Shown here: in pieces, positions 1 through 64,000 of the stretch
Layout of the letters: each line of letters starts with the position of its first letter
Numbering within the stretch: the first letter of the stretch is position 1
From: a virus
Length of the DNA: 64,000 nucleotides
Virus record (IMG/VR): IMGVR_UViG_3300045974_000429
Span: 1 to 64,000 of that record
Reading direction: 5' to 3' (one strand)
Position numbers and translations under genes: made by a program
Notes under the pieces: generated by a model
The model's input: the letters and a program-made list of their open reading frames with translations, nothing else
The model's database searches: none
Told to the model about the DNA's origin: nothing

Positions 1-88
1 GGGGCCTATGGTGGCGGTGGTGCTCGGCAACGAACGCCTTCGCGTCCTGAATCGAGCACGGGACCACGGTCAGCCGCTCGTCGCTCAC
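1..88 (-). CDS. XF1762-like protein, N-terminal part only (runs off window)
   Basis: Start of a gene that leaves the window. The visible 29 codons read VSDERLTVVPCSIQDAKAFV followed by AEHHRHHRP. An Ala-x-x-Phe-Val segment followed by a His-rich HHRHH stretch resembles the N-terminus of the small XF1762 family found in phages and mobile elements, whose biochemical role is not established. The GTG start overlaps an upstream TGA (GTGA), the usual coupling in this genome. The reading frame is open further upstream to 241, so the start is uncertain. Confidence 0.5.
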   Translation of the reverse strand, partial: MSDERLTVVPCSIQDAKAFVAEHHRHHRP

Positions 89-241
89 GCCGCCTCCGTC
101 GCGCGCTTGGCGCTCCTGGCGATCTGCTCGCCGATCCATCTCATCACCGGCACCGCCATGCTGTTCCGCTCGGCCGTCGCTTCCGAGGTTGCCCAGGTTG
201 AGCCAGTCCCTGGCGCCCGGCTTCTTCTTGGGGGCTTTCAC
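85..241 (-). pseudogene. small ORF, apparently shifted by one base
   Basis: A GTG at 241 overlaps the methyltransferase stop (GTGA) and opens a Lys-rich frame with strong G/C third positions (KAPKKKPGARDWLNLGNLGS). After about 26 codons that codon bias moves to another frame, which reads MAVPVMRWIGEQIARSAKRA from 159 and stops at 85, overlapping the next start. 157 nt is not a multiple of three. One missing or extra base near 160 would give a single protein of about 51 aa coupled at both ends. It may be a sequencing error, a true frameshift or two overlapping ORFs. Function unknown. Confidence 0.35.
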
Positions 242-804
242 GGCTTCCACACCAGCGGACGGCCGATGCCGCCGCCTCCGGCCAGACCGGAGCCCCAGAT
301 GAACACGCCGTATTCACTGGCGTCCGTCCTCCCGTCACCCGTGAAGCTCGGCCTGCCGGCGATGGGGATGAGCCCGACGAGCGGGTGGGCCTCGTAGAGC
401 GGGACGCGCCCGACTCCGGCGGAGAAGGACAGGCGGAGGATGAAGGCCAGGAGCCCGCCGGGCCGGAGGCGCTTGATGGCGGCCTGCACCTCGTCCTCCG
501 CGACGCCGAAGGGTGGGTTCCCGAGGACGAGGTTGAATCCGCCGCGGTAGGAACCCGGCGGCGCGTGACCCTGGAGGTCCTCCGAGCAGACCTCGGCCGC
601 GGTCCAAATGGCGCGAGCCGCCGTCACGAAGGCCCCCGCGCCGGCGTGCGGCTCCAGGATGCGGTCCGGGCGCGCGAGCGCCTGGAAGCCGGGCGAGGCG
701 GCCATCTCCTTCAGGCGCTGGCAGATCGCCATCGCGAGGGCTGGCGGGGTCATGTAGGCGTCGCGGGGGACGCGGGATTCGGGCGGCTTGAGGAGTGGGC
801 GCAT
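238..804 (-). CDS. DNA adenine-N6 methyltransferase, minimal
   Basis: 188 aa. The AdoMet-binding motif I is ILEPHAGAGAF (about residue 48) and the catalytic motif IV is NPPF (LVLGNPPFG, about residue 96), the signature of amino-methyltransferases acting on adenine. A hydrophobic strand follows (GGLLAFILRLSF). There is no room for a separate target-recognition domain, so it is shorter than most restriction-associated enzymes; no endonuclease partner is adjacent. The ATG lies 6 nt after AAGGAT, inside the bipartite element at 811-835. It may protect phage DNA alongside the deazaguanine pathway; that is inference. Confidence 0.82.
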   Translation of the reverse strand: MRPLLKPPESRVPRDAYMTPPALAMAICQRLKEMAASPGFQALARPDRILEPHAGAGAFVTAARAIWTAAEVCSEDLQGHAPPGSYRGGFNLVLGNPPFGVAEDEVQAAIKRLRPGGLLAFILRLSFSAGVGRVPLYEAHPLVGLIPIAGRPSFTGDGRTDASEYGVFIWGSGLAGGGGIGRPLVWKP

Positions 805-810
805 GCCTAG

Positions 811-835
811 ATCCTTGCGCGCCTCGGGCGATTTT
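811..835 (-). promoter_or_regulatory. bipartite element, copy A
   Basis: Minus strand reads AAAATCG, 7 nt, then CGCGCAAGGAT. It begins within the TAA stop of the upstream gene and ends 6 nt before the methyltransferase ATG, so its AAGGA can serve as ribosome-binding site. One of six copies with the same 7-nt spacing. Confidence 0.6.
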
Positions 836-1037
836 ATGCTTCGGCGTGCCGCACGTCTGCACAAGCCAGATCGTGGGCGGCGTGAAGCTGCCGCTCCGCG
901 AGGTCGCGCCGGCCATCCCGGACGGCCTGGGCGGCCCTTCGCAGGCACATCTCGACGCGAGGGTTCGCGGCCTCGGCGGTCGCGAGGAGATCGAGCTGGT
1001 CTGCGAAAAGCTTCTGAAAGCTGATGGCGCTGCCCAC
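834..1037 (-). CDS. hypothetical small protein
   Basis: 67 aa, not recognised. GTG was chosen because AGGAGG stands 8 nt upstream; a longer frame to 1175 would overlap the terminase gene and has no such site. The protein is Ala/Arg-rich and probably helical, with VEMCLRRAAQAV and RRDLAERQLHAAHDL and several Leu/Ala heptad positions. It lies between terL and the methyltransferase; the context does not suggest a specific role. Confidence 0.55.
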   Translation of the reverse strand: MGSAISFQKLFADQLDLLATAEAANPRVEMCLRRAAQAVRDGRRDLAERQLHAAHDLACADVRHAEA

Positions 1038-1086
1038 TGGGTGGACCTCCTGGATCCACTGACAAGATGCCAGAGGAGCCAAAGAT

Positions 1087-1122
1087 GTGCAAGCTTGTGC
1101 ATGGCGCGCGCACAACTTGTGC
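1087..1122. repeat. two GCACAA/TTGTGC palindromic sites downstream of terL
   Basis: GCACAACTTGTGC (1110-1122) is an inverted repeat around one central base. GTGCAAGCTTGTGCA (1087-1101) is a near-palindrome with the same half-site. They lie in the short gap after the terminase gene. Related CTTGTG words occur ahead of the terminase small subunit gene at 3831-3884. They may bind terminase or a regulator. Confidence 0.4.
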
Positions 1123-1140
1123 GTGAAGGAGCGGCGGCGC

Positions 1141-2673
1141 CTATCGCCGGAGGGTCGCGACGCGCATGGGTTCAATCGCCTGCATAGCGCCAGCCCTGGC
1201 GGCCTCGCGAGCGAACCAGCAGGCCATTAACCTGTCGCCGACGTGGGCCTTGGGATCGTAGTGGAGCATCTCGTCGATCCACTTCCCGACCTCCGGGCTC
1301 GTGCGCCCCCCGTCGTTGGGGATGGCCCACTTGCCGCCATACATCTCGGTCGCCAGGGACTCCACGCCGAACTCGGCGTTCTTGTTCGTGCCGGTCGTAA
1401 AGCTGCGGATCGGAATATGTGCCGCGTCGTTCCGCGTGAACTGAACGATAAATTGCTGCGCCGCGTTGCTCTCCACGTAGACGACGGAGTTGTACCTGCG
1501 GTGCGCCTCGCGGATGCGGTTCACAATATCCGGCCCCGACCAACGCCCCGACTCCAAGTCGACGACCTCGCGGGTTCCGGCGGGGAGCACGGAGCCCGAA
1601 GGGTGGACGAGGATCGTGAACAGGGCGGTCAGGTCCGCGCTGGCCTTCTGAGAGACGGCGAGATCCACGCCCGTGTAGGTCTTGTAGCCGGGCAGGAGCT
1701 GCGGGAGGCCGAGCGGCATCATGCGCCGCCCCTCTCCGAGCTTCAGGGCGCGCTCGATGTACTCGCGCTTGAAGCGGGCCGCGTCGTCGTCCCGCGCGAT
1801 GCAGAGCATCTGCCGGGCAAACTCCAGGGGGGAGCTTTCCGCGCGGCGGCGCGCGACGCGCTCCAGGGGCCACCGCTCCGGCCAGTGGCTCTGCCCGTAG
1901 GTGAGGCTCGCCGGGTCGTCATCGATGACCGGGAATCGAACGGCTGCTCCGGGGTCGTGCGCGCTCCATCTCTTGGCCAGGACGTGGAGGAGATCCTCCG
2001 GGTGCCACGCCGTCCCGATGCAGAGCACGCGCGCCCTGTGTGTGAGGCGGCCGAGGAAGGTGGCGTCGTACCAATTCACGAGCCCCTCTCGCTGCGCAGG
2101 CGTCAGGGTATTTTCGTAGTCGAGCACGTCGTCCAGGATGAGCCGGTCGAGGCGAGCGCCGAGGACGTTGCCGTGGACGCCCAGCGCCTGGATGGAAGGG
2201 TCTTTCGCCACTGTGCTCCGCTTGACCGTGATCGCCGAGGCCGTCCAGGGCAGCGCGGGCTTCAGGTCGGGGAATACCTTGTGGAGCTTCTCCGACTTCT
2301 GAATATACGCGGAAATGATCCTCAATATCTTCTGCGCCTGTCCGGCCGTGTTCGAGCAAATCGCGAAACGGAGTTCGGGATTTCTGCCCAGCTCCCATAT
2401 GGTCCGAGCCACCGCAGCCTGCGAGGTTTTGGCCGCCTCCACGTGCGCCCATATCAGGAGCCGGTCGTGCCTGTCGGCAAGCTCATGCCAGCGTTTATGC
2501 GGCCAGCTCTGCATGATGCCGTGCCCTGTGGACTCGTCCTGGAGAACGTACTCGCAGAATGAATTAATATCCCTGCGAGCCATTTCCACGCGGAGGCCGT
2601 CGAGGGCTCGCAGGCGCGCCGCGATTTCCGCGTGGGGAAGCGGCGCGGGCATTTCCTGCACAAGTTGACTCAC
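1141..2673 (-). CDS. terL: terminase large subunit (packaging ATPase/nuclease)
   Basis: 510 aa, normal for the family. The ATPase domain has a degenerate Walker A-type loop HVEAAKTSQ (77-85), an adenine-motif region FAICSNTAGQA (103-113) and Walker B DRLILDD (176-182). The RNase H-like nuclease domain shows the three expected acidic residues: D337 in YTGVDLAVS, E401 in VVYVES and D480 in HVGDRLMA. It cuts and translocates phage DNA into the prohead through the portal. The GTG start overlaps the upstream stop (GTGA). terS lies two genes upstream; the portal gene is not in this window. Confidence 0.93.
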   Translation of the reverse strand: MSQLVQEMPAPLPHAEIAARLRALDGLRVEMARRDINSFCEYVLQDESTGHGIMQSWPHKRWHELADRHDRLLIWAHVEAAKTSQAAVARTIWELGRNPELRFAICSNTAGQAQKILRIISAYIQKSEKLHKVFPDLKPALPWTASAITVKRSTVAKDPSIQALGVHGNVLGARLDRLILDDVLDYENTLTPAQREGLVNWYDATFLGRLTHRARVLCIGTAWHPEDLLHVLAKRWSAHDPGAAVRFPVIDDDPASLTYGQSHWPERWPLERVARRRAESSPLEFARQMLCIARDDDAARFKREYIERALKLGEGRRMMPLGLPQLLPGYKTYTGVDLAVSQKASADLTALFTILVHPSGSVLPAGTREVVDLESGRWSGPDIVNRIREAHRRYNSVVYVESNAAQQFIVQFTRNDAAHIPIRSFTTGTNKNAEFGVESLATEMYGGKWAIPNDGGRTSPEVGKWIDEMLHYDPKAHVGDRLMACWFAREAARAGAMQAIEPMRVATLRR

Positions 2674-3101
2674 GGCTCCTCGACGAGCAGCCAGATTTTA
2701 CCGCCTCGGCGGAGAAGGTCGAACGCCTGCCCCACCATTTCCGGGTCGAAGAGAGCGGGCCGCAGGTCCACATGAAGCTGGGTGGGCTGTGGACCCGTGT
2801 TGGTGCTCCCGGCCGCGTAGCCCTTCACCCCGATCTCGCCGGGAATGAATGCGCCGAGCGCCCGGCACCCATTTAATTTCGCCCAGCCGGCGAGCGCCTC
2901 CGAAGCCTCGTCGGCAGACGCTTGGTCCACTCGGCCGCCTGGGAATATCGGCGTGACGGGCGCAGGCGGACTCTGAATGACGGTGGCGCCCTTCGGATAC
3001 CCGAACCCGACACCCCCTGGAGTATTCGGCCAAAGCTGAACCGAGGTCGCCAACGGGGGCGGAACCTGCGTCGTGCCGCCGCCCCAAATATTCTGAGCCA
3101 T
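2670..3101 (-). CDS. hypothetical protein between terS and terL
   Basis: 143 aa, not recognised. The N-terminal half is rich in Pro and Gly (GGGTTQVPPPLA, PKGATVIQSPPAPVTP). The C-terminal half looks folded and ends DPEMVGQAFDLLRRGGKIWL. The ATG at 3101 follows GGGAG at good distance; a GTG two codons earlier is less likely. The stop overlaps the terL GTG, so the two are translationally coupled. Position suggests a packaging accessory or small virion protein, but nothing in the sequence proves it. Confidence 0.75.
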   Translation of the reverse strand: MAQNIWGGGTTQVPPPLATSVQLWPNTPGGVGFGYPKGATVIQSPPAPVTPIFPGGRVDQASADEASEALAGWAKLNGCRALGAFIPGEIGVKGYAAGSTNTGPQPTQLHVDLRPALFDPEMVGQAFDLLRRGGKIWLLVEEP

Positions 3102-3113
3102 TTTCACTCCCGG

Positions 3114-3812
3114 CTAATTCTGCATTTCCTGGGGCGGGCTGGAGATATTCTGGCCGGGGGCGAGCCCCAATTCCTTCGCGCGGTCGAGCGCGTTGGCGGC
3201 GGCCTTCAATTCCCGCTCCATGTCCGCGAGGGTGAGCGCGTCGTCGTTGGAGAGGCCGGCGATGGCGATGACGTCGGAGGGCTGCCCGAGGCGACGGCGC
3301 TCCATGACCTGGGCCATTTCCGCGATGCTCGCGACACGGGCGGCGGAAGTGATGAACCGCTGGAGGACGAGCATCGCGGCGGTGGGGTCGCCCTTGAGCC
3401 TGCCGGCCTTGACGTCCTCCACGATTTGTTTGCCCAGCTCCTGGGCAGCGGGGAAGACCAGGGCGATGACGCCGAGGGAGGCGGAGGCGGCCTGCCGCAC
3501 GTTCCTGACGAGCTTGGCCTCTTCCGCGAGCTGCGTGGAGGCGTCCTCCACGACGGCTTTCGTGCGGGTCATCTCCTGCTGCGCGTAGGCGAGCTTCTCT
3601 CTGGCGCGCTGCTGCTCTCCCTCCAGGGTGGTCTTGATGGGGACGGCCCACGGGGTCGTGGCCTGGGTCCAGCCGGCGAGCCACGCCTTCTTCGCCGTGC
3701 GCTGGTCGCAGCCCGAGACTTGTGCTGCGTGGCGGTAGTTGCCCGGCTTGTTCTTGAAGGCTTCCATCAGCCGATCGTACAGATCCTGCGTGATTTTCTT
3801 ACGGTTTGGCAT
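3114..3812 (-). CDS. terS: terminase small subunit (putative)
   Basis: 232 aa. The N-terminus carries a helix-turn-helix of the kind used by small terminase subunits (YDRLMEAFKNKPGNYRHAAQ, then SGCDQRTAKKAW, residues 12-45). A long Ala/Glu/Gln-rich helical middle (about 75-170) would form the oligomeric core, and the C-terminus is low in complexity. It recognises the phage packaging site and loads TerL, encoded two genes downstream. The ATG at 3812 has only a weak ribosome-binding site. A TTG at 3851 would add 13 residues. Confidence 0.75.
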   Translation of the reverse strand: MPNRKKITQDLYDRLMEAFKNKPGNYRHAAQVSGCDQRTAKKAWLAGWTQATTPWAVPIKTTLEGEQQRAREKLAYAQQEMTRTKAVVEDASTQLAEEAKLVRNVRQAASASLGVIALVFPAAQELGKQIVEDVKAGRLKGDPTAAMLVLQRFITSAARVASIAEMAQVMERRRLGQPSDVIAIAGLSNDDALTLADMERELKAAANALDRAKELGLAPGQNISSPPQEMQN

Positions 3813-3830
3813 GGTCGGCGGATGATGCCA

Positions 3831-3884
3831 CACTTGTGCTCCGCCTGACAAGCCTTATGCAGCGCCCAAAAAAACTTGTGTCAG
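3831..3884 (-). promoter_or_regulatory. leader of terS with CTTGTG words and inverted repeat
   Basis: The region ahead of terS has CACTTGTGC (3831-3839) and the inverted pair CTGACAAG (3845-3852) / CTTGTGTCAG (3875-3884) flanking a T7 run (minus strand). CTGACA followed after 17 nt by TGCATA could be a weak promoter. The same half-site occurs behind terL at 1087-1122. Packaging-site or regulatory use is possible but unproven. Confidence 0.35.
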
Positions 3885-3885
3885 C

Positions 3886-4197
3886 TTAGGTCGGGATCCT
3901 GCGGAAGACGTAGAAGCGAGTGAGCGTCCTGGGTTGGCTGCCCGGAGGGCTTTCAGGTCTGGTGACGCGGACGCAGCGAAAGAGGCCCTTCACGGGTCGC
4001 GTGGGCTCGGAGGAATCTATCTCCCGGAGGAACCTGCGGCGCCAGACGAAGGCTGGGACGCTCGCCGGCTCCAGGCGGCGCTCCGCGAGTCTGCCGGACT
4101 CCGTCCGCCACCTGATGCGGTTCGCCAGCGTCAATGCCGCCTTCACGGCGTTCACGGCTTCCCGAAGGGTTGGCTTCCAGGTTTCTTGCCTGGGCAC
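3886..4197 (-). CDS. small basic paralogue, array member 6
   Basis: 103 aa. Last of six tandem genes that share a plan: an N-terminal LRxxVxAVKA segment (here TLREAVNAVKAALTLA), a central FLR motif (RRRFLREID) and a basic aromatic end (LTRFYVFRRIPT). About one residue in five is Arg or Lys. GTG start after GGAGG. No known domain recognised; strong positive charge suggests nucleic-acid or host-protein binding. Confidence 0.75.
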   Translation of the reverse strand: MPRQETWKPTLREAVNAVKAALTLANRIRWRTESGRLAERRLEPASVPAFVWRRRFLREIDSSEPTRPVKGLFRCVRVTRPESPPGSQPRTLTRFYVFRRIPT

Positions 4198-4198
4198 G

Positions 4199-4504
4199 CT
4201 AGTCCCTCCTGAATCGGTAGACCGTCAGGCGGTGCCGGAACAGCTTGTCTTTGGCCCTGTCGCCGCTCCACTTGCGCCGGTGGGTGGCGCCGCCCTTGAA
4301 GATGCCCTTGAGCAGCCCCAAAAGCGATCCCGTCTTCGGATCTCGTCGGAGGAACATGGGCCGGAGGCGCCAGGGGCGCCGCAAATCGGTGGAGCAGTAG
4401 GTGCGCCACAACCTCCCATCCACCCCGAGGGTGGCGGGTGCGCTCGCGGTCATCATGTTCATCAAAGCCTTCACGGCGTTCACGTCTTCCCTCAAACTCG
4501 ACAC
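4199..4504 (-). CDS. small basic paralogue, array member 5
   Basis: 101 aa. Begins VSSLREDVNAVKALMNMMTA, has RPMFLRRDPKTG in the centre and ends LTVYRFRRD, the clearest match to the array consensus. The GTG at 4504 is preceded by AAGGAGG at 5 nt and overlaps the end of the upstream member by 13 nt. The central segment (GGATHRRKWSGDRAKDKLFR) is very basic. Function unknown. Confidence 0.78.
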   Translation of the reverse strand: MSSLREDVNAVKALMNMMTASAPATLGVDGRLWRTYCSTDLRRPWRLRPMFLRRDPKTGSLLGLLKGIFKGGATHRRKWSGDRAKDKLFRHRLTVYRFRRD

Positions 4505-4794
4505 GAGAGCCTCCTTCGCAGGATGTTCCGGCTGCTGGCGCGGCAGAAGCGTCCCGGGAAGGGGAGGCTCTCGCCCCAATCTCCCCAGGCGCGGACGTAG
4601 GATTCGGGCTCCTCGAATCGGAGGAGCCACTCCCAGGTGTCGCGCTTATGCTTGCGGGGGCGGAAATTCGCCGGCGCGTTGGACAGGAAGGCGCGCATCC
4701 CGAGGGCGTGAGCCAGCTCCGGGCCGGATGGATTTCCCAGGAGCTTCACGAGAGCCTTGGCGGCGTCCACGTCTCGGCGGAGGGAGCGCCTCAC
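4492..4794 (-). CDS. small basic paralogue, array member 4
   Basis: 100 aa. Starts VRRSLRRDVDAAKALVKLLG, contains GMRAFLSNAPANFRPR in place of the usual FLR motif and ends in a run of Arg and Cys (RASSRNILRRRLSCRV). The GTG start overlaps the previous stop (GTGA). It is more divergent in its C-terminal half than members 1, 2 and 5. Function unknown. Confidence 0.75.
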   Translation of the reverse strand: MRRSLRRDVDAAKALVKLLGNPSGPELAHALGMRAFLSNAPANFRPRKHKRDTWEWLLRFEEPESYVRAWGDWGESLPFPGRFCRASSRNILRRRLSCRV

Positions 4795-5201
4795 GGGGTC
4801 TCCTTCAGGCCGGGCAGCAGCCGGTAGGCTTGCCGGATCCGCTTCCTGGGCTTCCTGACCGGGTCGTCCAAATCGAAGACGCGCGTGAGGCAGCAGAGGT
4901 GCTCCGCGCACCGGGTCGGCAGATGGTGGCGCCCGAGAGACGGGTTCTTGGAGTCCCAGGCGCGGGTGTGCCTCCTCCGGCAACGCTCCGGGACTTGGTG
5001 AAAGAACTCGTCCAGGATAACCTCCACGTCGAAACGCTCGGGTCCGGCCTTCCTGACGCACTGCGGCGCGAGGCGCTCCCTGAAATGCTCCTCCGGCGTG
5101 CGCAGCCCGACGAAATTGTCGTTGGGGTATCTGGAATATAGCCTGACGCCGCGCAGCTTGGCCGTTGCCTTGATGGCGTCTATGAGCTGGCGGAGTTTCA
5201 C
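4791..5201 (-). CDS. small basic paralogue, array member 3 (longest, Cys/His-rich)
   Basis: 136 aa. The start KLRQLIDAIKATAKLRGVRL keeps the N-terminal pattern of the array. It then differs: a middle with FDVEVILDEFFHQVPERC and several Cys/His (RRRHTRAW, GRHHLPTRCAEHLCC) that could bind zinc, and a basic end (VRKPRKRIRQAYRLL). Coupled by GTGA to members 2 and 4. It may be an older or extended member. Function unknown. Confidence 0.72.
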   Translation of the reverse strand: MKLRQLIDAIKATAKLRGVRLYSRYPNDNFVGLRTPEEHFRERLAPQCVRKAGPERFDVEVILDEFFHQVPERCRRRHTRAWDSKNPSLGRHHLPTRCAEHLCCLTRVFDLDDPVRKPRKRIRQAYRLLPGLKETP

Positions 5202-5521
5202 CTCACCCTCCTGAACCTGTAGACGACGTCTCGGAGCCCGCGGTGGGAGATGCCGGCGTTCCTGAACAGCCCACTGCGGACTCCCTGCGCGGCGACGGAG
5301 CGCAAAAACATGGGGCCGAGCCTGCAGCTTATCTCCCCAGGAAGGCGCCTGACCGAAACGAGCCTGCGCCCCTCCACCTTCACGAGCCCGGAGACGACCA
5401 GGGCGGTGAATACCGCATCCACGTCCCGGCGGAGAGAGGGCCTATCGCTTTTGATTGCAGAAACCTGATGCCGCTCGGGATTTTCTGGAGGCGCCCCTGT
5501 CGGTTTTGATTTCCGGCTCAC
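5198..5521 (-). CDS. small basic paralogue, array member 2, carrying two iterons
   Basis: 107 aa. The family part begins at about residue 28 (SLRRDVDAVFTALVV), has GPMFLRSVAA and ends VVYRFRRVR. Unlike its neighbours it has about 27 extra N-terminal residues, and that extension is where two copies of the 19-bp origin-type repeat lie (5439-5456, 5494-5511). The extension may therefore exist only because the DNA sites are there. GTG start overlaps the previous stop. Confidence 0.75.
   Translation of the reverse strand: MSRKSKPTGAPPENPERHQVSAIKSDRPSLRRDVDAVFTALVVSGLVKVEGRRLVSVRRLPGEISCRLGPMFLRSVAAQGVRSGLFRNAGISHRGLRDVVYRFRRVR
5439..5511 (-). repeat. pair of iteron-like repeats, 55 bp apart
   Basis: Minus-strand copies AATCAAAAGCGATAGGCCC (ends at 5456) and AATCAAAACCGACAGGGGC (ends at 5511) match the four repeats inside the initiator gene at 25971-26189. 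The first is read here in a different frame (AIKSDRP) from those in the initiator (SKAIGP), so the DNA rather than the protein is conserved. Confidence 0.72.
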
Positions 5522-5769
5522 TTGGTCCTCCAGATCAATTTCGGGCCGCGCCGGTAGGTTTCCACGTACCCCTGCCTAGAGAAGAATTGCCGCGTGAACC
5601 GGCAATTATCGTGCGCCCTGAGAAATCCGGGCCGGAGGCGGAGACCGATCTTGGCGCCGTTGAAATTGTGCTTCTGCGTCGCCCGGTAGAAGGCGATGCT
5701 CTCCTGGATGGGCAGGAGAGCGATGGCGGCCTTGATGGCGTCCACCGTCTCCCGCAGGCTGCGCCTCAC
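5518..5769 (-). CDS. small basic paralogue, array member 1
   Basis: 83 aa, the shortest member. Begins VRRSLRETVDAIKAAIALLP, has RPGFLRAHDNCRFTRQFFSR centrally and ends YRRGPKLIWRTK. GTG start overlaps the upstream stop. First of the six in transcription order. Function unknown; like the others it is strongly basic. Confidence 0.76.
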   Translation of the reverse strand: MRRSLRETVDAIKAAIALLPIQESIAFYRATQKHNFNGAKIGLRLRPGFLRAHDNCRFTRQFFSRQGYVETYRRGPKLIWRTK

Positions 5770-6113
5770 GGCCAGCCTCCCGAGCGCTTCGAGGCCGTCT
5801 CCCGGTCCGGGATGAGGGCGGCGCGCAAGACCTCCACCTGATCGCCTCCCAGGCGCGCGACCGCCGAGGCCGCGAGCAGCACCTCGTCAGGGAGCAGCGG
5901 TTCGCCGCATCGGTAGCACTCCGGCCCGGCCGAGATGAAGACGTCCAAGGCGGCGTAGGTGCCGCACTCGCAGACGAGGATGATGGGAGACACGAGTCCG
6001 ACGCCCGGAGCCGCGCGACCCTGCGGGCGCTGCCAGGAGCGACGTGGGCCGCCCCCCTTCGCGGCGGCGGGCTTCCCGTCGAGCGTCCTGATGTAGAAGA
6101 ACTTGGCGGCCAC
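5766..6113 (-). CDS. zinc-ribbon protein, unknown function
   Basis: 115 aa. A four-Cys cluster (CECGTYAALD, then PECYRCGEPLL, about 55-78) fits a zinc ribbon. The N-terminus is basic with KFFYIRTLDGKPAAAKGGGP. The GTG at 6113 stands 6 nt after GCAAAGAT of element copy B. It follows queE and precedes the paralogue array with a GTGA overlap. It might bind DNA or serve the modification pathway; not recognised further. Confidence 0.68.
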   Translation of the reverse strand: MAAKFFYIRTLDGKPAAAKGGGPRRSWQRPQGRAAPGVGLVSPIILVCECGTYAALDVFISAGPECYRCGEPLLPDEVLLAASAVARLGGDQVEVLRAALIPDRETASKRSGGWP

Positions 6114-6119
6114 GATCCA

Positions 6120-6144
6120 ATCTTTGCGCGGCCGCGCGGGAATT
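6120..6144 (-). promoter_or_regulatory. bipartite element, copy B (degenerate)
   Basis: AATTCCC, 7 nt, CGCGCAAAGAT, with the first half overlapping the queE stop TAA. One mismatch in the 11-mer relative to the other copies. Ends 6 nt before the GTG of the zinc-ribbon gene. Confidence 0.5.
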
Positions 6145-6844
6145 ACTCCAGGCCCCAGAGCTTGTGGAGCTGCGCTCCCAGGCGCCACCTGGGGTGCGCC
6201 TGCACGAACTCCAGGCAACGGGCGAGCGCGGCCGAGTAGGCGGGCAGGGACGCCTCGCCTGGGGCACGGAGGTGGGTCGCCTCAAGCACCTGCGAGGTGA
6301 GCGGGTCGCGGGGCTGAACGAAGTAGTGCGCGGCCGGGAGGGCCACCTCCAGGGCCAGGAGCGCCTCGTCCGCCCAGTCATCCGCGCCGACGACCACCTT
6401 GACCTCCTCGCAAGCGCGAACCACCAAGGGAGGCGCTGCGAGCTTCGGGCTGACGGTCAGGTGATCGACGTAGGCCGGGAGCGGGCGGGTGCCGTTCGTC
6501 TCGACGGCGATCCGCCACCCGTTCCCGTGGAGCGCCTCGACGAGCTGCGCATCCACCTGGAGCAGCGGCTCGCCTCCCGTCAGGACGCACCAGCGGTCTT
6601 CTCCCGAAGCCTCCGGCCAGCGAACCTCCAACTTCGCCAGAATGTCCGCCACGGAGAGCTTGTCGCCGCCCAGAAAATCCGTGTCGCACCAGTGAGCGCA
6701 GGCCCCGGAGCCCTTTTCGCGGTCTTCGGGGCGCCCGCTCCAGAGGTTGCATCCAGAAAATCTGAGGAACACCGATTTCGCTCCCGCGCGAGAACCCTCG
6801 CCCTGGAGCGTGCAGAACACCGACTTGACGAGGTAGGTTTTCAC
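6143..6844 (-). CDS. queE: 7-carboxy-7-deazaguanine synthase (radical SAM)
   Basis: 233 aa. Converts 6-carboxytetrahydropterin to 7-carboxy-7-deazaguanine, the step after QueD. TLQGEGSRAGAKSVFLRFSG at the N-terminus is typical. The radical-SAM cysteines are spaced as in the QueE subfamily with an insert: CNLWSG, then GACAHWCDTDFLGG. VLTGGEPLLQ and VETNGT are the glycine-rich and substrate loops. The GTG start overlaps the queD stop, so the two are coupled. Part of a folE-queC-dpdA-queD-queE block for DNA base modification. Confidence 0.93.
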   Translation of the reverse strand: MKTYLVKSVFCTLQGEGSRAGAKSVFLRFSGCNLWSGRPEDREKGSGACAHWCDTDFLGGDKLSVADILAKLEVRWPEASGEDRWCVLTGGEPLLQVDAQLVEALHGNGWRIAVETNGTRPLPAYVDHLTVSPKLAAPPLVVRACEEVKVVVGADDWADEALLALEVALPAAHYFVQPRDPLTSQVLEATHLRAPGEASLPAYSAALARCLEFVQAHPRWRLGAQLHKLWGLE

Positions 6845-7206
6845 GGCCGGTACTCGCAGCGGCTCGTGCAAGTTTCCTCGATGGCGACCGAGGCGAGGCA
6901 GGGGAGCGCGGGCGCGAGCTGATCGAAGATCCAGCGCGCAAGTTCCTCACTCGTGGGGTTCTCCAAGCCGGTCGTCTCGTTGAGGTGCCAGTGGTCGAGC
7001 TTGGCGTCCACGAGGGGCTGGAGAGCGGCCTTCATCTCGCCGTAGTCCAGGAGCATCCCTGCGCGAGGACCGGAGGTGGCGAGGCCCGAGCCTTCAACCG
7101 CGACCTCCCCCACCCAGGAGTGCCCGTGGAGCCTCGCGCACTTGCCGCCCTGGTGCGGGAGCCTGTGAGACGCTTCGAACCGGAACTTCTTCGTGAGCTT
7201 GAACAT
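6841..7206 (-). CDS. queD: 6-carboxy-tetrahydropterin synthase
   Basis: 121 aa, normal length. Makes 6-carboxytetrahydropterin from dihydroneopterin triphosphate, the FolE product. Zinc and catalytic residues visible: ASHRLP (His), CARLHGHSW (Cys and two His), LDHWHLNE and PTSEELARW near the C-terminus, then the Glu in AIEETCTSRCEY. ATG overlaps the preceding stop (ATGA) and its own stop overlaps the queE start. Confidence 0.93.
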   Translation of the reverse strand: MFKLTKKFRFEASHRLPHQGGKCARLHGHSWVGEVAVEGSGLATSGPRAGMLLDYGEMKAALQPLVDAKLDHWHLNETTGLENPTSEELARWIFDQLAPALPCLASVAIEETCTSRCEYRP

Positions 7207-7937
7207 CACGCCTCCTGGACCTTGGGAGACTTCTTGGAGCCCTTCTTCTTGGGGGGCTCCTGGGGCAGCGGAACCAGCTTGGAGACAGCCGCAGCCTCGC
7301 AGAGCGCGACGAAGGCGCCGGCCGCGTTGCCTGGGCCGGTCATGCCGAACACCGCCAGGACGGCCTTGCAGGCGTCGGCCTGCGGGTCCGTCTCGACCTT
7401 GAAGACGAAGCGGCGCTCCTGGGCGGCGAGCCCCTCCGCCACGGCCGCCTCGTCGTTCTCGGTGGGAAGCGCGGCGGTGGCAGCGACCTCGGCCATCATG
7501 GAGGTGATGTCCTCGACCTCCGGCATCGTGAAGCCGGACAGCTCGATGTCGAGATCGGGAACCTGGGACAACCCGGAGAGCAGCTCGCCGAGCTTGTCGT
7601 AGTCCCACTCGCCGGAGATTTTATTGAGAGCGAGGTTCAGGAGGCGCGCTCGCTCGTCCGAGATGCCCGAGAGGAGCACGACCGGCACCTCGTAGGAGGT
7701 GATCTCCTTCGGAGACTTGCCTCCCTCCGCGAGCAACTCCCGGAGGGCCGCGAGGCGCTGGTGGCCGCCGATGAGGAGGCCGTCGTCCTCGCGCGCGACC
7801 GCGGGCTGAACGAACCCGAACTCCTTCAGGCTGTTCTTGAGCTTCTCCATCTCGTCGCCGCTGATCTGGCGCGGGTTGAGCGGGTCCGCTTGAAGGAACC
7901 CGAGGGGGCGGCTCTGCGGCTGCGGGAGATGAATCAC
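7206..7937 (-). CDS. ParB/sulfiredoxin-fold protein within the deazaguanine cluster
   Basis: 243 aa. The N-terminal domain has ParB-nuclease-like features: PLNPRQISGDEMEKLKNSLK, then FGFVQPAV, LLIGGHQRLAAL (the GxxR-type loop) and a helix with ARLLNLALNKISGEW. The C-terminal third is variable and ends in a Lys-rich tail (PPKKKGSKKSPK). The domain is known in chromosome partition proteins and many phage enzymes acting on DNA or nucleotides. Its place between dpdA and queD, coupled at both ends, suggests a role with DNA modification. A second ParB-like protein is at 28764-29393. Confidence 0.8.
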   Translation of the reverse strand: MIHLPQPQSRPLGFLQADPLNPRQISGDEMEKLKNSLKEFGFVQPAVAREDDGLLIGGHQRLAALRELLAEGGKSPKEITSYEVPVVLLSGISDERARLLNLALNKISGEWDYDKLGELLSGLSQVPDLDIELSGFTMPEVEDITSMMAEVAATAALPTENDEAAVAEGLAAQERRFVFKVETDPQADACKAVLAVFGMTGPGNAAGAFVALCEAAAVSKLVPLPQEPPKKKGSKKSPKVQEA

Positions 7938-9082
7938 GGCGACTCCTTCTTCTTGAGCGAGCGAGAGATCGAGGGCAACGAGTTCGGCGCGTCGCCGCTG
8001 ATGGTGGCGAGGTAGACGCTCATCCCGTTGGAGACGCAGGTCGCCGTGCCGTCGCCGTGCCCACCCATCGGCAGCGCGCCGCACGACAGGTAGAGGTTGT
8101 TCTTGGCGCGCCGCTTGTTCAGCCACTCCTCGGCGCGCTGCCACGCCTCCACGCTGGCGCCGCAGATCAGGTCGCGGTCGTAGCTGCCGGCGTGGCACTG
8201 CGACGGCCGGAGGCGATATTCGGAGAGAAGCGGCGCGGCCTTGAGGAGCGCGCGGTGATCCCGCATGTCGAGCTTCTCCCAGGCGCTCCGCTGGGAGTTG
8301 AACAGGGGCAAGCTGGCGTAGCGAAACGGCGCGGTCCAGGAGGACGAGTCCACGCTGTACCAGGGGAAGTTCTTGAGTGTGTTCCAAGAGGTCATCCCGA
8401 AACCGTGAACCCGCACATCGGGTGGCAATTGGGCGAATGACTGCCGCAGCCACGCAGCCACGAAATCGGGCCGGGCGGAATGCGGCACCATCCCGCCGAA
8501 GGCTAGGTAGTCGGTTCGTCCGAACCAATGCTGTAGATATTTCGGATCTTCCCCCAGATGAAAAACCGGCAATATCTGAACGCAGGACACCCGGCGGAGC
8601 AATTCCTCCGTGGCCCACTGCGTGGCCGCGGGGTCTCCAATTACGTCGAACCCGGCCGCGCAGGTGAAGAGATGCCCCCACCGATTCAACCACTCGGCGT
8701 AACCATCCAACCCAACCGGAGTTCCCGTGGTGAAAGCCGAGAATGCCCCAGAGTCGGCGAAGAGGTCCACCTTCCGATCCGGGAAACAGGCCGAGAGCAG
8801 CGCCTGAATATCCTCATCTCGGTAGTAGAAATAGGAAAGGAGCAGGCGAAGCGGGCGCCGAGGAGGGGCGCGCCCAATATTCGGCACGTCGCGCTGAATA
8901 GCTGGACCCGTAGGCATTCCGAAGTAGATCCGCCCTCCAGAGGCCAACGCCTGCTCACATTGGGTGGGCGGCGCAAGCGCCTCCATGGAACCGCCGCCAC
9001 GCCCCAAATAACCCGGCGTATCGCTCATGGCGCGCATATCAGCCCCCCCCCGTCCCTGCGCGTCACCGAGATAGATTTGCAC
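7934..9082 (-). CDS. dpdA: DpdA-like DNA guanine transglycosylase
   Basis: 382 aa. Related to tRNA-guanine transglycosylase; phage relatives exchange guanine in DNA for a 7-deazaguanine. Recognisable segments in order: LLLSYFYYRDED, DLFADSGAFSAFT (about 110-122), FDVIGDP, LPVFHLGED, YLAFGGMVP, then VHGFGMTSWNTL and YSVDSSSW. The order DSGAF, then GGMV, then SVDS follows DpdA proteins. GTG at 9082 has AGGAG at 6 nt, but a G9 run 30 nt inside the gene and an ATGA-coupled ATG at 9165 in another frame leave the true N-terminus open. Downstream gene coupled by GTGA. Confidence 0.85.
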   Translation of the reverse strand: MQIYLGDAQGRGGADMRAMSDTPGYLGRGGGSMEALAPPTQCEQALASGGRIYFGMPTGPAIQRDVPNIGRAPPRRPLRLLLSYFYYRDEDIQALLSACFPDRKVDLFADSGAFSAFTTGTPVGLDGYAEWLNRWGHLFTCAAGFDVIGDPAATQWATEELLRRVSCVQILPVFHLGEDPKYLQHWFGRTDYLAFGGMVPHSARPDFVAAWLRQSFAQLPPDVRVHGFGMTSWNTLKNFPWYSVDSSSWTAPFRYASLPLFNSQRSAWEKLDMRDHRALLKAAPLLSEYRLRPSQCHAGSYDRDLICGASVEAWQRAEEWLNKRRAKNNLYLSCGALPMGGHGDGTATCVSNGMSVYLATISGDAPNSLPSISRSLKKKESP

Positions 9083-9165
9083 AACCCACTCCTGATGCTC
9101 TGAGGTGACCCGTCGGCGCCCAATGAGTTGGGATGCGAATAGGTGCAGCCAAGATATATTATCAT
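9025..9165 (-). CDS. short ORF coupled to queC, possible alternative dpdA N-terminus
   Basis: 46 codons starting MIIYLGCTYSHPNSLGADG at an ATG that overlaps the queC stop (ATGA) after GGAG. It crosses a run of nine G (9044-9052) and stops at 9025. One extra G, or two fewer, would join it in frame to dpdA. It may be the real start of dpdA, a leader peptide, or noise. Codons are less GC-biased than in queC. Confidence 0.35.
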   Translation of the reverse strand: MIIYLGCTYSHPNSLGADGSPQSIRSGLCKSISVTRRDGGGLICAP

Positions 9166-9848
9166 CTCTCCGCTGGGTCCGACTCGCCGGCCTCTGCGAA
9201 TCCCTTGGCGCGCAGCACGCAGGCCGCGCAAACGCCGCAGCCGGGGCGCTTGCCCTCGTAGCAGGTCCGCGATAGCGCGAGCGCCTCCCAGCAGCCGGGG
9301 AGCCGCCTCGCGAGCTTCACGGACTCGGCCTTGGTGATGTGCATGAGGGGGGTGTGGATGCGGAGCGGGCCGGCGCTGGATGGCATCGCGAGCGTGAGCG
9401 CCTTCTCCATCGCGTCGATGAACTCGCGCCGGCAATCCGGGTAGCCCGAGTAGTCGGTCTGGCAGACGCCGGTGTAGATGTCTCTCGCACCTTCCCGTAC
9501 CGCGATGGCCGCGGCGACCCCGAGCAGGAGCGCGTTGCGCCCCGGCACGAACGAGGAGGGGAGCCCCTGCGGCATGGCGGCGTCCGGGATGCCTCCTTCC
9601 CAGGTCAGCGGCTTGGAGGCGTCGGTGAGGGCGCTGGAGGTGGTGAGCTTGCCGAGGGCTTCCAGCTCCACGCGCTCGAAGGGAACCCCGGCCAGCTTGG
9701 CGATCTCCTCCGCGGAAGCGCGCTCAGCCACGTGCCGCTGGCCGTAGCCGATGCTGACGGCGTGGACGCCGTCGTGCAGCGTCTTCGCGAGGTAGAGGGT
9801 GGTGGTGGAATCCTGGCCGCCGGAAAGCAGAACGACTGCGCGCGTCAT
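9162..9848 (-). CDS. queC: 7-cyano-7-deazaguanine (preQ0) synthase
   Basis: 228 aa. ATP-dependent conversion of 7-carboxy-7-deazaguanine to preQ0. The N-terminal PP-loop is VVLLSGGQDSTT (residues 5-16). RNALLLGVAAAIAV and QTDYSGYPDCRREF fit QueC. Four cysteines at the C-terminus (CYEGKRPGCGVCAACVLRA) form the zinc site. ATG overlaps the folE stop. With folE, queD and queE it completes the route from GTP to preQ0. Confidence 0.94.
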   Translation of the reverse strand: MTRAVVLLSGGQDSTTTLYLAKTLHDGVHAVSIGYGQRHVAERASAEEIAKLAGVPFERVELEALGKLTTSSALTDASKPLTWEGGIPDAAMPQGLPSSFVPGRNALLLGVAAAIAVREGARDIYTGVCQTDYSGYPDCRREFIDAMEKALTLAMPSSAGPLRIHTPLMHITKAESVKLARRLPGCWEALALSRTCYEGKRPGCGVCAACVLRAKGFAEAGESDPAER

Positions 9849-10486
9849 GCGAGACTCCTTGTGAGCAGGGAGAGAAGCTCAGCTCTGGCCGGTGCGTCGC
9901 TGCGGAAGCAGCCGAGCATGGTCGAGGTGGTGGTGATGTGGCCCGGAGCCTTCACACCCCTCATGCTCATGCAGAGGTGCTCGGCCTGGAGGATGACGCC
10001 GACGCCCAAGGGGCGGAGCTGGCACTGGAGGTGCTCGGCGACCTGCTCCGTGATCTGCTCCTGGGTCTGGAAGCGGTGCGCGAAATGCTCCACGACTCGG
10101 GCGAGCTTGGAGAGCCCGACGATCTGCTTGCTCTCGCCGGGCAGATAACCCACCGCCGCGGATCCCACGAAGGGGAGGCCGTGGTGGGCGCAGACCGAGT
10201 AGAACGGGATCTTGCCGACCGCAATGATCGCGTCGTAATTCCCGTTCGGGAACGTCGTCAGCTTGGGAGGCGTTTCCCGCTGCGTGTGCCAGGAGAGCAG
10301 GAACTTCGCCACGCGGTCGGGGCTGTCCTTGAGATGCGGATCTTGGAGGTCGTAGCCGAGAGCTTGGATGATCTGCGCCCAAGCCAGGGCGATGACGGCC
10401 TGCCGTTCCGCGTGCGGGTCTTGCACCATGCCAGAGCACCTCTTGCCGGAAACCTTAGCGCGCTTCACGCGCCCGTGTCTAGTCAT
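9845..10486 (-). CDS. folE: GTP cyclohydrolase I
   Basis: 213 aa. Opens GTP to dihydroneopterin triphosphate, the first step of deazaguanine synthesis. The zinc-binding SVCAHHGLPFVG (Cys, His) and CMSMRGVKAPGH (Cys) motifs are present, with VGLSKLARVVEHFAHRFQTQ between them. The ATG at 10486 overlaps the upstream stop; another ATG at 10429 also has a reasonable site and would remove 19 basic residues. First intact gene of the modification block. Confidence 0.92.
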   Translation of the reverse strand: MTRHGRVKRAKVSGKRCSGMVQDPHAERQAVIALAWAQIIQALGYDLQDPHLKDSPDRVAKFLLSWHTQRETPPKLTTFPNGNYDAIIAVGKIPFYSVCAHHGLPFVGSAAVGYLPGESKQIVGLSKLARVVEHFAHRFQTQEQITEQVAEHLQCQLRPLGVGVILQAEHLCMSMRGVKAPGHITTTSTMLGCFRSDAPARAELLSLLTRSLA

Positions 10487-11108
10487 CTGCGCCCCCTTCC
10501 GAATAGCGAGTATTGCCGCCGCGCAAGATCCAACGGCGCAACAGTCACAGCGAATCGCGAGGCTGAGGTTCCATCGAAGCTGTCTGCTCCAGCAGCCGCG
10601 CACCGCGCGATCCTGCGCGCAGTATTCACCCGCCCAACGTGGAGCCAGCAACCCCGCTCCCGCGCGAGGCTGCCCCAAGCCTCCATCGTCGAAAGCTTCC
10701 AATCAGTGCTGCCTCCAATAAATATTCCAACTCGCGGCCCGAGGTACGGCCGCACATCCGCAGCGCGCATTCCATCCTGCACAGCCAGTAGAGCCTTCGG
10801 AGCACTCCCAAGAACTCGGTCAACCCAAGAAATTGAGAGAGAGAGAGAGAAGCTGAACCGCCGGCTACAATATCGGGAAGAACTACCCAATCAGCTCCGG
10901 CTCCGAGGACGCGCAAGCTTCTCTCGAACCCGACGAAGTCGAACTCTCGCTTCTGCTGGTAGGCAGACCACGCTCCATTATCCAGGGCATAGAGAAACCC
11001 AGCCAAAGGCTTCTGGCGCGTCTGAGGCGACATGAGAAGGCGCCAACCGGCCACTCTCAACGCTTGGAGATTTCGCCTCGTTCCGGTGATTGTGGCATAA
11101 GCAATCAC
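10483..11108 (-). pseudogene. second transglycosylase-like (DpdA-type) gene, out of frame at a (TC)8 repeat
   Basis: Two frames together spell one TGT/DpdA-type protein. Frame 1 from GTG 11108 (coupled to sbcC): LYALDNGAWSAY and ADWVVLPDIVAGGSASLSLS, about 86 residues. Frame 2 continues at the repeat: SAPKALLAVQDGM, GIFIGGSTDWKL, WLHVGRVNTARRI and GADSFDGTSAS, to the stop at 10483. The break falls in a run of eight TC units (10835-10850). With seven units the gene would be open for about 207 aa; with eight it ends at 10626 after 160 aa. Either phase-variable, expressed by frameshifting, or a sequence error. The downstream folE start overlaps its full-length stop, which supports the long form as the native one. 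Confidence 0.72.
10835..10850. repeat. dinucleotide repeat (GA)8 / (TC)8
   Basis: Sixteen bases of pure GA on the plus strand, inside the transglycosylase-like gene, exactly where its reading frame changes. Gain or loss of a unit alters the frame by two bases: seven or ten units would be in frame, eight is not. Confidence 0.9.
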
Positions 11109-12775
11109 GCCACGCTCACGCGGCCCTTGTCTACCGTCAGCCGCAGCTTCGCGGGGAGCCGCTCCGCCAGCTCGGGACTGTGCGTGATGACGACCACGCA
11201 GCGGGTGCGCGCCAATTCCTCCAGCGCCTCGGACACGGCCGCCAGTCCGTCCGGGTCCAGCGCATCGGCGACCTCGTCCAGGAAGAGCGTTCCGGGCGCC
11301 TTCCCGGCCGCGGCCGCCGCGATCTCGGAGAGCGCCAGGAGCAGCGCCACGTCCACGCGGCGCCGCTCGCCGCCCGACAGGGAATCGTATTCCCGGAGCT
11401 GGCCGCCGACCGGCCCGAGCTTGATGGACAGGACATCCGACTGCCCGCCGGCCTTCTTCTCGGAGTAGGCCGAGAGCTTCATCTCCATCGCGCCGCGAGA
11501 GAGCCTGGACAGCCAGGAGGCGCCCGCGCTCTCCAGGCCGGCGAGCGCGCGAGCGAGGACGTGGGCGCGGGCGCCCTTCATCCCGAGCACCTTATCCACG
11601 GCGCGCAGCAGGTCGGCCCGAGCCTGCTCCGCGGCCACGCGCGCCTGAGCGCCCGCGCGGTCTTCCAGAACGGCCAACCGGGCGGTGGAGGCGCGCTGCA
11701 GGGCTGCATCCGCGCGAGCGTGAGCCTCCGCCCGAGCCGTCACGGCCGCCACCTCCTGCCGGAGCGCCTGCGCGCGCCGCCGGAGGGCGTCGGCCTCCTC
11801 GTCCAGCTCCTCCGCCTCCTGGCGGGCCTGGGCGGCCTCCTGGCGGGCTTGCTGCTCGGCTGCTCGGGCGCGGGTGGCCTCCGCGGCGACCAAGGCCGTG
11901 AGCTGCTCCACGAGGTCCGCGGGGACGTGCTGGCGGCACGTCGGGCACTCGGCCTTGCCGGAGAGCGCCCCGAGACGCTGCGTGAGCCCGCGGAGGTCCG
12001 CGCCCTTGCCGGCCATGCCGGAGAGCGCTTGCTGCTCCCTGCCGCGAGCCGCGCGGGCTTCCTTCTGGGCGTCCGCGGCGAGCTTCTCCTGCTTGGCGGC
12101 TTTCTCCTGGAGCAGCTCCTTGTCGAGCGCGGGAGGAGGCGCGGCCTGAACTTCTGCGGCGGCGGCGGCGACCGCCTTCTCGGCGGCCTCCAGCTTGGCG
12201 GCAGCCACCGCGAGGTCGCGCTCCGCGATGCCGGCCTTCGTCTCCGCCTGCGCCAGCTCCGCCCGGCAGCGGACGAGGGCGGCGTCGAACCTATCGATGC
12301 CGAGCAGGCGCTCCATGAGCCGCTTGCGCTCCGCATCCGTGGCGGTCGAGAAGTGGGCGGCGTCGGAAGAGGAGAAAACGTGCGTGCGGCGCCAAACCTC
12401 CCACGGCCCAACGATCTGCTCCAGGGCCTCCTGCGCCTTGGTGGCCGTGTCGTAGATCGTGGATTGCTGGCCGGGGACCGTCCAGAAGAGAGAAGTTTTC
12501 CCGCCGTCCGAGCGGTCGCGCTGCGCTTCCAGCTCGCCGATGCCGCTCGACATCAGGGCTCCGGCCTGGACCGCTGCCTGTCCCTTCGCGCCATCCCGCC
12601 AGGGGGCGGAGCCGCGCAAGCTCTTGCCCCAGAGCGCGGCCGAGACGGCTTCCACGAGGCTGCTCTTGCCGCTGCCGTTGGGGCCCGCGACCGTGACGAG
12701 GCCGGCAGGCGGCAGCGAGATGATCGTCCGGTCGTGGGAGGTGAAGCCGGAGAGGGCGATCTTGTCGATGTTCAC
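11105..12775 (-). CDS. sbcC: SbcC/Rad50-type recombination ATPase (gp46-like)
   Basis: 556 aa. Walker A VAGPNGSGKSSL (about 28-39) near the N-terminus, a long Ala/Glu-rich coiled coil (about 165-420) with a central zinc hook CPTCRQH (about 293-299), then the ABC signature LSGGERRRVDVALLLAL and Walker B TLFLDEVADALD near the end, with a switch His in VVITHSPEL. Acts with the SbcD nuclease (14846-15955) in processing DNA ends for recombination-driven replication. GTG start overlaps the upstream stop. Confidence 0.93.
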   Translation of the reverse strand: MNIDKIALSGFTSHDRTIISLPPAGLVTVAGPNGSGKSSLVEAVSAALWGKSLRGSAPWRDGAKGQAAVQAGALMSSGIGELEAQRDRSDGGKTSLFWTVPGQQSTIYDTATKAQEALEQIVGPWEVWRRTHVFSSSDAAHFSTATDAERKRLMERLLGIDRFDAALVRCRAELAQAETKAGIAERDLAVAAAKLEAAEKAVAAAAAEVQAAPPPALDKELLQEKAAKQEKLAADAQKEARAARGREQQALSGMAGKGADLRGLTQRLGALSGKAECPTCRQHVPADLVEQLTALVAAEATRARAAEQQARQEAAQARQEAEELDEEADALRRRAQALRQEVAAVTARAEAHARADAALQRASTARLAVLEDRAGAQARVAAEQARADLLRAVDKVLGMKGARAHVLARALAGLESAGASWLSRLSRGAMEMKLSAYSEKKAGGQSDVLSIKLGPVGGQLREYDSLSGGERRRVDVALLLALSEIAAAAAGKAPGTLFLDEVADALDPDGLAAVSEALEELARTRCVVVITHSPELAERLPAKLRLTVDKGRVSVA

Positions 12776-12978
12776 GCGCCCTCCAGCCGCGCAATGATCT
12801 CCGCCGCGATCTCGATGACGGCCTCGCCGGGGTCGGCCGACACCATCAGGAGCCAGCCGGCGAACAGGATGGCGTCCTCCTTGGAGATCGGAACACATGC
12901 CGGGGGCGGCTTAAGGATCAAGACCTGCCCGTGAGCCTTGCCGCCGCGCGCCACCATGTACTTGTTGAACGTCTCCAT
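12772..12978 (-). CDS. hypothetical small protein
   Basis: 68 aa, not recognised. Basic N-terminus (METFNKYMVARGGKAHGQVL), then an amphipathic helical C-terminal half (FAGWLLMVSADPGEAVIEIA). Joined by ATGA to the SWIM gene upstream and by GTGA to sbcC downstream, so it is very likely translated with them. Confidence 0.7.
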   Translation of the reverse strand: METFNKYMVARGGKAHGQVLILKPPPACVPISKEDAILFAGWLLMVSADPGEAVIEIAAEIIARLEGA

Positions 12979-13367
12979 CACGCCCTCCAGTTGAGCACCG
13001 GCAGGACGAGGCCCGGCGCCGTCTCGGCGATCACCGCCATCTTGGTCAACTCCGGCAAGTCGAACACGGCGACGCCGTGCTCCAGCATGACCCGGAAGAG
13101 GTCGCCGGCCGAGGCCGCGAACTCCACCCGCCGAGCCTGTGCGTTCTCCCACGCCCGCAGCTTGCGAGCCTGTCGATCTGAGAGCAGCGCCCGAAGAGCC
13201 ATGAGCACGCCCCGGATGTGCTTGCAGTCCTCGCGGCGCGCCGCTCCGCGGGTCCAGGCCGGGCACGAGCACCCGATCTTTCCCTGCTCCGCGCCTTCCG
13301 TCTGCAAGCAGATGGAATACGGCTTGTCGGCGGTTCCGTAGACGTTCGCGATGTGCGCCCAGGCCAT
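12978..13367 (-). CDS. SWIM-type zinc finger protein
   Basis: 129 aa. IGCSCPAWTRG, then REDCKHIRGVLMAL gives the C-x-C-xn-C-x-H pattern of SWIM zinc fingers, which bind DNA or proteins (residues about 32-52). The C-terminal half is helical with EFAASAGDLFRVMLEHGVAV. Lies upstream of sbcC in a coupled run, consistent with a recombination or replication accessory role. Confidence 0.75.
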   Translation of the reverse strand: MAWAHIANVYGTADKPYSICLQTEGAEQGKIGCSCPAWTRGAARREDCKHIRGVLMALRALLSDRQARKLRAWENAQARRVEFAASAGDLFRVMLEHGVAVFDLPELTKMAVIAETAPGLVLPVLNWRA

Positions 13368-13381
13368 GAGTTTCCTCCGGG

Positions 13382-14074
13382 TCAGTTGTCGAAGAAGAAG
13401 ACCACCCGCACATTGCTCACTCCACCGCTGGCGCCCGCGATCTCCTCCAGGCGCGGCATCAGCGCGGAACAGAACTCGCGCGCCAAATGCTTTCTGGACA
13501 CAGTCCAGGAGACGTTGACGGCCAGGGTCGGGTCGAGCTTCTCCAGGGCCTCGGCCGCTTCCCGCCGCTGATCACGCTCAAGCGGCGTCCCGCGGTAGGT
13601 GGCGAATCCGTCTTCCTGCTCGTCGGCGGGCCTCTCCGGCCCGGCCTTGTCGGAGATCAACGCCAGCAGCTTCTCGTGCGAGAGCGAATCGCGCTGACGC
13701 CCCCACGCGAGCACATCGCCGGGGGTGCCCGTCTCCAGCCAGCGCAGGAACCCCGCCGGCCCTACCTGCGCCTCCAGCTCCTCTGCCGATGCGAGCCAAT
13801 CGTAAGCGAGGAGCTGCGCGAGCGTGTGGTGAGAGTGGGAGTGGGAGTGCCCGTCCATGCCCCATGCCTTCACCGCATGAAGGTACTCGGCCGAGGCATC
13901 CTCCGGCACGCCGCGCGGCTCCGCGATGGCCGGGAGTCCGTCCCGCCTGACGGCCGCGAGCATCCCGAAGAGTTGATAGTTGCGCCCGAAGTTGCACTCC
14001 GGGAGCCTAACCATCTGCCAGGGAGCCTTCTTGCTCTTGCGCCGCTCGACGAACAGGTGGATGTCGCAGCCCAC
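13382..14074 (-). CDS. conserved phage protein with MGCDIH start
   Basis: 230 aa. It begins MGCDIHLFVERRKSKKAPWQ and has CNFGRNYQLFGMLAAVR, a start seen in a widespread phage/bacterial family without assigned function. A His-Ser repeat (GHSHSHSHH, about 76-84) may bind metal. The GTG start has no strong ribosome-binding site and follows the upstream stop by 1 nt, suggesting coupling. Confidence 0.72.
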   Translation of the reverse strand: MGCDIHLFVERRKSKKAPWQMVRLPECNFGRNYQLFGMLAAVRRDGLPAIAEPRGVPEDASAEYLHAVKAWGMDGHSHSHSHHTLAQLLAYDWLASAEELEAQVGPAGFLRWLETGTPGDVLAWGRQRDSLSHEKLLALISDKAGPERPADEQEDGFATYRGTPLERDQRREAAEALEKLDPTLAVNVSWTVSRKHLAREFCSALMPRLEEIAGASGGVSNVRVVFFFDN

Positions 14075-14075
14075 G

Positions 14076-14441
14076 CTATTCGCCGCCCTGAAGGGCGCCC
14101 TCGTCGGCGATGAGTTTGTAGAGGAGCAGGTAGTTGATCATGTCCACGAGGCGCCCCTCGATGGGCTCGCTCTCGACCTGCCCGTCCCGCGCGTGCTTCA
14201 TCACCGCGGTCCAATGTTTGTGGGCGTAGACCGCCCAGACCTGCCGCATCGGCAGGCCCAGATCGATTGCCGCGCCGCGGAAATTGCGGACCCGGTCGAG
14301 ATGCCCCTGGCCGACCGTGTAGTCCGCGCCCTTCGCATCGAGCACCCTGGCGCACTCCTCCAGGAGCGCCTGCATCGCCGGCTCCCGGAGGATGACGCCC
14401 TGCTTCGCCTTCTGCACCGCGTTTCCCATGTTGCCTCCCAT
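14076..14441 (-). CDS. DUF1599-like (nucleotide-modification-associated) protein
   Basis: 121 aa. Core about 34-115 contains GADYTVGQGHLDRVRNF, then AVYAHKHWTAVMKHA and EGRLVDMINYLLLYKLI. The K-D-Y, N-F, KH and R-x-x-D-x-x-NY pattern resembles DUF1599/Nmad1 proteins, which are linked by context to phage DNA base modification. A role with the deazaguanine cluster 3 kb downstream is inference. ATG lies 6 nt after AAGGAT of element copy C. Confidence 0.68.
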   Translation of the reverse strand: MGGNMGNAVQKAKQGVILREPAMQALLEECARVLDAKGADYTVGQGHLDRVRNFRGAAIDLGLPMRQVWAVYAHKHWTAVMKHARDGQVESEPIEGRLVDMINYLLLYKLIADEGALQGGE

Positions 14442-14447
14442 GCCTAT

Positions 14448-14472
14448 ATCCTTGCGCGGAGGGGGCGAAATT
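14448..14472 (-). promoter_or_regulatory. bipartite element, copy C
   Basis: AATTTCG, 7 nt, CGCGCAAGGAT, placed between the upstream TGA (14486) and the ATG at 14441. This is the clearest intergenic copy, free of coding on both sides. Confidence 0.65.
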
Positions 14473-14485
14473 ACGCGCCGGCGGA

Positions 14486-14836
14486 TCAGTTCGCGCCCTC
14501 GACCGGCCCGCCCGGCAGAGGGTTGAAGCTGGCTGGCTGCTGGTCGCTGGTGTACTCCCACAGCCGCTGCGCGTGGACGTGCAGGAGGTCGGCCGCCACC
14601 ACGGCATCGCGCAGGTGACCCGGCGCGAGGATCTGGCCGCTCGCGTCCACGATGGGACCGCGCGACTGCACGATCCGCGTCAGGCCACCGTCGATGCCGA
14701 CGATGCCGACCACGATGGCGAGGCAGTGACCCTCGCGGATGTCGGTCTCGGTCACCTCAATCAGGTGCCGCGCGAACTCTCGCGCCTTGTTGGTCTTCTC
14801 CACGTCGATGACGTACTTCGGATCGTCCACCATCAT
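14486..14836 (-). CDS. hypothetical protein
   Basis: 116 aa, not recognised. A central hydrophobic beta-rich segment (CLAIVVGIVGIDGGLTRIVQ) is followed by GHLRDAVVAADLLHVHAQRL, which looks like a helix. ATG has GGAGG at 5 nt. Sits between sbcD and the DUF1599-like gene. Confidence 0.7.
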   Translation of the reverse strand: MMVDDPKYVIDVEKTNKAREFARHLIEVTETDIREGHCLAIVVGIVGIDGGLTRIVQSRGPIVDASGQILAPGHLRDAVVAADLLHVHAQRLWEYTSDQQPASFNPLPGGPVEGAN

Positions 14837-14845
14837 GTGCGCCTC

Positions 14846-15955
14846 CTATCCGGCAGCGAGAAACCGCCGGCACTCCGACAAGACCGCCTCCCGGCTCACG
14901 CTCTCCGGGATCTGCATCGCGCCCACGAATGCGGCGAGCACCTCGTCCAGCCCCGCGCCGCTGGCGGCCTGGGCGCGCTCCGCGGCGTTACGGGCGGCCG
15001 AGCGAGCGGCGCTCGCCCCGTCGCCGAGATCCAGGACGACCTCGCAGGCCCGGAGGCGGCCGGACTCCACGAGGTACTCGGCGCGCGCCCGGCAGGCGGC
15101 TTCCTCATCCTCCGGCCCGACCGACCAGCGGACATAGGCGTCTCGGGAAGGCGGCGGCTGAACGTGCTCCGGGTCGCAGGAGATACTCAGGAAGCGCGGT
15201 CCTGGGATCTCCTCCCTGGAGAGCTTGCCCGTCTTGGAGTCCCAGATCGCCAGCGTCCCGTAGCCCTCCATGCCGAAATTGTCCCAGCCGGTCGGGACCA
15301 GCGCCCCGATCTGGCAAATATTCCCCCATGCGTGGAACCCGTGCCAATTTCCCGCCAGAACTGCCGAGATGCCCTGCGCGGACAGTGCTTGAAGCGCCTC
15401 CAGCTCGACTGCGTCGTGCGCGTCGCGCAGGTAGGGCGGCGTGGCGCCCGTCACGATGCCAACATGCGTCACGAGCGCCCGAGGCTTCCCGTTCCCGGCG
15501 CCGAGCCCGAGGGCGGCCACGGACTCCGGGAGCCACTTGCGGGCGTCGCCGGGCTGGAACGGGACCAGGAGCAGGTCTGCCGAGCCGGCGGCCACCACGC
15601 GCGGCACCTCCACGACCTCGACGTGCGGCAGCGCCCGGAGCGGCCCGAGGGCGTTGTCGCCCTCCTTGGCGCTGACGATGTCGTGGTTGCCGGCGATGAT
15701 GAATGTCTTGATCGGGCGCTCCGAGGCGGACAGGGCCTCCTGCGCCCGGCGGACGAGCTGCGGGGACGGGCTGGCGGCGTCGAAGAGGTCGCCGGCGACG
15801 ACGAACCGCTCGCAGCCGGCGCGCTCCGCGGCCTGGACGGCCAGGGCCAGCGCGTTCGCGATCTCCTCCGCCCGCCGATTCAGCCCGGCGACCGTTTCAC
15901 CGCCGTGGACGCGGTGATTGGCGAGGTGGACATCGGCCACGCAGGCGACGCGCAC
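14846..15955 (-). CDS. sbcD: SbcD/Mre11-type nuclease (gp47-like)
   Basis: 369 aa. Calcineurin-like phosphoesterase motifs in order: ACVADVHLAN (Asp, His, residues 4-13), VVAGDLFDA (about 52-60), IIAGNHDIV (about 85-93), LVTHVGI and NWHGFHAWG. Partner of SbcC (11105-12775): nuclease subunit for end resection. GTG start, with AGGAGG upstream, overlaps the previous gene's stop. Confidence 0.92.
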   Translation of the reverse strand: MRVACVADVHLANHRVHGGETVAGLNRRAEEIANALALAVQAAERAGCERFVVAGDLFDAASPSPQLVRRAQEALSASERPIKTFIIAGNHDIVSAKEGDNALGPLRALPHVEVVEVPRVVAAGSADLLLVPFQPGDARKWLPESVAALGLGAGNGKPRALVTHVGIVTGATPPYLRDAHDAVELEALQALSAQGISAVLAGNWHGFHAWGNICQIGALVPTGWDNFGMEGYGTLAIWDSKTGKLSREEIPGPRFLSISCDPEHVQPPPSRDAYVRWSVGPEDEEAACRARAEYLVESGRLRACEVVLDLGDGASAARSAARNAAERAQAASGAGLDEVLAAFVGAMQIPESVSREAVLSECRRFLAAG

Positions 15956-16158
15956 TAGATCCCCTCCTTCTCAGCCCACCACCCGTTCACGACCAACGTG
16001 CCCGCGTCGCCCGGCTTCCAGATTTCGCTGTCGTCGTGGATCTGGCTCTTCGGGATCCAAACCTCCCGCCCATCATCCAGGCAGACTAGCAGCGCCTTCG
16101 CCGTCTCCCGAATCACTCGACAACCCGCCCGCTCCTCCGGTTCCTGTCCCACGCGCAT
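15955..16158 (-). CDS. small phage protein, unknown function
   Basis: 67 aa. IRETAKALLVCLDDGREVWI, then PKSQIHDDSEIWKPGD and VVNGWWAEKEGI gives a compact beta fold. Similar short proteins occur beside phage recombination genes, but I know of no function. Coupled by ATGA to recA and by its stop to sbcD. Confidence 0.72.
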   Translation of the reverse strand: MRVGQEPEERAGCRVIRETAKALLVCLDDGREVWIPKSQIHDDSEIWKPGDAGTLVVNGWWAEKEGI

Positions 16159-17171
16159 CAGGCTTCCTCCTTCTGAGCCGACACGACGTCGGCCTCCGCG
16201 GCTTCAACCGGCGCCGGGGCGGCGCCCCAGCCCAAATCCTTGCGCGCAGCCTCGTAGTTCGCGAGCGTGGGCCTGGAGGACTCCGGCAGGCAGCCCATTT
16301 CCTTCGCGTGCTCGCAGAGGCTCCACAGCTCGTCCCAGCCGCGGTCGAAGGTAAAGCGCACCTTCGCCTCCCGGTGGGGGACGGCGTGGCGGTTCTTGAT
16401 GGTCCTGAAGCTGGGAACCTGCCCGACCACGGCATCCTTCACCTTCAACTTCTCGCCGGGGTAGAGGCGCACCCGCAGGGAGCAGTGGAACTTGGGTGCG
16501 TCGCCGCCCGGCGTGTAGGTCGGGTCGCCGAAGGACACGCCCACCTTCTTGCGGATCTGGTTCGTGAACATGACGTGGGCGCGGGCGCGGAGCGCCACGG
16601 TCGTCAGGCCGCGGACGAGCTTCGCGACCTGCCCGGCCTTCTTGCCCATCGCGTCGCCGGAGGTGTCGCCCTCGACCTCCGCGTTGGTGGCGGAGCCGCC
16701 GATGGAGTCGTAGACGATCAGCGCTGGAACCGAGCCGTCGAGCGCGCCGGCCGCCGCGAGCATCGCCGGGACGTACTCCTCCAGCGTGTCGCACTGCACG
16801 AGCATCACCCGCGCCGGGTCCACGCCGAAGGTCTTCGCGCGCTCCTCGTTGAAGGAGTGCTCCGCGTCGCCGTAGATGCCGATGCCGCCCATGCGCTGAA
16901 CGCTGGCGATGGCCAGGAGGGAGAGGCTGGTCTTGCCCGCGCTCTCGGGGCCGGACCACTCGGAGGAGCGGCCGATGGGCAGACCGCCGGTGCCGATGAT
17001 CCAGCGGTCGAGAACGGAGATGCCTGTCGGGATGACCTCGCCGGCGCCGTCCCGCACGCCGCCTTCCGAGAGGCGGACGGCAAAATCGGTGCGCTTGAGC
17101 TTGGAGCGGACCGCCTCCAGCGCCGCATCGAGCGCGCGAGCGGCGGCCTTCGATGGATCTGGCTTGACCAC
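16158..17171 (-). CDS. recA: RecA/UvsX-type recombinase
   Basis: 337 aa. Walker A GPESAGKT (74-81), catalytic Glu region GDAEHSFNEE (101-110), Walker B PALIVYDS (149-156), and a motif-3-like TNQIRKKVGVSFGDP with a Thr-Pro-Gly-Gly-Asp DNA-loop element. Strand exchange in recombination and repair. GTG at 17171 was chosen for its AGGAAGAAGG site; upstream frame (to 17393) overlaps the ssDNA-binding gene. The last 26 codons include the 11-mer CGCGCAAGGAT, here without the left half of the element. Confidence 0.93.
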   Translation of the reverse strand: MVKPDPSKAAARALDAALEAVRSKLKRTDFAVRLSEGGVRDGAGEVIPTGISVLDRWIIGTGGLPIGRSSEWSGPESAGKTSLSLLAIASVQRMGGIGIYGDAEHSFNEERAKTFGVDPARVMLVQCDTLEEYVPAMLAAAGALDGSVPALIVYDSIGGSATNAEVEGDTSGDAMGKKAGQVAKLVRGLTTVALRARAHVMFTNQIRKKVGVSFGDPTYTPGGDAPKFHCSLRVRLYPGEKLKVKDAVVGQVPSFRTIKNRHAVPHREAKVRFTFDRGWDELWSLCEHAKEMGCLPESSRPTLANYEAARKDLGWGAAPAPVEAAEADVVSAQKEEA

Positions 17172-17248
17172 GAGAACCTTCTTCCTGTTGAGGATGCTCG
17201 CGGCGGCCTGGCCGACCCGCCGCAAGCGTTGAGCCCTGTCGTAAGGTG

Positions 17249-17263
17249 CCCGGCGCGACCGGG
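17249..17263 (-). other. short GC hairpin between ssb and recA
   Basis: CCCGG-TCGCG-CCGGG in the 136-nt gap ahead of recA (17172-17307). No T-run follows, so it is a weak terminator at best. The rest of the gap shows no clear promoter. Confidence 0.35.
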
Positions 17264-17307
17264 GGGAGTAGCCGCGCCGCCTGACCTGCCGGGAGAGCGA
17301 GAGAAGC

Positions 17308-18084
17308 CTACTCCTCGGCGTCCTCGTCCGCCAAGTCCTGGGCGGTCCGCCTGGGCTGCGCGAGGGGGGCCGACGGCTTGGGCTTGGAGGCAAGCTGGCG
17401 CGAGGGCGGGGTCACGTCCCGCGCCTCGTCGGGATCCTCGCCGAGCAGCTCCAGGATCTCGGCGGTGGACCGCGGCATCGCGTACTGCGCGAGGTTCGCC
17501 TGGGCCTCGATCCACTCCAGCTCGCCGAGCGGGGAGGACTGCCGCGCCGGCGCCACGAAATACTCCGTGTCCATGCCCGAGCCCTTCCGGGTCAGGATCA
17601 CGTCGAACCCGTTGATCGGATCCGTGAAGTCGCCGCCCGCGTCCTCGTCGGTGCGGAGCTGGAGGAGCTGCGTCCAGACGCTCTTCCCGAAGGCGATCTT
17701 CTGCGGCCCCAGGTCCGGTGCGTTGCGGTTGATCACGTTCGCGAACACCCGCAACTTGGCTGCCATGTCACTGGCCGCCTTGCGGTCGGCTCCGACGCCC
17801 GTCGCCCGGAGCTGCTCGACCCGGTCGCAGGCCGGGCACTGCATCTTGGCGTGAGCCCGCGGGCAGGCGAACCCGCCCGACTTCCCCTCCGGGCTCTTGA
17901 TGAAGTGCTGCTGCACCTTCACGAACGGGTGCGCCTGCCCCTCCTTGGGCGGGAGGAAGCGCAGCACGTTGCGCCCCTCCTCGATCTTCATGAACTCCCC
18001 ACCCGACGCCTTCGCCGCCTCTTCGACGTCGCTGGCGGCCGCCTCCGGCGTCCACGTCCCGTACTTGATCATGCTCTGTCCCAT
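17308..18084 (-). CDS. gp32-like single-stranded DNA-binding protein
   Basis: 258 aa. The N-terminal part has the gp32-family opening GGEFMKIEEGRNVLRFLPP and VQQHFIKS. A four-residue metal site is visible: CPRAHAKMQCPACD (Cys, His, Cys, Cys). The C-terminus is acidic (DLADEDAEE), as in other ssDNA-binding proteins where it recruits partners. Upstream of recA, downstream of polymerase, forming a T4-like recombination-replication set. ATG with GGAGAGAG ahead. Confidence 0.87.
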   Translation of the reverse strand: MGQSMIKYGTWTPEAAASDVEEAAKASGGEFMKIEEGRNVLRFLPPKEGQAHPFVKVQQHFIKSPEGKSGGFACPRAHAKMQCPACDRVEQLRATGVGADRKAASDMAAKLRVFANVINRNAPDLGPQKIAFGKSVWTQLLQLRTDEDAGGDFTDPINGFDVILTRKGSGMDTEYFVAPARQSSPLGELEWIEAQANLAQYAMPRSTAEILELLGEDPDEARDVTPPSRQLASKPKPSAPLAQPRRTAQDLADEDAEE

Positions 18085-18170
18085 CGCTCTCTCCTCTAGC
18101 CTCTGGCCGTCTCGGGCCTGTGGCGCCCCTGAGTTTCCCGCGCAGCCGGGGCGAGCCGCGCGAGGTGCTT

Positions 18171-18695
18171 CTAGGCGTTGCGCGCCAGCGCGGAGCGCAG
18201 GAGCGGGTCCGACATCTCGCTACGCAACTTGGCGCCGATGCTCTGGAGCATGTCCTTCTTGGCTTCCAGCGCGGAGACGACGCCGCGGAGCCGGGTGCGC
18301 TCCACCTCGGCCTCCAGCTCCGCGAGCCGCACCTCGTGGTAGCGCGGATCGGACACCATCCGCGCCCGGACGATCTCGCCAGCCGGCTCCCTGCCCGCCG
18401 ACTCGCCCTTGTCCTTCGCGCCGGCGGAGGCCAGCTTCGCGGCGCGCCACTCGGTCAAGGCCGTCTCGCGGACCTCCAGGAGCAACACCGCCTCCGCGCG
18501 CTCCGCGTCGAGCTTCGCGAGGAGGTGCGCCTTGTGCGCCCGCGCGTACCGCTCGTTCCAGTAGGCGAGATCCGCAGCGATGCGGATGAACTCCTCGTCG
18601 AGCGCCTCCGGTTCCACGTTGACGCTGTCGTAGAGGTAGGCATCGACTTCGACCTCTCCGCCCTTCGGCCCCAAGCTTCTGGTTGCTGTTCCCAT
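18171..18695 (-). CDS. helical phage protein next to ssb (recombination mediator?)
   Basis: 174 aa, mostly charged helix (DLAYWNERYARAHKAHLLAK, then ARMVSDPRYHEVRLAELEAE). Proteins with this profile often lie beside ssDNA-binding and RecA genes in phages and may load the recombinase as UvsY does; that role is a guess from position. ATG lies 6 nt after AAGGAT of element copy D. Confidence 0.65.
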   Translation of the reverse strand: MGTATRSLGPKGGEVEVDAYLYDSVNVEPEALDEEFIRIAADLAYWNERYARAHKAHLLAKLDAERAEAVLLLEVRETALTEWRAAKLASAGAKDKGESAGREPAGEIVRARMVSDPRYHEVRLAELEAEVERTRLRGVVSALEAKKDMLQSIGAKLRSEMSDPLLRSALARNA

Positions 18696-18701
18696 GACCC
18701 A

Positions 18702-18726
18702 ATCCTTGCGCGGTCCGCGCGAAATC
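18702..18726 (-). promoter_or_regulatory. bipartite element, copy D
   Basis: GATTTCG, 7 nt, CGCGCAAGGAT. Its first bases are the TGA stop of the DNA polymerase gene; its end is 6 nt from the next ATG. Confidence 0.62.
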
Positions 18727-21409
18727 ACTGCGTCGCTCGCTTGTGCGCCGACGCCGCGAGCCACTTGTCCAGAGGAATCATGCTCGCCCAGGTGAGCCCG
18801 GCCTTCACGTCCGCGTCGAGCGGCACCTCACCGGAGTCCCAGGAGAGCATCACCGCCTTCACCGTAGCAGCCACCTCCGACACGTCCGCGATCTTGCACT
18901 CCAAGAGCAGCGAGTCGTGGACCGGAAGGATGAGCTTCGCCGGCAGGCCCTCCTCCTCGATCAACCGAACGACCTCGCCGAGCGAGCGCAGGAGGAAGTC
19001 CGACCCGGTGCCCTGGATCGGCGTGTTGTAGCTGCTCCGCTCCGGCGTGCCGCGGCGCGCCTCGTCGGGGCTCCCGATGTCCCAGAGCGGGCGGCGGCGG
19101 CCGGGCCGCCCCTCCCACCACGTCTCGGCGTAGCCGTGCGTGCGCGCAAAGGCGAGCCGCTGCTTGATCCAGGCCCCGAGCACCCGGTAGCGCCCGAGGA
19201 TGGCGTCGAGCGCCGCCTGGGCCACCTGGACGCTCGTGCCGAGCGTGACGGCCATCGCCTTCGCCCCCTTGCCGTAGAGGGCGGCGAGGCCGACCGGCTT
19301 CGCCTCGTCGCGCTGGGCCTTCGTGATCTCGGCCTTCCCGTCGGGGCGGATTGGCGCCTTCGGCCACAGGTAGGGCTGGACGATCTGCGCCGTCTCACCG
19401 TGGAAATCGCGGCCCTCCACGAACACCTGTGTCAGCGCCGGATCGCCGGAGAGCAGCGCCGCGATGCAGGGCTCCAGGCGGGAATAGTCCAGCTCCAGGA
19501 GCGCGCATCCCGCCGGGGCCGCGATGCAGCGCCGGATCATCTCGCCGTCCTCCGACTTGGCGCCGGGCACGTTCTGGAGGTTCGGAGAAGCCATCGAGGT
19601 TCGGCCGGATCCGGCGCCGTCCAACAGGATGTAGCCGTGGGCGCGCCCGTCGATCCCGATGGCGCGCTCCAAGCCCTCGACGTAGGTGCCGAGCATCTTC
19701 TCGATGCGCCTGCGCTCCAGGAGGTCTTTGATCGCCGGGTGCCTGTCGCTGATCCGCGCCAGCGTCTCCTCGTCGGTCGCCGGCCGCCCGGAGTCCGTGA
19801 GCTGCGGGCAGGGGATCTTGAGCTTCTCGTAGAAGAGGGCGGCGACCTGGATCGTGGAAGACCAGTTGAAGCCGGGCTCGACGTAGGCCGCGAGCCGCGC
19901 GTCCACCTCCGCCAGCTTGCCGGTCAGGTGCGCGCGCACGAGATCCACGGCCGAGCGGTCGATGGGGACGCCCCACGCCTCCACGCGCTGCACCGCCGGG
20001 AGCGCGTGCCGCACGACCCTGTCCCAGATGCGCGCCGGGCCGGCGTTCTCCTCTCGGGCGAGCCGCTCCGAGCACCAACAGTAGAGCCGCGCCGTGGCGA
20101 GGGCGTCGCGAGCGTTGTACCGGGCGCCAAGCTCCCGCGGGAGGAGCCCGAGGGCGTAGGCGCGGACCTCCGTGCCGGACTGTGCCGCGAGCGTGAAGGC
20201 CAAGACCTCGACCCGCTCCGGGACGTGCGGGAACAGCCTGGGCAGGCAATAGTCCGAGATGTGTTGGTTGAGGAGCGTGCCCACGGCGTACATCTTGGCG
20301 CGAGCGCGGAGTTCCTTCTTGACCGCCTTCCCGATCCGCTCGACCTCCGCGTCGGCCTCCTCCTTGTGGCCCCCCATCCCGACGAGTTCGGCCATCGTGG
20401 CGATGTCGCCGTCCGCGTCGGCCTCCAAGAGCTTGCGCTGGAGGCGGACGTCCGCGTGCTGGCCGCGAACCGGGACGCCCAGGCCGCGCTCCACGGCGTG
20501 AACGTCCACAGGCAGGTTCGCGCCGACCTTGAGCACCCGACCGGATCGCATCAGGCGCTTGAGCGGCTCCGCTCTGCCATCTTGGAGGGACTCCAAAGGC
20601 CAGACCCAGACGTGCTCCGGCCCGTCGCGGTCGCAGGGGGCGCAGGCAATGTTCGTGAGGTGGAACCCCTCGCGGCCGTAGGGGCGCCCGATCCACTCGC
20701 AGTCGTAGGCGAAAATGCTCGCGTCTGCGAGGTCGAGGGCGGCCTCCTGCGCGTCGGCCTCCGTCTCCACGAGAGAGAAGGTCGCGGCCTCCGGCCCGGC
20801 AGGCACCTTGACGGAGAGCGCCCAGGCCAAGTCCTCCTGGAGCGCGAGCTGGAGGTGGCGGTTGCCGGCCGCTTGTGCCGGCGAGAGCACAACGAATACT
20901 GGGATGCCCTTCGCGGTACGCGCGAAGCTCTTGCGCGCCGAGAGCGGGGAAACCCTGCGCCCGAGAACCGCCTCCGCTGCCGCGGCACCCAGGCAGACGA
21001 TCCTGTCCGGCAGCTCGTCGTCCACGACCCAGGCGAGGTAGCCGCGGCAGGCGTCCAGGTGCTTCTCGGACACCTCCGCGGAGCCCGGAGCGCAGCGCAC
21101 GGCGGAGGTGATCACCGAGCGCCCGGCGCCAAGCGGCAGCACCCGCTTGAGCAGGTCGAACGCGGCGCCGTGCCCGAGTGCCCCGACGCGATCCTCCTCC
21201 CGACTCGGGCGCTCTGCGACGAACAGCGCGCCGCCGGTTCCGGGAGCCGTCTCGATGGGCGGCAGGCAGCAGCTCCTCGCGCCCTCCCGCAGCGAGCACC
21301 GGAAACACCCCTCGTCTCGCGGGAGGCGCGGCGCAACGTCGATGGCGGCGGCCGAGCCCCCTTCCGCGAGGGGCTTTCCGGCGAGGTAGAGCGGGAGGCG
21401 CGAGGTCAT
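18725..21409 (-). CDS. fusion of uracil-DNA-glycosylase-like domain and family A DNA polymerase
   Basis: 894 aa. Residues about 35-205 resemble family 4 uracil-DNA glycosylases: Cys pair CFRCSLREGARSCC, FVAERPSREEDRVG (cf. GExPGxxED) and CLGAAAAEAVLG. The late His-Pro catalytic motif is not evident (LSPAQ), so activity is doubtful. A 3'-5' exonuclease domain starts about 230 (FAYDCEW; D, E). Polymerase motifs: A DYSRLEP (D641), B KPVGLAALYGK (about 703), C PVHDSLLLE (about 830) with Ser in place of the usual Glu after HD. Replicates the phage genome. The preceding gene ends just upstream. Confidence 0.9.
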   Translation of the reverse strand: MTSRLPLYLAGKPLAEGGSAAAIDVAPRLPRDEGCFRCSLREGARSCCLPPIETAPGTGGALFVAERPSREEDRVGALGHGAAFDLLKRVLPLGAGRSVITSAVRCAPGSAEVSEKHLDACRGYLAWVVDDELPDRIVCLGAAAAEAVLGRRVSPLSARKSFARTAKGIPVFVVLSPAQAAGNRHLQLALQEDLAWALSVKVPAGPEAATFSLVETEADAQEAALDLADASIFAYDCEWIGRPYGREGFHLTNIACAPCDRDGPEHVWVWPLESLQDGRAEPLKRLMRSGRVLKVGANLPVDVHAVERGLGVPVRGQHADVRLQRKLLEADADGDIATMAELVGMGGHKEEADAEVERIGKAVKKELRARAKMYAVGTLLNQHISDYCLPRLFPHVPERVEVLAFTLAAQSGTEVRAYALGLLPRELGARYNARDALATARLYCWCSERLAREENAGPARIWDRVVRHALPAVQRVEAWGVPIDRSAVDLVRAHLTGKLAEVDARLAAYVEPGFNWSSTIQVAALFYEKLKIPCPQLTDSGRPATDEETLARISDRHPAIKDLLERRRIEKMLGTYVEGLERAIGIDGRAHGYILLDGAGSGRTSMASPNLQNVPGAKSEDGEMIRRCIAAPAGCALLELDYSRLEPCIAALLSGDPALTQVFVEGRDFHGETAQIVQPYLWPKAPIRPDGKAEITKAQRDEAKPVGLAALYGKGAKAMAVTLGTSVQVAQAALDAILGRYRVLGAWIKQRLAFARTHGYAETWWEGRPGRRRPLWDIGSPDEARRGTPERSSYNTPIQGTGSDFLLRSLGEVVRLIEEEGLPAKLILPVHDSLLLECKIADVSEVAATVKAVMLSWDSGEVPLDADVKAGLTWASMIPLDKWLAASAHKRATQ

Positions 21410-21412
21410 CGG

Positions 21413-22189
21413 CTAGGCTCCCACGACCTTGGAGTCGGCCTCGGAGCCCAGGATCTCCAGCATCCGTGTGACGCGGTCCTCCATGCGCGGGATCTTGGCG
21501 AGCTTCGGAACGTCCGCCCGGAGCGCCTCGCAGACGGCGGTGAGCATCCGCGGCGCCTTCACGCCCTGGTCCTGGAGGAACACGATGATCTCCTTGATCG
21601 TCGCCTCGACGAGCTTCGCCGCCGGGATCAGCTCCTTCACCGCCTGGACGCAGGCCGCGACGTCCACGTCCGCCGGCTCACCCTCCCTCGCGAGCCGCTC
21701 ACCCTCGGTCGGCTCCGCGGCGGCGGCCATCTGCGGGGCGGGGGCGGCCTGCTGCGCGACGACGGGCTCCGGGTGGGCCTCCGGGGCGGGCGCCGCCGGA
21801 ACCTCCGCAGACGCGACCAAGGGCGGCTCCTTGGGCTTGTTCTTGGATCCGGGCGGGCGGCCGGGTCCGCGCTTCACCGGCTGCTCCTGGGCGGGCGCGG
21901 GGGCGGCCGCCTCCGGCTGGGGCGCCGCGATGGCGGGCTCCGGGTGGGCCTCGGGAACCTTGGGCACCGACACCTTCACCTCGACGCCGCTCATCATCGC
22001 GGCGCGAGCGCCCTCCACCGTCCGCAGGATGAACTCCGCCTCCACGTGGTTCTGGACGAAGAACGTCAGCGTGACCGGGAACTCGTCATCGTCATCGTTG
22101 CCCAGCACCTCCGCGCGCCGGCACTGCACGTCGGCGCCCAACTTCTCCCAATCGATCTCGAACTCTGCTTCCAGCACCCGCATTTTCAT
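21413..22189 (-). CDS. AT-hook-containing protein
   Basis: 258 aa. N-terminal folded part (about 1-75), then a Pro/Ala-rich linker with two imperfect repeats around HPEPAIAAPQPEA and HPEPVVAQQAAPA, separated by an AT-hook KRGPGRPPGSKNK (about 121-133), which binds the minor groove of AT-rich DNA. The C-terminal 90 residues are helical (VAACVQAVKELIPAAKLVEA). Located between primase and polymerase. In a GC-rich genome, AT tracts are rare, so the hook may aim it at promoters or the origin. Confidence 0.75.
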   Translation of the reverse strand: MKMRVLEAEFEIDWEKLGADVQCRRAEVLGNDDDDEFPVTLTFFVQNHVEAEFILRTVEGARAAMMSGVEVKVSVPKVPEAHPEPAIAAPQPEAAAPAPAQEQPVKRGPGRPPGSKNKPKEPPLVASAEVPAAPAPEAHPEPVVAQQAAPAPQMAAAAEPTEGERLAREGEPADVDVAACVQAVKELIPAAKLVEATIKEIIVFLQDQGVKAPRMLTAVCEALRADVPKLAKIPRMEDRVTRMLEILGSEADSKVVGA

Positions 22190-22217
22190 CTACGCTCCTG
22201 GTTGATTGCCTGAAATG

Positions 22218-22242
22218 ATCCTTGCGCGGTCAGTCGGAAATT
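22218..22242 (-). promoter_or_regulatory. bipartite element, copy E
   Basis: AATTTCC, 7 nt, CGCGCAAGGAT. The left half codes for the last residues of the primase. It stands 28 nt from the next ATG, which has its own CAGGAG site, so here the AAGGA cannot be the ribosome-binding site. Confidence 0.6.
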
Positions 22243-23084
22243 ACCCGCCGCGCCTCCTCGAAAAGCCAATTTCGATCCACTTGGTCGGGGTCTTTCTTCG
22301 GCGGCAGCCTCACGGAGCCGGCCCGGATCCCGTCGAGCCGCAACTTCATCGCCAGCGCCCACCCCTCCTCGTGCGCATCGCCGTCCAGAACCACGGCCAC
22401 GGGTCGGCGGGCGGTCGTCTTGATGATCCAGAGCTGCTCCTCGGTTGGCTTCCCGAGCACCGCCACGGCGTCGCCGACGAACGGGAGCGCATCGAACACC
22501 CCCTCGGTGATCATGACCGGGGTTTCCGTCTCCCGGCGCAGGGCATCCGCACCGAAGAGAACGTCGCCGCGCCAGTTGCCTCGCGCGTTCAGGTATTTTT
22601 TCTCGGCCTTGCCGGTGAAGTCGCGCGCGACCCAACCGCGCCAGTTGCCGTCCACCAGCACGGGAACGACCACTCGGCCGGCGTGGCGCCCGCTGCCGAG
22701 TACGCACCCGATCTGGAGCTTCCTGGCCGTCTCCGGGCTCACGCCGCGCTTCTGGAGGTACGCTCTCGCCGGCTTGGCCGAGAACGCTCGCAGCCCGTCA
22801 CCTTCACCCAGCGGCAGGAAACCATCCGGCGGCCGGCGCGCCTCCGAGTCGTCGGGGGGCGGAGTCTTGACGGCCTCCTGGAGCGCGTCGTCGTCAGCCT
22901 CCAGGCTCCCGCCGGTGTGACACCTGAAACAGTGCCAGTGGCCGGTGCTCGGCTGAATCGAGAACGTCGGATCTGGGCGAGCGGGAACGCAGAACGGGCA
23001 GGCGCCGCGCCACCACCCGGAGGCCCGAGGCTTAGCCTCCCTGGCCGCCGCGCGGGCTAGATCCAGCTTCTCCTCCAACCTCAC
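22230..23084 (-). CDS. DnaG-type primase (zinc and Toprim domains)
   Basis: 284 aa, short for a primase. Zinc domain CPFCVPARPD, then HWHCFRCHTGG (about 29-57). Toprim: VMITEGVFDAL (catalytic Glu, about 193) and VVLDGDAHEEG (DxD-type Asp pair, about 234). Makes RNA primers for lagging-strand synthesis with the DnaB-like helicase two genes upstream. GTG start overlaps the previous stop. Confidence 0.9.
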   Translation of the reverse strand: MRLEEKLDLARAAAREAKPRASGWWRGACPFCVPARPDPTFSIQPSTGHWHCFRCHTGGSLEADDDALQEAVKTPPPDDSEARRPPDGFLPLGEGDGLRAFSAKPARAYLQKRGVSPETARKLQIGCVLGSGRHAGRVVVPVLVDGNWRGWVARDFTGKAEKKYLNARGNWRGDVLFGADALRRETETPVMITEGVFDALPFVGDAVAVLGKPTEEQLWIIKTTARRPVAVVLDGDAHEEGWALAMKLRLDGIRAGSVRLPPKKDPDQVDRNWLFEEARRVISD

Positions 23085-23671
23085 CGATGCAGCTCCGGCC
23101 AGAGCTGCGCGAACGCTCGCGCGAACTCCGCCCGAGCCTGCTTCCAGGGTAGCGGCCGCACGTCGAACCGCACCGGGTCCAAGACCGCACCGAGCACGTG
23201 CCACGGCGCCGGCCGAGTCACCTCCGGGAAAAATTGCGCCGCCTCGGAGACGAGCAGGTCCAGGTCGGCCTGCTTCACGTCCGGCGGCTCCTCGCCGACG
23301 AGTCCGAACCTCTCCGCCACGGCCCGCATGATTTTTTCCTCGCAGCGCCGGAACTCGACCATCTCGGGCTGGCTCTTGAGCGGCTTCGGCATGTCGCCGA
23401 TGTACGCCTCCGCCGCATCGTGGAGCAGGCCCCAGCGGGCGACGTTGATCCGCTCCGCTTCGAGCATCCCGGCGGAGAGGCTATACGCCCGTCTGGAGAC
23501 GAGCACGCTGTGCTGTGCGACCGAGTAGGGCTCGGGGGCGTGGCCGTTGTAGCGGTTCACGCAGGCGAGCGCGTGGGCGATGTCGGGGAGCTTGATGTCT
23601 TCCGGCCGCGGGTCGAGCGGCCAGAACATGAAGCCGCGGTAGGTCTGGGTCCAGCTTCCTTTTCGCGTCAC
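23081..23671 (-). CDS. HD-domain phosphohydrolase
   Basis: 196 aa. His/Asp metal ligands: YSVAQHSVLV (about 52), LLHDAAEAYIGDMPKPL (HD pair, about 84, and the later Asp) and a Glu/Asp-rich helix after. Resembles YfbR-type 5'-nucleotidases or dNTPases; substrate not determined. Sits between helicase and primase, coupled to both, so nucleotide-pool control is likely. Confidence 0.83.
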   Translation of the reverse strand: MTRKGSWTQTYRGFMFWPLDPRPEDIKLPDIAHALACVNRYNGHAPEPYSVAQHSVLVSRRAYSLSAGMLEAERINVARWGLLHDAAEAYIGDMPKPLKSQPEMVEFRRCEEKIMRAVAERFGLVGEEPPDVKQADLDLLVSEAAQFFPEVTRPAPWHVLGAVLDPVRFDVRPLPWKQARAEFARAFAQLWPELHR

Positions 23672-25047
23672 GTCGTTCCTCCCGAGGCCGCCGGAGCGGC
23701 GGGTCCGAACCTCACGATGGGGCCGATGGCGGCGCAGGCGAGATCGAGCGGGATCGGCCCGCTCGATCCGCACGCCTTGCCGGTGCGATTCTTCGGCAGA
23801 AAAAACTCGATGCTCATCTGGTCCTCGGCGATCTCCGCCACGAGGAGCTTGTCACAGACGCGCGCCTTGCCCATTCCGTCCGCGAGATCATCCGTCCCGA
23901 TCCGCTTGCGCTTCGCGCCTGTGCTGGACACGCCCTTGGGCTGGCTCACCGTCCAGCCCCAGCACTGCAGCTCGTCGTGGACGAGCCGGCGCAGCTCCGT
24001 GAACACCCGCTTCACCCGCTCGTGGCCGGGCACCTCCTGGCGCGTCTGCGGAATGGTCAAGTCGTCGGCCGAGTCCACGACGAGCAGGTCCACGTCCCGC
24101 CCCTGATCGCGGGAGAGGTCGCGACACCAGCGCCCGATCTCGCCGACGGTCGTCGCACCAGGCGTGAAGTAACGCACCGCCACGCCGCCCCCCGTCGCCG
24201 CCTGCCGCGCCTTCAGCAGCTTCGCGGCCCGGTCCCGCCCGTCGCCGGGCTTCAGCAGCGCGTCGATGGGGATGCCCGTCATGTTCGCGACGACCCGCGC
24301 GTGCCAGATCGCCACGCTGACCTCCGTCGTCGCCACGGCCACGAACCGCCCGTCGTAGGCCGCCTGCCCCGCGAAGTGCGCCAGGGTCATGCTCTTGCCT
24401 CTCCCGGTCGCGAGGGAGACGAGTCCCAGCTCGCGCTTCGGGAGGCCGCCGCCGAGCAGGTCGTCCAACTCCATCACGCCCGTGAAGAGCAGCGCCTGAT
24501 GCGCCTCCTCGTCGGCCTCCGCCCAGGCTGCCGCGTCGCCCAGGAGCACACCCGATGACTCCTCCGCGCTGCCCAAGCGCTCCGCCTTCTCCAGCAGCTC
24601 CGCGACGACCGCGAGCGGCTTCCTGTTCGCGTAGGCGTCCATCCCGGCCTTCAGGGCCGCCGACTCCTGGCGGCGCCGCAGCTCCTTCGCGAGCTGCGCC
24701 ACGACGGACTCCACGTCCGGGGGCGGGAACATCTCGTCGAAGGCGTCGAAGTAGGCGCCGGCCGCGGCGAGCTGCTCGTGCGTCGCCTTGCCCTCGTTCA
24801 TCCTCCGGCGGAGATGCTGAAGAACGTAGGTCGGCGAGCCGGGAACGCCGCGCTCCGCGGCGACCTCGTGCGCCGCCTGCGCGACGGTCTTCGCATCCGC
24901 GGAACCGAGGCAGGCCGGGTCGATGGCGTGGCCGACTCGGCGATAGAAGCCCGCATCCGAGCAGGCGAGCCCGACCGCCTCGCGCTCGAACTTCGGGTCC
25001 AGGTTGTAGGGGTCAGCTTTCGGGGCCTTCACGAGCGCGAGCGCCAT
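23668..25047 (-). CDS. DnaB-like replicative helicase
   Basis: 459 aa. N-terminal helical domain to about 150. RecA-fold core with LGGGLPKRELGLVSLATGRG then KSMTLA (Walker A GRGKSM, about 213), ATTEVS (H1a-like, Glu), and LLVVDSADDL (Walker B, about 299). A sensor/DNA loop segment WGWTVSQPKG follows. Unwinds DNA at the fork; encoded right after the initiator gene, the usual order for initiator and helicase pairs. Confidence 0.88.
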   Translation of the reverse strand: MALALVKAPKADPYNLDPKFEREAVGLACSDAGFYRRVGHAIDPACLGSADAKTVAQAAHEVAAERGVPGSPTYVLQHLRRRMNEGKATHEQLAAAGAYFDAFDEMFPPPDVESVVAQLAKELRRRQESAALKAGMDAYANRKPLAVVAELLEKAERLGSAEESSGVLLGDAAAWAEADEEAHQALLFTGVMELDDLLGGGLPKRELGLVSLATGRGKSMTLAHFAGQAAYDGRFVAVATTEVSVAIWHARVVANMTGIPIDALLKPGDGRDRAAKLLKARQAATGGGVAVRYFTPGATTVGEIGRWCRDLSRDQGRDVDLLVVDSADDLTIPQTRQEVPGHERVKRVFTELRRLVHDELQCWGWTVSQPKGVSSTGAKRKRIGTDDLADGMGKARVCDKLLVAEIAEDQMSIEFFLPKNRTGKACGSSGPIPLDLACAAIGPIVRFGPAAPAASGGTT

Positions 25048-25053
25048 ACCTCA

Positions 25054-26697
25054 TCACCTCCCAGCGGCACGATGTGCCGAGTCCCAGACGAATACGCCCT
25101 CTTCGACCTGCCGGCGAAGGGCCTGCTCGGATCCTTGCGCGGCCGCACCGATTTTCTTTCGCGCCGCCTCCAGGCTCGCGCACCCGTTGCGGAACTCCGC
25201 CGCGACCGCGGCGCGCTGCGCATCCAGGTCGCCCTCGGCGCAGGCGGACACCCCGGACGCCATCCGCCGCCAGCGGGCGTAGAGGGCCTTCGCCTCCTCC
25301 GTGCTCGGCAGCGGGGTGCCCCCCTCGCAGCGGTCGCGGTGCTCCAGCATCTCGTCGAGCCCGCGGCCCTCCATCCAGCGAACCATGAAAACGTTCTCCA
25401 GGCGCGGCGCGGTATTCGGGCCATTCTTTTCGCGGTGCTCGTTGAACCGCCAGTTGACCCAGGAAATTGGAGCCACCTCGCGATCTCGCAGGAGCTTGCC
25501 AGCCTGGAGCAGGACTGTCCTGGAGCTGGGGCGGAGCTTCAACCAGCATTTCCCGAGCCGATGCTGGTGGACGCACTGGTAGGCGGCGAAGAGTTTTTTG
25601 ACGACCTGCTCGTCGGAATCCGTCGCCAGGAGCCTCGGAGCCGGCGGGAGTTTGGCTCGCGCCGGGAATGGAAACTCCGGCGGCATGCTGAGACGAGCCA
25701 GCCGGGTGGGCAGCGGGGTGACGGGAATAACTGGCCGGGTGGGGGTCGGGCCGGAGATGCTCGGCGTGCTTTTAGCCCTAGCGACGGGCGCCGGATTTTT
25801 CGGCGCCTGGGATCTGAGCGTAGCGAAGATCTCTAGCTTCTTTTCTTTACTCGGGTCGCGGTTTTGATTCTCGATCAAGCTGGGCGCGGGTTTGCGCGCC
25901 CCCCCTTCCGGCGCGGATTCGGGGGGGATCGCCGGCACCGGAGCTTCCGGCCTTGTCGTCTTTGATTCCGGCCCTATCGCTTTTGATTGCAGATCCTCGG
26001 AAGCACGCAGCTTCCCGGGAAATGCCCCTATCGCTTTTGATTCTCGCGGGGGCGGCGCGGCCGAGCCGCGAGAAATATTCCAAGAATTGTTTTCCGCCTC
26101 TCGAACCTTTGATTCAGGCCCTATCGCTTTTGATTGCACCTCGCTGGAAGCAGGCGCTTTTTCTGAGTCGGGGCCTGTCGCTTTTGATTTCCTGCCAGCA
26201 CCCTTCCTGGCGCCGCCGGAGAAGCCGACCCCGGCGAGCAGCGCGGCTTGAGCTTTCGGGGGGAGGCGGACCCGGTCGTAGGGGAGCCGCTCGCCCATGG
26301 CCTCGACGCGGCGAACCCACATCATGCGGTGGCCGTCCGGGTGGTTCCGATCTGGCATGTCGAGGTAGGCGAGCCCGCGACCGGACGGCGCGTCGAGGTC
26401 CTGCGGCAGCTTGAAGTCCTTCGGGGGCGGCCAGAGATCCTTGTCCTTTGGAAGCTGTGGGCGGTACTCCAGCCAGCCGAGGCGGTAGAGCCGGGCATAG
26501 GCGCGGTGGACGGACGTCACGCTCATCCCGAGGATGCGCGCCACGGCCTCGTGGGTCTGCGTGCTGTAGGGCATGGAGAAGGTCTTGCGCCGCTGGAGGT
26601 GATCCCACACCCTCCAGGCCATCCTCTGCCACTTCTTGACGCCTGCTTCGGACAACTCCGAGCCGGCTTCCACTAGATACGGTGCTGGTGCGCCCAC
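25054..26697 (-). CDS. replication initiator with winged-helix domain and embedded iterons
   Basis: 547 aa. Residues about 15-85 form a winged-helix DNA-binding domain: KKWQRMAWRVWDHLQ, HEAVARILGMSVTSVHRAYA and RLGWLEYRPQL. Residues about 165-245 are a low-complexity Pro/Ser/Lys linker containing SKAIGPESK-type repeats, which are the translation of DNA repeats at 25971-26189. The C-terminal 220 residues (LFAAYQCVHQHRLG onwards) look folded and may recruit the helicase encoded next. The layout matches lambda O, with origin repeats inside the initiator gene. GTG at 26697 was chosen since AAGGAGG stands 6 nt upstream, in the arm of a stem. Confidence 0.75.
   Translation of the reverse strand: MGAPAPYLVEAGSELSEAGVKKWQRMAWRVWDHLQRRKTFSMPYSTQTHEAVARILGMSVTSVHRAYARLYRLGWLEYRPQLPKDKDLWPPPKDFKLPQDLDAPSGRGLAYLDMPDRNHPDGHRMMWVRRVEAMGERLPYDRVRLPPKAQAALLAGVGFSGGARKGAGRKSKATGPDSEKAPASSEVQSKAIGPESKVREAENNSWNISRGSAAPPPRESKAIGAFPGKLRASEDLQSKAIGPESKTTRPEAPVPAIPPESAPEGGARKPAPSLIENQNRDPSKEKKLEIFATLRSQAPKNPAPVARAKSTPSISGPTPTRPVIPVTPLPTRLARLSMPPEFPFPARAKLPPAPRLLATDSDEQVVKKLFAAYQCVHQHRLGKCWLKLRPSSRTVLLQAGKLLRDREVAPISWVNWRFNEHREKNGPNTAPRLENVFMVRWMEGRGLDEMLEHRDRCEGGTPLPSTEEAKALYARWRRMASGVSACAEGDLDAQRAAVAAEFRNGCASLEAARKKIGAAAQGSEQALRRQVEEGVFVWDSAHRAAGR
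25131..25155 (-). promoter_or_regulatory. bipartite element, copy F (inside the initiator gene)
   Basis: AAAATCG, 7 nt, CGCGCAAGGAT: both halves identical to copy A though fully inside coding DNA, 84 nt ahead of the dnaB-like start. It fits an element that acts on dnaB transcription or on an RNA-level event. Confidence 0.55.
25860..26189 (-). repeat. iterons: probable replication origin
   Basis: Four 19-bp copies on the minus strand, consensus AATCAAAAGCGATAGGGCC, with cores at 25971-25988, 26025-26042, 26118-26135 and 26172-26189. Starts are 54, 93 and 54 bp apart. Copies 1 and 3 carry an extra half-site GAATCAAAG exactly 11 bp away (25960, 26107). A partial copy (AATCAAAAC) lies at 25860-25868. 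The longer gap includes an AT-rich stretch (AAATATTCC, AATTGTTTTC), a possible unwinding site. All lie within the initiator gene. Confidence 0.72.
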
Positions 26698-26702
26698 ACG
26701 GC

Positions 26703-26838
26703 CCCTCCTTGAATGAGGACCGGACCGGATGGAACCCTTTGGGGCGGCAGGGCGGGCTAGAGTGGGTGTCGGCTGGCACCCTCTGGACCCTGACGCCTTG
26801 TGGACGATGGGTCCGACCCGGCCCTCATTCAAGGAGGG
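26703..26838 (-). promoter_or_regulatory. 16-bp stem sequestering the initiator ribosome-binding site
   Basis: In the transcript, CCCTCCTTGAATGAGG (26838-26823) is the exact complement of CCTCATTCAAGGAGGG (26718-26703), 104 nt downstream. The second arm contains AAGGAGG, the ribosome-binding site of the initiator GTG at 26697. Folding would block initiation. The 104-nt loop could bind a ligand, protein or antisense partner, or could re-pair. Confidence 0.68.
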
Positions 26839-26847
26839 ACGGAAGCT

Positions 26848-26876
26848 ACTCTAGTCCACCTCGACTCGCCGCGCAA
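26848..26876 (-). promoter_or_regulatory. candidate promoter for the initiator gene
   Basis: TTGCGC (26876-26871), 17-bp spacer, TAGAGT (26853-26848). Matches to sigma70 consensus are weak, but transcription would begin near 26841, just before the first arm of the stem at 26838. It lies in the largest non-coding gap of the window (26698-26946). Confidence 0.35.
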
Positions 26877-26946
26877 GGGTTCCAATCCTGCGCCCGATCC
26901 GAAGATGTCTTTCGACCCTATAGCACCTCGCCAGAAAGATCTACCC

Positions 26947-28395
26947 CTACGCCGCCCCCTCCTCCGCCCGGAGGCGCGCAGCCTCGTCGGCCTTCGCGCG
27001 CGCCATCAGGGAGAGCTGCTCGGCGGGGAGCACGACGACCTCGTGTTTCTCGCGCCCGTAGGCCGCGAACCGCGCGAGGGCGTGCCGGTCGAGCCAGCGG
27101 TGCGTTTTGCGGTCGAGGACGTCCCAGACCTCGAAGGTGGTCTTGCCGGCGGCGACGCGCATCCCGCGCCCGATGCGCTGGAGGGCGGCGATGACGCTCT
27201 TCCCGGCCGTCCCGATGACGACCGAGGCTAGGGTGGGGATGTCGATGCCCTCTTGGAAAACACCCGAGCAGACGAGCACGTCCAGATCGCCGCGGACGAG
27301 GGCGCTGATCTTGTCCTGGCGTCGCCGCACGCTGTCGGTCCCGTGCGTGAAGCCTGTGCGGAGCCCGGTCCGCCCGACGAGCCTCTCCAGCTCCCGCCCG
27401 TGGGCGACGTGCTGCACGAAGAGGAGCGCAGGCTTCTCGGCCGCCTGGGCCATCTCGACCAGGAGGGCGTTGCGCTTGCCGGACTCGGCGACCAGCTCCC
27501 GGTACATTTCCTGATGCGTGGCGAGCTTGCGCCCGGCGACGGAGGGCTGTTCGCAGGGGATCATGCGGATCGTGGGCTTGGAGAGCACGCCAGCAGCGAT
27601 CAGCTCCGCGGCCCGCACGCGCGCCACGACCTTGCCCGTCGCAGCCGTCACGAGGAGGCTGCGCTTGTCCGTGCGGTCGAGCGGGGTTCCCGACATCGCG
27701 ATGCGGTAGTAGGCGCCGGTGAGCGCCATCACGGTTGCCCAGTACGTCTGGCTCGCGACGACGTGGCCCTCGTCGGCGATGAACCCGCCCACCGAGGCGG
27801 CGAGCGCTTTCGCTCGCGCGTGGTGGGGGTGGGAGTCGTTCACGAGCGCGTCTCGGAAACTTTGGAACGTGGTGCAGGTCAGCACGGCGCCCTCCGACCA
27901 CGTTCCGCCGCCGATGCGCCCGGCGATGCCGCTCGTGCGCTTCTCGTAGCGGTCCGCGACGTCGAGCACGAGCTGCTCCCGATGGACGAGGAAAAGCCAC
28001 TTGCAGTAAGGCGCGCGGCGCACGAGACCGACCGCGACTTCCCCTTTACCTCCTCCTGTGGAAATCCATATAATTCCCTGGCCTTCGGTGAGGGCGGAGT
28101 CCACGGCTCCGCGCTGGTAGTCGCGGAGCCATGCGAGGTCCGCGTTGATGTCGAGCGGCGGCCGCTTGCGGCGGTCGATGACCTCGACCTTCATCCGCTC
28201 GTCGACCGCTCCGCGCTCCACGAGGTGGAGGAACCCGCGCGGGAACGTCCCGCGCCACTTCTGGAACATGCGGATCTTGCGCCCGCCCCCCATGTAACTC
28301 CGGTCCTCGAACGCGAGGAACTCGGACAGCCATGCCGTCTCCGCCTCGCTGGCGGCGGCCACTCGGCAGCGCGCGTTCTCGACCTCGATCAGCAC
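26947..28395 (-). CDS. UvsW-type superfamily 2 helicase
   Basis: 482 aa. Motif I IISTGGGKG-like segment IIWISTGGGKGEV (about 109-121), motif Ia LVHREQL, motif II ADEGH (DEGH box, about 183), motif III AMSGTP, motif V FQEGIDIPTL and motif VI QRIGRGMR (about 433). An N-terminal domain of about 90 residues precedes. UvsW-like enzymes remodel recombination intermediates and R-loops. GTG start right after the upstream stop. Confidence 0.9.
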   Translation of the reverse strand: MLIEVENARCRVAAASEAETAWLSEFLAFEDRSYMGGGRKIRMFQKWRGTFPRGFLHLVERGAVDERMKVEVIDRRKRPPLDINADLAWLRDYQRGAVDSALTEGQGIIWISTGGGKGEVAVGLVRRAPYCKWLFLVHREQLVLDVADRYEKRTSGIAGRIGGGTWSEGAVLTCTTFQSFRDALVNDSHPHHARAKALAASVGGFIADEGHVVASQTYWATVMALTGAYYRIAMSGTPLDRTDKRSLLVTAATGKVVARVRAAELIAAGVLSKPTIRMIPCEQPSVAGRKLATHQEMYRELVAESGKRNALLVEMAQAAEKPALLFVQHVAHGRELERLVGRTGLRTGFTHGTDSVRRRQDKISALVRGDLDVLVCSGVFQEGIDIPTLASVVIGTAGKSVIAALQRIGRGMRVAAGKTTFEVWDVLDRKTHRWLDRHALARFAAYGREKHEVVVLPAEQLSLMARAKADEAARLRAEEGAA

Positions 28396-28397
28396 CG

Positions 28398-28724
28398 TCA
28401 GCTCGCCTTCAGGCCCAGGAGCTTCGCGGCGGCCTGCCCGACGAGTTTCCCGAGGGAGGATTCCCGGACGTAGAACATGTGGCCGACCCGGACCACGTCC
28501 ACGCTCGGCTTGCCCGTGTCGTCTCCGAGCGCGAGGGCGCCGGTCTTGATCGCGCGGTGAATGTAGAGGACCGACTTCCCGATCTTGCTCGCGGAGATGC
28601 TGATCTTGTGGAACCCCTTCGCCTTGAGCAGCAGCTCCAGCGCGCTCACCTTCCTGGGGCGCCTACGCGCCTTGTCGGGTCTGCGCTCGTCCACTCGCCT
28701 CTTCGTCTGCATCTGCGCCGTCAT
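28398..28724 (-). CDS. small basic protein, helicase-linked
   Basis: 108 aa. Basic N-terminus with KARRRPRKVSALELLLKAKG, then ISASKIGKSVLYIHRAIKTG, which could be a helix-turn-helix, and a beta-rich end HMFYVRESSLGKLVG. ATG with GGAGAG upstream. Function not recognised; a DNA-binding regulator is one possibility. Confidence 0.7.
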   Translation of the reverse strand: MTAQMQTKRRVDERRPDKARRRPRKVSALELLLKAKGFHKISISASKIGKSVLYIHRAIKTGALALGDDTGKPSVDVVRVGHMFYVRESSLGKLVGQAAAKLLGLKAS

Positions 28725-28763
28725 GTTCTCTCCGATCTGGGGGTTCTGTGGTTGGTGGTGCGA

Positions 28764-29393
28764 TCAGTCCTCGGCCAGCGCCTTGAGGAGCCCCGCCTCC
28801 AGCGGGGCGCCCTTGCCGGCGAGTTTCTTGAGCCGGCGCTTCACGCGGTTCAGCTCCTCGCGGGAGGAGAACTCCAGCTCCAGCGCCCAGCGCGGCGCGG
28901 ACTCGTCCCGCACGTCCGGCTCGGAGAAGCTGTTCGGCAGCTCGTCCTCGGCGTCCCGATCTTGCCCAGCGCCGGCGCGCAGGAGCGCGTCCACCTCGTC
29001 GGACGAGAAGCCCGTCGCCGCGAGTTGCCCCACGTCCCAGCCGGCCTCCGCGAGCGCCTGGAACTCCCTGGCGACCACCGTCAGGTCGAGTTCGCCCCGG
29101 AGCCGGTTCATCGAGATCCGCAGCGCCCGCGCCTGCTCCGGCCCCACGTCGAGGACGATTGCTGGGATGTCGGTGAGCCCGGCGGCCTGGGCTGCCCGCT
29201 TCCGGTGCGAGCCGTCGATGATTTCGACGCGGTTCCCGCCCAGGTTCCGCACGAGCACGGGCTGAACGAACCCGTCTCGCCGGATGGTTCCGACGAGGTG
29301 CTCGAAATCCTCGGGCCGCATCACGTTCGGGTTTTCCTCCGCGGGGTCGGAGATGCTCCTGATGGGAATGATCACGCCGCCGTTCGTCGTCAC
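28764..29393 (-). CDS. ParB-like nuclease-domain protein
   Basis: 209 aa. Typical ParB-fold segments: IPIRSISDPAEENPNVM, DFEHLVGTIRRDGFVQPVLV, EIIDGSHRKRAAQAAGL (G-x-H-R loop, about 62) and QARALRISMNRLRGELD. The C-terminal 80 residues are acidic then basic (LEFSSREELNRVKRRLKKLA). Second such protein in the window. GTG start overlaps the stop of the sigma-like gene, so the two are coupled. Confidence 0.82.
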   Translation of the reverse strand: MTTNGGVIIPIRSISDPAEENPNVMRPEDFEHLVGTIRRDGFVQPVLVRNLGGNRVEIIDGSHRKRAAQAAGLTDIPAIVLDVGPEQARALRISMNRLRGELDLTVVAREFQALAEAGWDVGQLAATGFSSDEVDALLRAGAGQDRDAEDELPNSFSEPDVRDESAPRWALELEFSSREELNRVKRRLKKLAGKGAPLEAGLLKALAED

Positions 29394-29986
29394 GCCGCCT
29401 CCTGGTATGCCTGCCTGAGAATCCGATTGCGCCGCAGCAGCGCCTTCGCCTTCGCCGTCGCGGCGTAGACCTGCTGGACGGGCACCCGCCGGTCCTTAGA
29501 CACGGAGGCCGGCTTCTGGCCAGCCAGGAGCACTTGAGCGGCGAGTCCGGCCGGGTCTGCTGCCTGGAGCGCGGCAGGCACCTCGCGGCGCGCAGCGGCC
29601 CGTCCTCGGGCCTCGCAGAGCAGCTCCTCCGGCGTCCGCGCGTCCACGAGCGCCGGCGGGAGGAGCGCCAGGGCCATCGCGGCCTCCGCGCTCTCGGTTT
29701 CGCGCGGCAGCTCGGCGCGCCGCGGAATGGGGCCGCTGCCCGCTCGGCGGAGCCGCGCCGGGCTGGAGGTCTGGCGGACCCACTCCCGGAGGTGGTGGTC
29801 CACCGCGCACTGGACCCACGTCGAGCGCGACACCCGGCCGACCGCGGGGTCGTAGGAGGCATCGGCCTCCAGGGCCGCCACCCACGCCTCGCCCTGGAGA
29901 TCGCGGAGGTCCGCCCACCACGCGATTCGCGCGGCCTTGCGCGCGTGGCAGGAGACGATGGAGGCGAGGAGTTGGTCGTCGCGCAT
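29390..29986 (-). CDS. sigma-factor-like protein
   Basis: 198 aa. Region-2-like segment (about 28-75): DLRDLQGEAWVAALEADASY, then GRVSRSTWVQCAVDHHLREW, as in sigma70-family -10-binding helices. The C-terminus resembles region 4 (AGQKPASVSKDRRVPVQQVY, then AKALLRRNRILRQAY). It may redirect host RNA polymerase to phage promoters. ATG at 29986 has no ribosome-binding site and lies within a few bases of the predicted transcription start; a longer start at 30004 would overlap the -10 region. Confidence 0.65.
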   Translation of the reverse strand: MRDDQLLASIVSCHARKAARIAWWADLRDLQGEAWVAALEADASYDPAVGRVSRSTWVQCAVDHHLREWVRQTSSPARLRRAGSGPIPRRAELPRETESAEAAMALALLPPALVDARTPEELLCEARGRAAARREVPAALQAADPAGLAAQVLLAGQKPASVSKDRRVPVQQVYAATAKAKALLRRNRILRQAYQEAA

Positions 29987-29994
29987 AGTTGTAT

Positions 29995-30023
29995 TGTGTA
30001 GCATCTTTTTTCTCGGGTGTGAA
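29995..30023 (-). promoter_or_regulatory. sigma70-type promoter for the sigma-like gene
   Basis: TTCACA (30023-30018), 17-bp spacer with an A6 run, TACACA (30000-29995). The predicted start (about 29988) is almost at the ATG (29986), so the message would be leaderless or nearly so. Confidence 0.5.
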
Positions 30024-30040
30024 GGGTTGAGAAGGGGGAT

Positions 30041-30064
30041 GGGCGCCCCCGCGAAGGGGCGCCC
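30041..30064 (-). terminator. strong GC hairpin after the DUF6744-like gene
   Basis: GGGCGCCCC-TTCGCG-GGGGCGCCC, nine perfect base pairs and a six-base loop, 18 nt after the stop at 30083 and just ahead of the next promoter. It is followed by a C/T stretch rather than a clean T-run, so termination may be partial. Confidence 0.6.
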
Positions 30065-30082
30065 GAACGACCTCGCCGCGCG

Positions 30083-31333
30083 CTACTTCTTGGCGGCCTC
30101 GGCGGCGTCCTTCTCGGCCTGGGCGACGAGCGCCGCCGCCGCGATGGTCGCCTTGAGCTGCTCCAGGCGCGCGACGAGAGCAGGCATCGCCGCCCCGAGC
30201 GTCCTCCCGTACCGCTCGACCTTGGCGAGCATCGCCTCCGCCTTCTCGGCGCGGCCGGAGAGTTTGCGGGGCGACATCCCGCCGGCCATCACCTCGGCCT
30301 CCAGCTCCGCCGCCTCGCCGCCGGCCTCCTGCTCCAGCGCGTCGAGCACCGCGGAGACGGCGTCCTCGGTCCGCATCGCGGGAACCGTGGCGAAAACGTG
30401 CGAGGAGATGCCCTTGAGGACCGCCGTCCGCTGCGCCCAAGCGGCCGTGACGTCGCGCGGGAGGAAGTAGACGCCGCCGGACTCCCGGAGGCCGACCGCG
30501 CCCAAGCGCCGCGCCTGAACCGCGAGCCACGCCCCGAACGTCCCGGAGGCGTGCGCCTGGAGGGCGGCGGCGTAGTCTGTCGCGATCTGCTCGGCGGCCG
30601 GGTGGTCGGCCGGCTCGAACCGGAGCGCGTCCGCCTCGTCGCGGAGCACCTTCAGGCCGGTCGCCCAGGCGAGGTCGTTGGCGGCGGCGTCCGCGCTCTC
30701 CCGGACGATGGCCCAGCCGTCGCCGGTCGGGAGCGGGCGCGCCAGGACGTGCCGGGCGCGCTGGCCGTTCACCGCGGCCCGGAGCGCGTCCGCGCCCGAG
30801 GGCGGGGAGAGCAGCTCGTCCTCGTCGAGCCCGGCGGCCACCCAGGCCGCCTTCAGGATCTCGTGGTTGACCGTGCCCGAGAGGCGCCACCAGACGATGG
30901 CGCCCGCGGCGTCGCCCGCATCGGGGACGACCACCAACCCGCCCGAGCCCGCGACCGGGGACGGGGACGGCTTGGCCGGGGACGCGTTCGGGACCATCGG
31001 GGCCTCCGCGGCCTGGAGGACGGCCTCGTGCTCCTGCGCGCGCTCGACTTCGGCCTGGAGCGCGATGGCGGCGGCCTCCTCCGGCGACTCCGGGATCTGG
31101 ACGACCGGGTTCGGATCCTGCGGCCCGAAGAACTCGGCCGGCGGCTCGCCGTCCGGCTCCAGCTCGTCCTGGAGGGCCTTGCGGGCCTCCGCCTCGGAGT
31201 AGCAGGGGCGCTCGCGGGCGCCATCGATGGCGAACACGAACCCCTCGGGCGCGAGCACGAGGTGGGTGAGGCCGAGGGAGCGGAGGGAGGCGTCTTCGAT
31301 CTTCGTGAGGGAGGGGGCGGGGGTCGGGTTCAT
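30083..31333 (-). CDS. DUF6744-like phage protein
   Basis: 416 aa. The C-terminal two thirds carry features of a family common in large phages: AIVWWRLSGTVNHEILKAAW, GGVYFLPRDVTAAW and SSHVFATVPAMRTEDAVSAV, ending in a long helix (about 350-416) rich in Ala, Glu and Lys. Residues 85-150 are a Pro/Glu/Ala-rich linker. Function not known. Own promoter at 31381-31409 and terminator-like hairpin behind it, so a single-gene unit. Confidence 0.7.
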   Translation of the reverse strand: MNPTPAPSLTKIEDASLRSLGLTHLVLAPEGFVFAIDGARERPCYSEAEARKALQDELEPDGEPPAEFFGPQDPNPVVQIPESPEEAAAIALQAEVERAQEHEAVLQAAEAPMVPNASPAKPSPSPVAGSGGLVVVPDAGDAAGAIVWWRLSGTVNHEILKAAWVAAGLDEDELLSPPSGADALRAAVNGQRARHVLARPLPTGDGWAIVRESADAAANDLAWATGLKVLRDEADALRFEPADHPAAEQIATDYAAALQAHASGTFGAWLAVQARRLGAVGLRESGGVYFLPRDVTAAWAQRTAVLKGISSHVFATVPAMRTEDAVSAVLDALEQEAGGEAAELEAEVMAGGMSPRKLSGRAEKAEAMLAKVERYGRTLGAAMPALVARLEQLKATIAAAALVAQAEKDAAEAAKK

Positions 31334-31380
31334 CGGGTTTCTCCTTGGTCGATGCCGCGATGCGCAGCGGTGACAGAAGC

Positions 31381-31409
31381 AAGATAGGCTTTCTTCTCTT
31401 TTGCGTCAA
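31381..31409 (-). promoter_or_regulatory. sigma70-type promoter P1 of the conserved set
   Basis: TTGACG (31409-31404), 17-bp purine-rich spacer, TATCTT (31386-31381). The TGA inside TTGACG is the stop codon of the upstream gene, the same arrangement as P3. Confidence 0.75.
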
Positions 31410-31858
31410 GCTTTCTTTTCGCTCTGCGCCGCTTCCCGCGCGAGGCGGGAAATTGCGGCGGGTTCCGCTCCGAGCTTGTGGAGCGCGAGGCATGCCTGAA
31501 ACGCATCCGGGTGCGACAGGCGGAGAGCGAGGACGCGGCGCCTGGTCTCCGGGGTGAGGGAGGTGTCGCCGGCTAGCCTGACGACATCGCGGTGCTGCGC
31601 CGCCGCCCAGTGGCCCCAGAGCAGCTTGGCGCGCCTGCCCCGCATGCCCAGCTGGTAGCCGGTCACGTCGCGGACCAGATCGACGCCGGCGGCCTGGAGG
31701 TGCTCGCCCCAGGGAGTCGGCACGATGACCTCGCCGGCCGCGAACCGCGCGCGGCGGGTGGTCAGCGCCTGACACCGATCGCCGGCTCGGTGCTGGGCGA
31801 GCCGCGAGGTGGCAATCTCGGCGGTGCAGCCAGGGCAGATCGTTATTGGGTCGGTCAC
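31406..31858 (-). CDS. small protein with N-terminal zinc motif
   Basis: 150 aa. ITICPGCTAEIATSRLAQHR, then AGDRCQAL near the start is a Cys/His cluster suited to zinc. The rest is helical: GMRGRRAKLLWGHWAAAQHR and SHPDAFQACLALHKLG. GTG overlaps the stop of the VWA gene. Its stop codon forms part of promoter P1. Function unknown. Confidence 0.72.
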   Translation of the reverse strand: MTDPITICPGCTAEIATSRLAQHRAGDRCQALTTRRARFAAGEVIVPTPWGEHLQAAGVDLVRDVTGYQLGMRGRRAKLLWGHWAAAQHRDVVRLAGDTSLTPETRRRVLALRLSHPDAFQACLALHKLGAEPAAISRLAREAAQSEKKA

Positions 31859-33273
31859 GGCGTCGGCTCCCGGTCCACGAGGACCACCTCGCCGAACCTC
31901 TTGACGTCGTTGGTGTAGGTGCTCCCAATGAGCGCCCAGATGACCTTGGCGCCCTTGGGCTCCGGGCCGGGGTCGCCGATCATGCCGTCCGTCAGGACGA
32001 TGATCACGCTGGGCGGCGTCCTGGATTCCATGAGGAGCTTGAGGGCCGGCTTCATGTCGGTGCCGCCGCCGCCCTTGAGCTTGGAGGCCGCCTCCTTGGC
32101 GGACCTGACCTTGAGGAGCCCATCCGTGCCCGCGTCGATGGCGCAGAAGGTGACGTCGCCGCCGACCGCCCGGAGGATGCCGTCCACCTCGCCGAGGGCC
32201 TGCGCGAGCTGCGCGCCGCTCATGCTGCCGGAGGTGTCCACGACGACCGCGACGTTGGGCTTGTGGCCGTGGAAGCTCGGCATCAGCGGGCGGCCCGGCC
32301 CGTAACCCAGGCCCGCCTGCCGGCGGCTCGGCTTGGAGAAGCCCATGTCGGTGGCGCCGGAGGCCCGCATGAGCGTGCGCCGCACGAGGCGCTGGAGCTT
32401 GTCCTGCCACCGGACCTTGGGCGGCTTGATCTTCTCCTCCGCCCACCGCGCGAGCCCGCCGGGGACGCTGCCGCGCCCCTTCTGCGCAACGTGGGAGGCG
32501 ACCTCGCGCGCGACCTGCGCCCGGATGCGCTCCGCCTCCGCCTCGCCGACGCCCAGCGGGTCGCCCTGGGCGGCCTCGCCCGAGCCCTTGCCCGGCTGTC
32601 CCTGACCGGCGCCGTCGCCGTCGCCGGGCTGCGGCTTGTCCAAGCCCAACTTCTTCTCGATGTCGTGCGCGTTGCCGGCGCAGGAGCCGCACTGGCCGTT
32701 GCCAGGGCCGCCCTTGCCCGGCTGCCCCTGGCCCTTGTTGCCCTGCTTCTTCTGGGACTGCTTCTTCCGCAGCTCCTCCAGGTAGACCTGGGCGGGCTGC
32801 CCCTCCGGCATCCCGATGCTGCTCGGCAGCCAGAAGATGTTCTCCACCTGGGCCTGGGCGGCGTACTCCGCCTTCGTGAGCGGGCGACCGGGCAGTTTCC
32901 AGCCTCCGGCGACGAGGTCGTCGTTGTTCGCCATGTCGCTGGCGAGGTTCGCGTTGTGGTGCTGGCTCGGGTCCGCCTTGCAGAGCGCCTCGAACCGCTT
33001 GACGTCCTGCCGGATGAAGTGGAGCAGCTCGTGGACGAGCGCGCCGGCCAGCTCGTCCGTCGGCAGGCCCGAGACGAATGCGGCCGAGTAGTAGCAGACG
33101 TTTTGGTCGGTCATCCCGAGCGTCGAGAACCCGCCCGGCCGGACCGGCTCGCACTCGGCGGCCGGCACCTCCAGGAACACGGTCCGCGAGAGCGCCGCCC
33201 AGAAATAGGGAGCCTTCGTGCGGACCGCTCGCCGAGCGATCTGGATGCACTGCATCGCGGTCAACTTGGCCAC
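31855..33273 (-). CDS. VWA-domain/metallopeptidase-like protein (MoxR partner)
   Basis: 472 aa. N-terminal domain with HExxH-type zinc site LVHELLHFIRQ (about 81-91), as in DUF2201-like proteins. A Gly/Gln/Lys-rich linker follows (about 172-232). The C-terminal von Willebrand A domain has the MIDAS motif VVVDTSGSMSG (about 337-347) and LTDGMIGD. MoxR ATPases usually work with VWA proteins to remodel complexes; here the MoxR gene is two genes upstream. GTG start. Confidence 0.88.
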   Translation of the reverse strand: MAKLTAMQCIQIARRAVRTKAPYFWAALSRTVFLEVPAAECEPVRPGGFSTLGMTDQNVCYYSAAFVSGLPTDELAGALVHELLHFIRQDVKRFEALCKADPSQHHNANLASDMANNDDLVAGGWKLPGRPLTKAEYAAQAQVENIFWLPSSIGMPEGQPAQVYLEELRKKQSQKKQGNKGQGQPGKGGPGNGQCGSCAGNAHDIEKKLGLDKPQPGDGDGAGQGQPGKGSGEAAQGDPLGVGEAEAERIRAQVAREVASHVAQKGRGSVPGGLARWAEEKIKPPKVRWQDKLQRLVRRTLMRASGATDMGFSKPSRRQAGLGYGPGRPLMPSFHGHKPNVAVVVDTSGSMSGAQLAQALGEVDGILRAVGGDVTFCAIDAGTDGLLKVRSAKEAASKLKGGGGTDMKPALKLLMESRTPPSVIIVLTDGMIGDPGPEPKGAKVIWALIGSTYTNDVKRFGEVVLVDREPTP

Positions 33274-33275
33274 GG

Positions 33276-33590
33276 CTACCACCCACCGCTGTAGCGGCCG
33301 GAGGTGCTCCCGCGCCCGTCGCACTCGTCGCAGTGCGACGGGTGGCAGCCGGGGTAGCCGCAGGGGCGCCAGTTGCGCGGCGCGGAGCGCGGCCGCTGGG
33401 GGAACTGCTCCGCCGCCATGATCTCCGCCCCAGATTGCGGCGCGGCCGCCAGCGGCGCGGGGCAGGCCAAGTGCGCCGCCTGCGCGCCCGGCGCCCAGAG
33501 GATCTGCGTTCCGGCCGGGAACCGCGCCCCGCACTTCGCGCAGGTTCCCGGAAACTTCGCCGCCATCTGCCTCGTGCCCGTCGTCGCCAT
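33276..33590 (-). CDS. zinc-ribbon protein
   Basis: 104 aa. Two Cys clusters: CAKCGARFPAG (about 17-27) with LACPAP, and CGYPGCHPSHCDECDGRG (about 76-93). The second looks like a small treble-clef or ribbon. ATG after GAGGAGACGAAG, a leader shared with the gene at 36381-36623. Lies between the MoxR and VWA genes. Function unknown. Confidence 0.75.
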   Translation of the reverse strand: MATTGTRQMAAKFPGTCAKCGARFPAGTQILWAPGAQAAHLACPAPLAAAPQSGAEIMAAEQFPQRPRSAPRNWRPCGYPGCHPSHCDECDGRGSTSGRYSGGW

Positions 33591-33610
33591 CTTCGTCTCC
33601 TCGTGAGAGG

Positions 33611-33631
33611 GGGCGGCCGCGGAGGCCGCCC
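33611..33631 (-). other. leader hairpin downstream of promoter P2
   Basis: GGGCGGCC-TCCGC-GGCCGCCC between promoter P2 and the ribosome-binding site of the zinc-ribbon gene. A 5' hairpin followed by GAGGAGACGAAG is also seen ahead of 36623. It may protect mRNA ends or act as an attenuator. Confidence 0.5.
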
Positions 33632-33642
33632 TCTTGAGTCTC

Positions 33643-33671
33643 TTTGTACGCTTCCTTTTCTTTCTTGTCTA
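33643..33671 (-). promoter_or_regulatory. sigma70-type promoter P2
   Basis: TAGACA (33671-33666), 17-bp spacer AGAAAGAAAAGGAAGCG, TACAAA (33648-33643). It starts 4 nt after the MoxR stop codon. Confidence 0.75.
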
Positions 33672-33675
33672 GCTT

Positions 33676-36051
33676 TTATTTCACGGCGACCAGGATCGGG
33701 TTGAGTTTGGCCAGTGTCTTCATCGACGCGGCGCCGAGCAGCCGGGCGCCGGCGAGCGCCCTGGCGGGCGCCTCGACCAGATCCGCGGCGTCATCCATCA
33801 GCGTCTCCAGGAGCGCCCACATCTTCGCGGCGCGCACCTTCTGGGAGGCGCCGGCGTCGCCGGTCACGAGCGCGGTGCAGGAGGAGAGGACCGCGTCCGA
33901 GATATCGAGGCGGTGAGGGTTGTGCTTCCACTTCGCCTTCCCGTCCAGGATCTCCGCCGGGTCCGGCAGGTCCATGTTCGTGGCGTAGGTCAGGAACTCG
34001 CCGGCGGGGCCGTCGCCGACGAAGGCTGCGACGAGCGTGTCCCGGTCGCCGGCCGAGAGGCCGTGGATCTTGGAGGCGGCGAAGGCCCGCGTGGCAGCCT
34101 CCCAGCTCCGGGGGGAGGGCCACGCCTGGGAGGCGGCCGGGCTGTTCGCCTCGGGCACCTTGAGGAGCAGGTCCGACTTGCGCTTGACGAACCCGGCGAC
34201 GAGGCCCCGAGCGGTCGCCCACGGCGTGCCCCAGGCGGCGAGCACCCGCGCCTCCTCGGCCGCCGGGTCGATGGGCGCGGCGGCGGCGCTCTCGCCACCG
34301 CCCAGGAGCCAGTTCGTCCACTCCTCGGCGGTCGGGGCCTCCCAGTTGATGTGGCCGAGTCGGTTGGCGACCGGCATCGCGAGGTCCCACCCGCCGGCCG
34401 CTTGGTCGGTCGGGTTCGCCGTGGCGAGCACCCGGACGCCCGAGGCGAGCGGCTGTCCGCCGATCATGCGCTCCTGGATGAGCCCGAGGAGCGGCGGCTG
34501 GAGCGCGGGCGGGGCGCAGTTGTGCACCAAGGTGCCGCCTGCCCCTGCGAAGAAATTGTGGTCGCGTTCGACGGTCAGGTCGTAGACGATGCAGGAAACG
34601 GCGTTGCGCTGGATTCGGTGCACGCGCACGAACGCAGGAAGTTGCGGATCAGCGCCTCCAGTGCGTCCGGAGTCCGGAGAAGCTGCGCACGAACCCGCAA
34701 GGTCCGCCAGCCCGCCGCGCGATAGTCTTGTGCTTCCAGCAGAGGCTCCGAGGGCGTTAAGCGGTCTAGCAGAATCGCCGCGCGCAGCGGCAGATCCGCA
34801 AAGTCCGGCACCCGCCAGTTTCTGCGCCCCCCCGGCGGGATCGGTACCCGCAAGCTTCCATCCCCCGTGTACGGCAGCGCGATCTTGCGCGCAGTGAGAA
34901 ACGTGATCATCTCCCGTTCTGTTGGCGTCGGTTTCGCCATGCGGAACACGCACGGGATCCGCCCGGAGATCGTGTGCGCGCGGTTCTTCGCTGCTATCGA
35001 GTCCATCTGCCCGTGCTTCCAGGCCGCCAGGAACTTGGTTGACGCCATCTCGCGCCCCGCAGCACTGCGCCAGAACGCTCCCGCAGCCCGCCCGCCCATC
35101 TGCGATAGATTTGGATGGATCTTCCGAGCCGCTGCAGCTGCACGCGATGCCGCTGCGGCCCGCTCCGCCGCGGTCGTCCTCGCGAGGAACGTTGCCGTGC
35201 TCTTGCGCTGAATTATTGCATTCACTTCGAGCGAAAGCGTTGCACGCATCTCGGCCAGCCTCGTTCCGTGCGCACGCTTCTCCGCAGCAAACGCTGGATC
35301 CGCCATCCGTGCGCGCTGCGTTACCGCCGCAGCCGCCCCGCGCCTTGCTGACATCTGCGGGTCCGCCAGCAGTGCTGCAGGGAACCGCGTGCGAAACTCC
35401 GCTACCGTCATCCCATGCCGCTTCTGAAGATGCGTCGCTGTGAGGACCCACATCGGCAGCAAGCAGATCGCGCAGCGCAACGAGGGTGCTTCCAGCGCGG
35501 AGCTGCTCTGCTGGGATCCAGCGTCCTTCGCTGTAGATGGGGTGGTCAGGGGTGCAGCGGATCGTCGTGCCATCGGTCAGCTCCAGGGTGAGCAGCGCCG
35601 TGACGCGGCGCTGCATGACTCCAGAAACCAGATTAGCGCGGCGCATCCCACGTTGCAAGGCGCAGGACCAGACGGCGTCACCGACCCGCAGCTGCTCGAT
35701 TGGCCGCTGGCCTTGTGGCGTGTGGACCGGCGTGCCTGCGGGGAAACAGGAAATCTCGTCGATGATGACCAGCCCCCTCTCCGCCATCCCGAGCGTCCAC
35801 TCGGGCGCGGGGTAGGAGAGGAGGGTGCGCCCGTTGATCGTGGTCGGGACCGGGACGACGCCGAAGGCGCCCTCGCCGCGCTCGCCGGGGGAGAGGATCT
35901 CGACCTTGAGGCCGCCAGCCTTTCCGGCCGCCTCGCAGCTCTGTGTTTTGGCGACACCCGGAGGGCCGCGGAACAGGAGGGGCAGGCCCCAGCGGTTCCG
36001 GCTGATGGGGGTGAAGAGGGCTGCGTGGAGGATCTTGGCCTTGTTCGTCAT
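33676..36051 (-). CDS. MoxR-type AAA+ ATPase interrupted by an intein
   Basis: 791 aa before splicing, 381 aa after. N-extein: Walker A RGPPGVAKT (28-36) and Walker B RGLVIIDEIS (92-101). The intein (residues 102-511) sits directly after DEIS; the C-extein resumes CAPPALQPPLLG, then LATANPTD (sensor 1) and RLGHINWEAP (Arg finger region). The insertion point in Walker B is a conserved site, as inteins prefer. MoxR proteins remodel partner complexes with VWA proteins; the partner is at 31855-33273. Driven by promoter P3. Confidence 0.9.
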   Translation of the reverse strand: MTNKAKILHAALFTPISRNRWGLPLLFRGPPGVAKTQSCEAAGKAGGLKVEILSPGERGEGAFGVVPVPTTINGRTLLSYPAPEWTLGMAERGLVIIDEISCFPAGTPVHTPQGQRPIEQLRVGDAVWSCALQRGMRRANLVSGVMQRRVTALLTLELTDGTTIRCTPDHPIYSEGRWIPAEQLRAGSTLVALRDLLAADVGPHSDASSEAAWDDGSGVSHAVPCSTAGGPADVSKARGGCGGNAARTDGGSSVCCGEACARNEAGRDACNAFARSECNNSAQEHGNVPREDDRGGAGRSGIACSCSGSEDPSKSIADGRAGCGSVLAQCCGARDGVNQVPGGLEARADGLDSSEEPRAHDLRADPVRVPHGETDANRTGDDHVSHCAQDRAAVHGGWKLAGTDPAGGAQKLAGAGLCGSAAARGDSARPLNALGASAGSTRLSRGGLADLAGSCAASPDSGRTGGADPQLPAFVRVHRIQRNAVSCIVYDLTVERDHNFFAGAGGTLVHNCAPPALQPPLLGLIQERMIGGQPLASGVRVLATANPTDQAAGGWDLAMPVANRLGHINWEAPTAEEWTNWLLGGGESAAAAPIDPAAEEARVLAAWGTPWATARGLVAGFVKRKSDLLLKVPEANSPAASQAWPSPRSWEAATRAFAASKIHGLSAGDRDTLVAAFVGDGPAGEFLTYATNMDLPDPAEILDGKAKWKHNPHRLDISDAVLSSCTALVTGDAGASQKVRAAKMWALLETLMDDAADLVEAPARALAGARLLGAASMKTLAKLNPILVAVK
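34519..35748 (-). mobile_element. intein in the MoxR ATPase, with HEN gene in another frame
   Basis: 410 codons. N-terminal splicing block A CFPAGTPVHTPQG, then block B GTTIRCTPDHPIYS (TxxH-type), then C-terminal blocks F/G VYDLTVERDHNFFAGAGGTL and the end VHN followed by Cys of the C-extein. Class 1 layout: Cys1, penultimate His, terminal Asn, Cys+1. About 300 codons in between read as Ala/Gly/Ser/Asp-rich low-complexity sequence in the splicing frame; the same DNA codes for a plausible homing endonuclease one frame away. Confidence 0.88.
34575..35573 (-). CDS. homing endonuclease, out of frame within the intein
   Basis: 332 aa in the +1 frame relative to the MoxR-intein frame. N-terminal MucR/ROS-like zinc finger with CAICLLPMWVLTATHLQKRH and GMTVAEFRTRFP (about 33-64). 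Helical Ala-rich middle. C-terminal Vsr/EDxHD-like nuclease region: PTPTEREMITFL, WRVPDFADLPLRAAILLDRL (acidic positions) and AAGWRTLRVRAQLL. Vsr-like endonucleases are known with split or interrupted inteins. It overlaps intein blocks at both ends, so the whole gene is dual-coded. No clear ribosome-binding site found. Confidence 0.7.
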   Translation of the reverse strand: MARRSAAPLTTPSTAKDAGSQQSSSALEAPSLRCAICLLPMWVLTATHLQKRHGMTVAEFRTRFPAALLADPQMSARRGAAAAVTQRARMADPAFAAEKRAHGTRLAEMRATLSLEVNAIIQRKSTATFLARTTAAERAAAASRAAAAARKIHPNLSQMGGRAAGAFWRSAAGREMASTKFLAAWKHGQMDSIAAKNRAHTISGRIPCVFRMAKPTPTEREMITFLTARKIALPYTGDGSLRVPIPPGGRRNWRVPDFADLPLRAAILLDRLTPSEPLLEAQDYRAAGWRTLRVRAQLLRTPDALEALIRNFLRSCACTESSATPFPASSTT

Positions 36052-36084
36052 GGGTTTCTCCGTCGAGTGCGGCGAGGTGAAGGT

Positions 36085-36113
36085 AAAGTAAGCTTTCTTC
36101 TCTTTCTTGTCAA
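36085..36113 (-). promoter_or_regulatory. sigma70-type promoter P3 (MoxR gene)
   Basis: Consensus TTGACA (36113-36108), 17-bp spacer AGAAAGAGAAGAAAGCT, TACTTT (36090-36085). The TGA in TTGACA is the stop codon of the small gene at 36110-36283. Confidence 0.85.
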
Positions 36114-36283
36114 GCGTCGATCTGCTCGACCTGGAAGCGCCGAGCGGCGCGAACGAAGTCGCGCGCCAGGGCGCGGTGCTCCTCGGCCAGCTCCGCCGTC
36201 TCGGCGTGGCGAGCGGCGTCCACCTCGCAGCGGGCTTGGAGGCGGAGCCAGTTGAGCATCTGCTGCGGGGTCGAGAGTTTCAT
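36110..36283 (-). CDS. small helical protein (57 aa)
   Basis: 57 aa: MKLSTPQQMLNWLRLQARCE, then VDAARHAETAELAEEHRALA, RDFVRAARRFQVEQIDA, a single amphipathic helix or coiled coil. ATG after GGAGAACCCG, a leader like those of 36051 and 31333 (GGAGAAACCC). Third positions are strongly G/C, supporting real coding. Function unknown. Confidence 0.75.
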   Translation of the reverse strand: MKLSTPQQMLNWLRLQARCEVDAARHAETAELAEEHRALARDFVRAARRFQVEQIDA

Positions 36284-36380
36284 CGGGTTCTCCTCTGCCC
36301 TCTCGGGCGGCCATCGTCAGGGGCAGCATCACCGCCCGACCGCGGCGCCCGGAGGCGCTGGCGGTTTCGGCCTGCGCGAG

Positions 36381-36623
36381 CTAGTCGAAGTGGAGGGCAT
36401 ATACGCGGCCGTCGATTTCCGCCCAGCGGTACGAGCCCCCGTCATCGATCTCCACCCCGCGCTCCGCGGCGGCGGCAAGGAGCTTGGTGATCATCATCGC
36501 TCCGGCCTTGGTCTCAGCGTCGTAGTACTTGCCGCGGCAGCCGCAGGCGCATCCCGGCTTCCCGCTGTAGGCGCGGACCGGACTCCTCGGCGCCGCGTTC
36601 GTCTGTTCCGTCGTCGTCGGCAT
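36381..36623 (-). CDS. small protein with Cys-rich loop
   Basis: 80 aa. KPGCACGCRGKYYDAETKAG (about 22-41) has three Cys near Arg/Lys and Tyr, and the end YRWAEIDGRVYALHFD is beta-rich. ATG after GAGGAGACGAAG behind a hairpin leader and promoter P4. Probably an early protein; function unknown. A 97-nt gap to the next gene has a GCGCC/GGCGC hairpin (about 36346-36360). Confidence 0.72.
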   Translation of the reverse strand: MPTTTEQTNAAPRSPVRAYSGKPGCACGCRGKYYDAETKAGAMMITKLLAAAAERGVEIDDGGSYRWAEIDGRVYALHFD

Positions 36624-36636
36624 CTTCGTCTCCTCT

Positions 36637-36653
36637 GCGGGGGTGCCCCCCGC
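36637..36653 (-). other. leader hairpin downstream of promoter P4
   Basis: GCGGGGG-GCA-CCCCCGC, seven base pairs, between P4 and the ribosome-binding site at 36623. Parallels the hairpin at 33611-33631, with the same GAGGAGACGAAG following. Confidence 0.5.
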
Positions 36654-36668
36654 GCGGTTGATGAAAGA

Positions 36669-36721
36669 ACCTTACTCTTCCTTTTCTTTCTTGTCTAGTC
36701 CTCTCTTCCTTTTCTTCTATT
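36669..36721. promoter_or_regulatory. divergent promoter region (P4 minus, candidate plus-strand promoter)
   Basis: Minus: TAGACA (36697-36692), 17-bp spacer, TAAGGT (36674-36669). Plus: TTGTCT (36691-36696) with TCTATT (36716-36721) 19 bp on is a weak candidate for the gene at 36770. The -35 boxes overlap in the palindromic CTAGACAAG/CTTGTCTAG. This is the only point where transcription diverges. Confidence 0.55.
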
Positions 36722-36769
36722 GCCTCGACGCCGCTGGTCTTTTTTTCCTTCCCGCGCTAGCCTCGCCGG

Positions 36770-37204
36770 ATGTCCTCCCCCACCTCTCGATCTCTGGACG
36801 AACTCCGCGGGCGAGGCTGGACCGCGCAGGTAGTCGAACGCTGGAACCAATACGCGCGGGTCCGGGTGGACCTGTTCGGCTGCATCGATCTGGTGGCGGC
36901 CGCGCCGCCGACCGCGCTGTGCGCCTGCCGACCGACCTGTCCGGGAGCGCGCTGCCGCAACGCCGGCGTCTGGGGGATTCAAGCCTGCGCGGGAGCCTCC
37001 CACGCCGCGCGGCGCACGAAGTCGTTGGCGGAGCCTCGGCTGCGGGCGTGGCTTGAGGCCGGAGGCCGGTTCGCGATCTGGTCCTGGGCACAGCGCCGCA
37101 CCGACGCCGTGCTGCGGGACGGTCGGCGGAGCCGCAGGAAGGTCTGGACGCTGCGGGAGGAGGAGCTGACCTTGGCGGACATCCTCGCAGAGGCCGCCGC
37201 CTAG
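36770..37204 (+). CDS. nuclease-like protein (Holliday-junction-resolvase-like), only plus-strand gene
   Basis: 144 aa. Order of segments: RGWTAQVVERWNQYARVRVD, LFGCIDLVA (catalytic Asp position), GVWGIQACAGASHAARRTKS (Q-x-C/T strand plus basic loop) and LRAWLEAGGRFAIWSWAQRR. That is the D-xn-(Q/E)xK-like plan of phage PD-(D/E)xK or VRR-NUC proteins that cut branched DNA. Its TAG shares the CTAG at 37201-37204 with the stop of the opposing gene. Plus-strand location sets it apart from every other gene here. Confidence 0.72.
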   Translation: MSSPTSRSLDELRGRGWTAQVVERWNQYARVRVDLFGCIDLVAAAPPTALCACRPTCPGARCRNAGVWGIQACAGASHAARRTKSLAEPRLRAWLEAGGRFAIWSWAQRRTDAVLRDGRRSRRKVWTLREEELTLADILAEAAA

Positions 37205-37422
37205 CCTCGGGCGAGCCCCAGGCTCGCCAGGATGTCCGCCCCCTGGAGGCACTCGCCGGACCTACACCGCCGGTCGGCAGGCGTCTCCGCCCGCCCGGTC
37301 TTCCAGCCGCGCGATGTCTTGAGGGGGGCCAACTGGCGGTCCGCACACGCCGCGGGCGTGAGCCGGCACCGGAGGTGCCAGCACAGGAACGTCCGGTCTG
37401 CGAGGAATCCGGTGGCGTCCAC
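37201..37422 (-). CDS. small Cys-rich protein
   Basis: 73 aa. FLCWHLRCRLTPAACADRQL and CRSGECLQGADILASL carry six Cys, suggesting a zinc-binding fold; similar short Cys proteins occur beside phage lysis/tail genes, with no assigned role. GTG start 11 nt after the previous stop. Convergent with the plus-strand nuclease gene and sharing its stop palindrome. Confidence 0.7.
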   Translation of the reverse strand: MDATGFLADRTFLCWHLRCRLTPAACADRQLAPLKTSRGWKTGRAETPADRRCRSGECLQGADILASLGLARG

Positions 37423-37433
37423 CTAGTCCGAGG

Positions 37434-37847
37434 CTACCGGATCTCCAGCGTGCGGAGGCCGTTCGCGACCGTGCCCGCCACCGAGTAGCAGTAGAGCTGC
37501 GGGAGGGCGTCCGACCCGCGGTAGCCCAGGTCGAATGACGCCGTCGTGGAGGAGCCGGCGATGGGGAACCCGGTGCTCGTACTGGCGGCGATGGGCGAGA
37601 CGTAGATCGTGGCCGAGTCCTGGTTGCTGACGAACAACTGCGTCCGGCCCGGCAACGGGCTCGTGATGCAGGGAGTGGACGTGGCGCCGGCCGCCAGGGT
37701 CTTGGAGGTGACCTGGACCGCGGGCTGGGCGCCCACGATGGCGGCCTGAGCCGGAGGATCCTGGAGGATCAGCACGGCGGCGGCGAAGCCGACGAGCACC
37801 CCGAGTAGCGCCAGGAGGGCGCGAGACGCGGACGATGGTCTGGGCAT
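37434..37847 (-). CDS. membrane/secreted-type small protein
   Basis: 137 aa. N-terminal hydrophobic segment LLALLGVLVGFAAAVLIL (about 11-28) after basic residues, as in a signal anchor. The rest is Ser/Thr/Ala-rich beta (TPCITSPLPGRTQLFVSNQD) and matches the next gene along its length, including a C-terminal EIR and paired Cys. Probable paralogue of 37851-38258. Role unknown; surface or periplasmic location likely. Confidence 0.75.
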   Translation of the reverse strand: MPRPSSASRALLALLGVLVGFAAAVLILQDPPAQAAIVGAQPAVQVTSKTLAAGATSTPCITSPLPGRTQLFVSNQDSATIYVSPIAASTSTGFPIAGSSTTASFDLGYRGSDALPQLYCYSVAGTVANGLRTLEIR

Positions 37848-37850
37848 GGC

Positions 37851-38258
37851 CTACCGGATCTCGATGAACCGGATGTCGCCGGTCGTGGTCGCGGACTGCC
37901 AGCACCAGAGCTGCCCGTAGGTCGTCGGGGGGCCGTAGAACCCGCCCGTGTAGGGAGTCACCCCCTGATACCAGTACGGCATGAACGGCGTGGTCGAGCC
38001 CGCGCCGAGGTACGCTCCGGTCGAGGAGGTCATGGTGGCAGCCGGTCCGAAATACAGCGTGCTCGTGGAGTTGTTCAGGATCTGGAGCTGGGTGCGGTTG
38101 AGCAGCGGGCTGGCGATGCAGGGCGAGGAGGACGCCGCCCCGAACGTGGCCACCGTGACCTGCATGGCGGGCAGGGATTGGGCCGAGGCCGGGTTGGAGA
38201 TCAGGAGGCCGGCGAGGAGCGCGGCGAGGCCGAGGAGCTTCTGGGCGGTGCGAGTCAT
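37851..38258 (-). CDS. secreted-type small protein with signal peptide
   Basis: 135 aa. Classic signal peptide: MTRTAQKLLGLAALLAGLL, then ISNPASAQS with a likely cut after Ala-Ser-Ala. The mature part shares SPCIASPLLNRTQLQILNNS with its neighbour (SPLPGRTQLFVSN) and ends IRFIEIR. Phage genes with signal peptides often alter the host envelope or superinfection; the location behind the tail spike also allows a tail-associated part. GGAGGG ahead of ATG. Confidence 0.78.
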   Translation of the reverse strand: MTRTAQKLLGLAALLAGLLISNPASAQSLPAMQVTVATFGAASSSPCIASPLLNRTQLQILNNSTSTLYFGPAATMTSSTGAYLGAGSTTPFMPYWYQGVTPYTGGFYGPPTTYGQLWCWQSATTTGDIRFIEIR

Positions 38259-38382
38259 GTGTCCCTCCGAGGGATGAATGTTGTCGGGAGGCACCTTGCC
38301 ACCGACGAACGGAAAATGGAAGTCGGGCGGGGCGCCACCACGGCAACGGCGGTCAGGACGGTGCGCCATGGGCTGGGCTGGC

Positions 38383-40239
38383 TCAATTGCACACCCACGC
38401 GCCGTTCAGCCGCTTGGCGATGGCCCCCGTGCCTCCCGCTGCGCATGGGTTGGCGATCGTGCAGTCGGAGCAATAGGAGATCGTGCCGTTGGTTGTGACG
38501 CCCGTACCAAGACCCGAGAACGTTACCGGCGAGAGCGTGAGCTTGCCGTAGACGTCCACCGACATCGTAGACGTCGCGTTGTTCTGCACGAGGAGGCTGT
38601 AGCCGGCGGTTCTGGCGCCGCTGGACGCTAGGGTGACATCAGCACCCGCAGAGCCAGCAGCCAGCCCGCTCGTGATGGTCACCCGGCTGCTGTTGTAGGC
38701 GCCGGACAGGGTTCCCGCGTAGACGGTGCCGCCGCCGCCTCCCACGTTGATGGGGGCCGAGAACTGCTGCTGGAACGATGCGTTCATAAAAATATCCGCC
38801 CCAGAGTAGCCGCCATAGGTATTGATTTTCGACCCGGCCGGCACCACGACGCCGCCCGCGAACGTTCCCGTACCGGACTGGCTGATCGAGTAGACCGTGG
38901 TCGTGCTGTAGCCGCCAGCGACGAGGTTTGCCGACGAGATGTCGATTGTGTTGACGGAGTAGGAGCCGACCGCCTCCCACGGCATCGTCAGGACAGTGTA
39001 GATGCTAGAGCTGATGACCTGGACGGGGGTGCCCGCTCCTGTCCCGGCGGCGACGTTGAACACGCTCGACTCGATGACTACACTCGAGACGGCGGTGTCG
39101 ATTTGGAGGTCAGGATAGGTGGACGTGCCCGCCGTGCTACGCACCCCGCGAATGCTGACCTGACTGCCGCCGGCCACGAGGGGGCCCTTGCCGATGTAGA
39201 TCATCGGACGATTGGCGGGGTTCGGCTGGTCCCAGACCATCGAGTCGGAAATCTCACTCGTGATGCACGACAGGACCTTGATCGCGCCACCGCCCGGAGT
39301 CTCAAATGCCACGTCTCGAATGTGGTTCGCATAGCCGTAGCTCGCGTAGCCGTTGTTGGTCTGCTCCAGCCAGATCGCGTACGTGCCTGACGTCGTGCTC
39401 CCGCCATAGGAGTATGCGTGCTCGATCGTGATGTGCTCCGTCGAGGCGCTCGCCAGATTGAGCGCGGGCACCGTGTTGCCGGCCGCATAGGCAAACGAGA
39501 AGTCGTGAAGGTTGTTAACGAAGAACCCCATTGTGGTGCTGGAGGCGTTGATAACGGACTTGGCGGGGTTGGTCTGGACCATGACGACGTTTCGCCACTC
39601 AGACGCGGTGACGTTGCTGGCCGCCGTCAGGTTGAAAACGTGCCCGCCCGTGCCGAGCGCGGAGACCATCGTCAGCCCGTCCACGAGGACACCACTGATC
39701 GCCGCGTTCGATGACGCTGTGAACAGGTCCGACACGCTGTTCGTGATCAGCGATGGCCCAATGCCCCAGACGCAGCCGGGGTTGCTGCATCCGGTCCCCG
39801 CCTGTCCGCGCCCCGCGCCCCGGAGCCGGAGGCCCGACTTAATCACGATGGGGGCCGACGTCTTGTAGGTGCCGGCAGGGAAAAAGACCTCGCCGGTGGA
39901 TGCTGCCACGGCGGCGTTGATCGCGTTCGTGTCGTCCTCGGTGTGGGTGGTGCCGTCGTAGAGGCCGACAGCCCCGAAGTCTTTCACGGACACGGTGTCG
40001 GCGAATCGGTCCTGCAGTGTCCGCCCCGTCGTGCTCCCGGTGCTCGTGACGTGGGAGTCGTGGACGTGGTCGGCGCGCGAGAAATATAGGCTGGAGCCCT
40101 CCGAGGCGGAGGTGCCGAGTAGCCCGGTGCTCGTGGCGGTGAGCGCCTGCTTGGTGGACAGGCCGGTCGAGCCCGCCAGGATGCCTCCGGCGGCGAGGAG
40201 AATCAGGGCTGCGAGCGCGATGCGGGTGAAGGGGTTCAT
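38383..40239 (-). CDS. tail spike / receptor-binding protein with pectate-lyase-like fold
   Basis: 618 aa. Residues about 75-140 contain the hallmark start of a right-handed beta-helix: TVSVKDFGAVGLYDGTTHTE, then NAINAAVAASTGEVFFPAGTY and LRLRGAGRG. Ser/Thr/Gly-rich repeats follow to the end. Unusually, it begins with MNPFTRIALAALILLAAGGI, a signal-peptide-like hydrophobic stretch. Likely binds or depolymerises a host glycan. ATG overlaps the lysozyme stop. Confidence 0.82.
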   Translation of the reverse strand: MNPFTRIALAALILLAAGGILAGSTGLSTKQALTATSTGLLGTSASEGSSLYFSRADHVHDSHVTSTGSTTGRTLQDRFADTVSVKDFGAVGLYDGTTHTEDDTNAINAAVAASTGEVFFPAGTYKTSAPIVIKSGLRLRGAGRGQAGTGCSNPGCVWGIGPSLITNSVSDLFTASSNAAISGVLVDGLTMVSALGTGGHVFNLTAASNVTASEWRNVVMVQTNPAKSVINASSTTMGFFVNNLHDFSFAYAAGNTVPALNLASASTEHITIEHAYSYGGSTTSGTYAIWLEQTNNGYASYGYANHIRDVAFETPGGGAIKVLSCITSEISDSMVWDQPNPANRPMIYIGKGPLVAGGSQVSIRGVRSTAGTSTYPDLQIDTAVSSVVIESSVFNVAAGTGAGTPVQVISSSIYTVLTMPWEAVGSYSVNTIDISSANLVAGGYSTTTVYSISQSGTGTFAGGVVVPAGSKINTYGGYSGADIFMNASFQQQFSAPINVGGGGGTVYAGTLSGAYNSSRVTITSGLAAGSAGADVTLASSGARTAGYSLLVQNNATSTMSVDVYGKLTLSPVTFSGLGTGVTTNGTISYCSDCTIANPCAAGGTGAIAKRLNGAWVCN

Positions 40240-40685
40240 GCTGCCTCCAGGGAGTCGGGCGAGTTCCAGATGTCGATCTCCGCCTGCCGCCGCGCGAGCA
40301 GGCCGCGGTTCGGGATGCCCCCGATCTTGTTCCAGCGCAGAAGCTCCCGCGGCACCTCATCCCAGCGTCCGGCGTTCACGGCCTTAAGCAGCGTGCTCCC
40401 CGAGAACGCGCCGAGACCGACGTTGAAGGCAAAGACGAACAGCGCCGCCATCCTGTGCGCCCCGATGCCGATCTGCACGAGCCCGCGCACGCCGCGAGAG
40501 AACCGCGTGAGGTCGAGGATGAGCCGCGCATCGGCCTGGGCCTGCGTCCATATGAGCCCGGCGCGAACCTCCGGCCCGGTGTGCCCGTAACCGATGGTCC
40601 AGACGCCACCCTGGTCCTGGTAGGCGGCGAGGCGGCAGCCCTCCAGCTTCTTGAGGGCGAAGAACGCGATCTCGTCAGCGGTCAC
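40236..40685 (-). CDS. T4-type lysozyme (endolysin)
   Basis: 149 aa, glycoside hydrolase family 24. Catalytic triad spacing identical to T4 lysozyme: E15, D24, T30 in LEGCRLAAYQDQGGVWTIGY. FNVGLGAFSGSTLLKAVNAG and RGLLARRQAEIDIW are typical. Cuts peptidoglycan for lysis or may be tail-associated. No holin is obvious beside it. GTG overlaps the upstream stop. Confidence 0.92.
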   Translation of the reverse strand: MTADEIAFFALKKLEGCRLAAYQDQGGVWTIGYGHTGPEVRAGLIWTQAQADARLILDLTRFSRGVRGLVQIGIGAHRMAALFVFAFNVGLGAFSGSTLLKAVNAGRWDEVPRELLRWNKIGGIPNRGLLARRQAEIDIWNSPDSLEAA

Positions 40686-41107
40686 AGGTCACCCGGTTCG
40701 ACGAGGAAGGGGCTGATCGGGACCACCTTGTCGATGCCGTAGGCGGTCCGGGACAGCGCGACCTCGTAGGAGTACCGACCCCACGCCACCCGAGTCGCCG
40801 GCAGGCTGGTCGCCGCGAACGTGAAGTCCATCCGGCCCGGCTCCGCCAGTGACGGCGCCGCACCGATCAGGGTCAGGATGGCGTAGCCAGCGGGGGTCGG
40901 CCGCTTCCTGACGGCGAGCTGGACCGTAGTCCCGACCGCGGAGAGATCCACGGGAGCGCCCGAGGCCGTCAGGATCTTGAGCTTCACGAGCAGGGTCGAA
41001 CCCTGCTGGTAGGAGATGGACACGCGCGGGTTCACGGGAGCGCCCGCGTAGCGCCGGATGAGGGGCGTTCCGTCCTCGACCACGCCGGTGAGTTCGATCA
41101 CGCGCAT
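40682..41107 (-). CDS. tail/baseplate accessory protein, beta-rich
   Basis: 141 aa. VSISYQQGSTLLVKLKILTA, VQLAVRKRPTPAGYAILTLI and YSYEVALSRTAYGIDKVVPI form an immunoglobulin-like beta pattern similar to BppU-type baseplate proteins that hold receptor-binding parts. Between the tail-fibre-like gene and lysozyme. Confidence 0.65.
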   Translation of the reverse strand: MRVIELTGVVEDGTPLIRRYAGAPVNPRVSISYQQGSTLLVKLKILTASGAPVDLSAVGTTVQLAVRKRPTPAGYAILTLIGAAPSLAEPGRMDFTFAATSLPATRVAWGRYSYEVALSRTAYGIDKVVPISPFLVEPGDL

Positions 41108-41110
41108 GTG

Positions 41111-42298
41111 CTAGTTCGCCCCGATGTCGATTGCGAAGGTGAGGTCGTAATATCCGCCGGCTCCACCCGTCATGGCGGTCAGCGAAACGCTGCACCACAT
41201 CACCGGCTGATTGTCCGGGAGGTTGAATTCCGGCGGGATGATGGTGCCACCGGACAGGTAGCTCCCCGCAATCGAGTGCATCGTCGAGGGAAGCACCGGC
41301 GTGGTGCCCGAGCCCAGGACCAACGCCCCGGTCGTGGGTGAAGCTCCTCCGGGACTGATCGTTCCCGTGAACACGGTCTTGTAGTTGGCGAACTGCCGTC
41401 CGCCCGCCGACACGTAGAACTCCATGCTCGGGGGATTGGTGCCCCCCGCCAGGAAGGCTCCCACGCGAACGCCTGGCGGAGCGCACAGATGCGTCAGCGT
41501 GGCTCCGAATATGGCGCTGGCGCTTGTGAGCGCGAAATTGAGCGACCCGGAGATGACGATTTGGTTGCCCGGGGCGGCGAGGTTTCTGAAGTCCCGGATG
41601 TTGCGGAATGCGACGCTGGTCGCCCCGGCGGCCACGTCGATCTCGGCGATCTTGGCGTAGCCGGAGGTCACGGAGGGCGCGACCGGAGAGGCGCTCGGCG
41701 CGCCGCTCTTGTACCCGATGCCGGTCGAGCTGGGCGTCGTCGGCCCGACGTAGCCCACCCGGCCGTCCAGGTAGTAGGCCAGTACCTTGTTGACGGTTCC
41801 GGCGGAGAATATCCCCGTGCTCGGGTTCAATGTGTCGCGGCTGGACGGCTGCTCCAGGCGTCGGTCAGCCTTGACCTCGATGATGTCGATTCGCCCGAAG
41901 GTGGCGTCCGCCGCCGGCACGGTGAGCGCCTGCGCGGCGGCCAGCACCAGCGGGTGAAGCGGCGAGAGGTCGTCGATGCCCGAGAGCCCGCCGATGGCGG
42001 ACGGCGTGTCGGCCGCGTCGTAGTAGAAGCCCGTCCCGGCCGTGAGCTGAACCCCCATCCCGGAAGTCGCGATTGAGGTGAAGGCGTCCCCCAGAAACGC
42101 CGCGTTGCCGCTCGGGTTCGTCCCGGAACCGAACAGCGGCTTGCCGGTCGAGTCGCCGGGAGAGGTCCGGGAGAGCAGCAGCGAGTTGACGAGGTGCATC
42201 AGGGAGCGATGGAAATTGCTCCCGATCTGGTTGATGTCGCTGGAGGCGGGGCGTTCCAGCGGGTTGATGACCATGCGATCAAATGGGCGGGTCGCCAT
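41111..42298 (-). CDS. baseplate/tail-fibre-like structural protein
   Basis: 395 aa. N-terminus DRMVINPLERPASSDINQIG, then GMGVQLTAGTGFYYDAADTP and RIDIIEVKADRRLEQP are features of phage baseplate-attached fibre proteins. The C-terminal half is beta-rich and Gly/Ser/Thr-rich. Likely binds the wedge or spike. ATG start. Confidence 0.7.
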   Translation of the reverse strand: MATRPFDRMVINPLERPASSDINQIGSNFHRSLMHLVNSLLLSRTSPGDSTGKPLFGSGTNPSGNAAFLGDAFTSIATSGMGVQLTAGTGFYYDAADTPSAIGGLSGIDDLSPLHPLVLAAAQALTVPAADATFGRIDIIEVKADRRLEQPSSRDTLNPSTGIFSAGTVNKVLAYYLDGRVGYVGPTTPSSTGIGYKSGAPSASPVAPSVTSGYAKIAEIDVAAGATSVAFRNIRDFRNLAAPGNQIVISGSLNFALTSASAIFGATLTHLCAPPGVRVGAFLAGGTNPPSMEFYVSAGGRQFANYKTVFTGTISPGGASPTTGALVLGSGTTPVLPSTMHSIAGSYLSGGTIIPPEFNLPDNQPVMWCSVSLTAMTGGAGGYYDLTFAIDIGAN

Positions 42299-42333
42299 CT
42301 CGTCTTCCTAGCACGCCCGGAGGGCGCGAGTCA

Positions 42334-43404
42334 TCACGGCCACGGGTGGACCACCCGCAGGGTCACGCCGCCAGCCAGCGCGTTTTTCAGCGCCGCCCAG
42401 AGCCCAGCGTAGAAGGCGTTTCGAGCCGGGTTCAAGCCGTCGTAGATCGGGTTGCCGTCTCCGCCGATGGCGTCCGTGGAGGCGGCCACCAGCGGGACGA
42501 CCACGATCACGGAGCCTCGCAGGTCGTCCTCGCAGAGCCACGCGCCCCAGAAGCCGGAGGCCGGAACGTTCGGGCCGCCCGGCACGCGCGGGTCGTCGTA
42601 GCAGCACACGGCGTTCAAGATCGGGTCCGCCATCGCCCCGGAAGTCGGCACGTCCCAGGCCGTCTGAAAGCTCGTGGACCACGGCTCCAACATCGCCGCG
42701 GAGTAGGCCGTGCCGTAGGCGGCCATGAAGGACACCGCGAGCAGCCGCCGGACGGCCGCGGGGCTGACCGAGTCCGGGAGCTGCGCGAGCCGCGCCCGGT
42801 AGGCGTTCAAGTCCTCGCTCGTCCCGCGCAGCTGGTCGAGGTCCGCCCCAAGCTGCCCGAGGTGGTCCGCGGCGCCGCCGGAGGCGTCCGCCACCTGGGA
42901 GACGGTGATCGTCGGGTCCGCGTAGTCCGGCGAGGTCACGAGCGAGAACACCTCGTCGATGTCCCCCGGAATGGTCGAGCCATCCGCGGCGGTTCGAGGC
43001 CCGCGGCAGTTGTTGAACTCGGCCGAGGGCGTGATGGCCGACACGGACACCGGCCCGGCGGATAGCGCCAGCGCCCCCACCGCGAGGTCCGACAGGAGGA
43101 CGAACTTCCTGCCGGTGGCCGAAGCAACCACGACCGTGCCAGCCTTGATCGTCAGGGCGCCGGCGAGCGCGGTGGGGCGGGAGAAGAGAACCTGCGCGGT
43201 CGCCAGGGAGGCCGTGCTGGCGGTGCGCGCGAAGGTCTGCGCCTCCAGGCCGCAGACGGCCTGAGAAACGCGGGCGCAGGCCGCCGCGTGCGCCTGGAGC
43301 AGCTCGTAGCCCGGCCCGGCGATCTGGAGCGGGAGCAGGTAGCCGTCCGGCAAGAACCGGGCGGCGACCGCGAGGAAGTCGTCTTGCGTGAACGGCGCGG
43401 TCAC
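42334..43404 (-). CDS. baseplate wedge-associated protein
   Basis: 356 aa. Position directly after baseplate J and content (FTQDDFLAVAARFLPDGYLL, PLQIAGPGYELLQAHAAACA, then beta stretches like FVLLSDLAVGALALSAGPVS) suggest a wedge protein like Mu gp48 or P2 gpI, though I cannot assign a family. C-terminus has FYAGLWAALKNALAGGVTLR. Confidence 0.65.
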   Translation of the reverse strand: MTAPFTQDDFLAVAARFLPDGYLLPLQIAGPGYELLQAHAAACARVSQAVCGLEAQTFARTASTASLATAQVLFSRPTALAGALTIKAGTVVVASATGRKFVLLSDLAVGALALSAGPVSVSAITPSAEFNNCRGPRTAADGSTIPGDIDEVFSLVTSPDYADPTITVSQVADASGGAADHLGQLGADLDQLRGTSEDLNAYRARLAQLPDSVSPAAVRRLLAVSFMAAYGTAYSAAMLEPWSTSFQTAWDVPTSGAMADPILNAVCCYDDPRVPGGPNVPASGFWGAWLCEDDLRGSVIVVVPLVAASTDAIGGDGNPIYDGLNPARNAFYAGLWAALKNALAGGVTLRVVHPWP

Positions 43405-43407
43405 CGA

Positions 43408-44622
43408 CTAGCCTCCCGCGGCCGCGTAGTTGTCCGGGGACGTTCCCACGAGCACGGGCTGCGCGCTGCCCATCGCGGAGGCGGCGTACACGGCTCCGAA
43501 CCCGGAGCGGAGCACCTGGAGGGGCTTCACGGAGATGACGCCGAGCGGACTCTGGATCTCCGCGCCCGTGATCTGGAGCCCCGGCACGGTGCGGAGCACC
43601 GCCTGCAAGCTGGCCGGGTTGAGCGCGTCACCCGGCAGGAGCGAGTTGATGTAGTTCACGATGGCCGCCTTCGCGACCACCGCCGTGAAGTCCACGTCCA
43701 CGCCTGCGAGGAACGTCAGGTTCAGCGTCACCGGCTGCATGATGACCTGGGCCACCTGGACCTGGACGTAGATGCCGGCCGCCCGATATTCATCCAGGCC
43801 GGAATAAACGGACGCCGCGAGTTGCTGGCTCTGCGTCTGGTAGGCAAGCGGAACGACCGAATATGTGGCGTACTGGTCGGTATATTGGTCGGCGATCATC
43901 AGGAGGACCATCCGAGCCGGGCGCCCGAGCGCGTCCAGAACCTCGACCGCTTGGGCCGAGACGACGCCGGGGACGGAGAGCGCGCCGGCCTCCAGCGCGG
44001 AGAGGGTGCCGCGCCTGGAGGTGATGAAGAACCGCCGGCAGCGGTCGCGCAGGGAGGTGTCGCTCTCGTCGTCCGAGGCGCCGGCGGTGGCGAGGGTGTT
44101 GTTGACGGAGAGCCCGTCCGGCGCGCCGGCCACGGCGCCCACGAGCGCCGTGATCTGCCCGGCCTTCTCATTCTGGCCTCCGCCCGCCAGGGAAGAGCGC
44201 ACCGGAACGATCAGGGAGGATTGCACGGCGTTGAATACCGTATCGCCGATGGTCAGGAATTGGTTCCCGTCAAGCGCCTGGAGGGTCGTCCCGTCCGGGA
44301 TCGTGAACCCGACGACGGCCGGCGTGGGCAGCGAGAACGTCACGCTGCCGAGCGAGCTGCTGGCGCTCTTGCGGATGAGCCCGTAGCGATCCTGGGCGTA
44401 GCGGTCGAGCTGGTCGCCCGTGGCCGAGTCGAGAAACAGCCCGCCGGCGACGTAGGCGAGTTGCATAACGACCTCCTCCGACATGGCCGCCATCGCGGCC
44501 AGGAGCACGTTCACGTCCGAGCCGTCGCGGTTCACGGCGTCCTGGGAGATGAGCGCGTTTCGAGCTAGGATCTCGTCGCGCGCTATGCCCAGGAGGTCGT
44601 TCAGTTTTGGGAGGTCTGCCAC
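43408..44622 (-). CDS. baseplate J-like wedge protein
   Basis: 404 aa, family of T4 gp6/P2 gpJ/Mu gp47. AYVAGGLFLDSATGDQLDRY, then RRGTLSALEAGALSVPGVVS and GAEIQSPLGVISVKPLQVLR are recognisable. Forms the inner wedge ring of the baseplate. GTG start overlaps the stop of the gp25-fusion gene upstream. Confidence 0.88.
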   Translation of the reverse strand: MADLPKLNDLLGIARDEILARNALISQDAVNRDGSDVNVLLAAMAAMSEEVVMQLAYVAGGLFLDSATGDQLDRYAQDRYGLIRKSASSSLGSVTFSLPTPAVVGFTIPDGTTLQALDGNQFLTIGDTVFNAVQSSLIVPVRSSLAGGGQNEKAGQITALVGAVAGAPDGLSVNNTLATAGASDDESDTSLRDRCRRFFITSRRGTLSALEAGALSVPGVVSAQAVEVLDALGRPARMVLLMIADQYTDQYATYSVVPLAYQTQSQQLAASVYSGLDEYRAAGIYVQVQVAQVIMQPVTLNLTFLAGVDVDFTAVVAKAAIVNYINSLLPGDALNPASLQAVLRTVPGLQITGAEIQSPLGVISVKPLQVLRSGFGAVYAASAMGSAQPVLVGTSPDNYAAAGG

Positions 44623-44625
44623 GGG

Positions 44626-46707
44626 TCACGCTCCTCCGAGAGAAACTTGCACGGTCTGCCCGCTCGTCGCGAGCGTCGCCGTGACCGAGATGTACAAGAT
44701 CCCGGCAGGGTCGAGAGAAATCTTCGCCCGCACCGTGGACACCTCCGGCTCCATCTTGACCTGCCGCTCGATCTCCGCCCGCAGCTTGATGAGGTCGTTC
44801 GGCTGGAACAATTGCTTGGCGGTGAGGAGTCCGAGCCCGTAGTTCGGGAGGTGCGCGAAGGCCCCCTTGGGCGTCGCCAGCCGGCGGTAGATCAATTTCT
44901 TCACGAGGTCCGCCCCGGTGACGTTGACGTAGTCGCCCCCCTTGAGCGCCAGCGTGCCGCCGACGTTTGAGGTTCCCGGAAGGCTCGCCTGCGGGTTCGC
45001 GAGGTCGGTAGTCACCCTCCGGCGCTGCGCCTCCTCTGCCGGAGCGGTGAAATATTCGTTCCAGGTGAGCCCCTTCACGTCCAGCGTGGCCGTCTGTGGC
45101 ACGCTCGTGAAGAGCAGGTTCTGGAAGCCCGCCAGCATCCCGACTAGATGAGAAGGGAACCGCTCCGCGGTCGAGATGTCGAACGTTGTCGAGTTGACCT
45201 GCGCGACCGCGACGGGCGTGAGGGAGGCGCCCGAGTCGTCGCGGGAGATCGCCCAGCAAGCCGGGTTCAGCGCGTCGCCGGCGATGGTCGGAAATTGCGC
45301 GGAGTCGGGCGCCGCGGATATTGAGATCCGCATCGTCCGCCAGTTGGTGGGAAATGCGGACACCACGCTCTGCACCGCCGTGGAGAGCTGGTAGCAGACG
45401 TCGATGGCCGCACCCGAGAGCGGAACCGCCCCGACCAGGAATTGGATCTGCCTACCCGAGAGCGCGTAGTCCACGCCCGGGATTTGGAGCAGCCGATCTA
45501 CGAACACCCACGCGCTGGCCGGAGCGCGCGTGAGGATCCATCTGGAACCTCCGAGCGCGGCCGGCGTCTCCTCCAAGTCGAACGGCGTGGCTGCCGCCGA
45601 GTAGTTCGCCCAGAGCAGCGCCCCCGCGGGCGGGACCGACCCGGTCAGGAACGCGATGGCAGCACCGGAGCGCGAGTAGTCCACGCCCGGCACCTGGAGG
45701 ATCCGGTCCACGAAGAGCTGGAGCCGCTGCGGGACGTAGGCCAGCGTGAAGTGCGAGTTGATGCCGTCCACGGTCCCGGTGGGGGCTTCGTCGTGCTCGA
45801 ACAGCGGCGCCGCGGTGCTGCGGTTGAAGCACCCCAAGACCACGGCGCCGGCTCTCGGCGTGGCGTCCGCGGTGAGGAACGTGACCACTGCGCCCGAGAG
45901 CGAGTAGTCCAGCCCCGGCGCCTGGAGCATCCCCTCGACGTAGAGCTGGAGCAGCGCGGGTGCGGAGGAGAACGTGAAGGTCTGCCGCACGCCGTCCGGC
46001 GTTTCCGCCGGCGCAGTCACCACGTCGAACGGCGCGTCCGCGGAGGAGCAGACAGCCACCGACGCGCCGGCCCTGGGCGTGGTCGCGAGTGAGGTGAACG
46101 TCAGGGTGGTGCCCGCGACGGAGTAGTCGGTGGTCGGCGTCGCCAGCGCGCCGTCCACGAAGATCACCGGCTGCGGGATGGCGTAGGGCAGCGCGAAGGT
46201 GAGGTTGACGCCGTCCGGCGCGGGAGTTGGCACGACGGGTGCGGCCAAGAACCGCGGGTGCCGCGCGGTCGTGCCGTAGCAGGCGCGGATGATGGCGCCG
46301 GACCTGGGGGCGAAAGACGTGAACGCGATCTTCCTGCCGGTGCGCGAGTAGTCGGTTCCGGGCAGCACGAGAGCGCGATCCACGAAGAGCTGGAGCCCGT
46401 AGGGGACGTTCGCGAGCGTGAAGGATCGGTTGGACCCGTTCGCGGTGCCCGCCGGCGTCTCGTGCGCGATGAACCACGCCGGCGTGATGGCGGGCTCGCA
46501 GGCGACGTCGATGTAGGAGCCGGCCGGAGGAGCGACCGCGAACGTGATCTGAAAGCTCGTCGCGGTGTAGGCGGCCGAGTAATCGGTGGTCGGGATCTGG
46601 AAGGCGCGGTCCACGAAGACCTGGGCGCGCTCCGGCACGGCGGCTCCCGTGATCGTGAACGCGGTCGTCGCGCCGTCCGCGGCGGGCGTGGGCGTCAGGT
46701 GGATCAC
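44626..46707 (-). CDS. six beta-repeats fused to a gp25-like baseplate wedge
   Basis: 693 aa. Residues 1-450 hold six imperfect repeats of about 72-80 aa with a shared pattern: DGxxxxFTL, LQLFVDRxLQxPGxDYS, SGxxIxF, then PxxGA. Clear examples are LQLFVDRALVLPGTDYSRTG and LQLFVDRILQVPGVDYSRSG. The C-terminal 100 residues (KKLIYRRLATPKGAFAHLPN, YGLGLLTAKQLFQ, LRAEIERQVKMEPEVSTVRA) match the gp25/W lysozyme-like wedge family. Usually gp25 is a separate small protein. GTG overlaps the spike gene stop. Confidence 0.85.
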   Translation of the reverse strand: MIHLTPTPAADGATTAFTITGAAVPERAQVFVDRAFQIPTTDYSAAYTATSFQITFAVAPPAGSYIDVACEPAITPAWFIAHETPAGTANGSNRSFTLANVPYGLQLFVDRALVLPGTDYSRTGRKIAFTSFAPRSGAIIRACYGTTARHPRFLAAPVVPTPAPDGVNLTFALPYAIPQPVIFVDGALATPTTDYSVAGTTLTFTSLATTPRAGASVAVCSSADAPFDVVTAPAETPDGVRQTFTFSSAPALLQLYVEGMLQAPGLDYSLSGAVVTFLTADATPRAGAVVLGCFNRSTAAPLFEHDEAPTGTVDGINSHFTLAYVPQRLQLFVDRILQVPGVDYSRSGAAIAFLTGSVPPAGALLWANYSAAATPFDLEETPAALGGSRWILTRAPASAWVFVDRLLQIPGVDYALSGRQIQFLVGAVPLSGAAIDVCYQLSTAVQSVVSAFPTNWRTMRISISAAPDSAQFPTIAGDALNPACWAISRDDSGASLTPVAVAQVNSTTFDISTAERFPSHLVGMLAGFQNLLFTSVPQTATLDVKGLTWNEYFTAPAEEAQRRRVTTDLANPQASLPGTSNVGGTLALKGGDYVNVTGADLVKKLIYRRLATPKGAFAHLPNYGLGLLTAKQLFQPNDLIKLRAEIERQVKMEPEVSTVRAKISLDPAGILYISVTATLATSGQTVQVSLGGA

Positions 46708-47441
46708 GGCAGCACCACGTTCTGGTCGAGGTAGGTGGCGGCCGAACCCTCGAACGTGCCGAGCGCCTGTGCGGCGGCCGTCGCGGCGGAGGCTTGGTTC
46801 GTGGCGGCAGTAGCCGCCGCCGTGAAGTTGGCTGCGAGCGGCGTGAGCGGAGGCGCCGAGCAAGCCGCGCCGAGCGCCGTCATGGCGGTGGCGAGCGCGG
46901 TGGACGCGGTGGCGAGCGCGGCGAGCTGCTGCTGGAGGGTCTGGTTCATCTTCGCCTCGCCCTTGCGGTAGTCCGTCCCGCGGACGAGCGCCTGCGTGCC
47001 GCCGGCAGCCTCCAGCTCGATCTTGTCCGCCACCAGCCGCAGGGTGGTTCCCGGCTGCGCCTGGAGGAGCGGGTCGTTGGTCGTCTTGGCCGCAGCCGCG
47101 ATGGCCGGAGGTGGGTCGGCCGCGGCCCAGAGGCGCGCGACCACCACGGCTCCGTGGGTGCAGTCGCCATCCGGGATCACGACGACCACCTCGTCGTCCA
47201 CGGCCAGCGGGGCGTGCAGACCCCAGCCGGAACCGGCGTAGGGCGACCCCACCCGCGCGGTGATCGACATCCCGGAGGGAAGCAGGGTCGCGTCGATGAA
47301 CGGGCCGTTGGCCGCGTCCACGTGCACGGCATCCACGCAGGCGGTGGACACCCACAGCCGCGGATCGATGCCGGGGAAGGATAGCGCCTGCCCGAAGCGG
47401 CGCGTGTCGAGAGAGGCGCCTGGCCTGCGGATTCGGCTCAT
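46704..47441 (-). CDS. baseplate spike (gpV/gp5-like)
   Basis: 245 aa. N-terminal OB-fold: RFGQALSFPGIDPRLWVSTA, LAVDDEVVVVIPDGDCTHGA and VVVARLWAAADPP. The C-terminal 100 residues are an Ala/Thr-rich helical coil (QQQLAALATASTALATAMTA), rather than the usual beta-helix needle. Pierces the envelope below the hub. ATG overlaps the hub stop. Confidence 0.8.
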   Translation of the reverse strand: MSRIRRPGASLDTRRFGQALSFPGIDPRLWVSTACVDAVHVDAANGPFIDATLLPSGMSITARVGSPYAGSGWGLHAPLAVDDEVVVVIPDGDCTHGAVVVARLWAAADPPPAIAAAAKTTNDPLLQAQPGTTLRLVADKIELEAAGGTQALVRGTDYRKGEAKMNQTLQQQLAALATASTALATAMTALGAACSAPPLTPLAANFTAAATAATNQASAATAAAQALGTFEGSAATYLDQNVVLP

Positions 47442-49243
47442 CGGTTGCCGCCCGCGGAGGTGAGCGGCGTGGTCTGAACCTTCGCACCGCCGCCCTTCCG
47501 CTTGAACACCGCCTTCTCGGCGGCGATGGCCGCGGCCGAGTTTCCATCCCTGGACTCGATGTAGTTCTGGAAGTCGAAGTCCACGCCGATGCCGCTGTTC
47601 TTGTCCCAGGCGAATCGCACGTTGGAGACGCGGTAGATGCTCTGCCGCTCCCGGATGCGCCCGAGGAGGGAATAGGCCACCACGCGGCCCAGATCGGCGT
47701 CGGAGAACCGCTGGCCGAGGATCATGGCGAGGGTCTGCGGGTCGGTCCTGAAGATGTCGCTCACGTCCGTGATGGGGGGCGGGTAGCTGTGCATCGCCCG
47801 GTCGTCCACCGTGAACTGCACCGGGTCGCCGGGGCGGAGGCGGAGGAGATCGGCGTCTTCCGTGCCCTCGGCCAACGAGGACAGGTCCTTGGTGGAGCAG
47901 GAGCCGGTCAGCTCTCCGCGTCCGATCTCCTCCCGGATGTCGTGGGCGATCTCCTCCAGGCGCTTCTTGTCCCGGATGCCGGGGATGGAGATGTAGATTT
48001 GCTCGTTCTGCACGACCGAGCCGTCGGGGCTGACCGTGGTCGCCTTGCTCGCTCCGCCGCCCTGGCCAGGCTGGCCCGTGGGCGGGGCCTTCGGCGGCCA
48101 CTGTGCCTCGACGTGCTTGCCCTTCTTCCCGCGCACCTTGGAGTCGGTGTCCACGGACACGCAGACCACGGTCGGCACCTTCGCGCCGCCGAGCTTCCGC
48201 TCCCGCTTGAGGGAGGAGATGTTCCTGCCCCAGGTCATGATTCGGATCTGGGTGGCGTAGACATTGCCGTCCGCGCCGCGGACGATGCGCGGCGTGCCGC
48301 CGGCGAACGGTGTTGGAAAGTTGGGGTCGAAGCCTGCCATCTTTGCCGGATCGTAGAGAGCGCGCGCCGGCCGGACGCGGAGCCCGGTGCCGACGAAATA
48401 CGGGACGGCGCCCACGAGCTGGCAGAGGTTCGAGATCAAGTCCCACAGCTTGATCTTCTGCGGAGGCGCAGCGGGCATCATCGGGCCGATCGAGCCGGAG
48501 CCCGGAGCGGCCTGTGCGCCGCCGGCGGCCTTCTGGTTGACTCTCGTCATCAGGGCCGGCGCGTTGGGGTGCGGCACCGTGCCGGAAGGCCAATCGTCCG
48601 CGCGAACATCGATGTGGACGCCGAGCGTCCTGAGGACCGGGGCGTTGTCCACAATATCCTGGATCACCTTGTCGATGGGCTGGTCCACGTTGAGCCGCTT
48701 GAGGACGTCGTGCTTGCAGACCAGATCGATCAGGATGCCGCGGAGGTCGCGCCCCTCGATGGAGACGGTGCCCCCCTTCTCGGAGTGCTCCACCCGGATC
48801 ACGTCGGCGACCCCGACGAGCATTTCGTTCTGCGGACTAGGAACGAGCGAGTTTCTAGTGGCCTTGCCAGCCACGGCGAACGCGGTGTTGTTCTTCGCCC
48901 AATCCGCCCCGTCCACGAGGTCGCCGTAGATGCGGACTGCGCAGGCCCGGATGATGTCCGGCTCGAACGGCATGTCCGTGAACGGGATCTCCAGCGTGAA
49001 CTTCCCGGCCTGCCGGAAGCCCGGCATGTCCACCGAGCAGCGCGTGGGCGTGACCAGCGTCTGGAAGGAGAGTCCATCCGACGCCGCCGGCTTGCTCTGC
49101 TGGAGCTGGACGAGCGTGGCCGGGATGGTGAAGTCGCCCGTCTCCGCGCTGACGGCCTGCGGGAGCGTGACGCCGTGGAGTTCCTCGTCGAACCGGAGCC
49201 CCAGCTCGACCGCGAACATCGGGTAGTAGATCGGCGCCGGCAT
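47438..49243 (-). CDS. baseplate hub (gp27/gpD-like)
   Basis: 601 aa. MPAPIYYPMFAVELGLRFDE, VADVIRVEHSEKGGTVSIEG, RDLRGILIDLV and the late SIYRVSNVRFAWDKNSGIGV, DFDFQNYIESRDG are hub/protease-hub features. A Gly/Pro-rich loop near residue 395 (PPTGQPGQGGGAS) interrupts. Connects the tail tube to the spike. Confidence 0.8.
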   Translation of the reverse strand: MPAPIYYPMFAVELGLRFDEELHGVTLPQAVSAETGDFTIPATLVQLQQSKPAASDGLSFQTLVTPTRCSVDMPGFRQAGKFTLEIPFTDMPFEPDIIRACAVRIYGDLVDGADWAKNNTAFAVAGKATRNSLVPSPQNEMLVGVADVIRVEHSEKGGTVSIEGRDLRGILIDLVCKHDVLKRLNVDQPIDKVIQDIVDNAPVLRTLGVHIDVRADDWPSGTVPHPNAPALMTRVNQKAAGGAQAAPGSGSIGPMMPAAPPQKIKLWDLISNLCQLVGAVPYFVGTGLRVRPARALYDPAKMAGFDPNFPTPFAGGTPRIVRGADGNVYATQIRIMTWGRNISSLKRERKLGGAKVPTVVCVSVDTDSKVRGKKGKHVEAQWPPKAPPTGQPGQGGGASKATTVSPDGSVVQNEQIYISIPGIRDKKRLEEIAHDIREEIGRGELTGSCSTKDLSSLAEGTEDADLLRLRPGDPVQFTVDDRAMHSYPPPITDVSDIFRTDPQTLAMILGQRFSDADLGRVVAYSLLGRIRERQSIYRVSNVRFAWDKNSGIGVDFDFQNYIESRDGNSAAAIAAEKAVFKRKGGGAKVQTTPLTSAGGNR

Positions 49244-49246
49244 TTC

Positions 49247-50584
49247 CTACCTCGCCGCCGGGATGCCGAAATCGGGGGGCGCGGGGAGCACGCGCGGGAC
49301 GAGGATGAGCTTGCCGGGCGCGGGCTGGCTCGTGGTGACCTTGTTGTACTGCGCGAGTCCGCTCCATGAGTTCTGCGAGCCGTAGTAGAGCGAGGCGGTG
49401 CGCCGGAGGTCCGTCGTGCTCTTGGACACGAACACCGCCAGCATCTCCGCGGGTTGAACCTGGGTGGCGAGCGCCGCCGCCTGCGTGACCGCGGTGCGCT
49501 TGAGGTCGCGCGCCGTCCGGCGCAGCTCCAGGTTGCGGGTGTCCGCGGCGAGGAGTTGCCCCATCGTAATGCCCGCAACCTGCGGGGCGCCCGCCGGCCC
49601 GAAGTCGGTCAGGTCGTCCGGCGTGAACAGGAGCGAGCGGGTGTTGAAGTAGTCGGTGGAGACGAGCGAGCCGAGGAGGTCGAGGAGCGCCTGGGCTTGG
49701 TCCGCGATGTACTGGAAGATGCCCAGCACGCGCTGGATGGCCTGAACGACGCCGTTCACAGAATTGACGATGCTCTGGACCGCGTCGCGCACGTCGTTGA
49801 TGGCCGAGTAGATCGAGTTCACGATGCTCGCGAGACCGCCCACGACGCCGGAGACGATCTCGATGCCGGAGGAAATCAGGGACAGCGCGTCCGAGAAAAT
49901 CGACAAGAGCCGGAAGAGCCCACCTGCCGCGGAGAGCAGCGAGTCGAACAGGCCGATCTTGCGAGCCGAGATCGAGAACGTGTCCACGGCGCCGCCGAGC
50001 GCGTCGGCAGCTGATTGGATGGAGGGTGGCGGGATGGCGAATGGGCCTGGGTCTTCACCCTGGCTGGCCCAGACGAACGTGATCTTCCACTCCACGTCCG
50101 TCTGCCGGAGCCAGTTGAACTCCGTCTCGGAGATGAGCCCGTGGCGGATGACCTGTCCCCACGTCATGCGCAGCGGCTGCGCCCGTCGGCGCATCTTGTC
50201 CACCTCGTCCACGAGATCCCAGACGGACAGCGCGTTCGCCGCGATGGTGCCGGGCGAGTCGGTGATCATCTGCGCGGGCGAGATGCCGCCAGGGTTGTTC
50301 CCGGCGGCGACGAACCGATCCTTCCAGATACCGTTGATCGTCGTGTCGCCTTCCTCCGAGCCGATGACTTGCTGCGTGGCGACCGGGTTGCCGGGGTAGT
50401 AGATGCTCTCGATCTTCATCTTCCCGACGACCTTAAGGCCCTGGTACGGCAGCGCCCGCCCGGTGAGGATGAGCTTCCGATACGGCGCCGTCAGCGTCTC
50501 CAGGGAGAAGCTCGGAGCGGTGGTGTCCGAAGCTCCGCCCTCGCCAGGAAAGGTGATGCCTGAACCTGTCGGAACGCCGGCCAT
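49247..50584 (-). CDS. tail protein with C-terminal LysM-like module
   Basis: 445 aa. N-terminal part contains LTGRALPYQGLKVVGKMKIE and a GxxPxG core. A helical middle (about 180-310) carries repeated Ile/Val/Ser (ISSGIEIVSGVVGGLASIVN). LYYGSQNSWSGLAQYNKVTT, then GKLILVPRVL at the end is LysM-like, as in gp53 or XkdP-type tail assembly proteins. Lies between tape measure and hub. Confidence 0.8.
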   Translation of the reverse strand: MAGVPTGSGITFPGEGGASDTTAPSFSLETLTAPYRKLILTGRALPYQGLKVVGKMKIESIYYPGNPVATQQVIGSEEGDTTINGIWKDRFVAAGNNPGGISPAQMITDSPGTIAANALSVWDLVDEVDKMRRRAQPLRMTWGQVIRHGLISETEFNWLRQTDVEWKITFVWASQGEDPGPFAIPPPSIQSAADALGGAVDTFSISARKIGLFDSLLSAAGGLFRLLSIFSDALSLISSGIEIVSGVVGGLASIVNSIYSAINDVRDAVQSIVNSVNGVVQAIQRVLGIFQYIADQAQALLDLLGSLVSTDYFNTRSLLFTPDDLTDFGPAGAPQVAGITMGQLLAADTRNLELRRTARDLKRTAVTQAAALATQVQPAEMLAVFVSKSTTDLRRTASLYYGSQNSWSGLAQYNKVTTSQPAPGKLILVPRVLPAPPDFGIPAAR

Positions 50585-50589
50585 CGCGG

Positions 50590-52332
50590 CTACCCCTTGC
50601 TCGTCGCGCCTGCGAAGGCGGGCTGGAAGCCTGACATGGTGCCGCGCTCGCCTAGCGCCGCGAGGTCGTTCGTGAAGGCTGTAAGCACGCGGTCCGGGTC
50701 GAAGCCCTCCTCGAACTTCTGCGTGATGTCGAACCGCGAGCCGTAGAAGTTCTGGTTGAAGTCACCCTTCTTGGCCTTGGCGTTGTCGCCGGCGACCCGC
50801 GTGTGCGTCGTGCGCTCTTTCTTCCGGTTCTCGTTCTCGACGCGCACCTGATCTGCGATGGCCATGAAGCTCGTGGCCTGGGCGGCAGCCTCGTTCTCGT
50901 ACTGGAAGCCGTTCCCAACGCTCTTGATGATGCCGCCGATCCACCGGCCGATGATCGTGATCATGTCCACGACGCCCTTGATGATCTGCGTGATCGCGAG
51001 CAGCGCCGCTGGAAGCACGAGCTGCATGAAGGAGGAGATCGCGCTGCCGCCTCCGAGCATGTCCGTGAGCGGCGAGAACATGGTCTCGACGGAGTCGATG
51101 ATGTCCGACACGGAGTCGATCAACTCGTCCAACCCTCCTCCCACGTTGTTCCAGAGTCCCTGCACACCGGCGATGACGATGGGCAGCAGGAGAGCGATGG
51201 GGCCGAGGACGCCCGCGAACCCGCGCAGGAGGTTCAAGGCCAGCGACACGGCGCCGCCGCCCGAAGCCCCCGTGGCCATCGCGGCCGCACCGACCACGTT
51301 GGTCGCGACGCCCTTGGCGTAGCCATATCCGGCCTGCGCCACGCCGCCGATGCCCATGCCGGAAGCCTTCTGGAGCGCCGCGTTCGCCAGCAGGATCTTG
51401 CCGAGCGTGGTCGCGAGTCCGACGGCCTGCGTCAAGTGCATGTTCAGGAACTCCCCGAACCGCTTCGCCGGCTCGACCCACTTTTTGGCGCCGTCCGCGA
51501 CGTGCTGGAGCAACTTGGCGACCACCGGCAGCATCTCGCGGCCGACGAGGAAGGAAATGTCCTCCCAGGCGCGGCCGACGTCGATCTGCGCCTGCTTCAT
51601 CGCCTTGAAGGCCGCGATGTCGGAATCCACGACGCCGCCGGTGTCCTTCATCGACTCCCGGATGGCGTCCGGCCCGGTCTTCAAGACCTTCATCAGCTTA
51701 TCGGCCTCGTCGTAGGAGAGCCGCATCCCGCGAGCGAGGCCCGCCGTTTCGAGCTTGCCGTCTTGCACCCGCTTGGACATCGCGAGCATGGACTGCACCG
51801 GCCCCCTGCGAATATCCACACCGAGCATGGCGTAGCTCTGCCGCGCGCCCGACGGGAACATTTTCATGCGCTCTGCACTCAACACCATGCGCTGGAGGAT
51901 GCTACCGGATACGTCCGCGCCGACGCCCACCGCTTCGAATGTTTCGTTGAGGGCGGAGGCTTCCTCGGTCGCGAGGCCGGTGAGCTTCTTGAGCCGGATG
52001 GTGTCGCCGATCTTTTCGTTCACGACCTCGAACATCTTGTGGAAGCCCAGCGCGGCCCCCAACCCGGCACCGACCCCGATCAGGTTCGAGAGGCCCGCGG
52101 AGAGCCCGTCGAACTTGTTGGAGAGCGTCTGAAGGCCACCAGCGAGGCGCCCGACGCCCGTGGAGGCCGCGGCGGCGACGGGAGAGCCCGGAGCCCCCAC
52201 GGCTCCGGCGACGTGCTTCTCGGCGTTCTCCGCGGCGGCGGCGAGCTTCTCCGCCGTCTTGATGACGCTCTCCATCGCGGAGGACGCCATGTCCTCCACG
52301 GTGAACTCCAGGCTGACGCCTTGAGATGCCAT
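50590..52332 (-). CDS. tail tape measure protein
   Basis: 580 aa, shorter than most. Long Ala-rich helices (SAMESVIKTAEKLAAAAENA), hydrophobic blocks about 95-115 and 355-405 (GVGAGLGAALGF, LRGFAGVLGPIALLLPIVIA) and two chaperone genes just upstream fix the identity. Length sets tail length, which would predict a tail of about 80-90 nm using the usual rule of roughly 0.15 nm per residue. ATG overlaps the chaperone stop. Confidence 0.85.
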   Translation of the reverse strand: MASQGVSLEFTVEDMASSAMESVIKTAEKLAAAAENAEKHVAGAVGAPGSPVAAAASTGVGRLAGGLQTLSNKFDGLSAGLSNLIGVGAGLGAALGFHKMFEVVNEKIGDTIRLKKLTGLATEEASALNETFEAVGVGADVSGSILQRMVLSAERMKMFPSGARQSYAMLGVDIRRGPVQSMLAMSKRVQDGKLETAGLARGMRLSYDEADKLMKVLKTGPDAIRESMKDTGGVVDSDIAAFKAMKQAQIDVGRAWEDISFLVGREMLPVVAKLLQHVADGAKKWVEPAKRFGEFLNMHLTQAVGLATTLGKILLANAALQKASGMGIGGVAQAGYGYAKGVATNVVGAAAMATGASGGGAVSLALNLLRGFAGVLGPIALLLPIVIAGVQGLWNNVGGGLDELIDSVSDIIDSVETMFSPLTDMLGGGSAISSFMQLVLPAALLAITQIIKGVVDMITIIGRWIGGIIKSVGNGFQYENEAAAQATSFMAIADQVRVENENRKKERTTHTRVAGDNAKAKKGDFNQNFYGSRFDITQKFEEGFDPDRVLTAFTNDLAALGERGTMSGFQPAFAGATSKG

Positions 52333-52637
52333 CAGCTCCCTCCCGAGGAACGCTGCGCGCGCTCGATGGCGTCGGACTCAGCCTGGAGCAATTTCCCAAC
52401 CGATGCGGCGAGCCGGTAGAGCCACCGCACGCTGCGATGGCGGGCGAGAGAGTCCGCACTCTGGTATCCGGCCCTGCCCAGGAATGCCAACAGGTCCATG
52501 ACCGCCTCCTCTCGACTCTCCGTCCACGACCGCCCTTCGACATGCGCCGCGTGCAGGCTGCCGAGGACCATCTCGGCGGACCCCGCACTCTGCCGGGGAG
52601 CGACTACACGCTCGTCGTCTCCCCTTCCAGAAAACCC
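52332..52637 (-). CDS. tail assembly chaperone, -1 frame extension (gpT-like)
   Basis: Open -1 frame that begins at the slippery GGGTTTT and runs to 52332, about 100 codons: SGRGDDERVVAPRQSAGSAE, MVLGSLHAAHVEGRSWTESR, then LLAFLGRAGYQSADSLARHR. In many tailed phages the chaperone is made in short and -1 frameshifted long forms. An internal ATG at 52499 with AGGAGG could also be used. The last codons overlap the tape measure ATG. Confidence 0.7.
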   Translation of the reverse strand, partial: GFSGRGDDERVVAPRQSAGSAEMVLGSLHAAHVEGRSWTESREEAVMDLLAFLGRAGYQSADSLARHRSVRWLYRLAASVGKLLQAESDAIERAQRSSGGS

Positions 52638-53023
52638 GCCTCCATCTCCGGCGGAGGGTTGTGCAGCTTCTGGAACGCTCGGAGGAGGAGCGCCCGCGCC
52701 TTCGGGCGCATCGCCACCCAGGCGACCTCCAGGGATTCGTCGGCCGAGGAGACGGCCTTGCCGTCCACTTGGACAACGCTCGCCTTCGCGAGATCGTACT
52801 GCGCCTTGATGCCGGAGGCGACCGAGGCGGTCTGCATTCGGCGCATCACGGCCATTTCTTCGTCGGCGGTCAGCTCCACGAGTCCGATGCTCGCGAGCCC
52901 GACCTCCTGCCGGTGCTCCTGCGGGACCGTGAAGGTGTGGACGGGGCGGCCCGAGCGGGAGGGCAGCCGCATCCCGACCGGGATCTTGGCGCGCAGGTCT
53001 TCGATGTCATCGACTTCGTTCAT
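52604..53023 (-). CDS. tail assembly chaperone, short form (gpG-like)
   Basis: 139 aa. Beta-rich N-terminus (LPSRSGRPVHTFTVPQEHRQ) and helical C-terminus (MRPKARALLLRAFQKLHNPP). Position between tube and tape measure is diagnostic, as the sequence is not. GGGTTTT at 52637-52631 near its end allows the -1 extension. Confidence 0.8.
   Translation of the reverse strand: MNEVDDIEDLRAKIPVGMRLPSRSGRPVHTFTVPQEHRQEVGLASIGLVELTADEEMAVMRRMQTASVASGIKAQYDLAKASVVQVDGKAVSSADESLEVAWVAMRPKARALLLRAFQKLHNPPPEMEAGFLEGETTSV
52631..52637 (-). other. slippery heptamer for -1 frameshift
   Basis: G-GGT-TTT on the minus strand, in the zero frame of the chaperone gene, 28 nt before its stop. It fits the X-XXY-YYZ pattern of -1 sites. 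Confidence 0.7.
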
Positions 53024-53062
53024 GGATCACTCCTGTGGTTGGCGAGGGCTGGTGCTGCGGTG

Positions 53063-53497
53063 CTAGCTCTTCACGATCCTGGCGTTCGAGCCCGCGAAGT
53101 CGAGTTTCAGCGAGCCGTACTGCTCCCGGCCGCCGAACGACAGCGGAATGGCGCCGAAAAAGCAGTCGTTGCCGAAGAACTTCGGCCGGTCCCCGTTGGG
53201 GAACGCGAGGGTCGCCTGGATGTTGATCTTGATGTTCGTGTTCCGGCGGGAGGCCCGGTCCAGGATCGTCTGCATGAACCCGACGAAATCCTGATTCTCC
53301 AGGTGCAGCTCCATCGAGCCCTTGAAGCCTTTCGCGAGTTCGTCGAACCGCGGAGCCGTCTCGCCGAGGTAGCCCTCCTCCTGGCGGTCGAACTCCAGTG
53401 ACACCTCGAACGACTTCACGTCGTTCATGGTCGTCAACGGCTGCCCGTTGGCGACGATGGTAATCGTCACCTCCTGACCCCTGATCCTGGAACTCAC
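53063..53497 (-). CDS. tail tube protein (putative)
   Basis: 144 aa. VTITIVANGQPLTTMNDVKS, FEVSLEFDRQEEGYLGE, FKGSMELHLENQDFVGF and ATLAFPNGDRPKFF resemble the beta-sandwich of contractile tail tubes. Found after sheath and before chaperones, the standard place. The start is uncertain: GTG at 53497 is best supported; the frame is open to 53545. Confidence 0.75.
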   Translation of the reverse strand: MSSRIRGQEVTITIVANGQPLTTMNDVKSFEVSLEFDRQEEGYLGETAPRFDELAKGFKGSMELHLENQDFVGFMQTILDRASRRNTNIKINIQATLAFPNGDRPKFFGNDCFFGAIPLSFGGREQYGSLKLDFAGSNARIVKS

Positions 53498-53537
53498 AAA
53501 GGCCAACCTTTCTCGGCACTTAGCCGATGTTCGAGTC

Positions 53538-53582
53538 AAAAGCAAGAGGCGCGAGGCCCCGTCTCCGGGAACCCCGCGCCCC
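53538..53582 (-). terminator. rho-independent-type terminator ahead of the tail tube gene
   Basis: GGCGCG-GGGTTCCCGGAGACGGGGC-CTCGCGCC type stem with internal mismatches (53582-53548), followed by TCTTGCTTTT. It separates the head-sheath transcripts from the tube-onward transcripts; read-through would be needed if no promoter follows. Confidence 0.6.
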
Positions 53583-53626
53583 TATCCCCGTTGCCGGGTG
53601 TAGCCGCGTCGAGCCGTCGGGCTCGT

Positions 53627-53929
53627 TCAGGCGGCGATGGTGCCACCGCCCGAGCCAGCCGTCAAGGGGGGCGGAGGCGGCGGGAGGTTCTTCTCCCCGG
53701 CGCGGAACATCATGGCGATGCCGGCCACGATGACGCCCGCCAGCTTGATCTTGGCAGCGTGTTCGGGGGTCTGCATGAGCGCGGCGATCTGCTCGCTGAA
53801 AGCGACCGAGGAGAGTCCAGCCGCCATGAGGGCGGCCCGGATGTTCGCGACCGCCGCTCCGCCCATCTTCTCGAACTGCTGCTCGTCGAAGAGGAACGCC
53901 TTCAGCTTGTTGTAGATCCACTTGAACAT
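53627..53929 (-). CDS. small protein between sheath and tube
   Basis: 100 aa. Basic-aromatic start MFKWIYNKLKAFLFDEQQFE, a hydrophobic segment IKLAGVIVAGIAMMF (about 62-76) that could be a membrane helix, and a Pro run (PPPPPPL) then Gly-rich tail. Not recognised; position suggests a tail or membrane-linked role. Confidence 0.7.
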   Translation of the reverse strand: MFKWIYNKLKAFLFDEQQFEKMGGAAVANIRAALMAAGLSSVAFSEQIAALMQTPEHAAKIKLAGVIVAGIAMMFRAGEKNLPPPPPPLTAGSGGGTIAA

Positions 53930-53940
53930 GACGCGCCTCC

Positions 53941-55974
53941 TCAGACCTGCTTGATGGTCACGCCCGGCCCGACGTCGGCCTGGAGGACGATGAAGTCTGC
54001 GGTGGCGAGCATCTGGACGGCGACCTTGATCACGAAGATGCCGAGCGCGAGCTGGGAGCGGGTGTTCCCGCTCTTGGCGTCCACGGAGTAGTCCGAGATG
54101 CGCTGCGCCGCCGGGTTGTTGGACGACTTCATGTCGTTCAAGAAGTTGTCGATCTCGCCCGTCGCCGCGTCGATGAGGGCGTTCGTCACCGGCAGCTTCA
54201 CGAAGGGCTGGAGCGCCTGCGCCAAGCTGTCCTCGATGAAGTCCGCGAACCGCCGCCGGTTGATGTTCGTCTGCCCGGACACGAGGCTGGTCGTGATGCC
54301 GCTGAGGATCTCCGGCCCGAGGATCTGGTCGAAGTGCAGCGCCGCCACGCCCTGGCTCCGCAGGTAGGAGTAGCTGTCGATGGTCAGGCCGGAGACGCCG
54401 CGCTGGAAGCCCGAGAGCACCGAGAGCACGCCGCCCGTTCCGCCGACCGGCGGAGCCGTCTGGCCGGGGTTGCGCTCCGGCGCCAGGACGGAGAGGACGG
54501 AGGCCACGAAGCCATCCATGCGGACGTCCAGGAGGCCGTCCGAGGTGAGCTTGCCGGAGGTCGCAGTCTGGACCGCGATGTTCGACGCCTCGCTGACGAG
54601 CATCTGCGCGCCCGGCCAGGAGTAGACCACCCGCTCGCTGCGGTTCGCCGCCACGCCCGGATCGGCCGATGCCGTAACCGCCGCCACGCTCTGCTGCGCG
54701 AGGTCTGGAGCCGCGACGAACATCCGGCCGCGCCCGCGCGAGCTGGCCGTGGCGACGTGCGCCGCGCCCGCCGAGCGGTTGTAGCTGGAGGTCCGAGCGC
54801 ACCAGACGATGTTCACGCTGCGCGCCGGGAGGTCGTCGGAGAGGAGCGCGTCGAAACAGGCTTGGTAGAACGGATCCCACGCGGCCGAGTAGGCCGCGTT
54901 GGGCGCCTGGATGGCCGCCGTATAGGTGATGGCGTTGGTGGCGTTCGTGAGGAACGTCAGGCCGGAGAGCGCCGCCCAGCCCGTGGCCGTGGGAGCCGCC
55001 GCTGGCGTCGTCGGAGCGACCACCGAGGAGACGGCGATGCCGCCCGTGTCCAGGGGCCGCGCCGGGACGGTGTAGGCCGCCAGGGTCGAGAAGGCCGCGC
55101 CCGGAGTGCTCGCCTGCCCGCCGGCCGCCGAGTCGTAGGTGGACGCGCAGTGGAGGCGCCACGGGATCGTGGTCTGGGTCGGGATCGCGAAGGTCGTCCC
55201 GTCGAGCTGCTGGATGGTGATGGTCGTCCCGGAGGCCGGGGCGGTGAGCACCCGGTAGCAGCCGTAGTAGCTGTTCAGGATGGTGGCGACGCCGTAGGTG
55301 GCGTCGCCGATCACGCCGAGGACGATGATGTCGCCCACGTTGATCTTCTTCGCCAGGAGCAGCGCGTTCAGGCTGGCGGAGGTGAACGTCTGGGACACGG
55401 CGGTGGTGGCCGAGGCGAGCGCGCCGTCCACGCCCGAGGCGTAGGCCGGCGTGTCCGTGAAGTTGACCATTCCGGCCGTGCGGACCCGCACGCCGCCCGA
55501 GGTCGTGAACTCGGTGCCCGCCGGGACGGCGCCGGCCTGCATGGCGACCGCGGGAGCCGGGTTGGTGGCGGAGGTGTTCGTCGGCAGCACGCGGACGAGC
55601 CGCCCGGCCTTCGCGGAGGCGATGTTCACCGCGCAGAGGACCAGCGCGGAGAACTGCTTGTTCTTGAGGGCGTCCACGTAGCCGTTGCCGCCTGAGATGC
55701 CGAAGTCGCCGATGGTCGGGTCGAAGCCGCCGACCTCGTTGACGGCGTCGGCCGCGGAGAACACCTGGGTCGGGACGATCTTCTGCGTGAAGCCGCCCGC
55801 GCCGTCCGGGAGGAGGCTGTTCGAACAGTCGGCGAACTCGCCGATGCAGCAAGCGACGCCCGTGCCCACACCCAGGATGCCGCCGGGCTGGGGCATGTCC
55901 GCGATGATGACACCCTCAATTTGCCCAATAACCTGCTGAGTCGGAAAGAAATTGTACCTGCGAACGAAGCCCAA
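53941..55974 (-). CDS. tail sheath protein
   Basis: 677 aa. N-terminus RYNFFPTQQVIGQIEGVIIA, then late blocks IQTATSGKLTSDGLLD-like VQTATSGKLTSDGLLDVRMD and LVSGQTNINRRRFADFIEDS, LAQALQPFVKLPVTN (sheath C-terminal domain) fit the family. Contracts to drive the tube through the envelope. The start is TTG at 55974, decided by GGAGG 6 nt upstream; no better ATG or GTG is available. Confidence 0.9.
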   Translation of the reverse strand: MGFVRRYNFFPTQQVIGQIEGVIIADMPQPGGILGVGTGVACCIGEFADCSNSLLPDGAGGFTQKIVPTQVFSAADAVNEVGGFDPTIGDFGISGGNGYVDALKNKQFSALVLCAVNIASAKAGRLVRVLPTNTSATNPAPAVAMQAGAVPAGTEFTTSGGVRVRTAGMVNFTDTPAYASGVDGALASATTAVSQTFTSASLNALLLAKKINVGDIIVLGVIGDATYGVATILNSYYGCYRVLTAPASGTTITIQQLDGTTFAIPTQTTIPWRLHCASTYDSAAGGQASTPGAAFSTLAAYTVPARPLDTGGIAVSSVVAPTTPAAAPTATGWAALSGLTFLTNATNAITYTAAIQAPNAAYSAAWDPFYQACFDALLSDDLPARSVNIVWCARTSSYNRSAGAAHVATASSRGRGRMFVAAPDLAQQSVAAVTASADPGVAANRSERVVYSWPGAQMLVSEASNIAVQTATSGKLTSDGLLDVRMDGFVASVLSVLAPERNPGQTAPPVGGTGGVLSVLSGFQRGVSGLTIDSYSYLRSQGVAALHFDQILGPEILSGITTSLVSGQTNINRRRFADFIEDSLAQALQPFVKLPVTNALIDAATGEIDNFLNDMKSSNNPAAQRISDYSVDAKSGNTRSQLALGIFVIKVAVQMLATADFIVLQADVGPGVTIKQV

Positions 55975-56034
55975 ATGGAACCTCCAGGTCTGTGCGCCGC
56001 GGCGCTAGATTCGGAACCTACACGAGCACAAGCA

Positions 56035-56742
56035 CTACGTCGATGGGGCGAGAGGATCTACCACCGGAACTTCCACCGTCACGCCGGCGTCCAGCTCGAC
56101 CCGGGGAATCATGGTCGGGAAGTCGTAGAGCTTCACCACCGCGATGTTCGCGTGGACCTTGAACACCGTGACCCGGAGCCGCTCCATCACGGACTCGGCC
56201 GTGTCCGGGTAGCCGGTGGACATGAGCTGGAAGTCGGCGTGCTGGCCGTAGTAGTGCGGCAGCGCGAGCCGGAACCCGAACATCCAATCCACCGGGTTCA
56301 TCGCGTCCTCGATGAGCGCCACGAGCCCCTCCCGCTCCGCGGGGTCGTTGCAGTGAAGCTCCGCCCGGATGTCCTGGGCGAGTTCCGCCCACTCGAACGT
56401 CCAGCGCCCGTCGGGCTGCTTGAGCCGGTCGGCCGGGGCGAACACGGGCGTGAGGTTCTTGGCCTCGTACTCCCCGTCGCCCTCCGGGATGCAGGCGAGC
56501 GCCGGGTAGATCGCGTCCTGCTCCGCCTCCGGCCACTGCCAGAAGCAGTTGTCCAGGCTGACGCGCCGCCCGCCGGGAAGGTCGAGGCTCAAGCCCTGGA
56601 GATATTCAGCCAGCCCGCGGCACAGCGCGGTCCGGGCATCCACCTCCCGGTGGCCGGTCGGAACGGGCCGCGTGGACGAGTCCGTGATGAGCTTGGTGCC
56701 GGTCTGGGCCGGCTTGCTGCCGGGAACCGTGTCGTAGCTCAT
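56035..56742 (-). CDS. neck/tail-terminator-like protein
   Basis: 235 aa. TALCRGLAEYLQGLSLDLPG, FWQWPEAEQDAIYPALACIP and MNPVDWMFGFRLALPHYYGQ, then MERLRVTVFKVHANIAVVKL: an alpha/beta protein in the place of a tail terminator or connector. Not matched to a family with certainty. Stop lies before a GCGCCGCGGCGC palindrome ahead of the sheath gene. Confidence 0.65.
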   Translation of the reverse strand: MSYDTVPGSKPAQTGTKLITDSSTRPVPTGHREVDARTALCRGLAEYLQGLSLDLPGGRRVSLDNCFWQWPEAEQDAIYPALACIPEGDGEYEAKNLTPVFAPADRLKQPDGRWTFEWAELAQDIRAELHCNDPAEREGLVALIEDAMNPVDWMFGFRLALPHYYGQHADFQLMSTGYPDTAESVMERLRVTVFKVHANIAVVKLYDFPTMIPRVELDAGVTVEVPVVDPLAPST

Positions 56743-57230
56743 GGGCCACCAGCCAGTAGGCGGTTGATCTCGCGGAGCACCTCTTCCTCCACGACGGCCG
56801 TCAGCGGGCCGACCATGTTGCCGAGGACGTGCTTGGCCGGAATGCCGCGCTTCCCGATGGCGCGCGCGATGAGGAATCCGATGCCGGCGGCCTGCTTCTT
56901 CGGGACGTGGAGCTTGCGCTGCGCCCAGCGGGCGATGACGGCTGACGGGGGCTGGCGCGCGCCGGGGCGGCGTCCTTCCTCGATGACGGGCGCGTGCGGG
57001 GCGTCGTTGAACACGCGCGCACCCTTCGCGGTGGGCTCCGCCTTCCAGCGCATCCGGTAGGTGCCGCGGTCGAATATTTTCAGCTCCGCGGTCTTGTTCT
57101 GCATGACGACGCGGCAGCGCATCGCGCCGGAGATCATGCCGCGCTTCAGGGCCACGGGAGCCTTCTTCCCGAGCTGCCGGAGGAGGCCGGGCAGCTTGCC
57201 GGGCAATATCTTGGCGCCGAAGATGGCCAT
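56739..57230 (-). CDS. HK97-gp10-like neck/tail completion protein
   Basis: 163 aa. Basic N-terminus LPGKLPGLLRQLGKKAPVAL, then RVVMQNKTAELKIFDRGTYR, APVIEEGRRPGARQPPSAVI and a C-terminal helix pair with PKKQAAGIGFLIARAIGKRG. The EEGRRP loop and phage order suit gp10-like proteins at the head-tail joint. Coupled at both ends by ATGA. Confidence 0.75.
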   Translation of the reverse strand: MAIFGAKILPGKLPGLLRQLGKKAPVALKRGMISGAMRCRVVMQNKTAELKIFDRGTYRMRWKAEPTAKGARVFNDAPHAPVIEEGRRPGARQPPSAVIARWAQRKLHVPKKQAAGIGFLIARAIGKRGIPAKHVLGNMVGPLTAVVEEEVLREINRLLAGGP

Positions 57231-57760
57231 CAGCGCCGCACGTCCCCGCCGCGCTGGCGCTCTGCGTTCTGCTTGCGGAGCTGCACCTGCCACTGGAGCC
57301 CGCCGGCGTTGTAGTAGGGCGCGGAGGTCGGGAAGAACCGCCGCCGCTCGCCCGGAGAGCCGTCGCGCCGCGGGAAGTGGATCTCGTAGAAGAACTGCTC
57401 ATCGGCGTCGATGGCCGTGCCGTCAGGGGCGATGCCGCGAAGCTGCTCCTCGGTCATGGTGCCGCTGATCTTGGACAGCAATATCTCGCCCTGCTCCGCG
57501 AGGCCCGCCGGAGAGGCGATGGCAGCTACGCCGGTCATGTCCGCGATGGCCGGAGTCGGACGCAGGAGCGTCTCCTCCACCACGACCTCCTCGCCGACGC
57601 CGCGCCGCCCACCCGTCCAGCGCGTGCGGACGAGCGAGACGGTGTAGGGCCGGAGCCCGAATTCCGTCAGGAGCGCCCGCAGCCTGTCCGCGACGGGAAC
57701 GAGCCGCTGCCCCAGGCTGCGCCGCATATCCGGCGGGGATAGCGGGTCGTAGCGAGGCAC
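57230..57760 (-). CDS. connector/neck protein
   Basis: 176 aa. LGQRLVPVADRLRALLTEFG, YTVSLVRTRWTGGRRGVGEE, VLLRPTP-like TLLRPTPAIADM and FYEIHFPRRDGSPGERRRFF. Similar to proteins between capsid and tail completion genes in many phages; function as connector is inferred from order. Confidence 0.7.
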   Translation of the reverse strand: MPRYDPLSPPDMRRSLGQRLVPVADRLRALLTEFGLRPYTVSLVRTRWTGGRRGVGEEVVVEETLLRPTPAIADMTGVAAIASPAGLAEQGEILLSKISGTMTEEQLRGIAPDGTAIDADEQFFYEIHFPRRDGSPGERRRFFPTSAPYYNAGGLQWQVQLRKQNAERQRGGDVRR

Positions 57761-57764
57761 GCGC

Positions 57765-58181
57765 CTAGTTCCTCTTGATCATGGAAACGCCGCTGCCTCG
57801 GGAGTCCCCGGAGCCGCCGCGCAGCTTGTTGGAGAACCCGTAGAACGGGACGCCGAACACGTCCGCGAGCCGGGAGGCCCAGCGGCGATATTCCTCCTCC
57901 AGCCGCTGCGTGGCATCTTCCCGAAGCGACAGCTCCTCCAGCTTTTCGGCGATGAGGTAGCTGCGCGCCTCGGACATCGCGGCCTCGCAGGCGTCCAACT
58001 CTCCCAAGATGCGCTGGACGCGCGGGACCGCGATCTCCATGAGCTGGTTCATCGCCGTCTCCAGCAGGTAGCTGGTGGCGAGCGGGCGCGGGATGCCGAA
58101 TTGAACCGACGCGAGAGCGGACACCGCCGGGTAGCCCAGCGCGTATCGGCATTTTTCGCGTTCCGTGTCAGTCAACGGCAT
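57765..58181 (-). CDS. head-tail connector-like protein
   Basis: 138 aa, helical: CRYALGYPAVSALASVQFGI, LLETAMNQLMEIAVPRVQRI, LEEEYRRWASRLADVFGVPF. The all-helical composition and order resemble head-tail adaptor proteins (gp6-type). ATG start. Ends MIKRN. Confidence 0.7.
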   Translation of the reverse strand: MPLTDTEREKCRYALGYPAVSALASVQFGIPRPLATSYLLETAMNQLMEIAVPRVQRILGELDACEAAMSEARSYLIAEKLEELSLREDATQRLEEEYRRWASRLADVFGVPFYGFSNKLRGGSGDSRGSGVSMIKRN

Positions 58182-58213
58182 GGGTCACCCATTCGCCATT
58201 CGCGAACCGCGAA

Positions 58214-58498
58214 CTACTCGAACTCTTCCGGCGGATCGACCGGCAGCAGGTTGAGCCCCGCCTTGCGGAGATCGTGGATGCCGCGGTGCGAGTAGTGCGC
58301 CGCGTCGAGAACCTGTCCCTCGTGGAACTGGATGACGACACCGCCCACGCTCACCTTCTTGCTGGTGCCCACCTTCCAGTGGCGGTGCGGGGGCGGAGCC
58401 GCGGGAGCCGGGGCGGCCTTGGCGGCGGGCGCGGCCTTGGCGGCCGGCTTCTTCGGGTCGAACGGAGAGGGCTGGATCGCGTCCACGGGGTCGGGCAT
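58214..58498 (-). CDS. small head protein
   Basis: 94 aa. Ala/Pro/Lys-rich N-terminal half (KKPAAKAAPAAKAAPAPAAP), then a folded half VSVGGVVIQFHEGQVLDAAH, YSHRGIHDLRKAGLNLLPVD. ATG at 58498 after CAGGAG. Located right after the capsid gene and its terminator. Function unknown. Confidence 0.7.
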   Translation of the reverse strand: MPDPVDAIQPSPFDPKKPAAKAAPAAKAAPAPAAPPPHRHWKVGTSKKVSVGGVVIQFHEGQVLDAAHYSHRGIHDLRKAGLNLLPVDPPEEFE

Positions 58499-58573
58499 CG
58501 TGTGTCTCCTGGCGAGAGGATGAAGTTTCATCCTGCTCCGCCGGCGTCCGAGCGTCAAGGACCAGAAAGTCAC

Positions 58574-58603
58574 GAGGCCGGGAGGCTTTCGCCCGCCGGC
58601 CTC
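58574..58603 (-). terminator. terminator hairpin behind the major capsid gene
   Basis: GAGGCCGG ... CCGGCCTC, eight base pairs with a 14-nt loop, 46 nt after the capsid stop. It is followed by GTGACTTTCTGG. Would lower connector expression relative to capsid. Confidence 0.6.
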
Positions 58604-58649
58604 GCTTCCCTTCAGCCCTCGCCGGCCTCAGACCGAGAGGTGCAATTGG

Positions 58650-60068
58650 CTAGGTGTGTTCGACGCAAACCGCGCGCTTGTGGCGGGCCGAGTCGCCGGT
58701 GGTCGCGTCCGTGCGGAAGGTCCAGCTGCCCATCCAGAGCCACGTCGAGGACACCACGTCCTGGGTGCGGTTCTGCGGGGCGCGGAGGATCAGCTTCACG
58801 CCGTCCGAGTTGATCTCGATGCCGTTGTTCGAGATGTCGAAGTCGCCGACCTTCCCGTTCAGGCCCGCCATCGTGATCATCTCGTCCTGGTTCTGGCCGA
58901 ACTCCTGGAGGCCCCCCTGGCCGAGGAAGATCGGGCGGTGGACCACGAGGCCCGAGGTCGCGCCGTTCGTGTACAGCTCGCCCGCGAACGGGTCCGCCGG
59001 CGTGTAGGTGATGCCGTCCGACGCCACCGTGAGGACGGTGGAGGGGAGCGGGTTCTCGGTGTCGGTGAAGAATACCGTGCCCTGCATCGTCCCGAGCGCC
59101 AACTCCTTGTAGAGAACGTAGTCCGGGATGGACGCGTTGAGCCGCTGGAACTCCTGGTCGGCGTACAGCTGCGTCTCCGAGGTCGGGTCCAGGTGGCAGT
59201 GGTAGTAGCCCGAGCCCGAGAACGTGGGGACGTTCATCGTGCGGAGCCGAGCCACCGCGGCGCGGATGAGGCTGGGCGTGAAGATGGAGGCCGAGCCCAG
59301 CGCGTCGAGGGTGTTGCCGGCGGCCGCCCGGACGATGGCCGAGCGGTCGGACGCGATGACGTAGGACCGCGAGGCAAACGTCACCGCGGAGTCCACCGTC
59401 AGGGTGCCGGGACCGGTTTCGTCGCCGGGGTTGTCCGCGACGAAGCCGGTCACGTTCACGCTCTGCGGCGTGCCCGTGTTGTCGATGACGACCGCCAGCG
59501 GGTTCGTGGTGCTGACCGGGTTGAACGCCACGGCGGAGCCGCCGGACGCCGCGAGGTCGGGCCGGCGAGCGCGGGTGAAGCCGTTCAGGCTCTTGACCGG
59601 AACCGAGGTCACGCCCGAGCCCGAGGAGCCCGTCTTGACCACCGTCCAGCCGGAGAGGGCGGCGTTGTACGCCTGATCGCGGGCGCCGGTGTTCAGCGAG
59701 AGCGCCGCCTGGAGGCCGAGCTGCTTGGTGTTCTCGAGGAAGAGCTTCACGATGGACGCGATGTCGGTCGGCATGTCCGTGTCGATGGTGCCGGCGTACT
59801 TCTGGATCTGCGTGGACCACTGCTCGACCGGGTAGGTCTGCGGCAGCGGGTCCGTGCCGGGAACCAGCGGCGCGACGTTGCGCGGGAGCAGGCCCTTGCC
59901 GGTGAAGTACAGCGTGTCGCCGACGTGGGTGGGGAACTCGGCCGGGATGGCCTCCCCGCGGTAGAGGAGACGCGGGAACAGCGCGTCCTTGAACTCGCGG
60001 GTGAGAAGGCCGCTCTGGACGACGGCGCGGACCGCCGGGGTCTGCACAATACTGCTGAAGGAAGGCAA
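58650..60068 (-). CDS. major capsid protein
   Basis: 472 aa. MPSFSSIVQTPAVRAVVQSG, LLTREFKDALFPRLLYRGEA, TDMPTDIASIVKLFLENTKQ and GYYHCHLDPTSETQLYADQE: a HK97-fold capsid protein by size, order after scaffold and segment types. TTG start at 60068, set by AAAGGAT 6 nt upstream. Highly expressed genes rarely use TTG, and the sheath gene does the same. Confidence 0.82.
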   Translation of the reverse strand: MPSFSSIVQTPAVRAVVQSGLLTREFKDALFPRLLYRGEAIPAEFPTHVGDTLYFTGKGLLPRNVAPLVPGTDPLPQTYPVEQWSTQIQKYAGTIDTDMPTDIASIVKLFLENTKQLGLQAALSLNTGARDQAYNAALSGWTVVKTGSSGSGVTSVPVKSLNGFTRARRPDLAASGGSAVAFNPVSTTNPLAVVIDNTGTPQSVNVTGFVADNPGDETGPGTLTVDSAVTFASRSYVIASDRSAIVRAAAGNTLDALGSASIFTPSLIRAAVARLRTMNVPTFSGSGYYHCHLDPTSETQLYADQEFQRLNASIPDYVLYKELALGTMQGTVFFTDTENPLPSTVLTVASDGITYTPADPFAGELYTNGATSGLVVHRPIFLGQGGLQEFGQNQDEMITMAGLNGKVGDFDISNNGIEINSDGVKLILRAPQNRTQDVVSSTWLWMGSWTFRTDATTGDSARHKRAVCVEHT

Positions 60069-60083
60069 GGGAATATCCTTTCG

Positions 60084-60749
60084 TTAGGCCGCGCCGCGGC
60101 CGCAGGTTGAAACTACGTGAAGAAGCCGATCCACGTCAACCCCGCGCTTCGCGCCCCACGTTCGCGCATCTCGCGCGTGCTTGGATGCGTTGCAGGGATT
60201 GCACGCCGGCAAGAGGTTGCCGATCTCGTGCTTCCCGCCATTGGAAATTGGCTGGACGTGGTCGAGCGTCTTAGCTGGTGCGGCCTTGCAATAGGCGCAG
60301 AGGCCGTCGAATGCGGCAAACAAGGCGTCGAGGTAAGATTGCGGGACCTCGATCTCGCGCAGCGCGGCATTGCGGCGCCGCATCTTGGCGGCGTGCTTGT
60401 CCTTGACCGCCGCGCGCCCTCGATAGAGCGCGCGCCAAGCGTGAAGCGCGGCAGCGTGAGACTTCTGGTACTTGGCTACCTTCGCGCAGCGAGCCGCAGC
60501 GTTTCGATGATAGGCGGCGCGGGCGTAGGCCCGGACCTTCTCCGGGTTCTTTGCCTGCCAGCGCCGAGAGGCCGCATTACAAGCTTCCGGCTTTTCCGAC
60601 CGGCGCAGTGCTGACGCAACAACGTCGCACGCCTTGCAGCGCGCCCGAGGCTTCCCGATGCGCCCGCGGCTCTGGTGGAGCGAATACTCGGAACGCGCCT
60701 TCGCGGCGCCGCACCCGGTACACGTTCGCATGTCGGGTGCGGCGTCCAT
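60084..60749 (-). CDS. HNH homing-type endonuclease
   Basis: 221 aa. N-terminal CTGCGAAKARSEYSLHQSRG, then RARCKACDVV (zinc ribbon), a long basic helical middle (about 45-130), and a C-terminal HNH: CAYCKAAPAKTLDHVQPISN, then NLLPACNPCNASK (DH, N, and Cys pairs). Freestanding HNH genes between capsid and scaffold genes are typical mobile insertions. ATG after AGGAG, 12 nt behind the scaffold stop. Confidence 0.88.
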   Translation of the reverse strand: MDAAPDMRTCTGCGAAKARSEYSLHQSRGRIGKPRARCKACDVVASALRRSEKPEACNAASRRWQAKNPEKVRAYARAAYHRNAAARCAKVAKYQKSHAAALHAWRALYRGRAAVKDKHAAKMRRRNAALREIEVPQSYLDALFAAFDGLCAYCKAAPAKTLDHVQPISNGGKHEIGNLLPACNPCNASKHARDARTWGAKRGVDVDRLLHVVSTCGRGAA

Positions 60750-60760
60750 CGCAGCGGCTC

Positions 60761-61696
60761 CTAGTTCTTGGGAAGCACCGGGCCACCCTGGCCGGCGCTC
60801 CGCAGGATCTCCTGGAGCGCGGCGTGCTTCTCGCGCTCGCTCATCATGTACTTGCCCGTCTTCGGATCCACGGTCAGCGCGTTCCGCGCCGCCGGATCCT
60901 TGCCCGCGCCGGGCTGCTGGTCGGGCGGGAGCGCGGAGGCCGTGCCCGCGCGGCCAGCCGGAGTGGATTCCTGGCCGCCGGTCGTGTCCACCGCGGCGAT
61001 CCGCTCGCCGAACAGGTAGGGGCGGTCGATCCGCAGCTTGGCGAGCCACGCATTCTCGTCGAACGCCTCCGCCTGCTCCGGGGTCATCCCGGCCGTCTCG
61101 CGCTCCAGGAGGCTGACCGCGTAGTCCAGGTCGCGGACGCCGCCGTTCACGAACACGCGCTCGATCTGGGCGCGAGCCTCGCGAGCCGCGATCTGCGCCT
61201 CGAACTCCCTGGCGCGCCGCTCGGCCTTCTGCCGCATCTTGCGTTCCTCCTCGACCTGCCGCGACAGCTCCCGGTCCTTCCGGGTCAGCGGCTTGGTGGG
61301 GTCGGTCGCGGGAGTCGCGGGCTCGGTCGCGGCGTCAGCCCCGGCCTTCTTCGCGGCGGCAGGAGCCTTCTCCAACCACTCCTCGTAAGTCTTGTAGCCC
61401 TTCGCCTGTGCCTTCTTGTTCAGCTCGCTCACGAACTCGTCGCGGCCGCGCCGGCGCTCCGCTTCCTTGAGCGCCTTCATCGCGCCGTTCGGGATGTAGT
61501 GGCCCGCCTTGGTCAGGTCGGGCGCCGGGTCGGTGCGGGACTGGGCTGCCGCCGAGGCCGCGTCTGCTGCGGGCTCCGCGGGCTTGGCCGCGGGAGCCGC
61601 CTGGGGCGCCGCGGGCTGGGATTGCTGCGATGTCGGGGCGGCTCCGCCGCTTCCTGCCTCCACTTCGGGGGACATCTGGATCTGGTTCTTGAGCAC
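60761..61696 (-). CDS. scaffold protein
   Basis: 311 aa. Ala/Pro/Gln-rich N-terminus, then charged coiled coil about 135-200 (RQVEEERKMRQKAERRAREF) and a basic/flexible C-terminus with MMSEREKHAALQEILRSAGQ. Typical for capsid scaffolds, which are encoded just before the capsid gene; here the HNH gene intervenes. GTG start. Confidence 0.78.
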   Translation of the reverse strand: MLKNQIQMSPEVEAGSGGAAPTSQQSQPAAPQAAPAAKPAEPAADAASAAAQSRTDPAPDLTKAGHYIPNGAMKALKEAERRRGRDEFVSELNKKAQAKGYKTYEEWLEKAPAAAKKAGADAATEPATPATDPTKPLTRKDRELSRQVEEERKMRQKAERRAREFEAQIAAREARAQIERVFVNGGVRDLDYAVSLLERETAGMTPEQAEAFDENAWLAKLRIDRPYLFGERIAAVDTTGGQESTPAGRAGTASALPPDQQPGAGKDPAARNALTVDPKTGKYMMSEREKHAALQEILRSAGQGGPVLPKN

Positions 61697-61801
61697 GGGT
61701 TCCTCGCTGTGGCCCTTGGATCGATTCCGGCCGTTTCACCGCCGCCGTCGCGTGGTGATCTTCCGGGTTTCGCTTGGGGTCCGTGGTTGGGTGATTCGGC
61801 G

Positions 61802-61821
61802 GGGCGCCAATTTCGGCGCCC
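61802..61821 (-). terminator. hairpin in the gap before the scaffold gene
   Basis: GGGCGCC-GAAATT-GGCGCCC, seven base pairs extended by further GC pairs, 27 nt after the stop at 61848. No T-run. The rest of the 151-nt gap (61697-61847) shows nothing else clear. Confidence 0.45.
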
Positions 61822-61847
61822 GCCTACGGTTGAACGGCGTGAGAAGA

Positions 61848-62363
61848 CTACTCCGCGCCCATGCCGTCCTGGGTGCCCGCGAAAAGCTGGGTATCGATGT
61901 CGATGCCCTTCCAGACGCCGCCGGAAAGGTAGCTGCCCGGCTTGGCGAAGTACTCGATCACGAAGCCGGTGACCGCCGCCTGGAAGGTCAGGGTCTTGTC
62001 GTCGGTGCCGAGGAGGACGCCGTGCGCCGTGCCCGCGCCGATGGCGGTCGCGGTGCCGCCCGCGTCGATGATGATCGCCGGGCCGGCAGCCAGGGTGCCG
62101 GCGGTGACGCGGAGCGAGCGGACGAGGCCGATGGGCGGGAGGATGCCGCTGGCGCGCACGCCGGCCGGGCCTTCGTTGATCGTGATCTTGGCCGCCGGAA
62201 TCGCCGTGATGTCCGGGGTCGCCGAGGAAGTCGCCGCGGCGATGGTGGCGCGGATCTTCCGCATCGACGTGCCGATGTCGAGTTGGTTGATCGCGTTGTC
62301 GATGCGCGACGGATGCGCGTCGTCGAGCGCCTGACGGAGGGTGTATGCGGCGGACGTGGTCAT
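61848..62363 (-). CDS. head structural protein (decoration-like)
   Basis: 171 aa. ALDDAHPSRIDNAINQLDIG, then beta-rich VRSLRVTAGTLAAGPAIIID, GGTATAIGAGTAHGVLLGTD and FVIEYFAKPGSYLSGGVWKG. Suits a decoration or virion surface protein near the capsid genes. Not matched to a family. Confidence 0.68.
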   Translation of the reverse strand: MTTSAAYTLRQALDDAHPSRIDNAINQLDIGTSMRKIRATIAAATSSATPDITAIPAAKITINEGPAGVRASGILPPIGLVRSLRVTAGTLAAGPAIIIDAGGTATAIGAGTAHGVLLGTDDKTLTFQAAVTGFVIEYFAKPGSYLSGGVWKGIDIDTQLFAGTQDGMGAE

Positions 62364-62390
62364 TTCGTGCTCCTTGCAGAAATTGCCGGG

Positions 62391-62795
62391 CTAGATTTGC
62401 CCGAGGAAGAGGTGAACGAACGTGTCATTTCCGGGCGTGCGGGTCAACGTCAGGGCCGTGATCGGGCTGACCGTGGTCGTGTGCAGCACGAACAGCGGGT
62501 CTACCGGGACGATTTGAGAAGCCCCGTCCGCCGTCGTGATGGCCGCCTTCACGCGCGGGCCGACCACCTTGATGACCACCACGTTCGCCAGCGGCGCGGA
62601 CGGGTTGGTCGAGGTCGGGCCGGGAAGCTGGACGGTGGCGGCCGCGTCCGAGATCAACTCGACCACCTGGGACGACTTGACCGAGAGCGTCAGAGCCTCA
62701 TTCAGCGGAACGTCGAGCGCGGCGATGCCCGACGAGAAGCCGCCCGAGATCGGGGCGACCGTGGCGTCTGCGATGAACGTGTAGGCGTCGGCCAC
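62391..62795 (-). CDS. head structural protein, beta-rich
   Basis: 134 aa. ALDVPLNEALTLSVKSSQVV, ANVVVIKVVGPRVKAAITTA and TALTLTRTPGNDTFVHLFLG: all-beta virion protein. GTG start. Function by position only. Confidence 0.65.
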   Translation of the reverse strand: MADAYTFIADATVAPISGGFSSGIAALDVPLNEALTLSVKSSQVVELISDAAATVQLPGPTSTNPSAPLANVVVIKVVGPRVKAAITTADGASQIVPVDPLFVLHTTTVSPITALTLTRTPGNDTFVHLFLGQI

Positions 62796-62820
62796 GGGTG
62801 CTCCAGGTCAGGGAGAGGAA

Positions 62821-63012
62821 CTACTCGCCCTGCCCGTTGCCGCGCAGGTTCTTGAAGGGCGTCTTCGGCTCGGCCAGCGTGGTCGCGTTGACCGCCGTGT
62901 CCGTGACCGGGATCGGCGTGCCGCGGTAGACGCCGTGCTTCTGGTCGTACGCCTTGGTCGGGTGCTCCGGGTTCTCCCGGGCCAGATCCTCGTTGCTCAC
63001 GCTCTCGGGCAT
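62821..63012 (-). CDS. small protein ending in FKNLRG
   Basis: 63 aa, polar. HGVYRGTPIPVTDTAV, then EPKTPFKNLRGNGQGE. The PFKNLRG end is shared with the next upstream gene (63037-63279), which suggests a short binding peptide for a capsid or assembly partner. Confidence 0.68.
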   Translation of the reverse strand: MPESVSNEDLARENPEHPTKAYDQKHGVYRGTPIPVTDTAVNATTLAEPKTPFKNLRGNGQGE

Positions 63013-63036
63013 CGTCGTTCTCCGTGTTCAGCGCGG

Positions 63037-63279
63037 CTAGCTGCCGCGCAGGTTCTTGAAGGGGTTCTCGGTCGGGCGGTGCAGGGGCGCCGCGTTGGGA
63101 AGATGGCCGGGAGTCGCCTTGTAGGTTCCGCCCGAGACGGCGACCGGCATCGAGCCGCCGCCGATGGCGCCCTCGATGGGCGGGCTCTCGGTGAAGTTGG
63201 CTGGGTCGGTGCCCTTTTCCACGGCGAGGCTGCGGACGGTGCGGTGCGAGACGTTCACGCCCTTGTAGTTCGCGGCCAT
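63037..63279 (-). CDS. small protein ending in PFKNLRGS
   Basis: 80 aa, polar. VNVSHRTVRSLAVEKGTDPA, GGGSMPVAVSGGTYKATPGH and the end RPTENPFKNLRGS. Paralogue of, or shares a terminal motif with, 62821-63012. ATG overlaps the stop of the gene before it (ATGA). Confidence 0.68.
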   Translation of the reverse strand: MAANYKGVNVSHRTVRSLAVEKGTDPANFTESPPIEGAIGGGSMPVAVSGGTYKATPGHLPNAAPLHRPTENPFKNLRGS

Positions 63280-63521
63280 CAGCGGCCCCCCTTCATGTTC
63301 TTGCCGACCTTGATGTCGGCCACGCGACCCATCGAGTCGTAGTTCTGGATCTCTCCGCCGCGGGCGGAGGCATCGGCCGGGCTGGGAACCGAGAAGCGCC
63401 CGTTGCCGGGAAAGTCCCGCTGCGCGTACCGCACGCCGGGCCGGATCTGAGCGACCCGGTCGAACGGGAATCCGCTCGCCAGGGTCGAAACCGGCATCCC
63501 GATGTTCTTGTTCTCTGCCAC
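63279..63521 (-). CDS. small head-region protein
   Basis: 80 aa. NKNIGMPVSTLASGFPFDRV, RPGVRYAQRDFPGNGRFSVP and a basic end VADIKVGKNMKGGR. Not recognised. GTG start; stop overlaps the next ATG. Confidence 0.68.
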   Translation of the reverse strand: MAENKNIGMPVSTLASGFPFDRVAQIRPGVRYAQRDFPGNGRFSVPSPADASARGGEIQNYDSMGRVADIKVGKNMKGGR

Positions 63522-63574
63522 GGCGAACCTCCAGGAAACTTAAACTACAGGCGCGGAGCGCCCGCGGTCAACTA

Positions 63575-64000
63575 CTACGGCCACGCCACAAGCTTGAACT
63601 TCTTGCCGGAGGTCACCGTCACGATGGCGTTGGTGGCGTCGTGGGTGCCCTCCGTGACCGTGAACACGCCGGCGGTGGCCGGGCTAGTATCGGTTGGGAT
63701 GCAGGTCACGCGGGTCGGAATGATACCCATGCCGTGGGCGATGCTCTGCGGCGAGCCCGTGCCTGTCTGCTCGGTGGAGATGAACTCGTCCAGGTTGGAG
63801 CCGCGCGAGCGGGCGGAGGACTGCCCGTCCGGGGCGACCGAGATCGAGATGCCGTCTCCGGGAACCGCGGAGAGCAGCGCGGCGACGTTCGCGACGGTGT
63901 CGTTGATCACCACGCCCGAAGAGTTCTTGACGTTGCCGCCCCCGTAGATGCCTGGAATGGGCAGCGGGCCCCCGGAGTTGTTCCAGACCAGGGTCGCCAT
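63575..64000 (-). CDS. virion protein at the window edge
   Basis: 141 aa. ATLVWNNSGGPLPIPGIYGG, GISISVAPDGQSSARSRGSN and QSIAHGMGIIPTRVTCIPTD: a beta protein of tail-fibre or head-decoration type. The ATG is exactly the last three bases of the window, so the start and any upstream extension cannot be checked. Confidence 0.65.
   Translation of the reverse strand: MATLVWNNSGGPLPIPGIYGGGNVKNSSGVVINDTVANVAALLSAVPGDGISISVAPDGQSSARSRGSNLDEFISTEQTGTGSPQSIAHGMGIIPTRVTCIPTDTSPATAGVFTVTEGTHDATNAIVTVTSGKKFKLVAWP

Follow-up and report, generated by a model that had tools for sequence, protein, structure and literature searches.

Six tandem small basic-protein genes with one common N-terminal segment beside the terminase genes of a phage

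What do six small genes that lie in a row beside the terminase genes of a phage have in common, and what might such an array do? The genes in question are in the window, by which we mean the whole stretch of DNA analysed, which covers bases 1 to 64,000 of a virus record 83,744 bases (83.7 kb) long. An earlier note on this DNA described them as six paralogues with three shared segments, a description that our analyses correct to six genes with one common N-terminal helix.

The array and its genomic setting

The window carries genes for a tail sheath, a baseplate wedge, a DNA polymerase, SbcC/SbcD-like and UvsX-like proteins, a portal and a large terminase (TerL), and no tRNA genes were found in its 64 kb. 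The best cultured-phage records are ~25% identical for terminase and polymerase and 29% identical for the portal, and at the sequence level the phage is distant from cultured phages. The array is situated between a cluster of 7-deazaguanine modification genes and the presumed small terminase (TerS) and TerL genes (Table 1). Because that cluster has a complete set of preQ0-pathway genes together with a DpdA-like gene, the DNA of the phage probably carries a 7-deazaguanine. The gene immediately upstream of the array overlaps gene A by 4 nt, and neither it nor the presumed TerS gene had a family match in the libraries searched; the presumed TerS also had no match by tblastn against 50,697 phage records.

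Table 1. Features of the array and its surroundings (positions are those of the window)
Feature	Coordinates	Strand	Size and start	Remarks
Gene A	5518..5769	-	83 aa, GTG	LRETVDAIKA at residue 5; RPGFLR mid-protein
Gene B	5198..5521	-	107 aa, GTG	N-terminal extension; LRRDVDAVFT at residue 30; GPMFLR; VYRFRR end
Gene C	4791..5201	-	136 aa, GTG	LRQLIDAIKA at residue 3; probable orthologue of L003:30-422
Gene D	4492..4794	-	100 aa, GTG at 4794	LRRDVDAAKA at residue 5; probable orthologue of L003:419-862
Gene E	4199..4504	-	101 aa, GTG at 4504	LREDVNAVKA at residue 4; RPMFLR; VYRFRR end
Gene F	3886..4197	-	103 aa, GTG	LREAVNAVKA at residue 11; RRRFLR; YVFRR end
Neighbour upstream of A	5766..6218	-	up to 150 aa, start uncertain	CxCG...CxxC
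7-deazaguanine modification genes	6143..10702	-		QueE-, QueD-, ParB-like, queuine tRNA-ribosyltransferase (DpdA)-like, QueC-like, GTP cyclohydrolase; upstream of array
Presumed TerS	3114..3851	-		downstream of F; presumed by position; 53% identical in L003
TerL	1141..2673	-		query for finding relatives

The array comprises six consecutive genes, designated A to F in the order of their transcription, whose span (5769-3886, minus strand) and sizes (83-136 residues) are as the earlier note gave them. All six start with GTG and most are preceded by an AGGAGG/GGAGG-like ribosome site. Stop/start overlaps, which had been thought to join the genes throughout, were found at four of the five junctions (4 nt at A/B, B/C and C/D, 13 nt at D/E), but not between E and F, which are separated by a gap of 1 nt. 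The encoded proteins have a pI of 10.2-11.9 and an Arg content of 16-19%. In the genes the G+C fraction is 0.76-0.87 at third and 0.45-0.59 at second codon positions, resembling that of the terminase genes (0.85 at third positions of TerL). The array genes are real genes, an artefact of composition being ruled out by the codon-position G+C, the ribosome sites and the keeping of the C/D pair in a relative, the contig L003.

Searches with the array proteins of Pfam, PHROGs, NCBIfam, PADLOC and a set of solved structures found nothing above noise, so that the view that they belong to no known family holds for these collections. The matches dismissed as noise were those of A to ADPrib_exo_Tox (E 0.0063, at 16.3 bits below the cut-off of 23.4) and phrog_13241 (E 0.3), of B to DUF2905 (E 0.22) and FliZ (0.19), of F to the PADLOC profile Cas11e (E 0.0075), and those to ribosomal protein L3 chains among the solved structures (0.27). 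No resemblance to known inhibitors was found, and the titles and abstract starts of open-licence articles in PubMed Central on tandem paralogue arrays beside terminase genes and on operons of this small-protein kind gave nothing recognisable as this family.

One N-terminal segment on dissimilar bodies

The part that defines the family is its first ~16-18 residues (LRxxVxAxKA..L). The common N-terminal motif noticed earlier is indeed present in all six proteins, where it reads LRxxVxAxKA, and since the six genes were chosen by this motif, its conservation among them is partly a product of that choice; two further members in L003, r1 and r2, were reached via the terminase, independently of the motif. 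It is absent from the rest of the window on both strands, and the motif expression matched six times in the window, twice in L003 and nowhere else in the two. Profile searches of the whole 83.7-kb record recovered the six array genes and no other protein carrying the helix.

Leave-one-out profiles, in which each of the eight members (A-F, r1 and r2) was sought among the 760 open frames of the window and L003, located the shared signal. With profiles of the 18 N-terminal residues, the left-out member was ahead of every non-family frame in all eight cases (E 4.7e-6 to 0.032), and whole-protein profiles also recovered all eight, C barely so (0.5 versus 1.1), whereas profiles of the remainder recovered none of the eight and, within A, B, E and F, one of four. 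Therefore, what all members have in common is their first 16-18 residues. Structure prediction by AlphaFold2 is of the same tenor: a model of E (with B, A and F) was poor throughout (mean pLDDT 41.8), and in a model of A (with seven relatives; mean pLDDT 56.0) the only confident part was a helix at residues 5-18 (block means 86 and 80). Shuffled sequences were as amphipathic as the helix in 27 to 635 of 2000 cases, and the helix does not consistently surpass them. Residues of the motif are conserved while their codons vary between copies, and the use of different codons for kept residues therefore points to selection on the protein. The motifs of E and F are identical at 24 of 25 nt, which may reflect local copying (gene conversion) between these two genes.

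The two other segments that had been described as common to all six proteins, a central FLR and a basic YRFRR-like end, were seen in four (A, B, E and F) and three (B, E and F) of them, respectively, and are, as read from the sequences, features of a subset of members. Among whole proteins, 10 of the 15 pairwise local scores within the array were reached by no more than 5 of 500 shuffles, and those of B-C, C-D, C-E, C-F and D-F by 14 to 163. When everything through the end of the ten-residue motif was removed and the 28 pairs formed by the six proteins with r1 and r2 were compared, the bodies that stood out were B-E (0 of 1000 shuffles), C-r1 (1), D-r2 (2) and C-r2 (12); among the six alone, B-E is the only body pair clear of shuffles, and at this level B and E are the one clear duplication. 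Separately, Cys and His residues of gene C (CRRxH, HHL and HxC) are kept in L003:30-422, in a gappy alignment, and could form a metal site.

A single kept helix on changing bodies fits an address joined to a cargo. We tentatively favor the interpretation, at a probability of roughly 0.4, that the array encodes fast-diverging small basic accessory effectors bearing a conserved docking or leader helix, most like Ip1-3 of phage T4. A serious alternative, and the likeliest of those considered, is that all members have one fast-evolving small basic fold of which the helix, for instance through a role in dimerisation or nucleic-acid binding, is the best-kept element; the proteins would then be DNA- or RNA-binding regulators or packaging helpers of the terminase operon. 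That would suit the high pI and the 16-19% of Arg, the position directly before the presumed terS, the likeness of B and E over most of their length, and an alignment in which, by eye, an FLR strand and a basic strand at the C-terminus are common to A, B, E and F. The failure of remainder profiles to recover members, even in three of four cases within A, B, E and F, argues against a single fold, as do the strongly unlike lengths and bodies and the lack of any match to a nucleic-acid-binding family in the libraries searched. The DNA-binding silencing that the earlier note suggested has the high pI as its sole point in favour.

Relatives of the array and its locus

The relative L003 is an IMG/VR contig of 10,519 bp whose TerL is 80% identical to that of the window. 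It has at least two family members in the same slot, r1 (30-422) and r2 (419-862), which overlap by 4 nt as C and D do and have kept their order; the contig ends just before r1, so the slot of A and B would lie outside it. Approximately 185 bases after r2 comes the counterpart of the presumed TerS, and E and F are without counterparts in L003, the gene content beside the presumed terS thus differing between the two phages. Identities in the motif are 9/16 for C and r1 and 11/16 for D and r2, and those in the bodies are 35% and 36%, respectively. By comparison, the presumed TerS is 53% identical, the gene that comes next 57% and TerL 80%; judged by these identities, the array bodies diverge faster than the neighbouring terminase genes. 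The match of C to r1 is weak (BLAST E 2.8; 1/1000 in the shuffle test), and r1 and r2 are apparently the orthologues of C and D, two members that appear to predate the split from the L003 phage. The motif of r2 is nearest to that of D; that of r1 is nearest to C by identity and to A by BLOSUM score (41 versus 36), and the evidence for copy-specific motifs is therefore moderate. Together, the similar bodies of B and E, the orthologue-like pairs C/r1 and D/r2 and the lack of E and F counterparts in L003 support repeated duplication, as proposed earlier for this array, and fast divergence. The gene after TerL in L003 (3678-4724), in a slot occupied by a methyltransferase-like gene in the window, is presumably a PAPS-reductase/QueC-like ATP pyrophosphatase, as it has an SGKDS motif.

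Further members were sought by several routes, and the family was found in two phages among the sequences searched, the window phage and that of L003. A scan with A found no further members and one with r1 found only r1 itself, and tblastn of E and of r2 against the 50,697 phage records gave no match. A DNA pattern combining ribosome site and motif matched five stretches in viral contigs, the L003 contig being the sole relative among them, and at least 119 stretches in genome contigs. Three matches were rejected: those in G010 and G011 have internal stop codons, and the G010 stretch when read proved to be no relative, and that in G002 (E 0.01) is out of frame with the longer helicase-like ORF that contains it. 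In a count of candidate ORFs over the loci collected (1,167,824 bases, three duplicates dropped), only pieces of the window and L003 had more than one candidate; 11 loci had one each, which were taken as chance.

Farther terminase relatives comprised 24 loci at 51-58% and 11 at 23-37% best-segment identity. The motif was not found in the 24 (best frame outside L003, E 3.3), an absence that is informative for some loci only, since many have little sequence upstream of TerL; one of the 11, L022, has a lone motif-like string in a small ORF that was taken as chance. Clusters of at least three similar ORFs were seen at three of the 12 loci that extend 4 kb or more upstream, namely the window (B, E and F), which is counted among the 12, and L153 and L156, both from the set at 51-58%; the other 14 loci, with less upstream sequence, have none. 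The L153 cluster (5616-9026) consists of nine small genes with a zinc-ribbon-like CG...TCxxC pattern, and a related set is repeated in L156, its gene number uncertain as ORF calls partly overlap. Frames that match a profile built from the L153 genes occur in L157 (192-635), L160 and L161 (5130-5507) as well, but at E 0.01 there is none among the 760 of the window and L003; the set has no Pfam family above cut-off and no convincing match in cultured phages. Like the array, these sets are small paralogues arranged in tandem upstream of a TerL of the same kinship, but they are unrelated to the array in sequence and range in pI from acidic to basic. Therefore, terminase-proximal multi-copy families of small genes exist in more than one lineage, not as the same family, and the L153 and L156 clusters mark the terminase-proximal region as a site of accessory-gene turnover. 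Two other observations were made in these loci. In L149 (8447-10969), a terminase-related ORF of 840 residues continues past a GK-like motif into what we take to be the start of an intein (Hint), and L002 (9828-12428) encodes an 866-residue protein of mostly ESASPADAQA-like repeats, without a family match, beside a tail-spike-like gene.

Coupled, mutually dissimilar small genes at one spot of a phage genome, with a divergence exceeding that of their neighbours, would also be expected of an operon of anti-CRISPR-like or other intracellular inhibitors without a packaging role, in which the helix would be a remnant of ancestry or an oligomerisation piece. We consider this distinctly unlikely. A helix-turn-helix regulator (aca) beside the genes is a mark of an anti-CRISPR operon, and no recognisable one adjoins the array: the neighbours at 5766-6218 and 3114-3851 have no helix-turn-helix family match, an absence by profile that is weak evidence. 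In addition, a kept common N-terminus is not a known feature of anti-CRISPR operons, which also counts against this explanation; anti-CRISPR operons are similar to the array in grouping several small dissimilar genes at one spot, but the array has its common N-terminal helix. Mostly decaying or neutral duplicates of little function that chance alone has preserved within a G+C-rich operon might account for the low mutual similarity of the bodies, an Arg-richness like that of random G+C-rich frames and the lack of E and F in L003, but are improbable given the ribosome sites, tight overlaps, gene-like codon-position G+C and the order and 4-nt overlap of C and D kept in L003.

The proposed address and cargo in comparison with known systems

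Under the favored interpretation of a conserved helix on diverging effectors, the helix would be a common address that serves a single partner as leader or docking surface, and the changing, target-specific part would be the bodies. The most likely use of such proteins would be as counter-defence effectors, each member suited to another host target, and by analogy it is plausible that the array proteins inhibit host defence, as the earlier note had suggested. In a capsid version of this interpretation, in itself unlikely, the helix would bring the proteins into the capsid for entry with the DNA, and the injected proteins would shield the probably 7-deazaguanine-modified DNA from modification-dependent nucleases, as Ip1-3 shield glucosylated DNA. 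Phage 7-deazaguanine modifications are themselves described as a guard against host restriction (PMC6884629). A broader proposal, on which we would place similarly low odds, is that phages with 7-deazaguanine DNA-modification genes possess address-plus-cargo effectors without sequence kinship to those of T4. The proteins of such a tandem cassette would bear one interchangeable leader helix, which might direct them to the capsid, on rapidly re-made bodies that each act against another host nuclease, and multi-copy families of this sort would recur near the terminase across the wider phage group, in other lineages as the zinc-ribbon type.

Like the array, Ip1, Ip2 and Ip3 (IPI-IPIII) of T4 are small basic accessory proteins with a short common N-terminus and dissimilar bodies, a likeness to which the bodies of B and E, C and r1, and D and r2 are exceptions. 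T4 DNA is modified, and the window phage has its 7-deazaguanine genes. Ip1-3 are described as having only an N-terminal leader in common and as blocking different Type IV enzymes (PMC12373910), and for IPIII it is reported that the first 10 residues suffice for packaging, the mature parts of the internal proteins being divergent (PMC9026906). The array differs in being six coupled genes beside the terminase, known here from the genes alone, and no match to a described internal protein or phage family rose above noise in PHROGs and Pfam. Leaders of T4-type internal proteins have an LxE-like cleavage site, whereas such a string (LRE) is at the motif in only four of the eight family members (A, E, F and r2) and absent from B, C, D and r1. 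Prohead proteases of the T4 type (PF03420) and the HK97 type (PF04586) were not found in the record, which is perhaps incomplete and in which a diverged one could escape. Because no protease of either type was found, LxE is at the motif in only half of the members and no other carrier of the helix was seen in the record, we do not class the array with the T4-type internal proteins, although it may work as they do.

A kept N-terminus on diverged bodies is also the feature that the array has in common with the ejection-protein paralogues gp53 and gp54 of the giant phage SPN3US, which are described as having 15 identical N-terminal residues and extensively diverged bodies (PMC5694885). Those two are processed head proteins that were seen in virions, whereas the array is represented by its genes. 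If the favored interpretation is correct, the array points to a site of counter-defence in phages that have 7-deazaguanine genes, and its short N-terminal signature would find undescribed effector genes whose bodies are invisible to profiles, as the T4 leader did for ip genes.

Follow-up and report, generated by a model that had tools for sequence, protein, structure and literature searches.

Two copies of an AT-rich iteron that lie inside a small protein-coding gene at 5.4 kb of a phage genome probably serve the phage's own initiator of replication as an accessory, distal binding site, a reading to which we assign a probability of about 0.6. As judged from the sequence, this pair and the iterons within the initiator gene have in common the same AT-rich 16-bp element, its orientation and a near-identical spacing, with one of the 5.4-kb copies lying in another reading frame. 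The window referred to throughout is the whole stretch of DNA that was analysed (64,000 nt), running from base 1 to base 64000 of a phage record of 83,744 bp; positions are those of the window unless the record is named.

Iterons at two distant loci

The features on which the argument rests are as follows.

5198..5521, minus strand: small gene of the paralogue array, 107 aa, its GTG start overlapping the upstream TGA
5441..5456, minus strand: iteron C2 (AATCAAAAGCGATAGG), read AIKSDR, a frame used by none of the four initiator copies
5496..5511, minus strand: iteron C1 (AATCAAAACCGACAGG), read KSKPTG, 55 bp from C2
23668..25047, minus strand: DnaB-like replicative helicase gene (phrog_19, E 5.8e-36)
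25054..26697, minus strand: replication initiator gene, 547 aa, for which we infer both the GTG start and the name "initiator"
25854..25869, minus strand: weak iteron-like site, 4 mismatches in 16 (none in the first 11 bases), third reading frame
25952..25967, minus strand: weak iteron-like site with 3 mismatches, B2 being 21 bp away
25973..25988, minus strand: putative origin iteron B2, perfect AATCAAAASCGAYAGG match
26027..26042, minus strand: putative origin iteron B1, perfect AATCAAAASCGAYAGG match
26071..26110, no strand assigned: AT-rich island with a GC of 0.375, flanked by the two iteron pairs and a candidate for the unwinding element
26120..26135, minus strand: putative origin iteron A2, perfect AATCAAAASCGAYAGG match
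26174..26189, minus strand: putative origin iteron A1, perfect AATCAAAASCGAYAGG match

The 16-mer AATCAAAASCGAYAGG contains two ambiguous letters, set so as to include all of these copies. It is matched perfectly six times in the complete record, always on the minus strand and only at the two loci. With up to three mismatches to CCTATCGCTTTTGATT allowed, the 64-kb window holds seven matches against 0.06 expected from shuffling: those at 5441, 25973, 26027 and 26120 carry no mismatch, that at 26174 carries one and that at 5496 two, while the seventh, at 53534 (three mismatches), was taken as unrelated. The first-pass annotation had reported two further repeat copies 55 bp apart in a small-protein gene, which we confirm at 5441 and 5496, and had placed them 20 kb from the initiator-gene copies; the loci are 20.5 kb apart. 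The start-to-start spacing is 55 at the 5.4-kb pair and 54, 93 and 54 across the initiator-gene copies, so that the latter make up two units 147 bp apart, each unit being a pair 54 bp apart.

Exact direct repeats of at least 16 bases are not rare in this GC-rich record (62 pairs, most of the others GC-rich); it is the AT-rich core that carries the argument from rarity. Of the ten occurrences of the short core AATCAAA, nine are at the two loci, all nine on one strand. Around the iterons, 21 bases at 5441 are identical to those at 25973, and the inter-iteron spacers have diverged while keeping a weak likeness (2000 base shuffles: p 0.0045 for A-B, 0.0025 for B-C and 0.057 for A-C), to which the three iteron-flanking bases included in each compared spacer (TGC in all three) contribute.

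This residual likeness of the spacers to the origin units is what a passive copy would leave behind, that is, a stretch of the origin recombined into a fast-changing small gene, where it would have no role of its own even if the initiator may still bind it. We consider this unlikely, though worth keeping in view. Both 5.4-kb iterons match the consensus at 16/16 positions while the spacer has diverged, a state that needs either selection or an unlikely pattern of mutation; the identity of the 21 bases at 5441 and 25973 and the retention of the spacing (55 versus 54) likewise count against it.

Reading frames and codon usage

The four initiator copies read KSKATG, QSKAIG, ESKAIG and QSKAIG in one common frame. 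The first-pass annotation had held that the frames differ between the two loci, which is true of the 5441 copy (AIKSDR), whereas the 5496 copy (KSKPTG) is in the initiator frame. With a spacing of 55 in place of 54, one added base shifts the 5441 copy out of the initiator frame; if the weak site at 25854 is included, three frames are used to read the core. An assembly error behind this spacing was considered and rejected, because one base fewer would be expected to shift the paralogue domain out of frame with the start.

For each site, 200,000 random codon choices were drawn with the codon usage of 21 long ORFs. Five sites gave the observed 16-mer 1-2 times each, and 5441 gave it 14 times (7e-5); when the draws followed the paralogue genes instead, its frequency was 7e-4 for 5441 and ranged from 0 to 5.5e-5 elsewhere. 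The iterons use the rare codons TCA, AAA and ATA, and none of the 19 Ser-Lys dipeptides in 21 other long ORFs is encoded TCA-AAA. Taken together, the codon test, this 0/19 count and the other frame at 5441 indicate constraint on, or copying of, DNA rather than constraint on a peptide.

Peptide conservation is an unlikely cause of the repeats. The proposal that they encode a useful basic peptide (RKSK) common to both proteins can point to the 5496 copy, which in the initiator frame reads KSKPTG next to the KSKATG of the initiator, yet the 5441 copy in its other frame, the rare codons and the outcome of the codon test all oppose it, and we give it hardly any credence. That the repeats are instead a protein-binding DNA site, as the first-pass annotation had argued, appears well supported by the copy in the other frame, by the rare codons and by the recurrence of the core in the initiator gene of a distant relative; the role of a second origin, which the same annotation had offered for the pair, did not fare as well (see below).

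The small gene carrying the distal pair

The gene at 5198-5521 belongs to an array of small proteins that occupies 3886-5769 of the window and 30-862 of L007, the nearest relative (terminase 81% identical), with six tandem genes in the former and two in the latter, upstream of the terminase genes. Its members are very divergent (21-38% to the first member) and have the N-terminal motif SLRxxVxAxKA in common; five of the six window members were scanned, none of which matched Pfam above the curated cut-off or any PHROG convincingly, and the predicted structure of the small protein is poor (pLDDT 60). Ahead of the common SLR motif, the gene at 5198-5521 encodes a 28-residue N-terminal extension, and it is this extension that carries the iteron pair. 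Each of the seven family members aligned with it has at most about ten residues before SLR and no long extension, an absence that would suit a passive copy. Both family genes of L007 lack the extension, and L007 has no iteron match with two mismatches allowed, in a contig that begins just before the family genes and stops short of the homologous position.

The 71-bp span of the 5.4-kb pair has a mean GC of 0.52, which is AT-rich for this genome and no higher than the 0.55 of the span of the initiator-gene iterons. A search of 4700-6300 for a sigma-70-like promoter found none, and a search for an AT-rich element at 5.4 kb found a lowest 40-base GC of 0.475 in the pair and of 0.45 within 5300-5640.

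The initiator gene and a candidate origin

The initiator gene harbours a five-copy repeat family, while 20 codon shuffles of it reached three copies at most. Within the 217-bp span of its iterons (mean GC 0.55), the AT-rich island at 26071-26110 stands out, since only 0.09% of the record's 40-base windows have a GC as low or lower. Iteron pairs flanking an AT island inside the initiator gene give the layout of an origin within its own initiator gene, and we infer from the sequence that these elements constitute a replication origin. The main sign changes of GC skew, near 8 and 36 kb, fall at neither iteron locus.

The identity of the initiator is suggested by its context and its predicted architecture. 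The helicase ORF starts at 25047, directly after the end of the initiator ORF (25054). Profile searches of the initiator against replication-initiator families gave no match; its N-terminus resembles helix-turn-helix domains weakly, with scores under the curated cut-offs, and when solved structures were searched by profile, the matches were weak and to helix-turn-helix regulators (best E 0.011). The predicted structure is poor overall (mean pLDDT 48), and Foldseek with this poor model gave no match at E 0.001 or better. The model has low-confidence N-terminal helices and strands, compatible with a winged helix, a stretch under pLDDT 50 (residues 72-350), within which the iterons sit at codons about 170-242, and, at about 351-450, helices of higher confidence. 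Other recognisable genes of the record encode the large terminase, a DNA polymerase, SbcCD-like proteins, a ParB-like protein and a tail sheath.

The leader of the initiator gene contains a 27-nt inverted repeat (26703-26729 and 26812-26838) whose arms are 82 nt apart and 89% complementary. One arm, by our reading, holds the ribosome-binding site of the initiator, and the inverted repeat is possibly an autoregulatory operator or an RNA structure.

Other repeated elements in the record

Several further repeats were seen. One recurring element consists of a TAATTTC-like stretch, about nine bases and then GCGCAAGGAT (one mismatch allowed); it occurs on the minus strand at 820, 6129, 14457, 18711 and 22227 of the window and at 66348 of the record, precedes possible gene starts at several of these places, and could be a phage promoter or leader. 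A 10-mer scan for GCGCAAGGAT gave 15 matches in the record, six of them with the upstream TAATTTC-like part; one plus-strand match, at 26871, lies upstream of the initiator gene. Four copies of an AT-rich 37-nt repeat (31374, 33636, 36078 and 36662) are 62-100% alike in a record of 68% GC, 22 bases being exact between two of the four. Clustered GCCGGAGAGGCGCTCTCGGA repeats at record positions 75284-76290 (in L008) are perhaps a repetitive coding region.

Relatives

No close relative was found in viral_contigs via the small protein, the initiator or the helicase, nor in genome_contigs by terminase alignment, and a search with the exact pair pattern found no relative with the pair. Among the terminase relatives, a helicase match was present in none of 11 records (L015 set aside) and an initiator match in none of the seven tried. 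The DNA polymerase search yielded 20 relatives at 32-38% identity, half of whose loci (10/20) had a helicase match, and the gene upstream of the helicase was examined in nine of those ten, the protein of L026 being that of L025.

Two near-identical contigs, L040 and L041, represent one distant lineage. Their initiator, 22% identical to that of the window, is encoded by a gene with a pair 22 bp apart (core ATTCAAAACCGA), a spacing that places the copies in two frames. The only two matches of at least 11/13 to the window core in the 19,267 and 20,758 bases scanned both fall in the initiator gene, which ties the motif to the initiator. Codon shuffles of the L040 initiator gene also yield two- and three-copy 14-mer families, so that the pair is not above chance by size, and its weight comes from its match to the window core and its location. 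A scan for core pairs returned 75 stretches, in which tblastn found replication genes only in L109 and L118, the contigs of L041 and L040, respectively.

A second lineage, L030 and L033, has a 22-bp-spaced pair (CCGAATCAACTACGT) in the initiator gene, again in two frames; the initiator genes contain five 15-base pairs each, a number reached by none of 200 codon shuffles. They have no match of at least 11/13 to the window core, and eight (L030) and seven (L033) such matches lie outside the initiator gene, at loci that are AT-richer. As for the remaining loci, L025 has 12-bp tandem repeats, the initiator genes of L031, L035 and L037 have no pair, and that of L032 has one at chance level. Six families (five initiator or O-like) were each matched by one of seven members at E 0.02-0.05, and the window protein matched none of them. 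The sequences thus suggest that the motif is linked to the initiator in one further lineage (L040/L041), with a weaker hint in a second (L030/L033).

The first-pass annotation had suggested seeking the pair in relatives, and the L040 contig (G012, 31,911 bp) allows this, because it spans initiator (ORF start at 1629) to terminase (54% identical, 25387-26760) and so covers the interval corresponding to the window pair, given the same gene order. The core pair is there in the initiator gene; a second pair is not. Searched in full with its own core (two mismatches allowed), the contig gave only the initiator-gene pair. Its part 16001-31911 has no match of at least 11/13 to the window core; nor did the plus-strand ORFs of at least 55 aa in that part yield a small-protein member when searched by profile, the family being very divergent and the search having no positive control. 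Among the sequences compared, the second locus is seen in this phage only, no relative with the N-terminal extension came to light, and the lack of such a site in the L040 contig fits a passive copy.

The protein that would bind the repeats

The confinement of the core matches in L040/L041 to the initiator gene makes the initiator the likely binder of the repeats. Another binder, either a ParB-like protein or a transcription regulator of phage or host, for which the repeats would be partition or regulatory sites, seems improbable. A ParB-like gene (7206-8693) does lie 1.7 kb from the pair, and several relatives have ParB-like matches. However, the repeat is non-palindromic and is clustered in the initiator gene as the sites of lambdoid O and SPP1 gp38 are, and L040, which also has a ParB-like match, has its core matches of at least 11/13 only in the initiator gene.

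Comparison with known systems and possible roles of the distal pair

The closest precedent, one that the first-pass annotation did not name and that by analogy would fit best, is Bacillus phage SPP1. Its gp38 (G38P) binds both oriL, made of direct repeats inside gene 38, and oriR, which lies in the late region at a distance of about 12-13 kb, in a segment that also holds three moron genes; bound at oriR, gp38 has been suggested to halt the fork and so set off the synthesis of concatemers (PMC6316719, PMC3485210). The likeness is one of layout: repeats inside the initiator gene and a distant second locus with the same repeats, a fork barrier being a conceivable extra role. The differences are also clear. 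SPP1 oriR is intergenic and has an AT-rich unwinding element, one being expected at both loci of a system of this type, whereas the present pair lies within coding sequence, has no clear element of this sort, and the only candidate is that at 26071-26110 (GC 0.375); the SPP1 operon encodes the helicase loader G39P, between initiator and helicase to go by the gene numbers (38, 39, 40), whereas here the helicase directly follows the initiator.

The ori portion of lambda O encodes a linker between the two domains of O. In a similar fashion, our iterons sit in a putative linker between an N-terminal helix-turn-helix and a helical C-terminal domain, as far as a poor model allows such a comparison, and a DnaB-like helicase gene follows the initiator where, in lambda, the P gene follows O. 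In the lambdoid ori, the middle part of the initiator gene O carries iterons and an AT-rich tract (PMC7466680); the lambda origin is described as one cluster, unlike the present arrangement with its second pair 20.5 kb away. Extra copies of the origin block lambda initiation (PMC4488673). A comparable placement, with origin-type sites far from the origin, is found on Vibrio cholerae chromosome 2, where RctB sites 40 kb from ori2, bound by the same initiator, act through titration/handcuffing (PMC6090056); those sites belong to a chromosome, the present pair to a phage.

Mechanistically, the N-terminal helix-turn-helix of the initiator would bind the origin iterons in the initiator gene. The 5.4-kb pair would have arisen when one origin unit was copied to a gene junction, the copy then diverging while its iterons were kept as a binding site; some 5.2 helical turns separate the two iterons, which lie where the coding region of an array gene starts, just upstream of the terminase genes. 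With less confidence, we propose that the initiator bound there does not fire replication and acts like SPP1 oriR, since the pair lacks a clear unwinding element. It may form a fork barrier, halting forks from the origin and aiding the switch to concatemer synthesis near the packaging genes, and/or it may partner the origin by looping and so limit firing. A replication-control element of this kind without unwinding, made of one copied origin unit at which the initiator stops or recruits forks and thereby couples the replication mode to packaging, is a tentative proposal that we regard as doubtful.

Of the roles suggested in the first-pass annotation, copy control or handcuffing and local regulation may apply, but we do not favour that of a second origin. 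A complete replication origin at 5.4 kb could draw on the same iterons, on the mean GC of the pair and on the two origins reported for SPP1, but the local GC minima there remain well above the 0.375 of the initiator locus, no AT-rich stretch like that at 26 kb is present, and there are two iterons instead of four; we rate it as quite improbable. Without a separate AT-rich element, an origin function at 5.4 kb appears less likely, and barrier, looping or titration more likely.

If the reading of the 5.4-kb pair as a distal site for the phage's own initiator is right, control of the SPP1 type, with two loci for one initiator, would also exist in another type of phage, one with a tail sheath and a genome of at least 84 kb, and its second initiator locus would be hidden inside a protein-coding gene. 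The same DNA conserved in different frames would then offer a sequence test by which sites of this kind could be sought in phages that have not been cultured. SPP1 oriR combines the origin role with the role of fork barrier proposed here, and the lack of an unwinding element would set the two apart.

Follow-up and report, generated by a model that had tools for sequence, protein, structure and literature searches.

The DNA analyzed here, referred to as the window, is a stretch of 64,000 nucleotides corresponding to positions 1-64,000 of the IMG/VR virus record IMGVR_UViG_3300045974_000429, which contains 83,744 bases and carries nearly all of its called genes on the minus strand. A putative initiator gene was found in this window within a set of replication genes:

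26947..28395, minus strand: SF2 helicase, upstream of the initiator gene
25054..26697, minus strand: putative initiator gene (N-terminal winged helix, basic GGARKGAGRK segment, low-complexity linker holding the repeats, helical C-terminal domain)
23668..25047, minus strand: DnaB-like replicative helicase (PHROG 19, E 5.8e-36), directly downstream of the initiator gene
22230..23204, minus strand: DnaG-type primase (PHROG 47, E 8.1e-42)
18725..21409, minus strand: DNA polymerase A with an N-terminal uracil-glycosylase-like domain

The putative initiator (547 aa) is encoded from a GTG start at 26697, with an AAGGAGG sequence 6 nt upstream of the GTG. A preliminary description of this DNA, made from the letters alone, had proposed a winged-helix protein with repeats in a low-complexity linker, encoded next to a DnaB-like helicase. 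Both proposals were borne out, the N-terminal domain being predicted as a winged helix (pLDDT 73, 20-row alignment) and the adjoining gene being assigned to DnaB as listed above. The C-terminal domain was predicted to be all-helical (pLDDT 88.7, 28-row alignment). The window protein reached no Pfam cut-off and had no PHROG match with E ≤ 0.1. The C-terminal model had no match at E ≤ 0.001 in PDB or BFVD, which is not proof of a new fold. Many winged helices resembled the N-terminal model with near-tied scores, including chains titled initiator or Rep-DNA complex and also TubR structures, and thus the fold look-up gives no inference for this domain. The N-terminal domains of some relatives described below showed weak matches to PHROGs annotated as replication initiation O-like or as replication initiation protein, with a best E of 0.00075 (E 0.0098 for a replication-initiation PHROG in L114). 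No description of this initiator family was recognised in the titles and abstract openings of the papers listed in literature searches.

The linker carries the following candidate iterons and half-sites, and two further copies were located in a distal part of the window:

26171..26189, minus strand: iteron A1, AATCAAAAGCGACAGGCCC
26117..26135, minus strand: iteron A2, AATCAAAAGCGATAGGGCC
26107..26114, minus strand: half-site AATCAAAG, starting 21 bp after the start of A2
26024..26042, minus strand: iteron B1, AATCAAAAGCGATAGGGGC
25970..25988, minus strand: iteron B2, AATCAAAAGCGATAGGGCC
25949..25967, minus strand: degenerate, nearly full copy AATCAAAGACGACAAGGCC, starting 21 bp after B2 and holding the half-site AATCAAAG at 25960-25967
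25862..25869, minus strand: lone half-site AATCAAAA
5493..5511, minus strand: distal copy C1, AATCAAAACCGACAGGGGC
5438..5456, minus strand: distal copy C2, AATCAAAAGCGATAGGCCC, in another frame (AIKSDRP)

The four in-gene 19-mers are spaced 54/93/54 bp from start to start on the minus strand, as had been described. The two extra half-sites of the preliminary description were also found, but at a distance of 21 bp, or two helical turns, and not of 11 bp. In the 64-kb window, ARTCAAAAGCGAYAGGSCC gave 8 matches with at most 3 mismatches, when 0.06 were expected. A search of the whole 83,744-base record for AATCAAAAGCGATAGGGCC with at most 5 mismatches added only one site, with 5 mismatches, at 53534 on the other strand.

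All four in-gene copies share one reading frame and encode SKAIGP or SKATGP, and therefore a repeat selected as a peptide had to be excluded. The repeats are written with rare codons: in 17 genes, TCA accounts for 24/651 Ser codons, AAA for 39/342 Lys codons, and ATA for 7/385 Ile codons, and three of these seven ATA codons fall within the repeats. Repeated 12-mers numbered 20 in the initiator gene, compared to a mean of 1.3 after synonymous-codon shuffling, and none of 1000 shuffles reached 20. As a control, none of nine other window genes fell below 39/1000 at k=14 in the same test. With shorter words, the polymerase gene (k=12, 3/1000) and the gene at 38383 (k=10, 0/1000) also exceeded their shuffles, and an excess of short words is thus unspecific when taken alone. 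Given the rare codons, the excess over shuffles, and the different frame in which the distal copy C2 is translated, the signal lies in the nucleic acid, and the repeats are DNA-level signals.

Further elements were observed between the two in-gene units and in the leader of the gene:

26043..26116, minus strand: candidate unwinding element, an AT-rich patch separating units A and B (53% AT in its best 100-bp window, against 32% in the record)
26041..26074, minus strand: inverted repeat TTCTCGCGG-N16-CCGCGAGAA at the border of the AT-rich patch
26703..26838, minus strand: inverted repeat in the leader of the initiator gene (arms 26703-26729 and 26812-26838), pairing with its ribosome-binding site

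Only 0.11% of the record windows were as AT-rich as the patch, and a position test within the gene gave p=0.10; in the window taken alone, the patch is only suggestive of an unwinding element. The inverted repeat at its edge may be a chance occurrence, and no significant hairpin was detected behind the repeats of the window in a synonymous-shuffle test (p=0.36). The leader inverted repeat, with arms of 27 nt at 89% identity, was the strongest found in the whole record, and the RNA fold of 26703-26838 reached -84.9 kcal/mol (z -5.4). It may control translation of the initiator. No match was obtained in Rfam, and a promoter/terminator scan returned nothing near the initiator gene on the minus strand.

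The raw cumulative GC skew reached its minimum near 30.5 kb. When fourfold sites in minus-strand genes were considered, no significant switch of the skew was detected, as 753 of 5000 gene permutations reached the observed range. Since there was no such switch and nearly all genes lie on one strand, this minimum was dropped as support for an origin; the GC-skew analysis, which had been put forward as a check in the preliminary description, was thus uninformative and left the origin unlocated.

Relatives were sought with several queries. With the window protein or its DnaB, no relatives were found in viral contigs; none were found in genome contigs, nor did four initiators used as queries recover any initiator relative among 50,697 phage records. 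An exact 16-mer scan of viral contigs was discarded, its 25 single matches being close to an estimated chance level and none of them lying beside a homologue of the initiator gene. The polymerase, used as a query in viral contigs, gave 20 loci and then the best 80 of 134. Among the 82 loci examined, 50 contained DnaB and 43 an ORF ending just before DnaB, many of these ORFs terminating with a W-x-W motif. The gene order SF2 helicase - initiator gene - DnaB - primase - polymerase was kept in distant viral contigs.

Four ORFs were excluded by eye as another family (L073, L102, L103, and L111), so that the repeat test covered the window and 39 ORFs. In this test, self-similarity at lags 12-120 was compared with that of 150 synonymous shuffles per ORF, and repeats were called when either the summed or the best score had p ≤ 1/150. 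Near-duplicates were merged by eye (L037, L041, L052, L059, and L105), and L071 was not counted, its ORF being a methylase-like gene (scored 0/150). Significant direct repeats were found in 17 of the 24 non-redundant relatives of at least 350 aa from the examined loci (L036, L044, L051, L055, L061, L065, L067, L070, L072, L074, L078, L081, L089, L094, L109, L114, and L115), L072 passing by its best score alone (summed score 27/150). The seven other full-length relatives had no significant repeats (L042, L043, L046, L048, L058, L076, and L085). A contig end truncates L046, L067, L109, and the L041/L044 pair. No significant repeats were detected in the shorter ORFs (nine beside L105: L075, L084, L088, L092, L093, L104, L108, L110, and L113), which are truncated or devoid of the winged-helix half. 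In L084 (4674-7101), L075, L088, L092, L093, L104, and L113, the short gene preceding DnaB consists of the C-terminal domain only, without winged helix or repeats, and in L084 a gene recognised by eye as a DnaN-like sliding clamp lies upstream of it.

The iteron sequence varied from phage to phage (for example, AATCAAGTGTGGGGTCA, GAATTCAAAGCGGGG, GAAATCAAAGGCACCCCC, and GAATCAAGCGGGACCGCTAC), and TCAA was present in 14 of 21 iteron families, compared to 1.76 expected. Counted from their positions, neighbouring copies were 21-23 bp apart in 13 of 20 repeat-bearing relatives (the 17 above and three from a held-out set), and at least one spacing broke the frame in 16 of these 20. The DNA immediately behind the last iteron was AT-rich, and in many cases this stretch was the 60 bp of highest AT content in the gene; a hairpin came next (such as GCTTTTCTTCCTTCGGAAGAAAAGC in L089). 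For the window and 16 relatives, which had been picked for having repeats, the position of the AT-rich stretch gave a Fisher p of 2.4e-5, and the hairpin, compared with synonymous shuffles, a p of 3e-10, with a floor of 1/61 on the hairpin p. L036 was omitted from both tests because the end of its array is unclear. A second GC-rich palindrome was often seen beyond the first hairpin in the linkers of L061, L065, L070, L074, and L089, as in L089 with GCGCGGCTGCGCCGCGC followed by CCCCCTTCGGGGG.

The held-out set was composed of loci fetched anew with an alignment of DnaB proteins. Of the 73 loci fetched, 19 came from contigs already in the first set and 10 were distant, and the analysis covered the remaining 44. 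Ten of these 44 loci belonged to the initiator module and 34 represented other DnaB contexts, among which 10 had no upstream ORF; two held-out loci, L141 and L145, lie on contigs met before (L102 and L060, respectively). The three new module ORFs longer than 350 aa (L119, L127, and L132) all had significant repeats in the same place (AATCAAGTCGCCTATTTC; GGAATTCAAACTGGGTC; AATTCACCAGAGCGC), with an AT patch behind the repeats at p 0.08-0.13 each and a hairpin at p 0.016-0.049 each. L138 (310 aa) was not counted; it has a 13-mer pair (0/150) near the C-terminal end, without the TCAA core. No array of this type was observed in the other DnaB contexts among the 44 held-out loci, where L162 and L164 gave weak matches (2-3/150, best score) in unrelated upstream ORFs.

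Distant relatives thus have, in the gene at this position, direct repeats of their own together with an AT patch and a hairpin, which leads us to read the repeats of the window as iterons of an in-gene origin. The likely origin of the preliminary description is supported by this comparison, with own repeats in 17/24 relatives and in 3/3 held-out ones. As judged from sequence, iterons followed by an AT-rich patch and a hairpin make up the layout of an iteron origin like those in lambda O and in gene 38 of SPP1. It is thus very probable that the linker of the gene at 25054-26697 holds the replication origin of the phage and that this gene encodes its initiator. Several observations argue against the origin reading: the GC skew has no switch at fourfold sites, seven of the 24 full-length relatives show no repeats, the AT-patch and hairpin tests are not significant in the window alone, the window protein matches no replication family, and the 54-bp pairing in the window is unlike the arrays of about 22 bp of most relatives.

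The N-terminal half of lambda O has a winged-helix-type fold, and the putative initiator resembles it in having an N-terminal half of this type. Lambda (J02459) carries four 18-bp iterons in O (for example, ATCCCTCAAAACGAGGGA), spaced 20/24/23 bp and followed by an AT-rich run. In both cases, iterons of 18-19 bp lie midway along the initiator gene at a spacing of about two helical turns, with AT-rich DNA directly behind (in the window, as a suggestive patch only), and a short TCAAAA-CGA-GGG resemblance is seen between the lambda iteron and the 19-mer of the window. The window differs from lambda in that a DnaB-like helicase gene, and not a P-type loader gene, adjoins the initiator gene, and in that its iterons form pairs spaced 54 bp, with half-sites at 21 bp, and are accompanied by a distal pair. 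The preliminary description had likened the locus to the plan of lambda O; this holds for the layout but not for homology to O, since the window protein had no PHROG match with E ≤ 0.1 and hhalign with the 20-row N-terminal profile gave a probability of 0.1. Lambda O, used as a control, matched PHROG 277 at 1.2e-152, and a few relatives matched the O-like PHROG 678 weakly. In the excerpt of a report on lambdoid origins, in-gene iterons are followed by AT-rich DNA, and iteron number varies in Stx-phage and other lambdoid origins, from four in lambda to six in P27 and 933W (PMC7466680). The plan is the same here, but the iterons are nearly identical between the phages of that excerpt, whereas they diverge strongly among our relatives.

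As described in excerpts of two reports on SPP1 (PMC6316719, PMC3485210), gp38 binds repeats at two loci separated by 12-13 kb, oriL, which lies within gene 38, and oriR, both of which include an AT-rich region. In these reports, gp38 was proposed to arrest forks at oriR and to set off the transition to concatemers. By these descriptions, the window resembles SPP1 in having a probable origin in the gene of the putative initiator, direct repeats with AT-rich DNA, and a phage-encoded DnaB. SPP1 has the loader gp39 and uses host replisome parts, in contrast to this phage, which has its own primase and PolA.

The same kind of repeat at a distant second locus, as in SPP1, was also found here at 5493-5511 and 5438-5456. 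C1 and C2 are spaced 55 bp apart and lie 20.5 kb from the in-gene repeats, so that the phage contains three units of like build (19-mer, 35-36 bp, 19-mer). The distal pair sits at a local AT peak equalled by 0.45% of record windows. Between 3886 and 5769 (minus strand), a row of small genes sharing an LRxxVDAVKA motif, apparently tandem paralogues, was observed; the distal pair is held in an N-terminal extension of the paralogue at 5198-5521, which its neighbour at 5518-5769 lacks. Four relative records scanned whole contained no second repeat cluster, one of them showing two lone matches with 3 mismatches, and the distal pair may thus be peculiar to this phage, or the scanned records may be incomplete. 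We give even chances to a role of the distal pair as a second origin or fork barrier.

We infer that the N-terminal winged helix binds the AATCAAAAGCGATAGGGCC iterons and that the resulting nucleoprotein complex would open the adjacent AT-rich patch at 26043-26116. The helical C-terminal domain would then load the phage DnaB encoded by the neighbouring gene onto the melted strand, after which the phage primase and the UDG-PolA polymerase would run the fork. The distal pair at 5438-5511 could be a second locus bound by the initiator, in the manner of SPP1 oriR.

Alternatively, the winged-helix protein might be a regulator or a partition (centromere-binding) protein, and the repeats its operators or centromere. 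The winged-helix fold is frequent among regulators and TubR-type partition proteins, TubR binds repeats and is represented among the fold matches, and the sites occur at two loci. However, the in-gene sites are about 0.5 kb inside the gene, away from any promoter position, they are backed by an AT-rich patch and hairpin, and in all syntenic relatives the genes of the module serve replication (helicases, primase, polymerase), making this explanation improbable. Even less probable, in our view, is a dispersed element (mobile, or used in recombination or packaging) that is formed by the 19-mer pairs and located in the gene by accident. Such an element would agree with three units of like build, one of which is 20.5 kb away in a small gene with a similar neighbour devoid of it, but four of the six copies are in the initiator gene, the same gene of distant phages has repeats of other sequence, and no second cluster was present in the four relative records scanned whole. 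Equally improbable is a protein motif, (Q/E)SKAIGPESK, copied in a disordered linker, for instance for partner binding, with a DNA likeness due only to recent duplication: it would account for the common frame of the in-gene copies, but not for their rare codons and excess over synonymous shuffles, the other frame of C2, or the mostly frame-breaking repeats of relatives.

The origin reading places the gene in an initiator family of uncultured phages that is unnamed in the searched libraries, the in-gene iteron origin itself being a known plan. A broader proposal, to which we give slightly less than even chances, is that of an undescribed initiator family whose members recruit the helicase through a helical domain of their own and have no separate loader, and in which the in-gene origin has been kept through deep divergence while the iteron changed in each phage. 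An A/T-TCAA half of the iteron would be kept and the other half would be phage-specific, so that each phage would read its own origin only. The phage studied here would also have a second pair, bound by the initiator at a distance, with which its mode of replication could be switched. Phased iterons, an AT patch, and a hairpin, all within the ORF before DnaB, may serve as a signature for locating origins in a group of uncultured phages, and an unannotated protein family is pointed out. The relatives offer a natural series of initiator-iteron pairs showing how specificity evolves inside coding DNA, and small plasmids could make origin recognition testable.

Elsewhere in the window, the gene for a MoxR-like ATPase (33676-36051, minus strand) was found to contain an intein, recognised by the Intein_splicing and Hint profiles, and adjoins a VWA-protein gene at 31855-33534.
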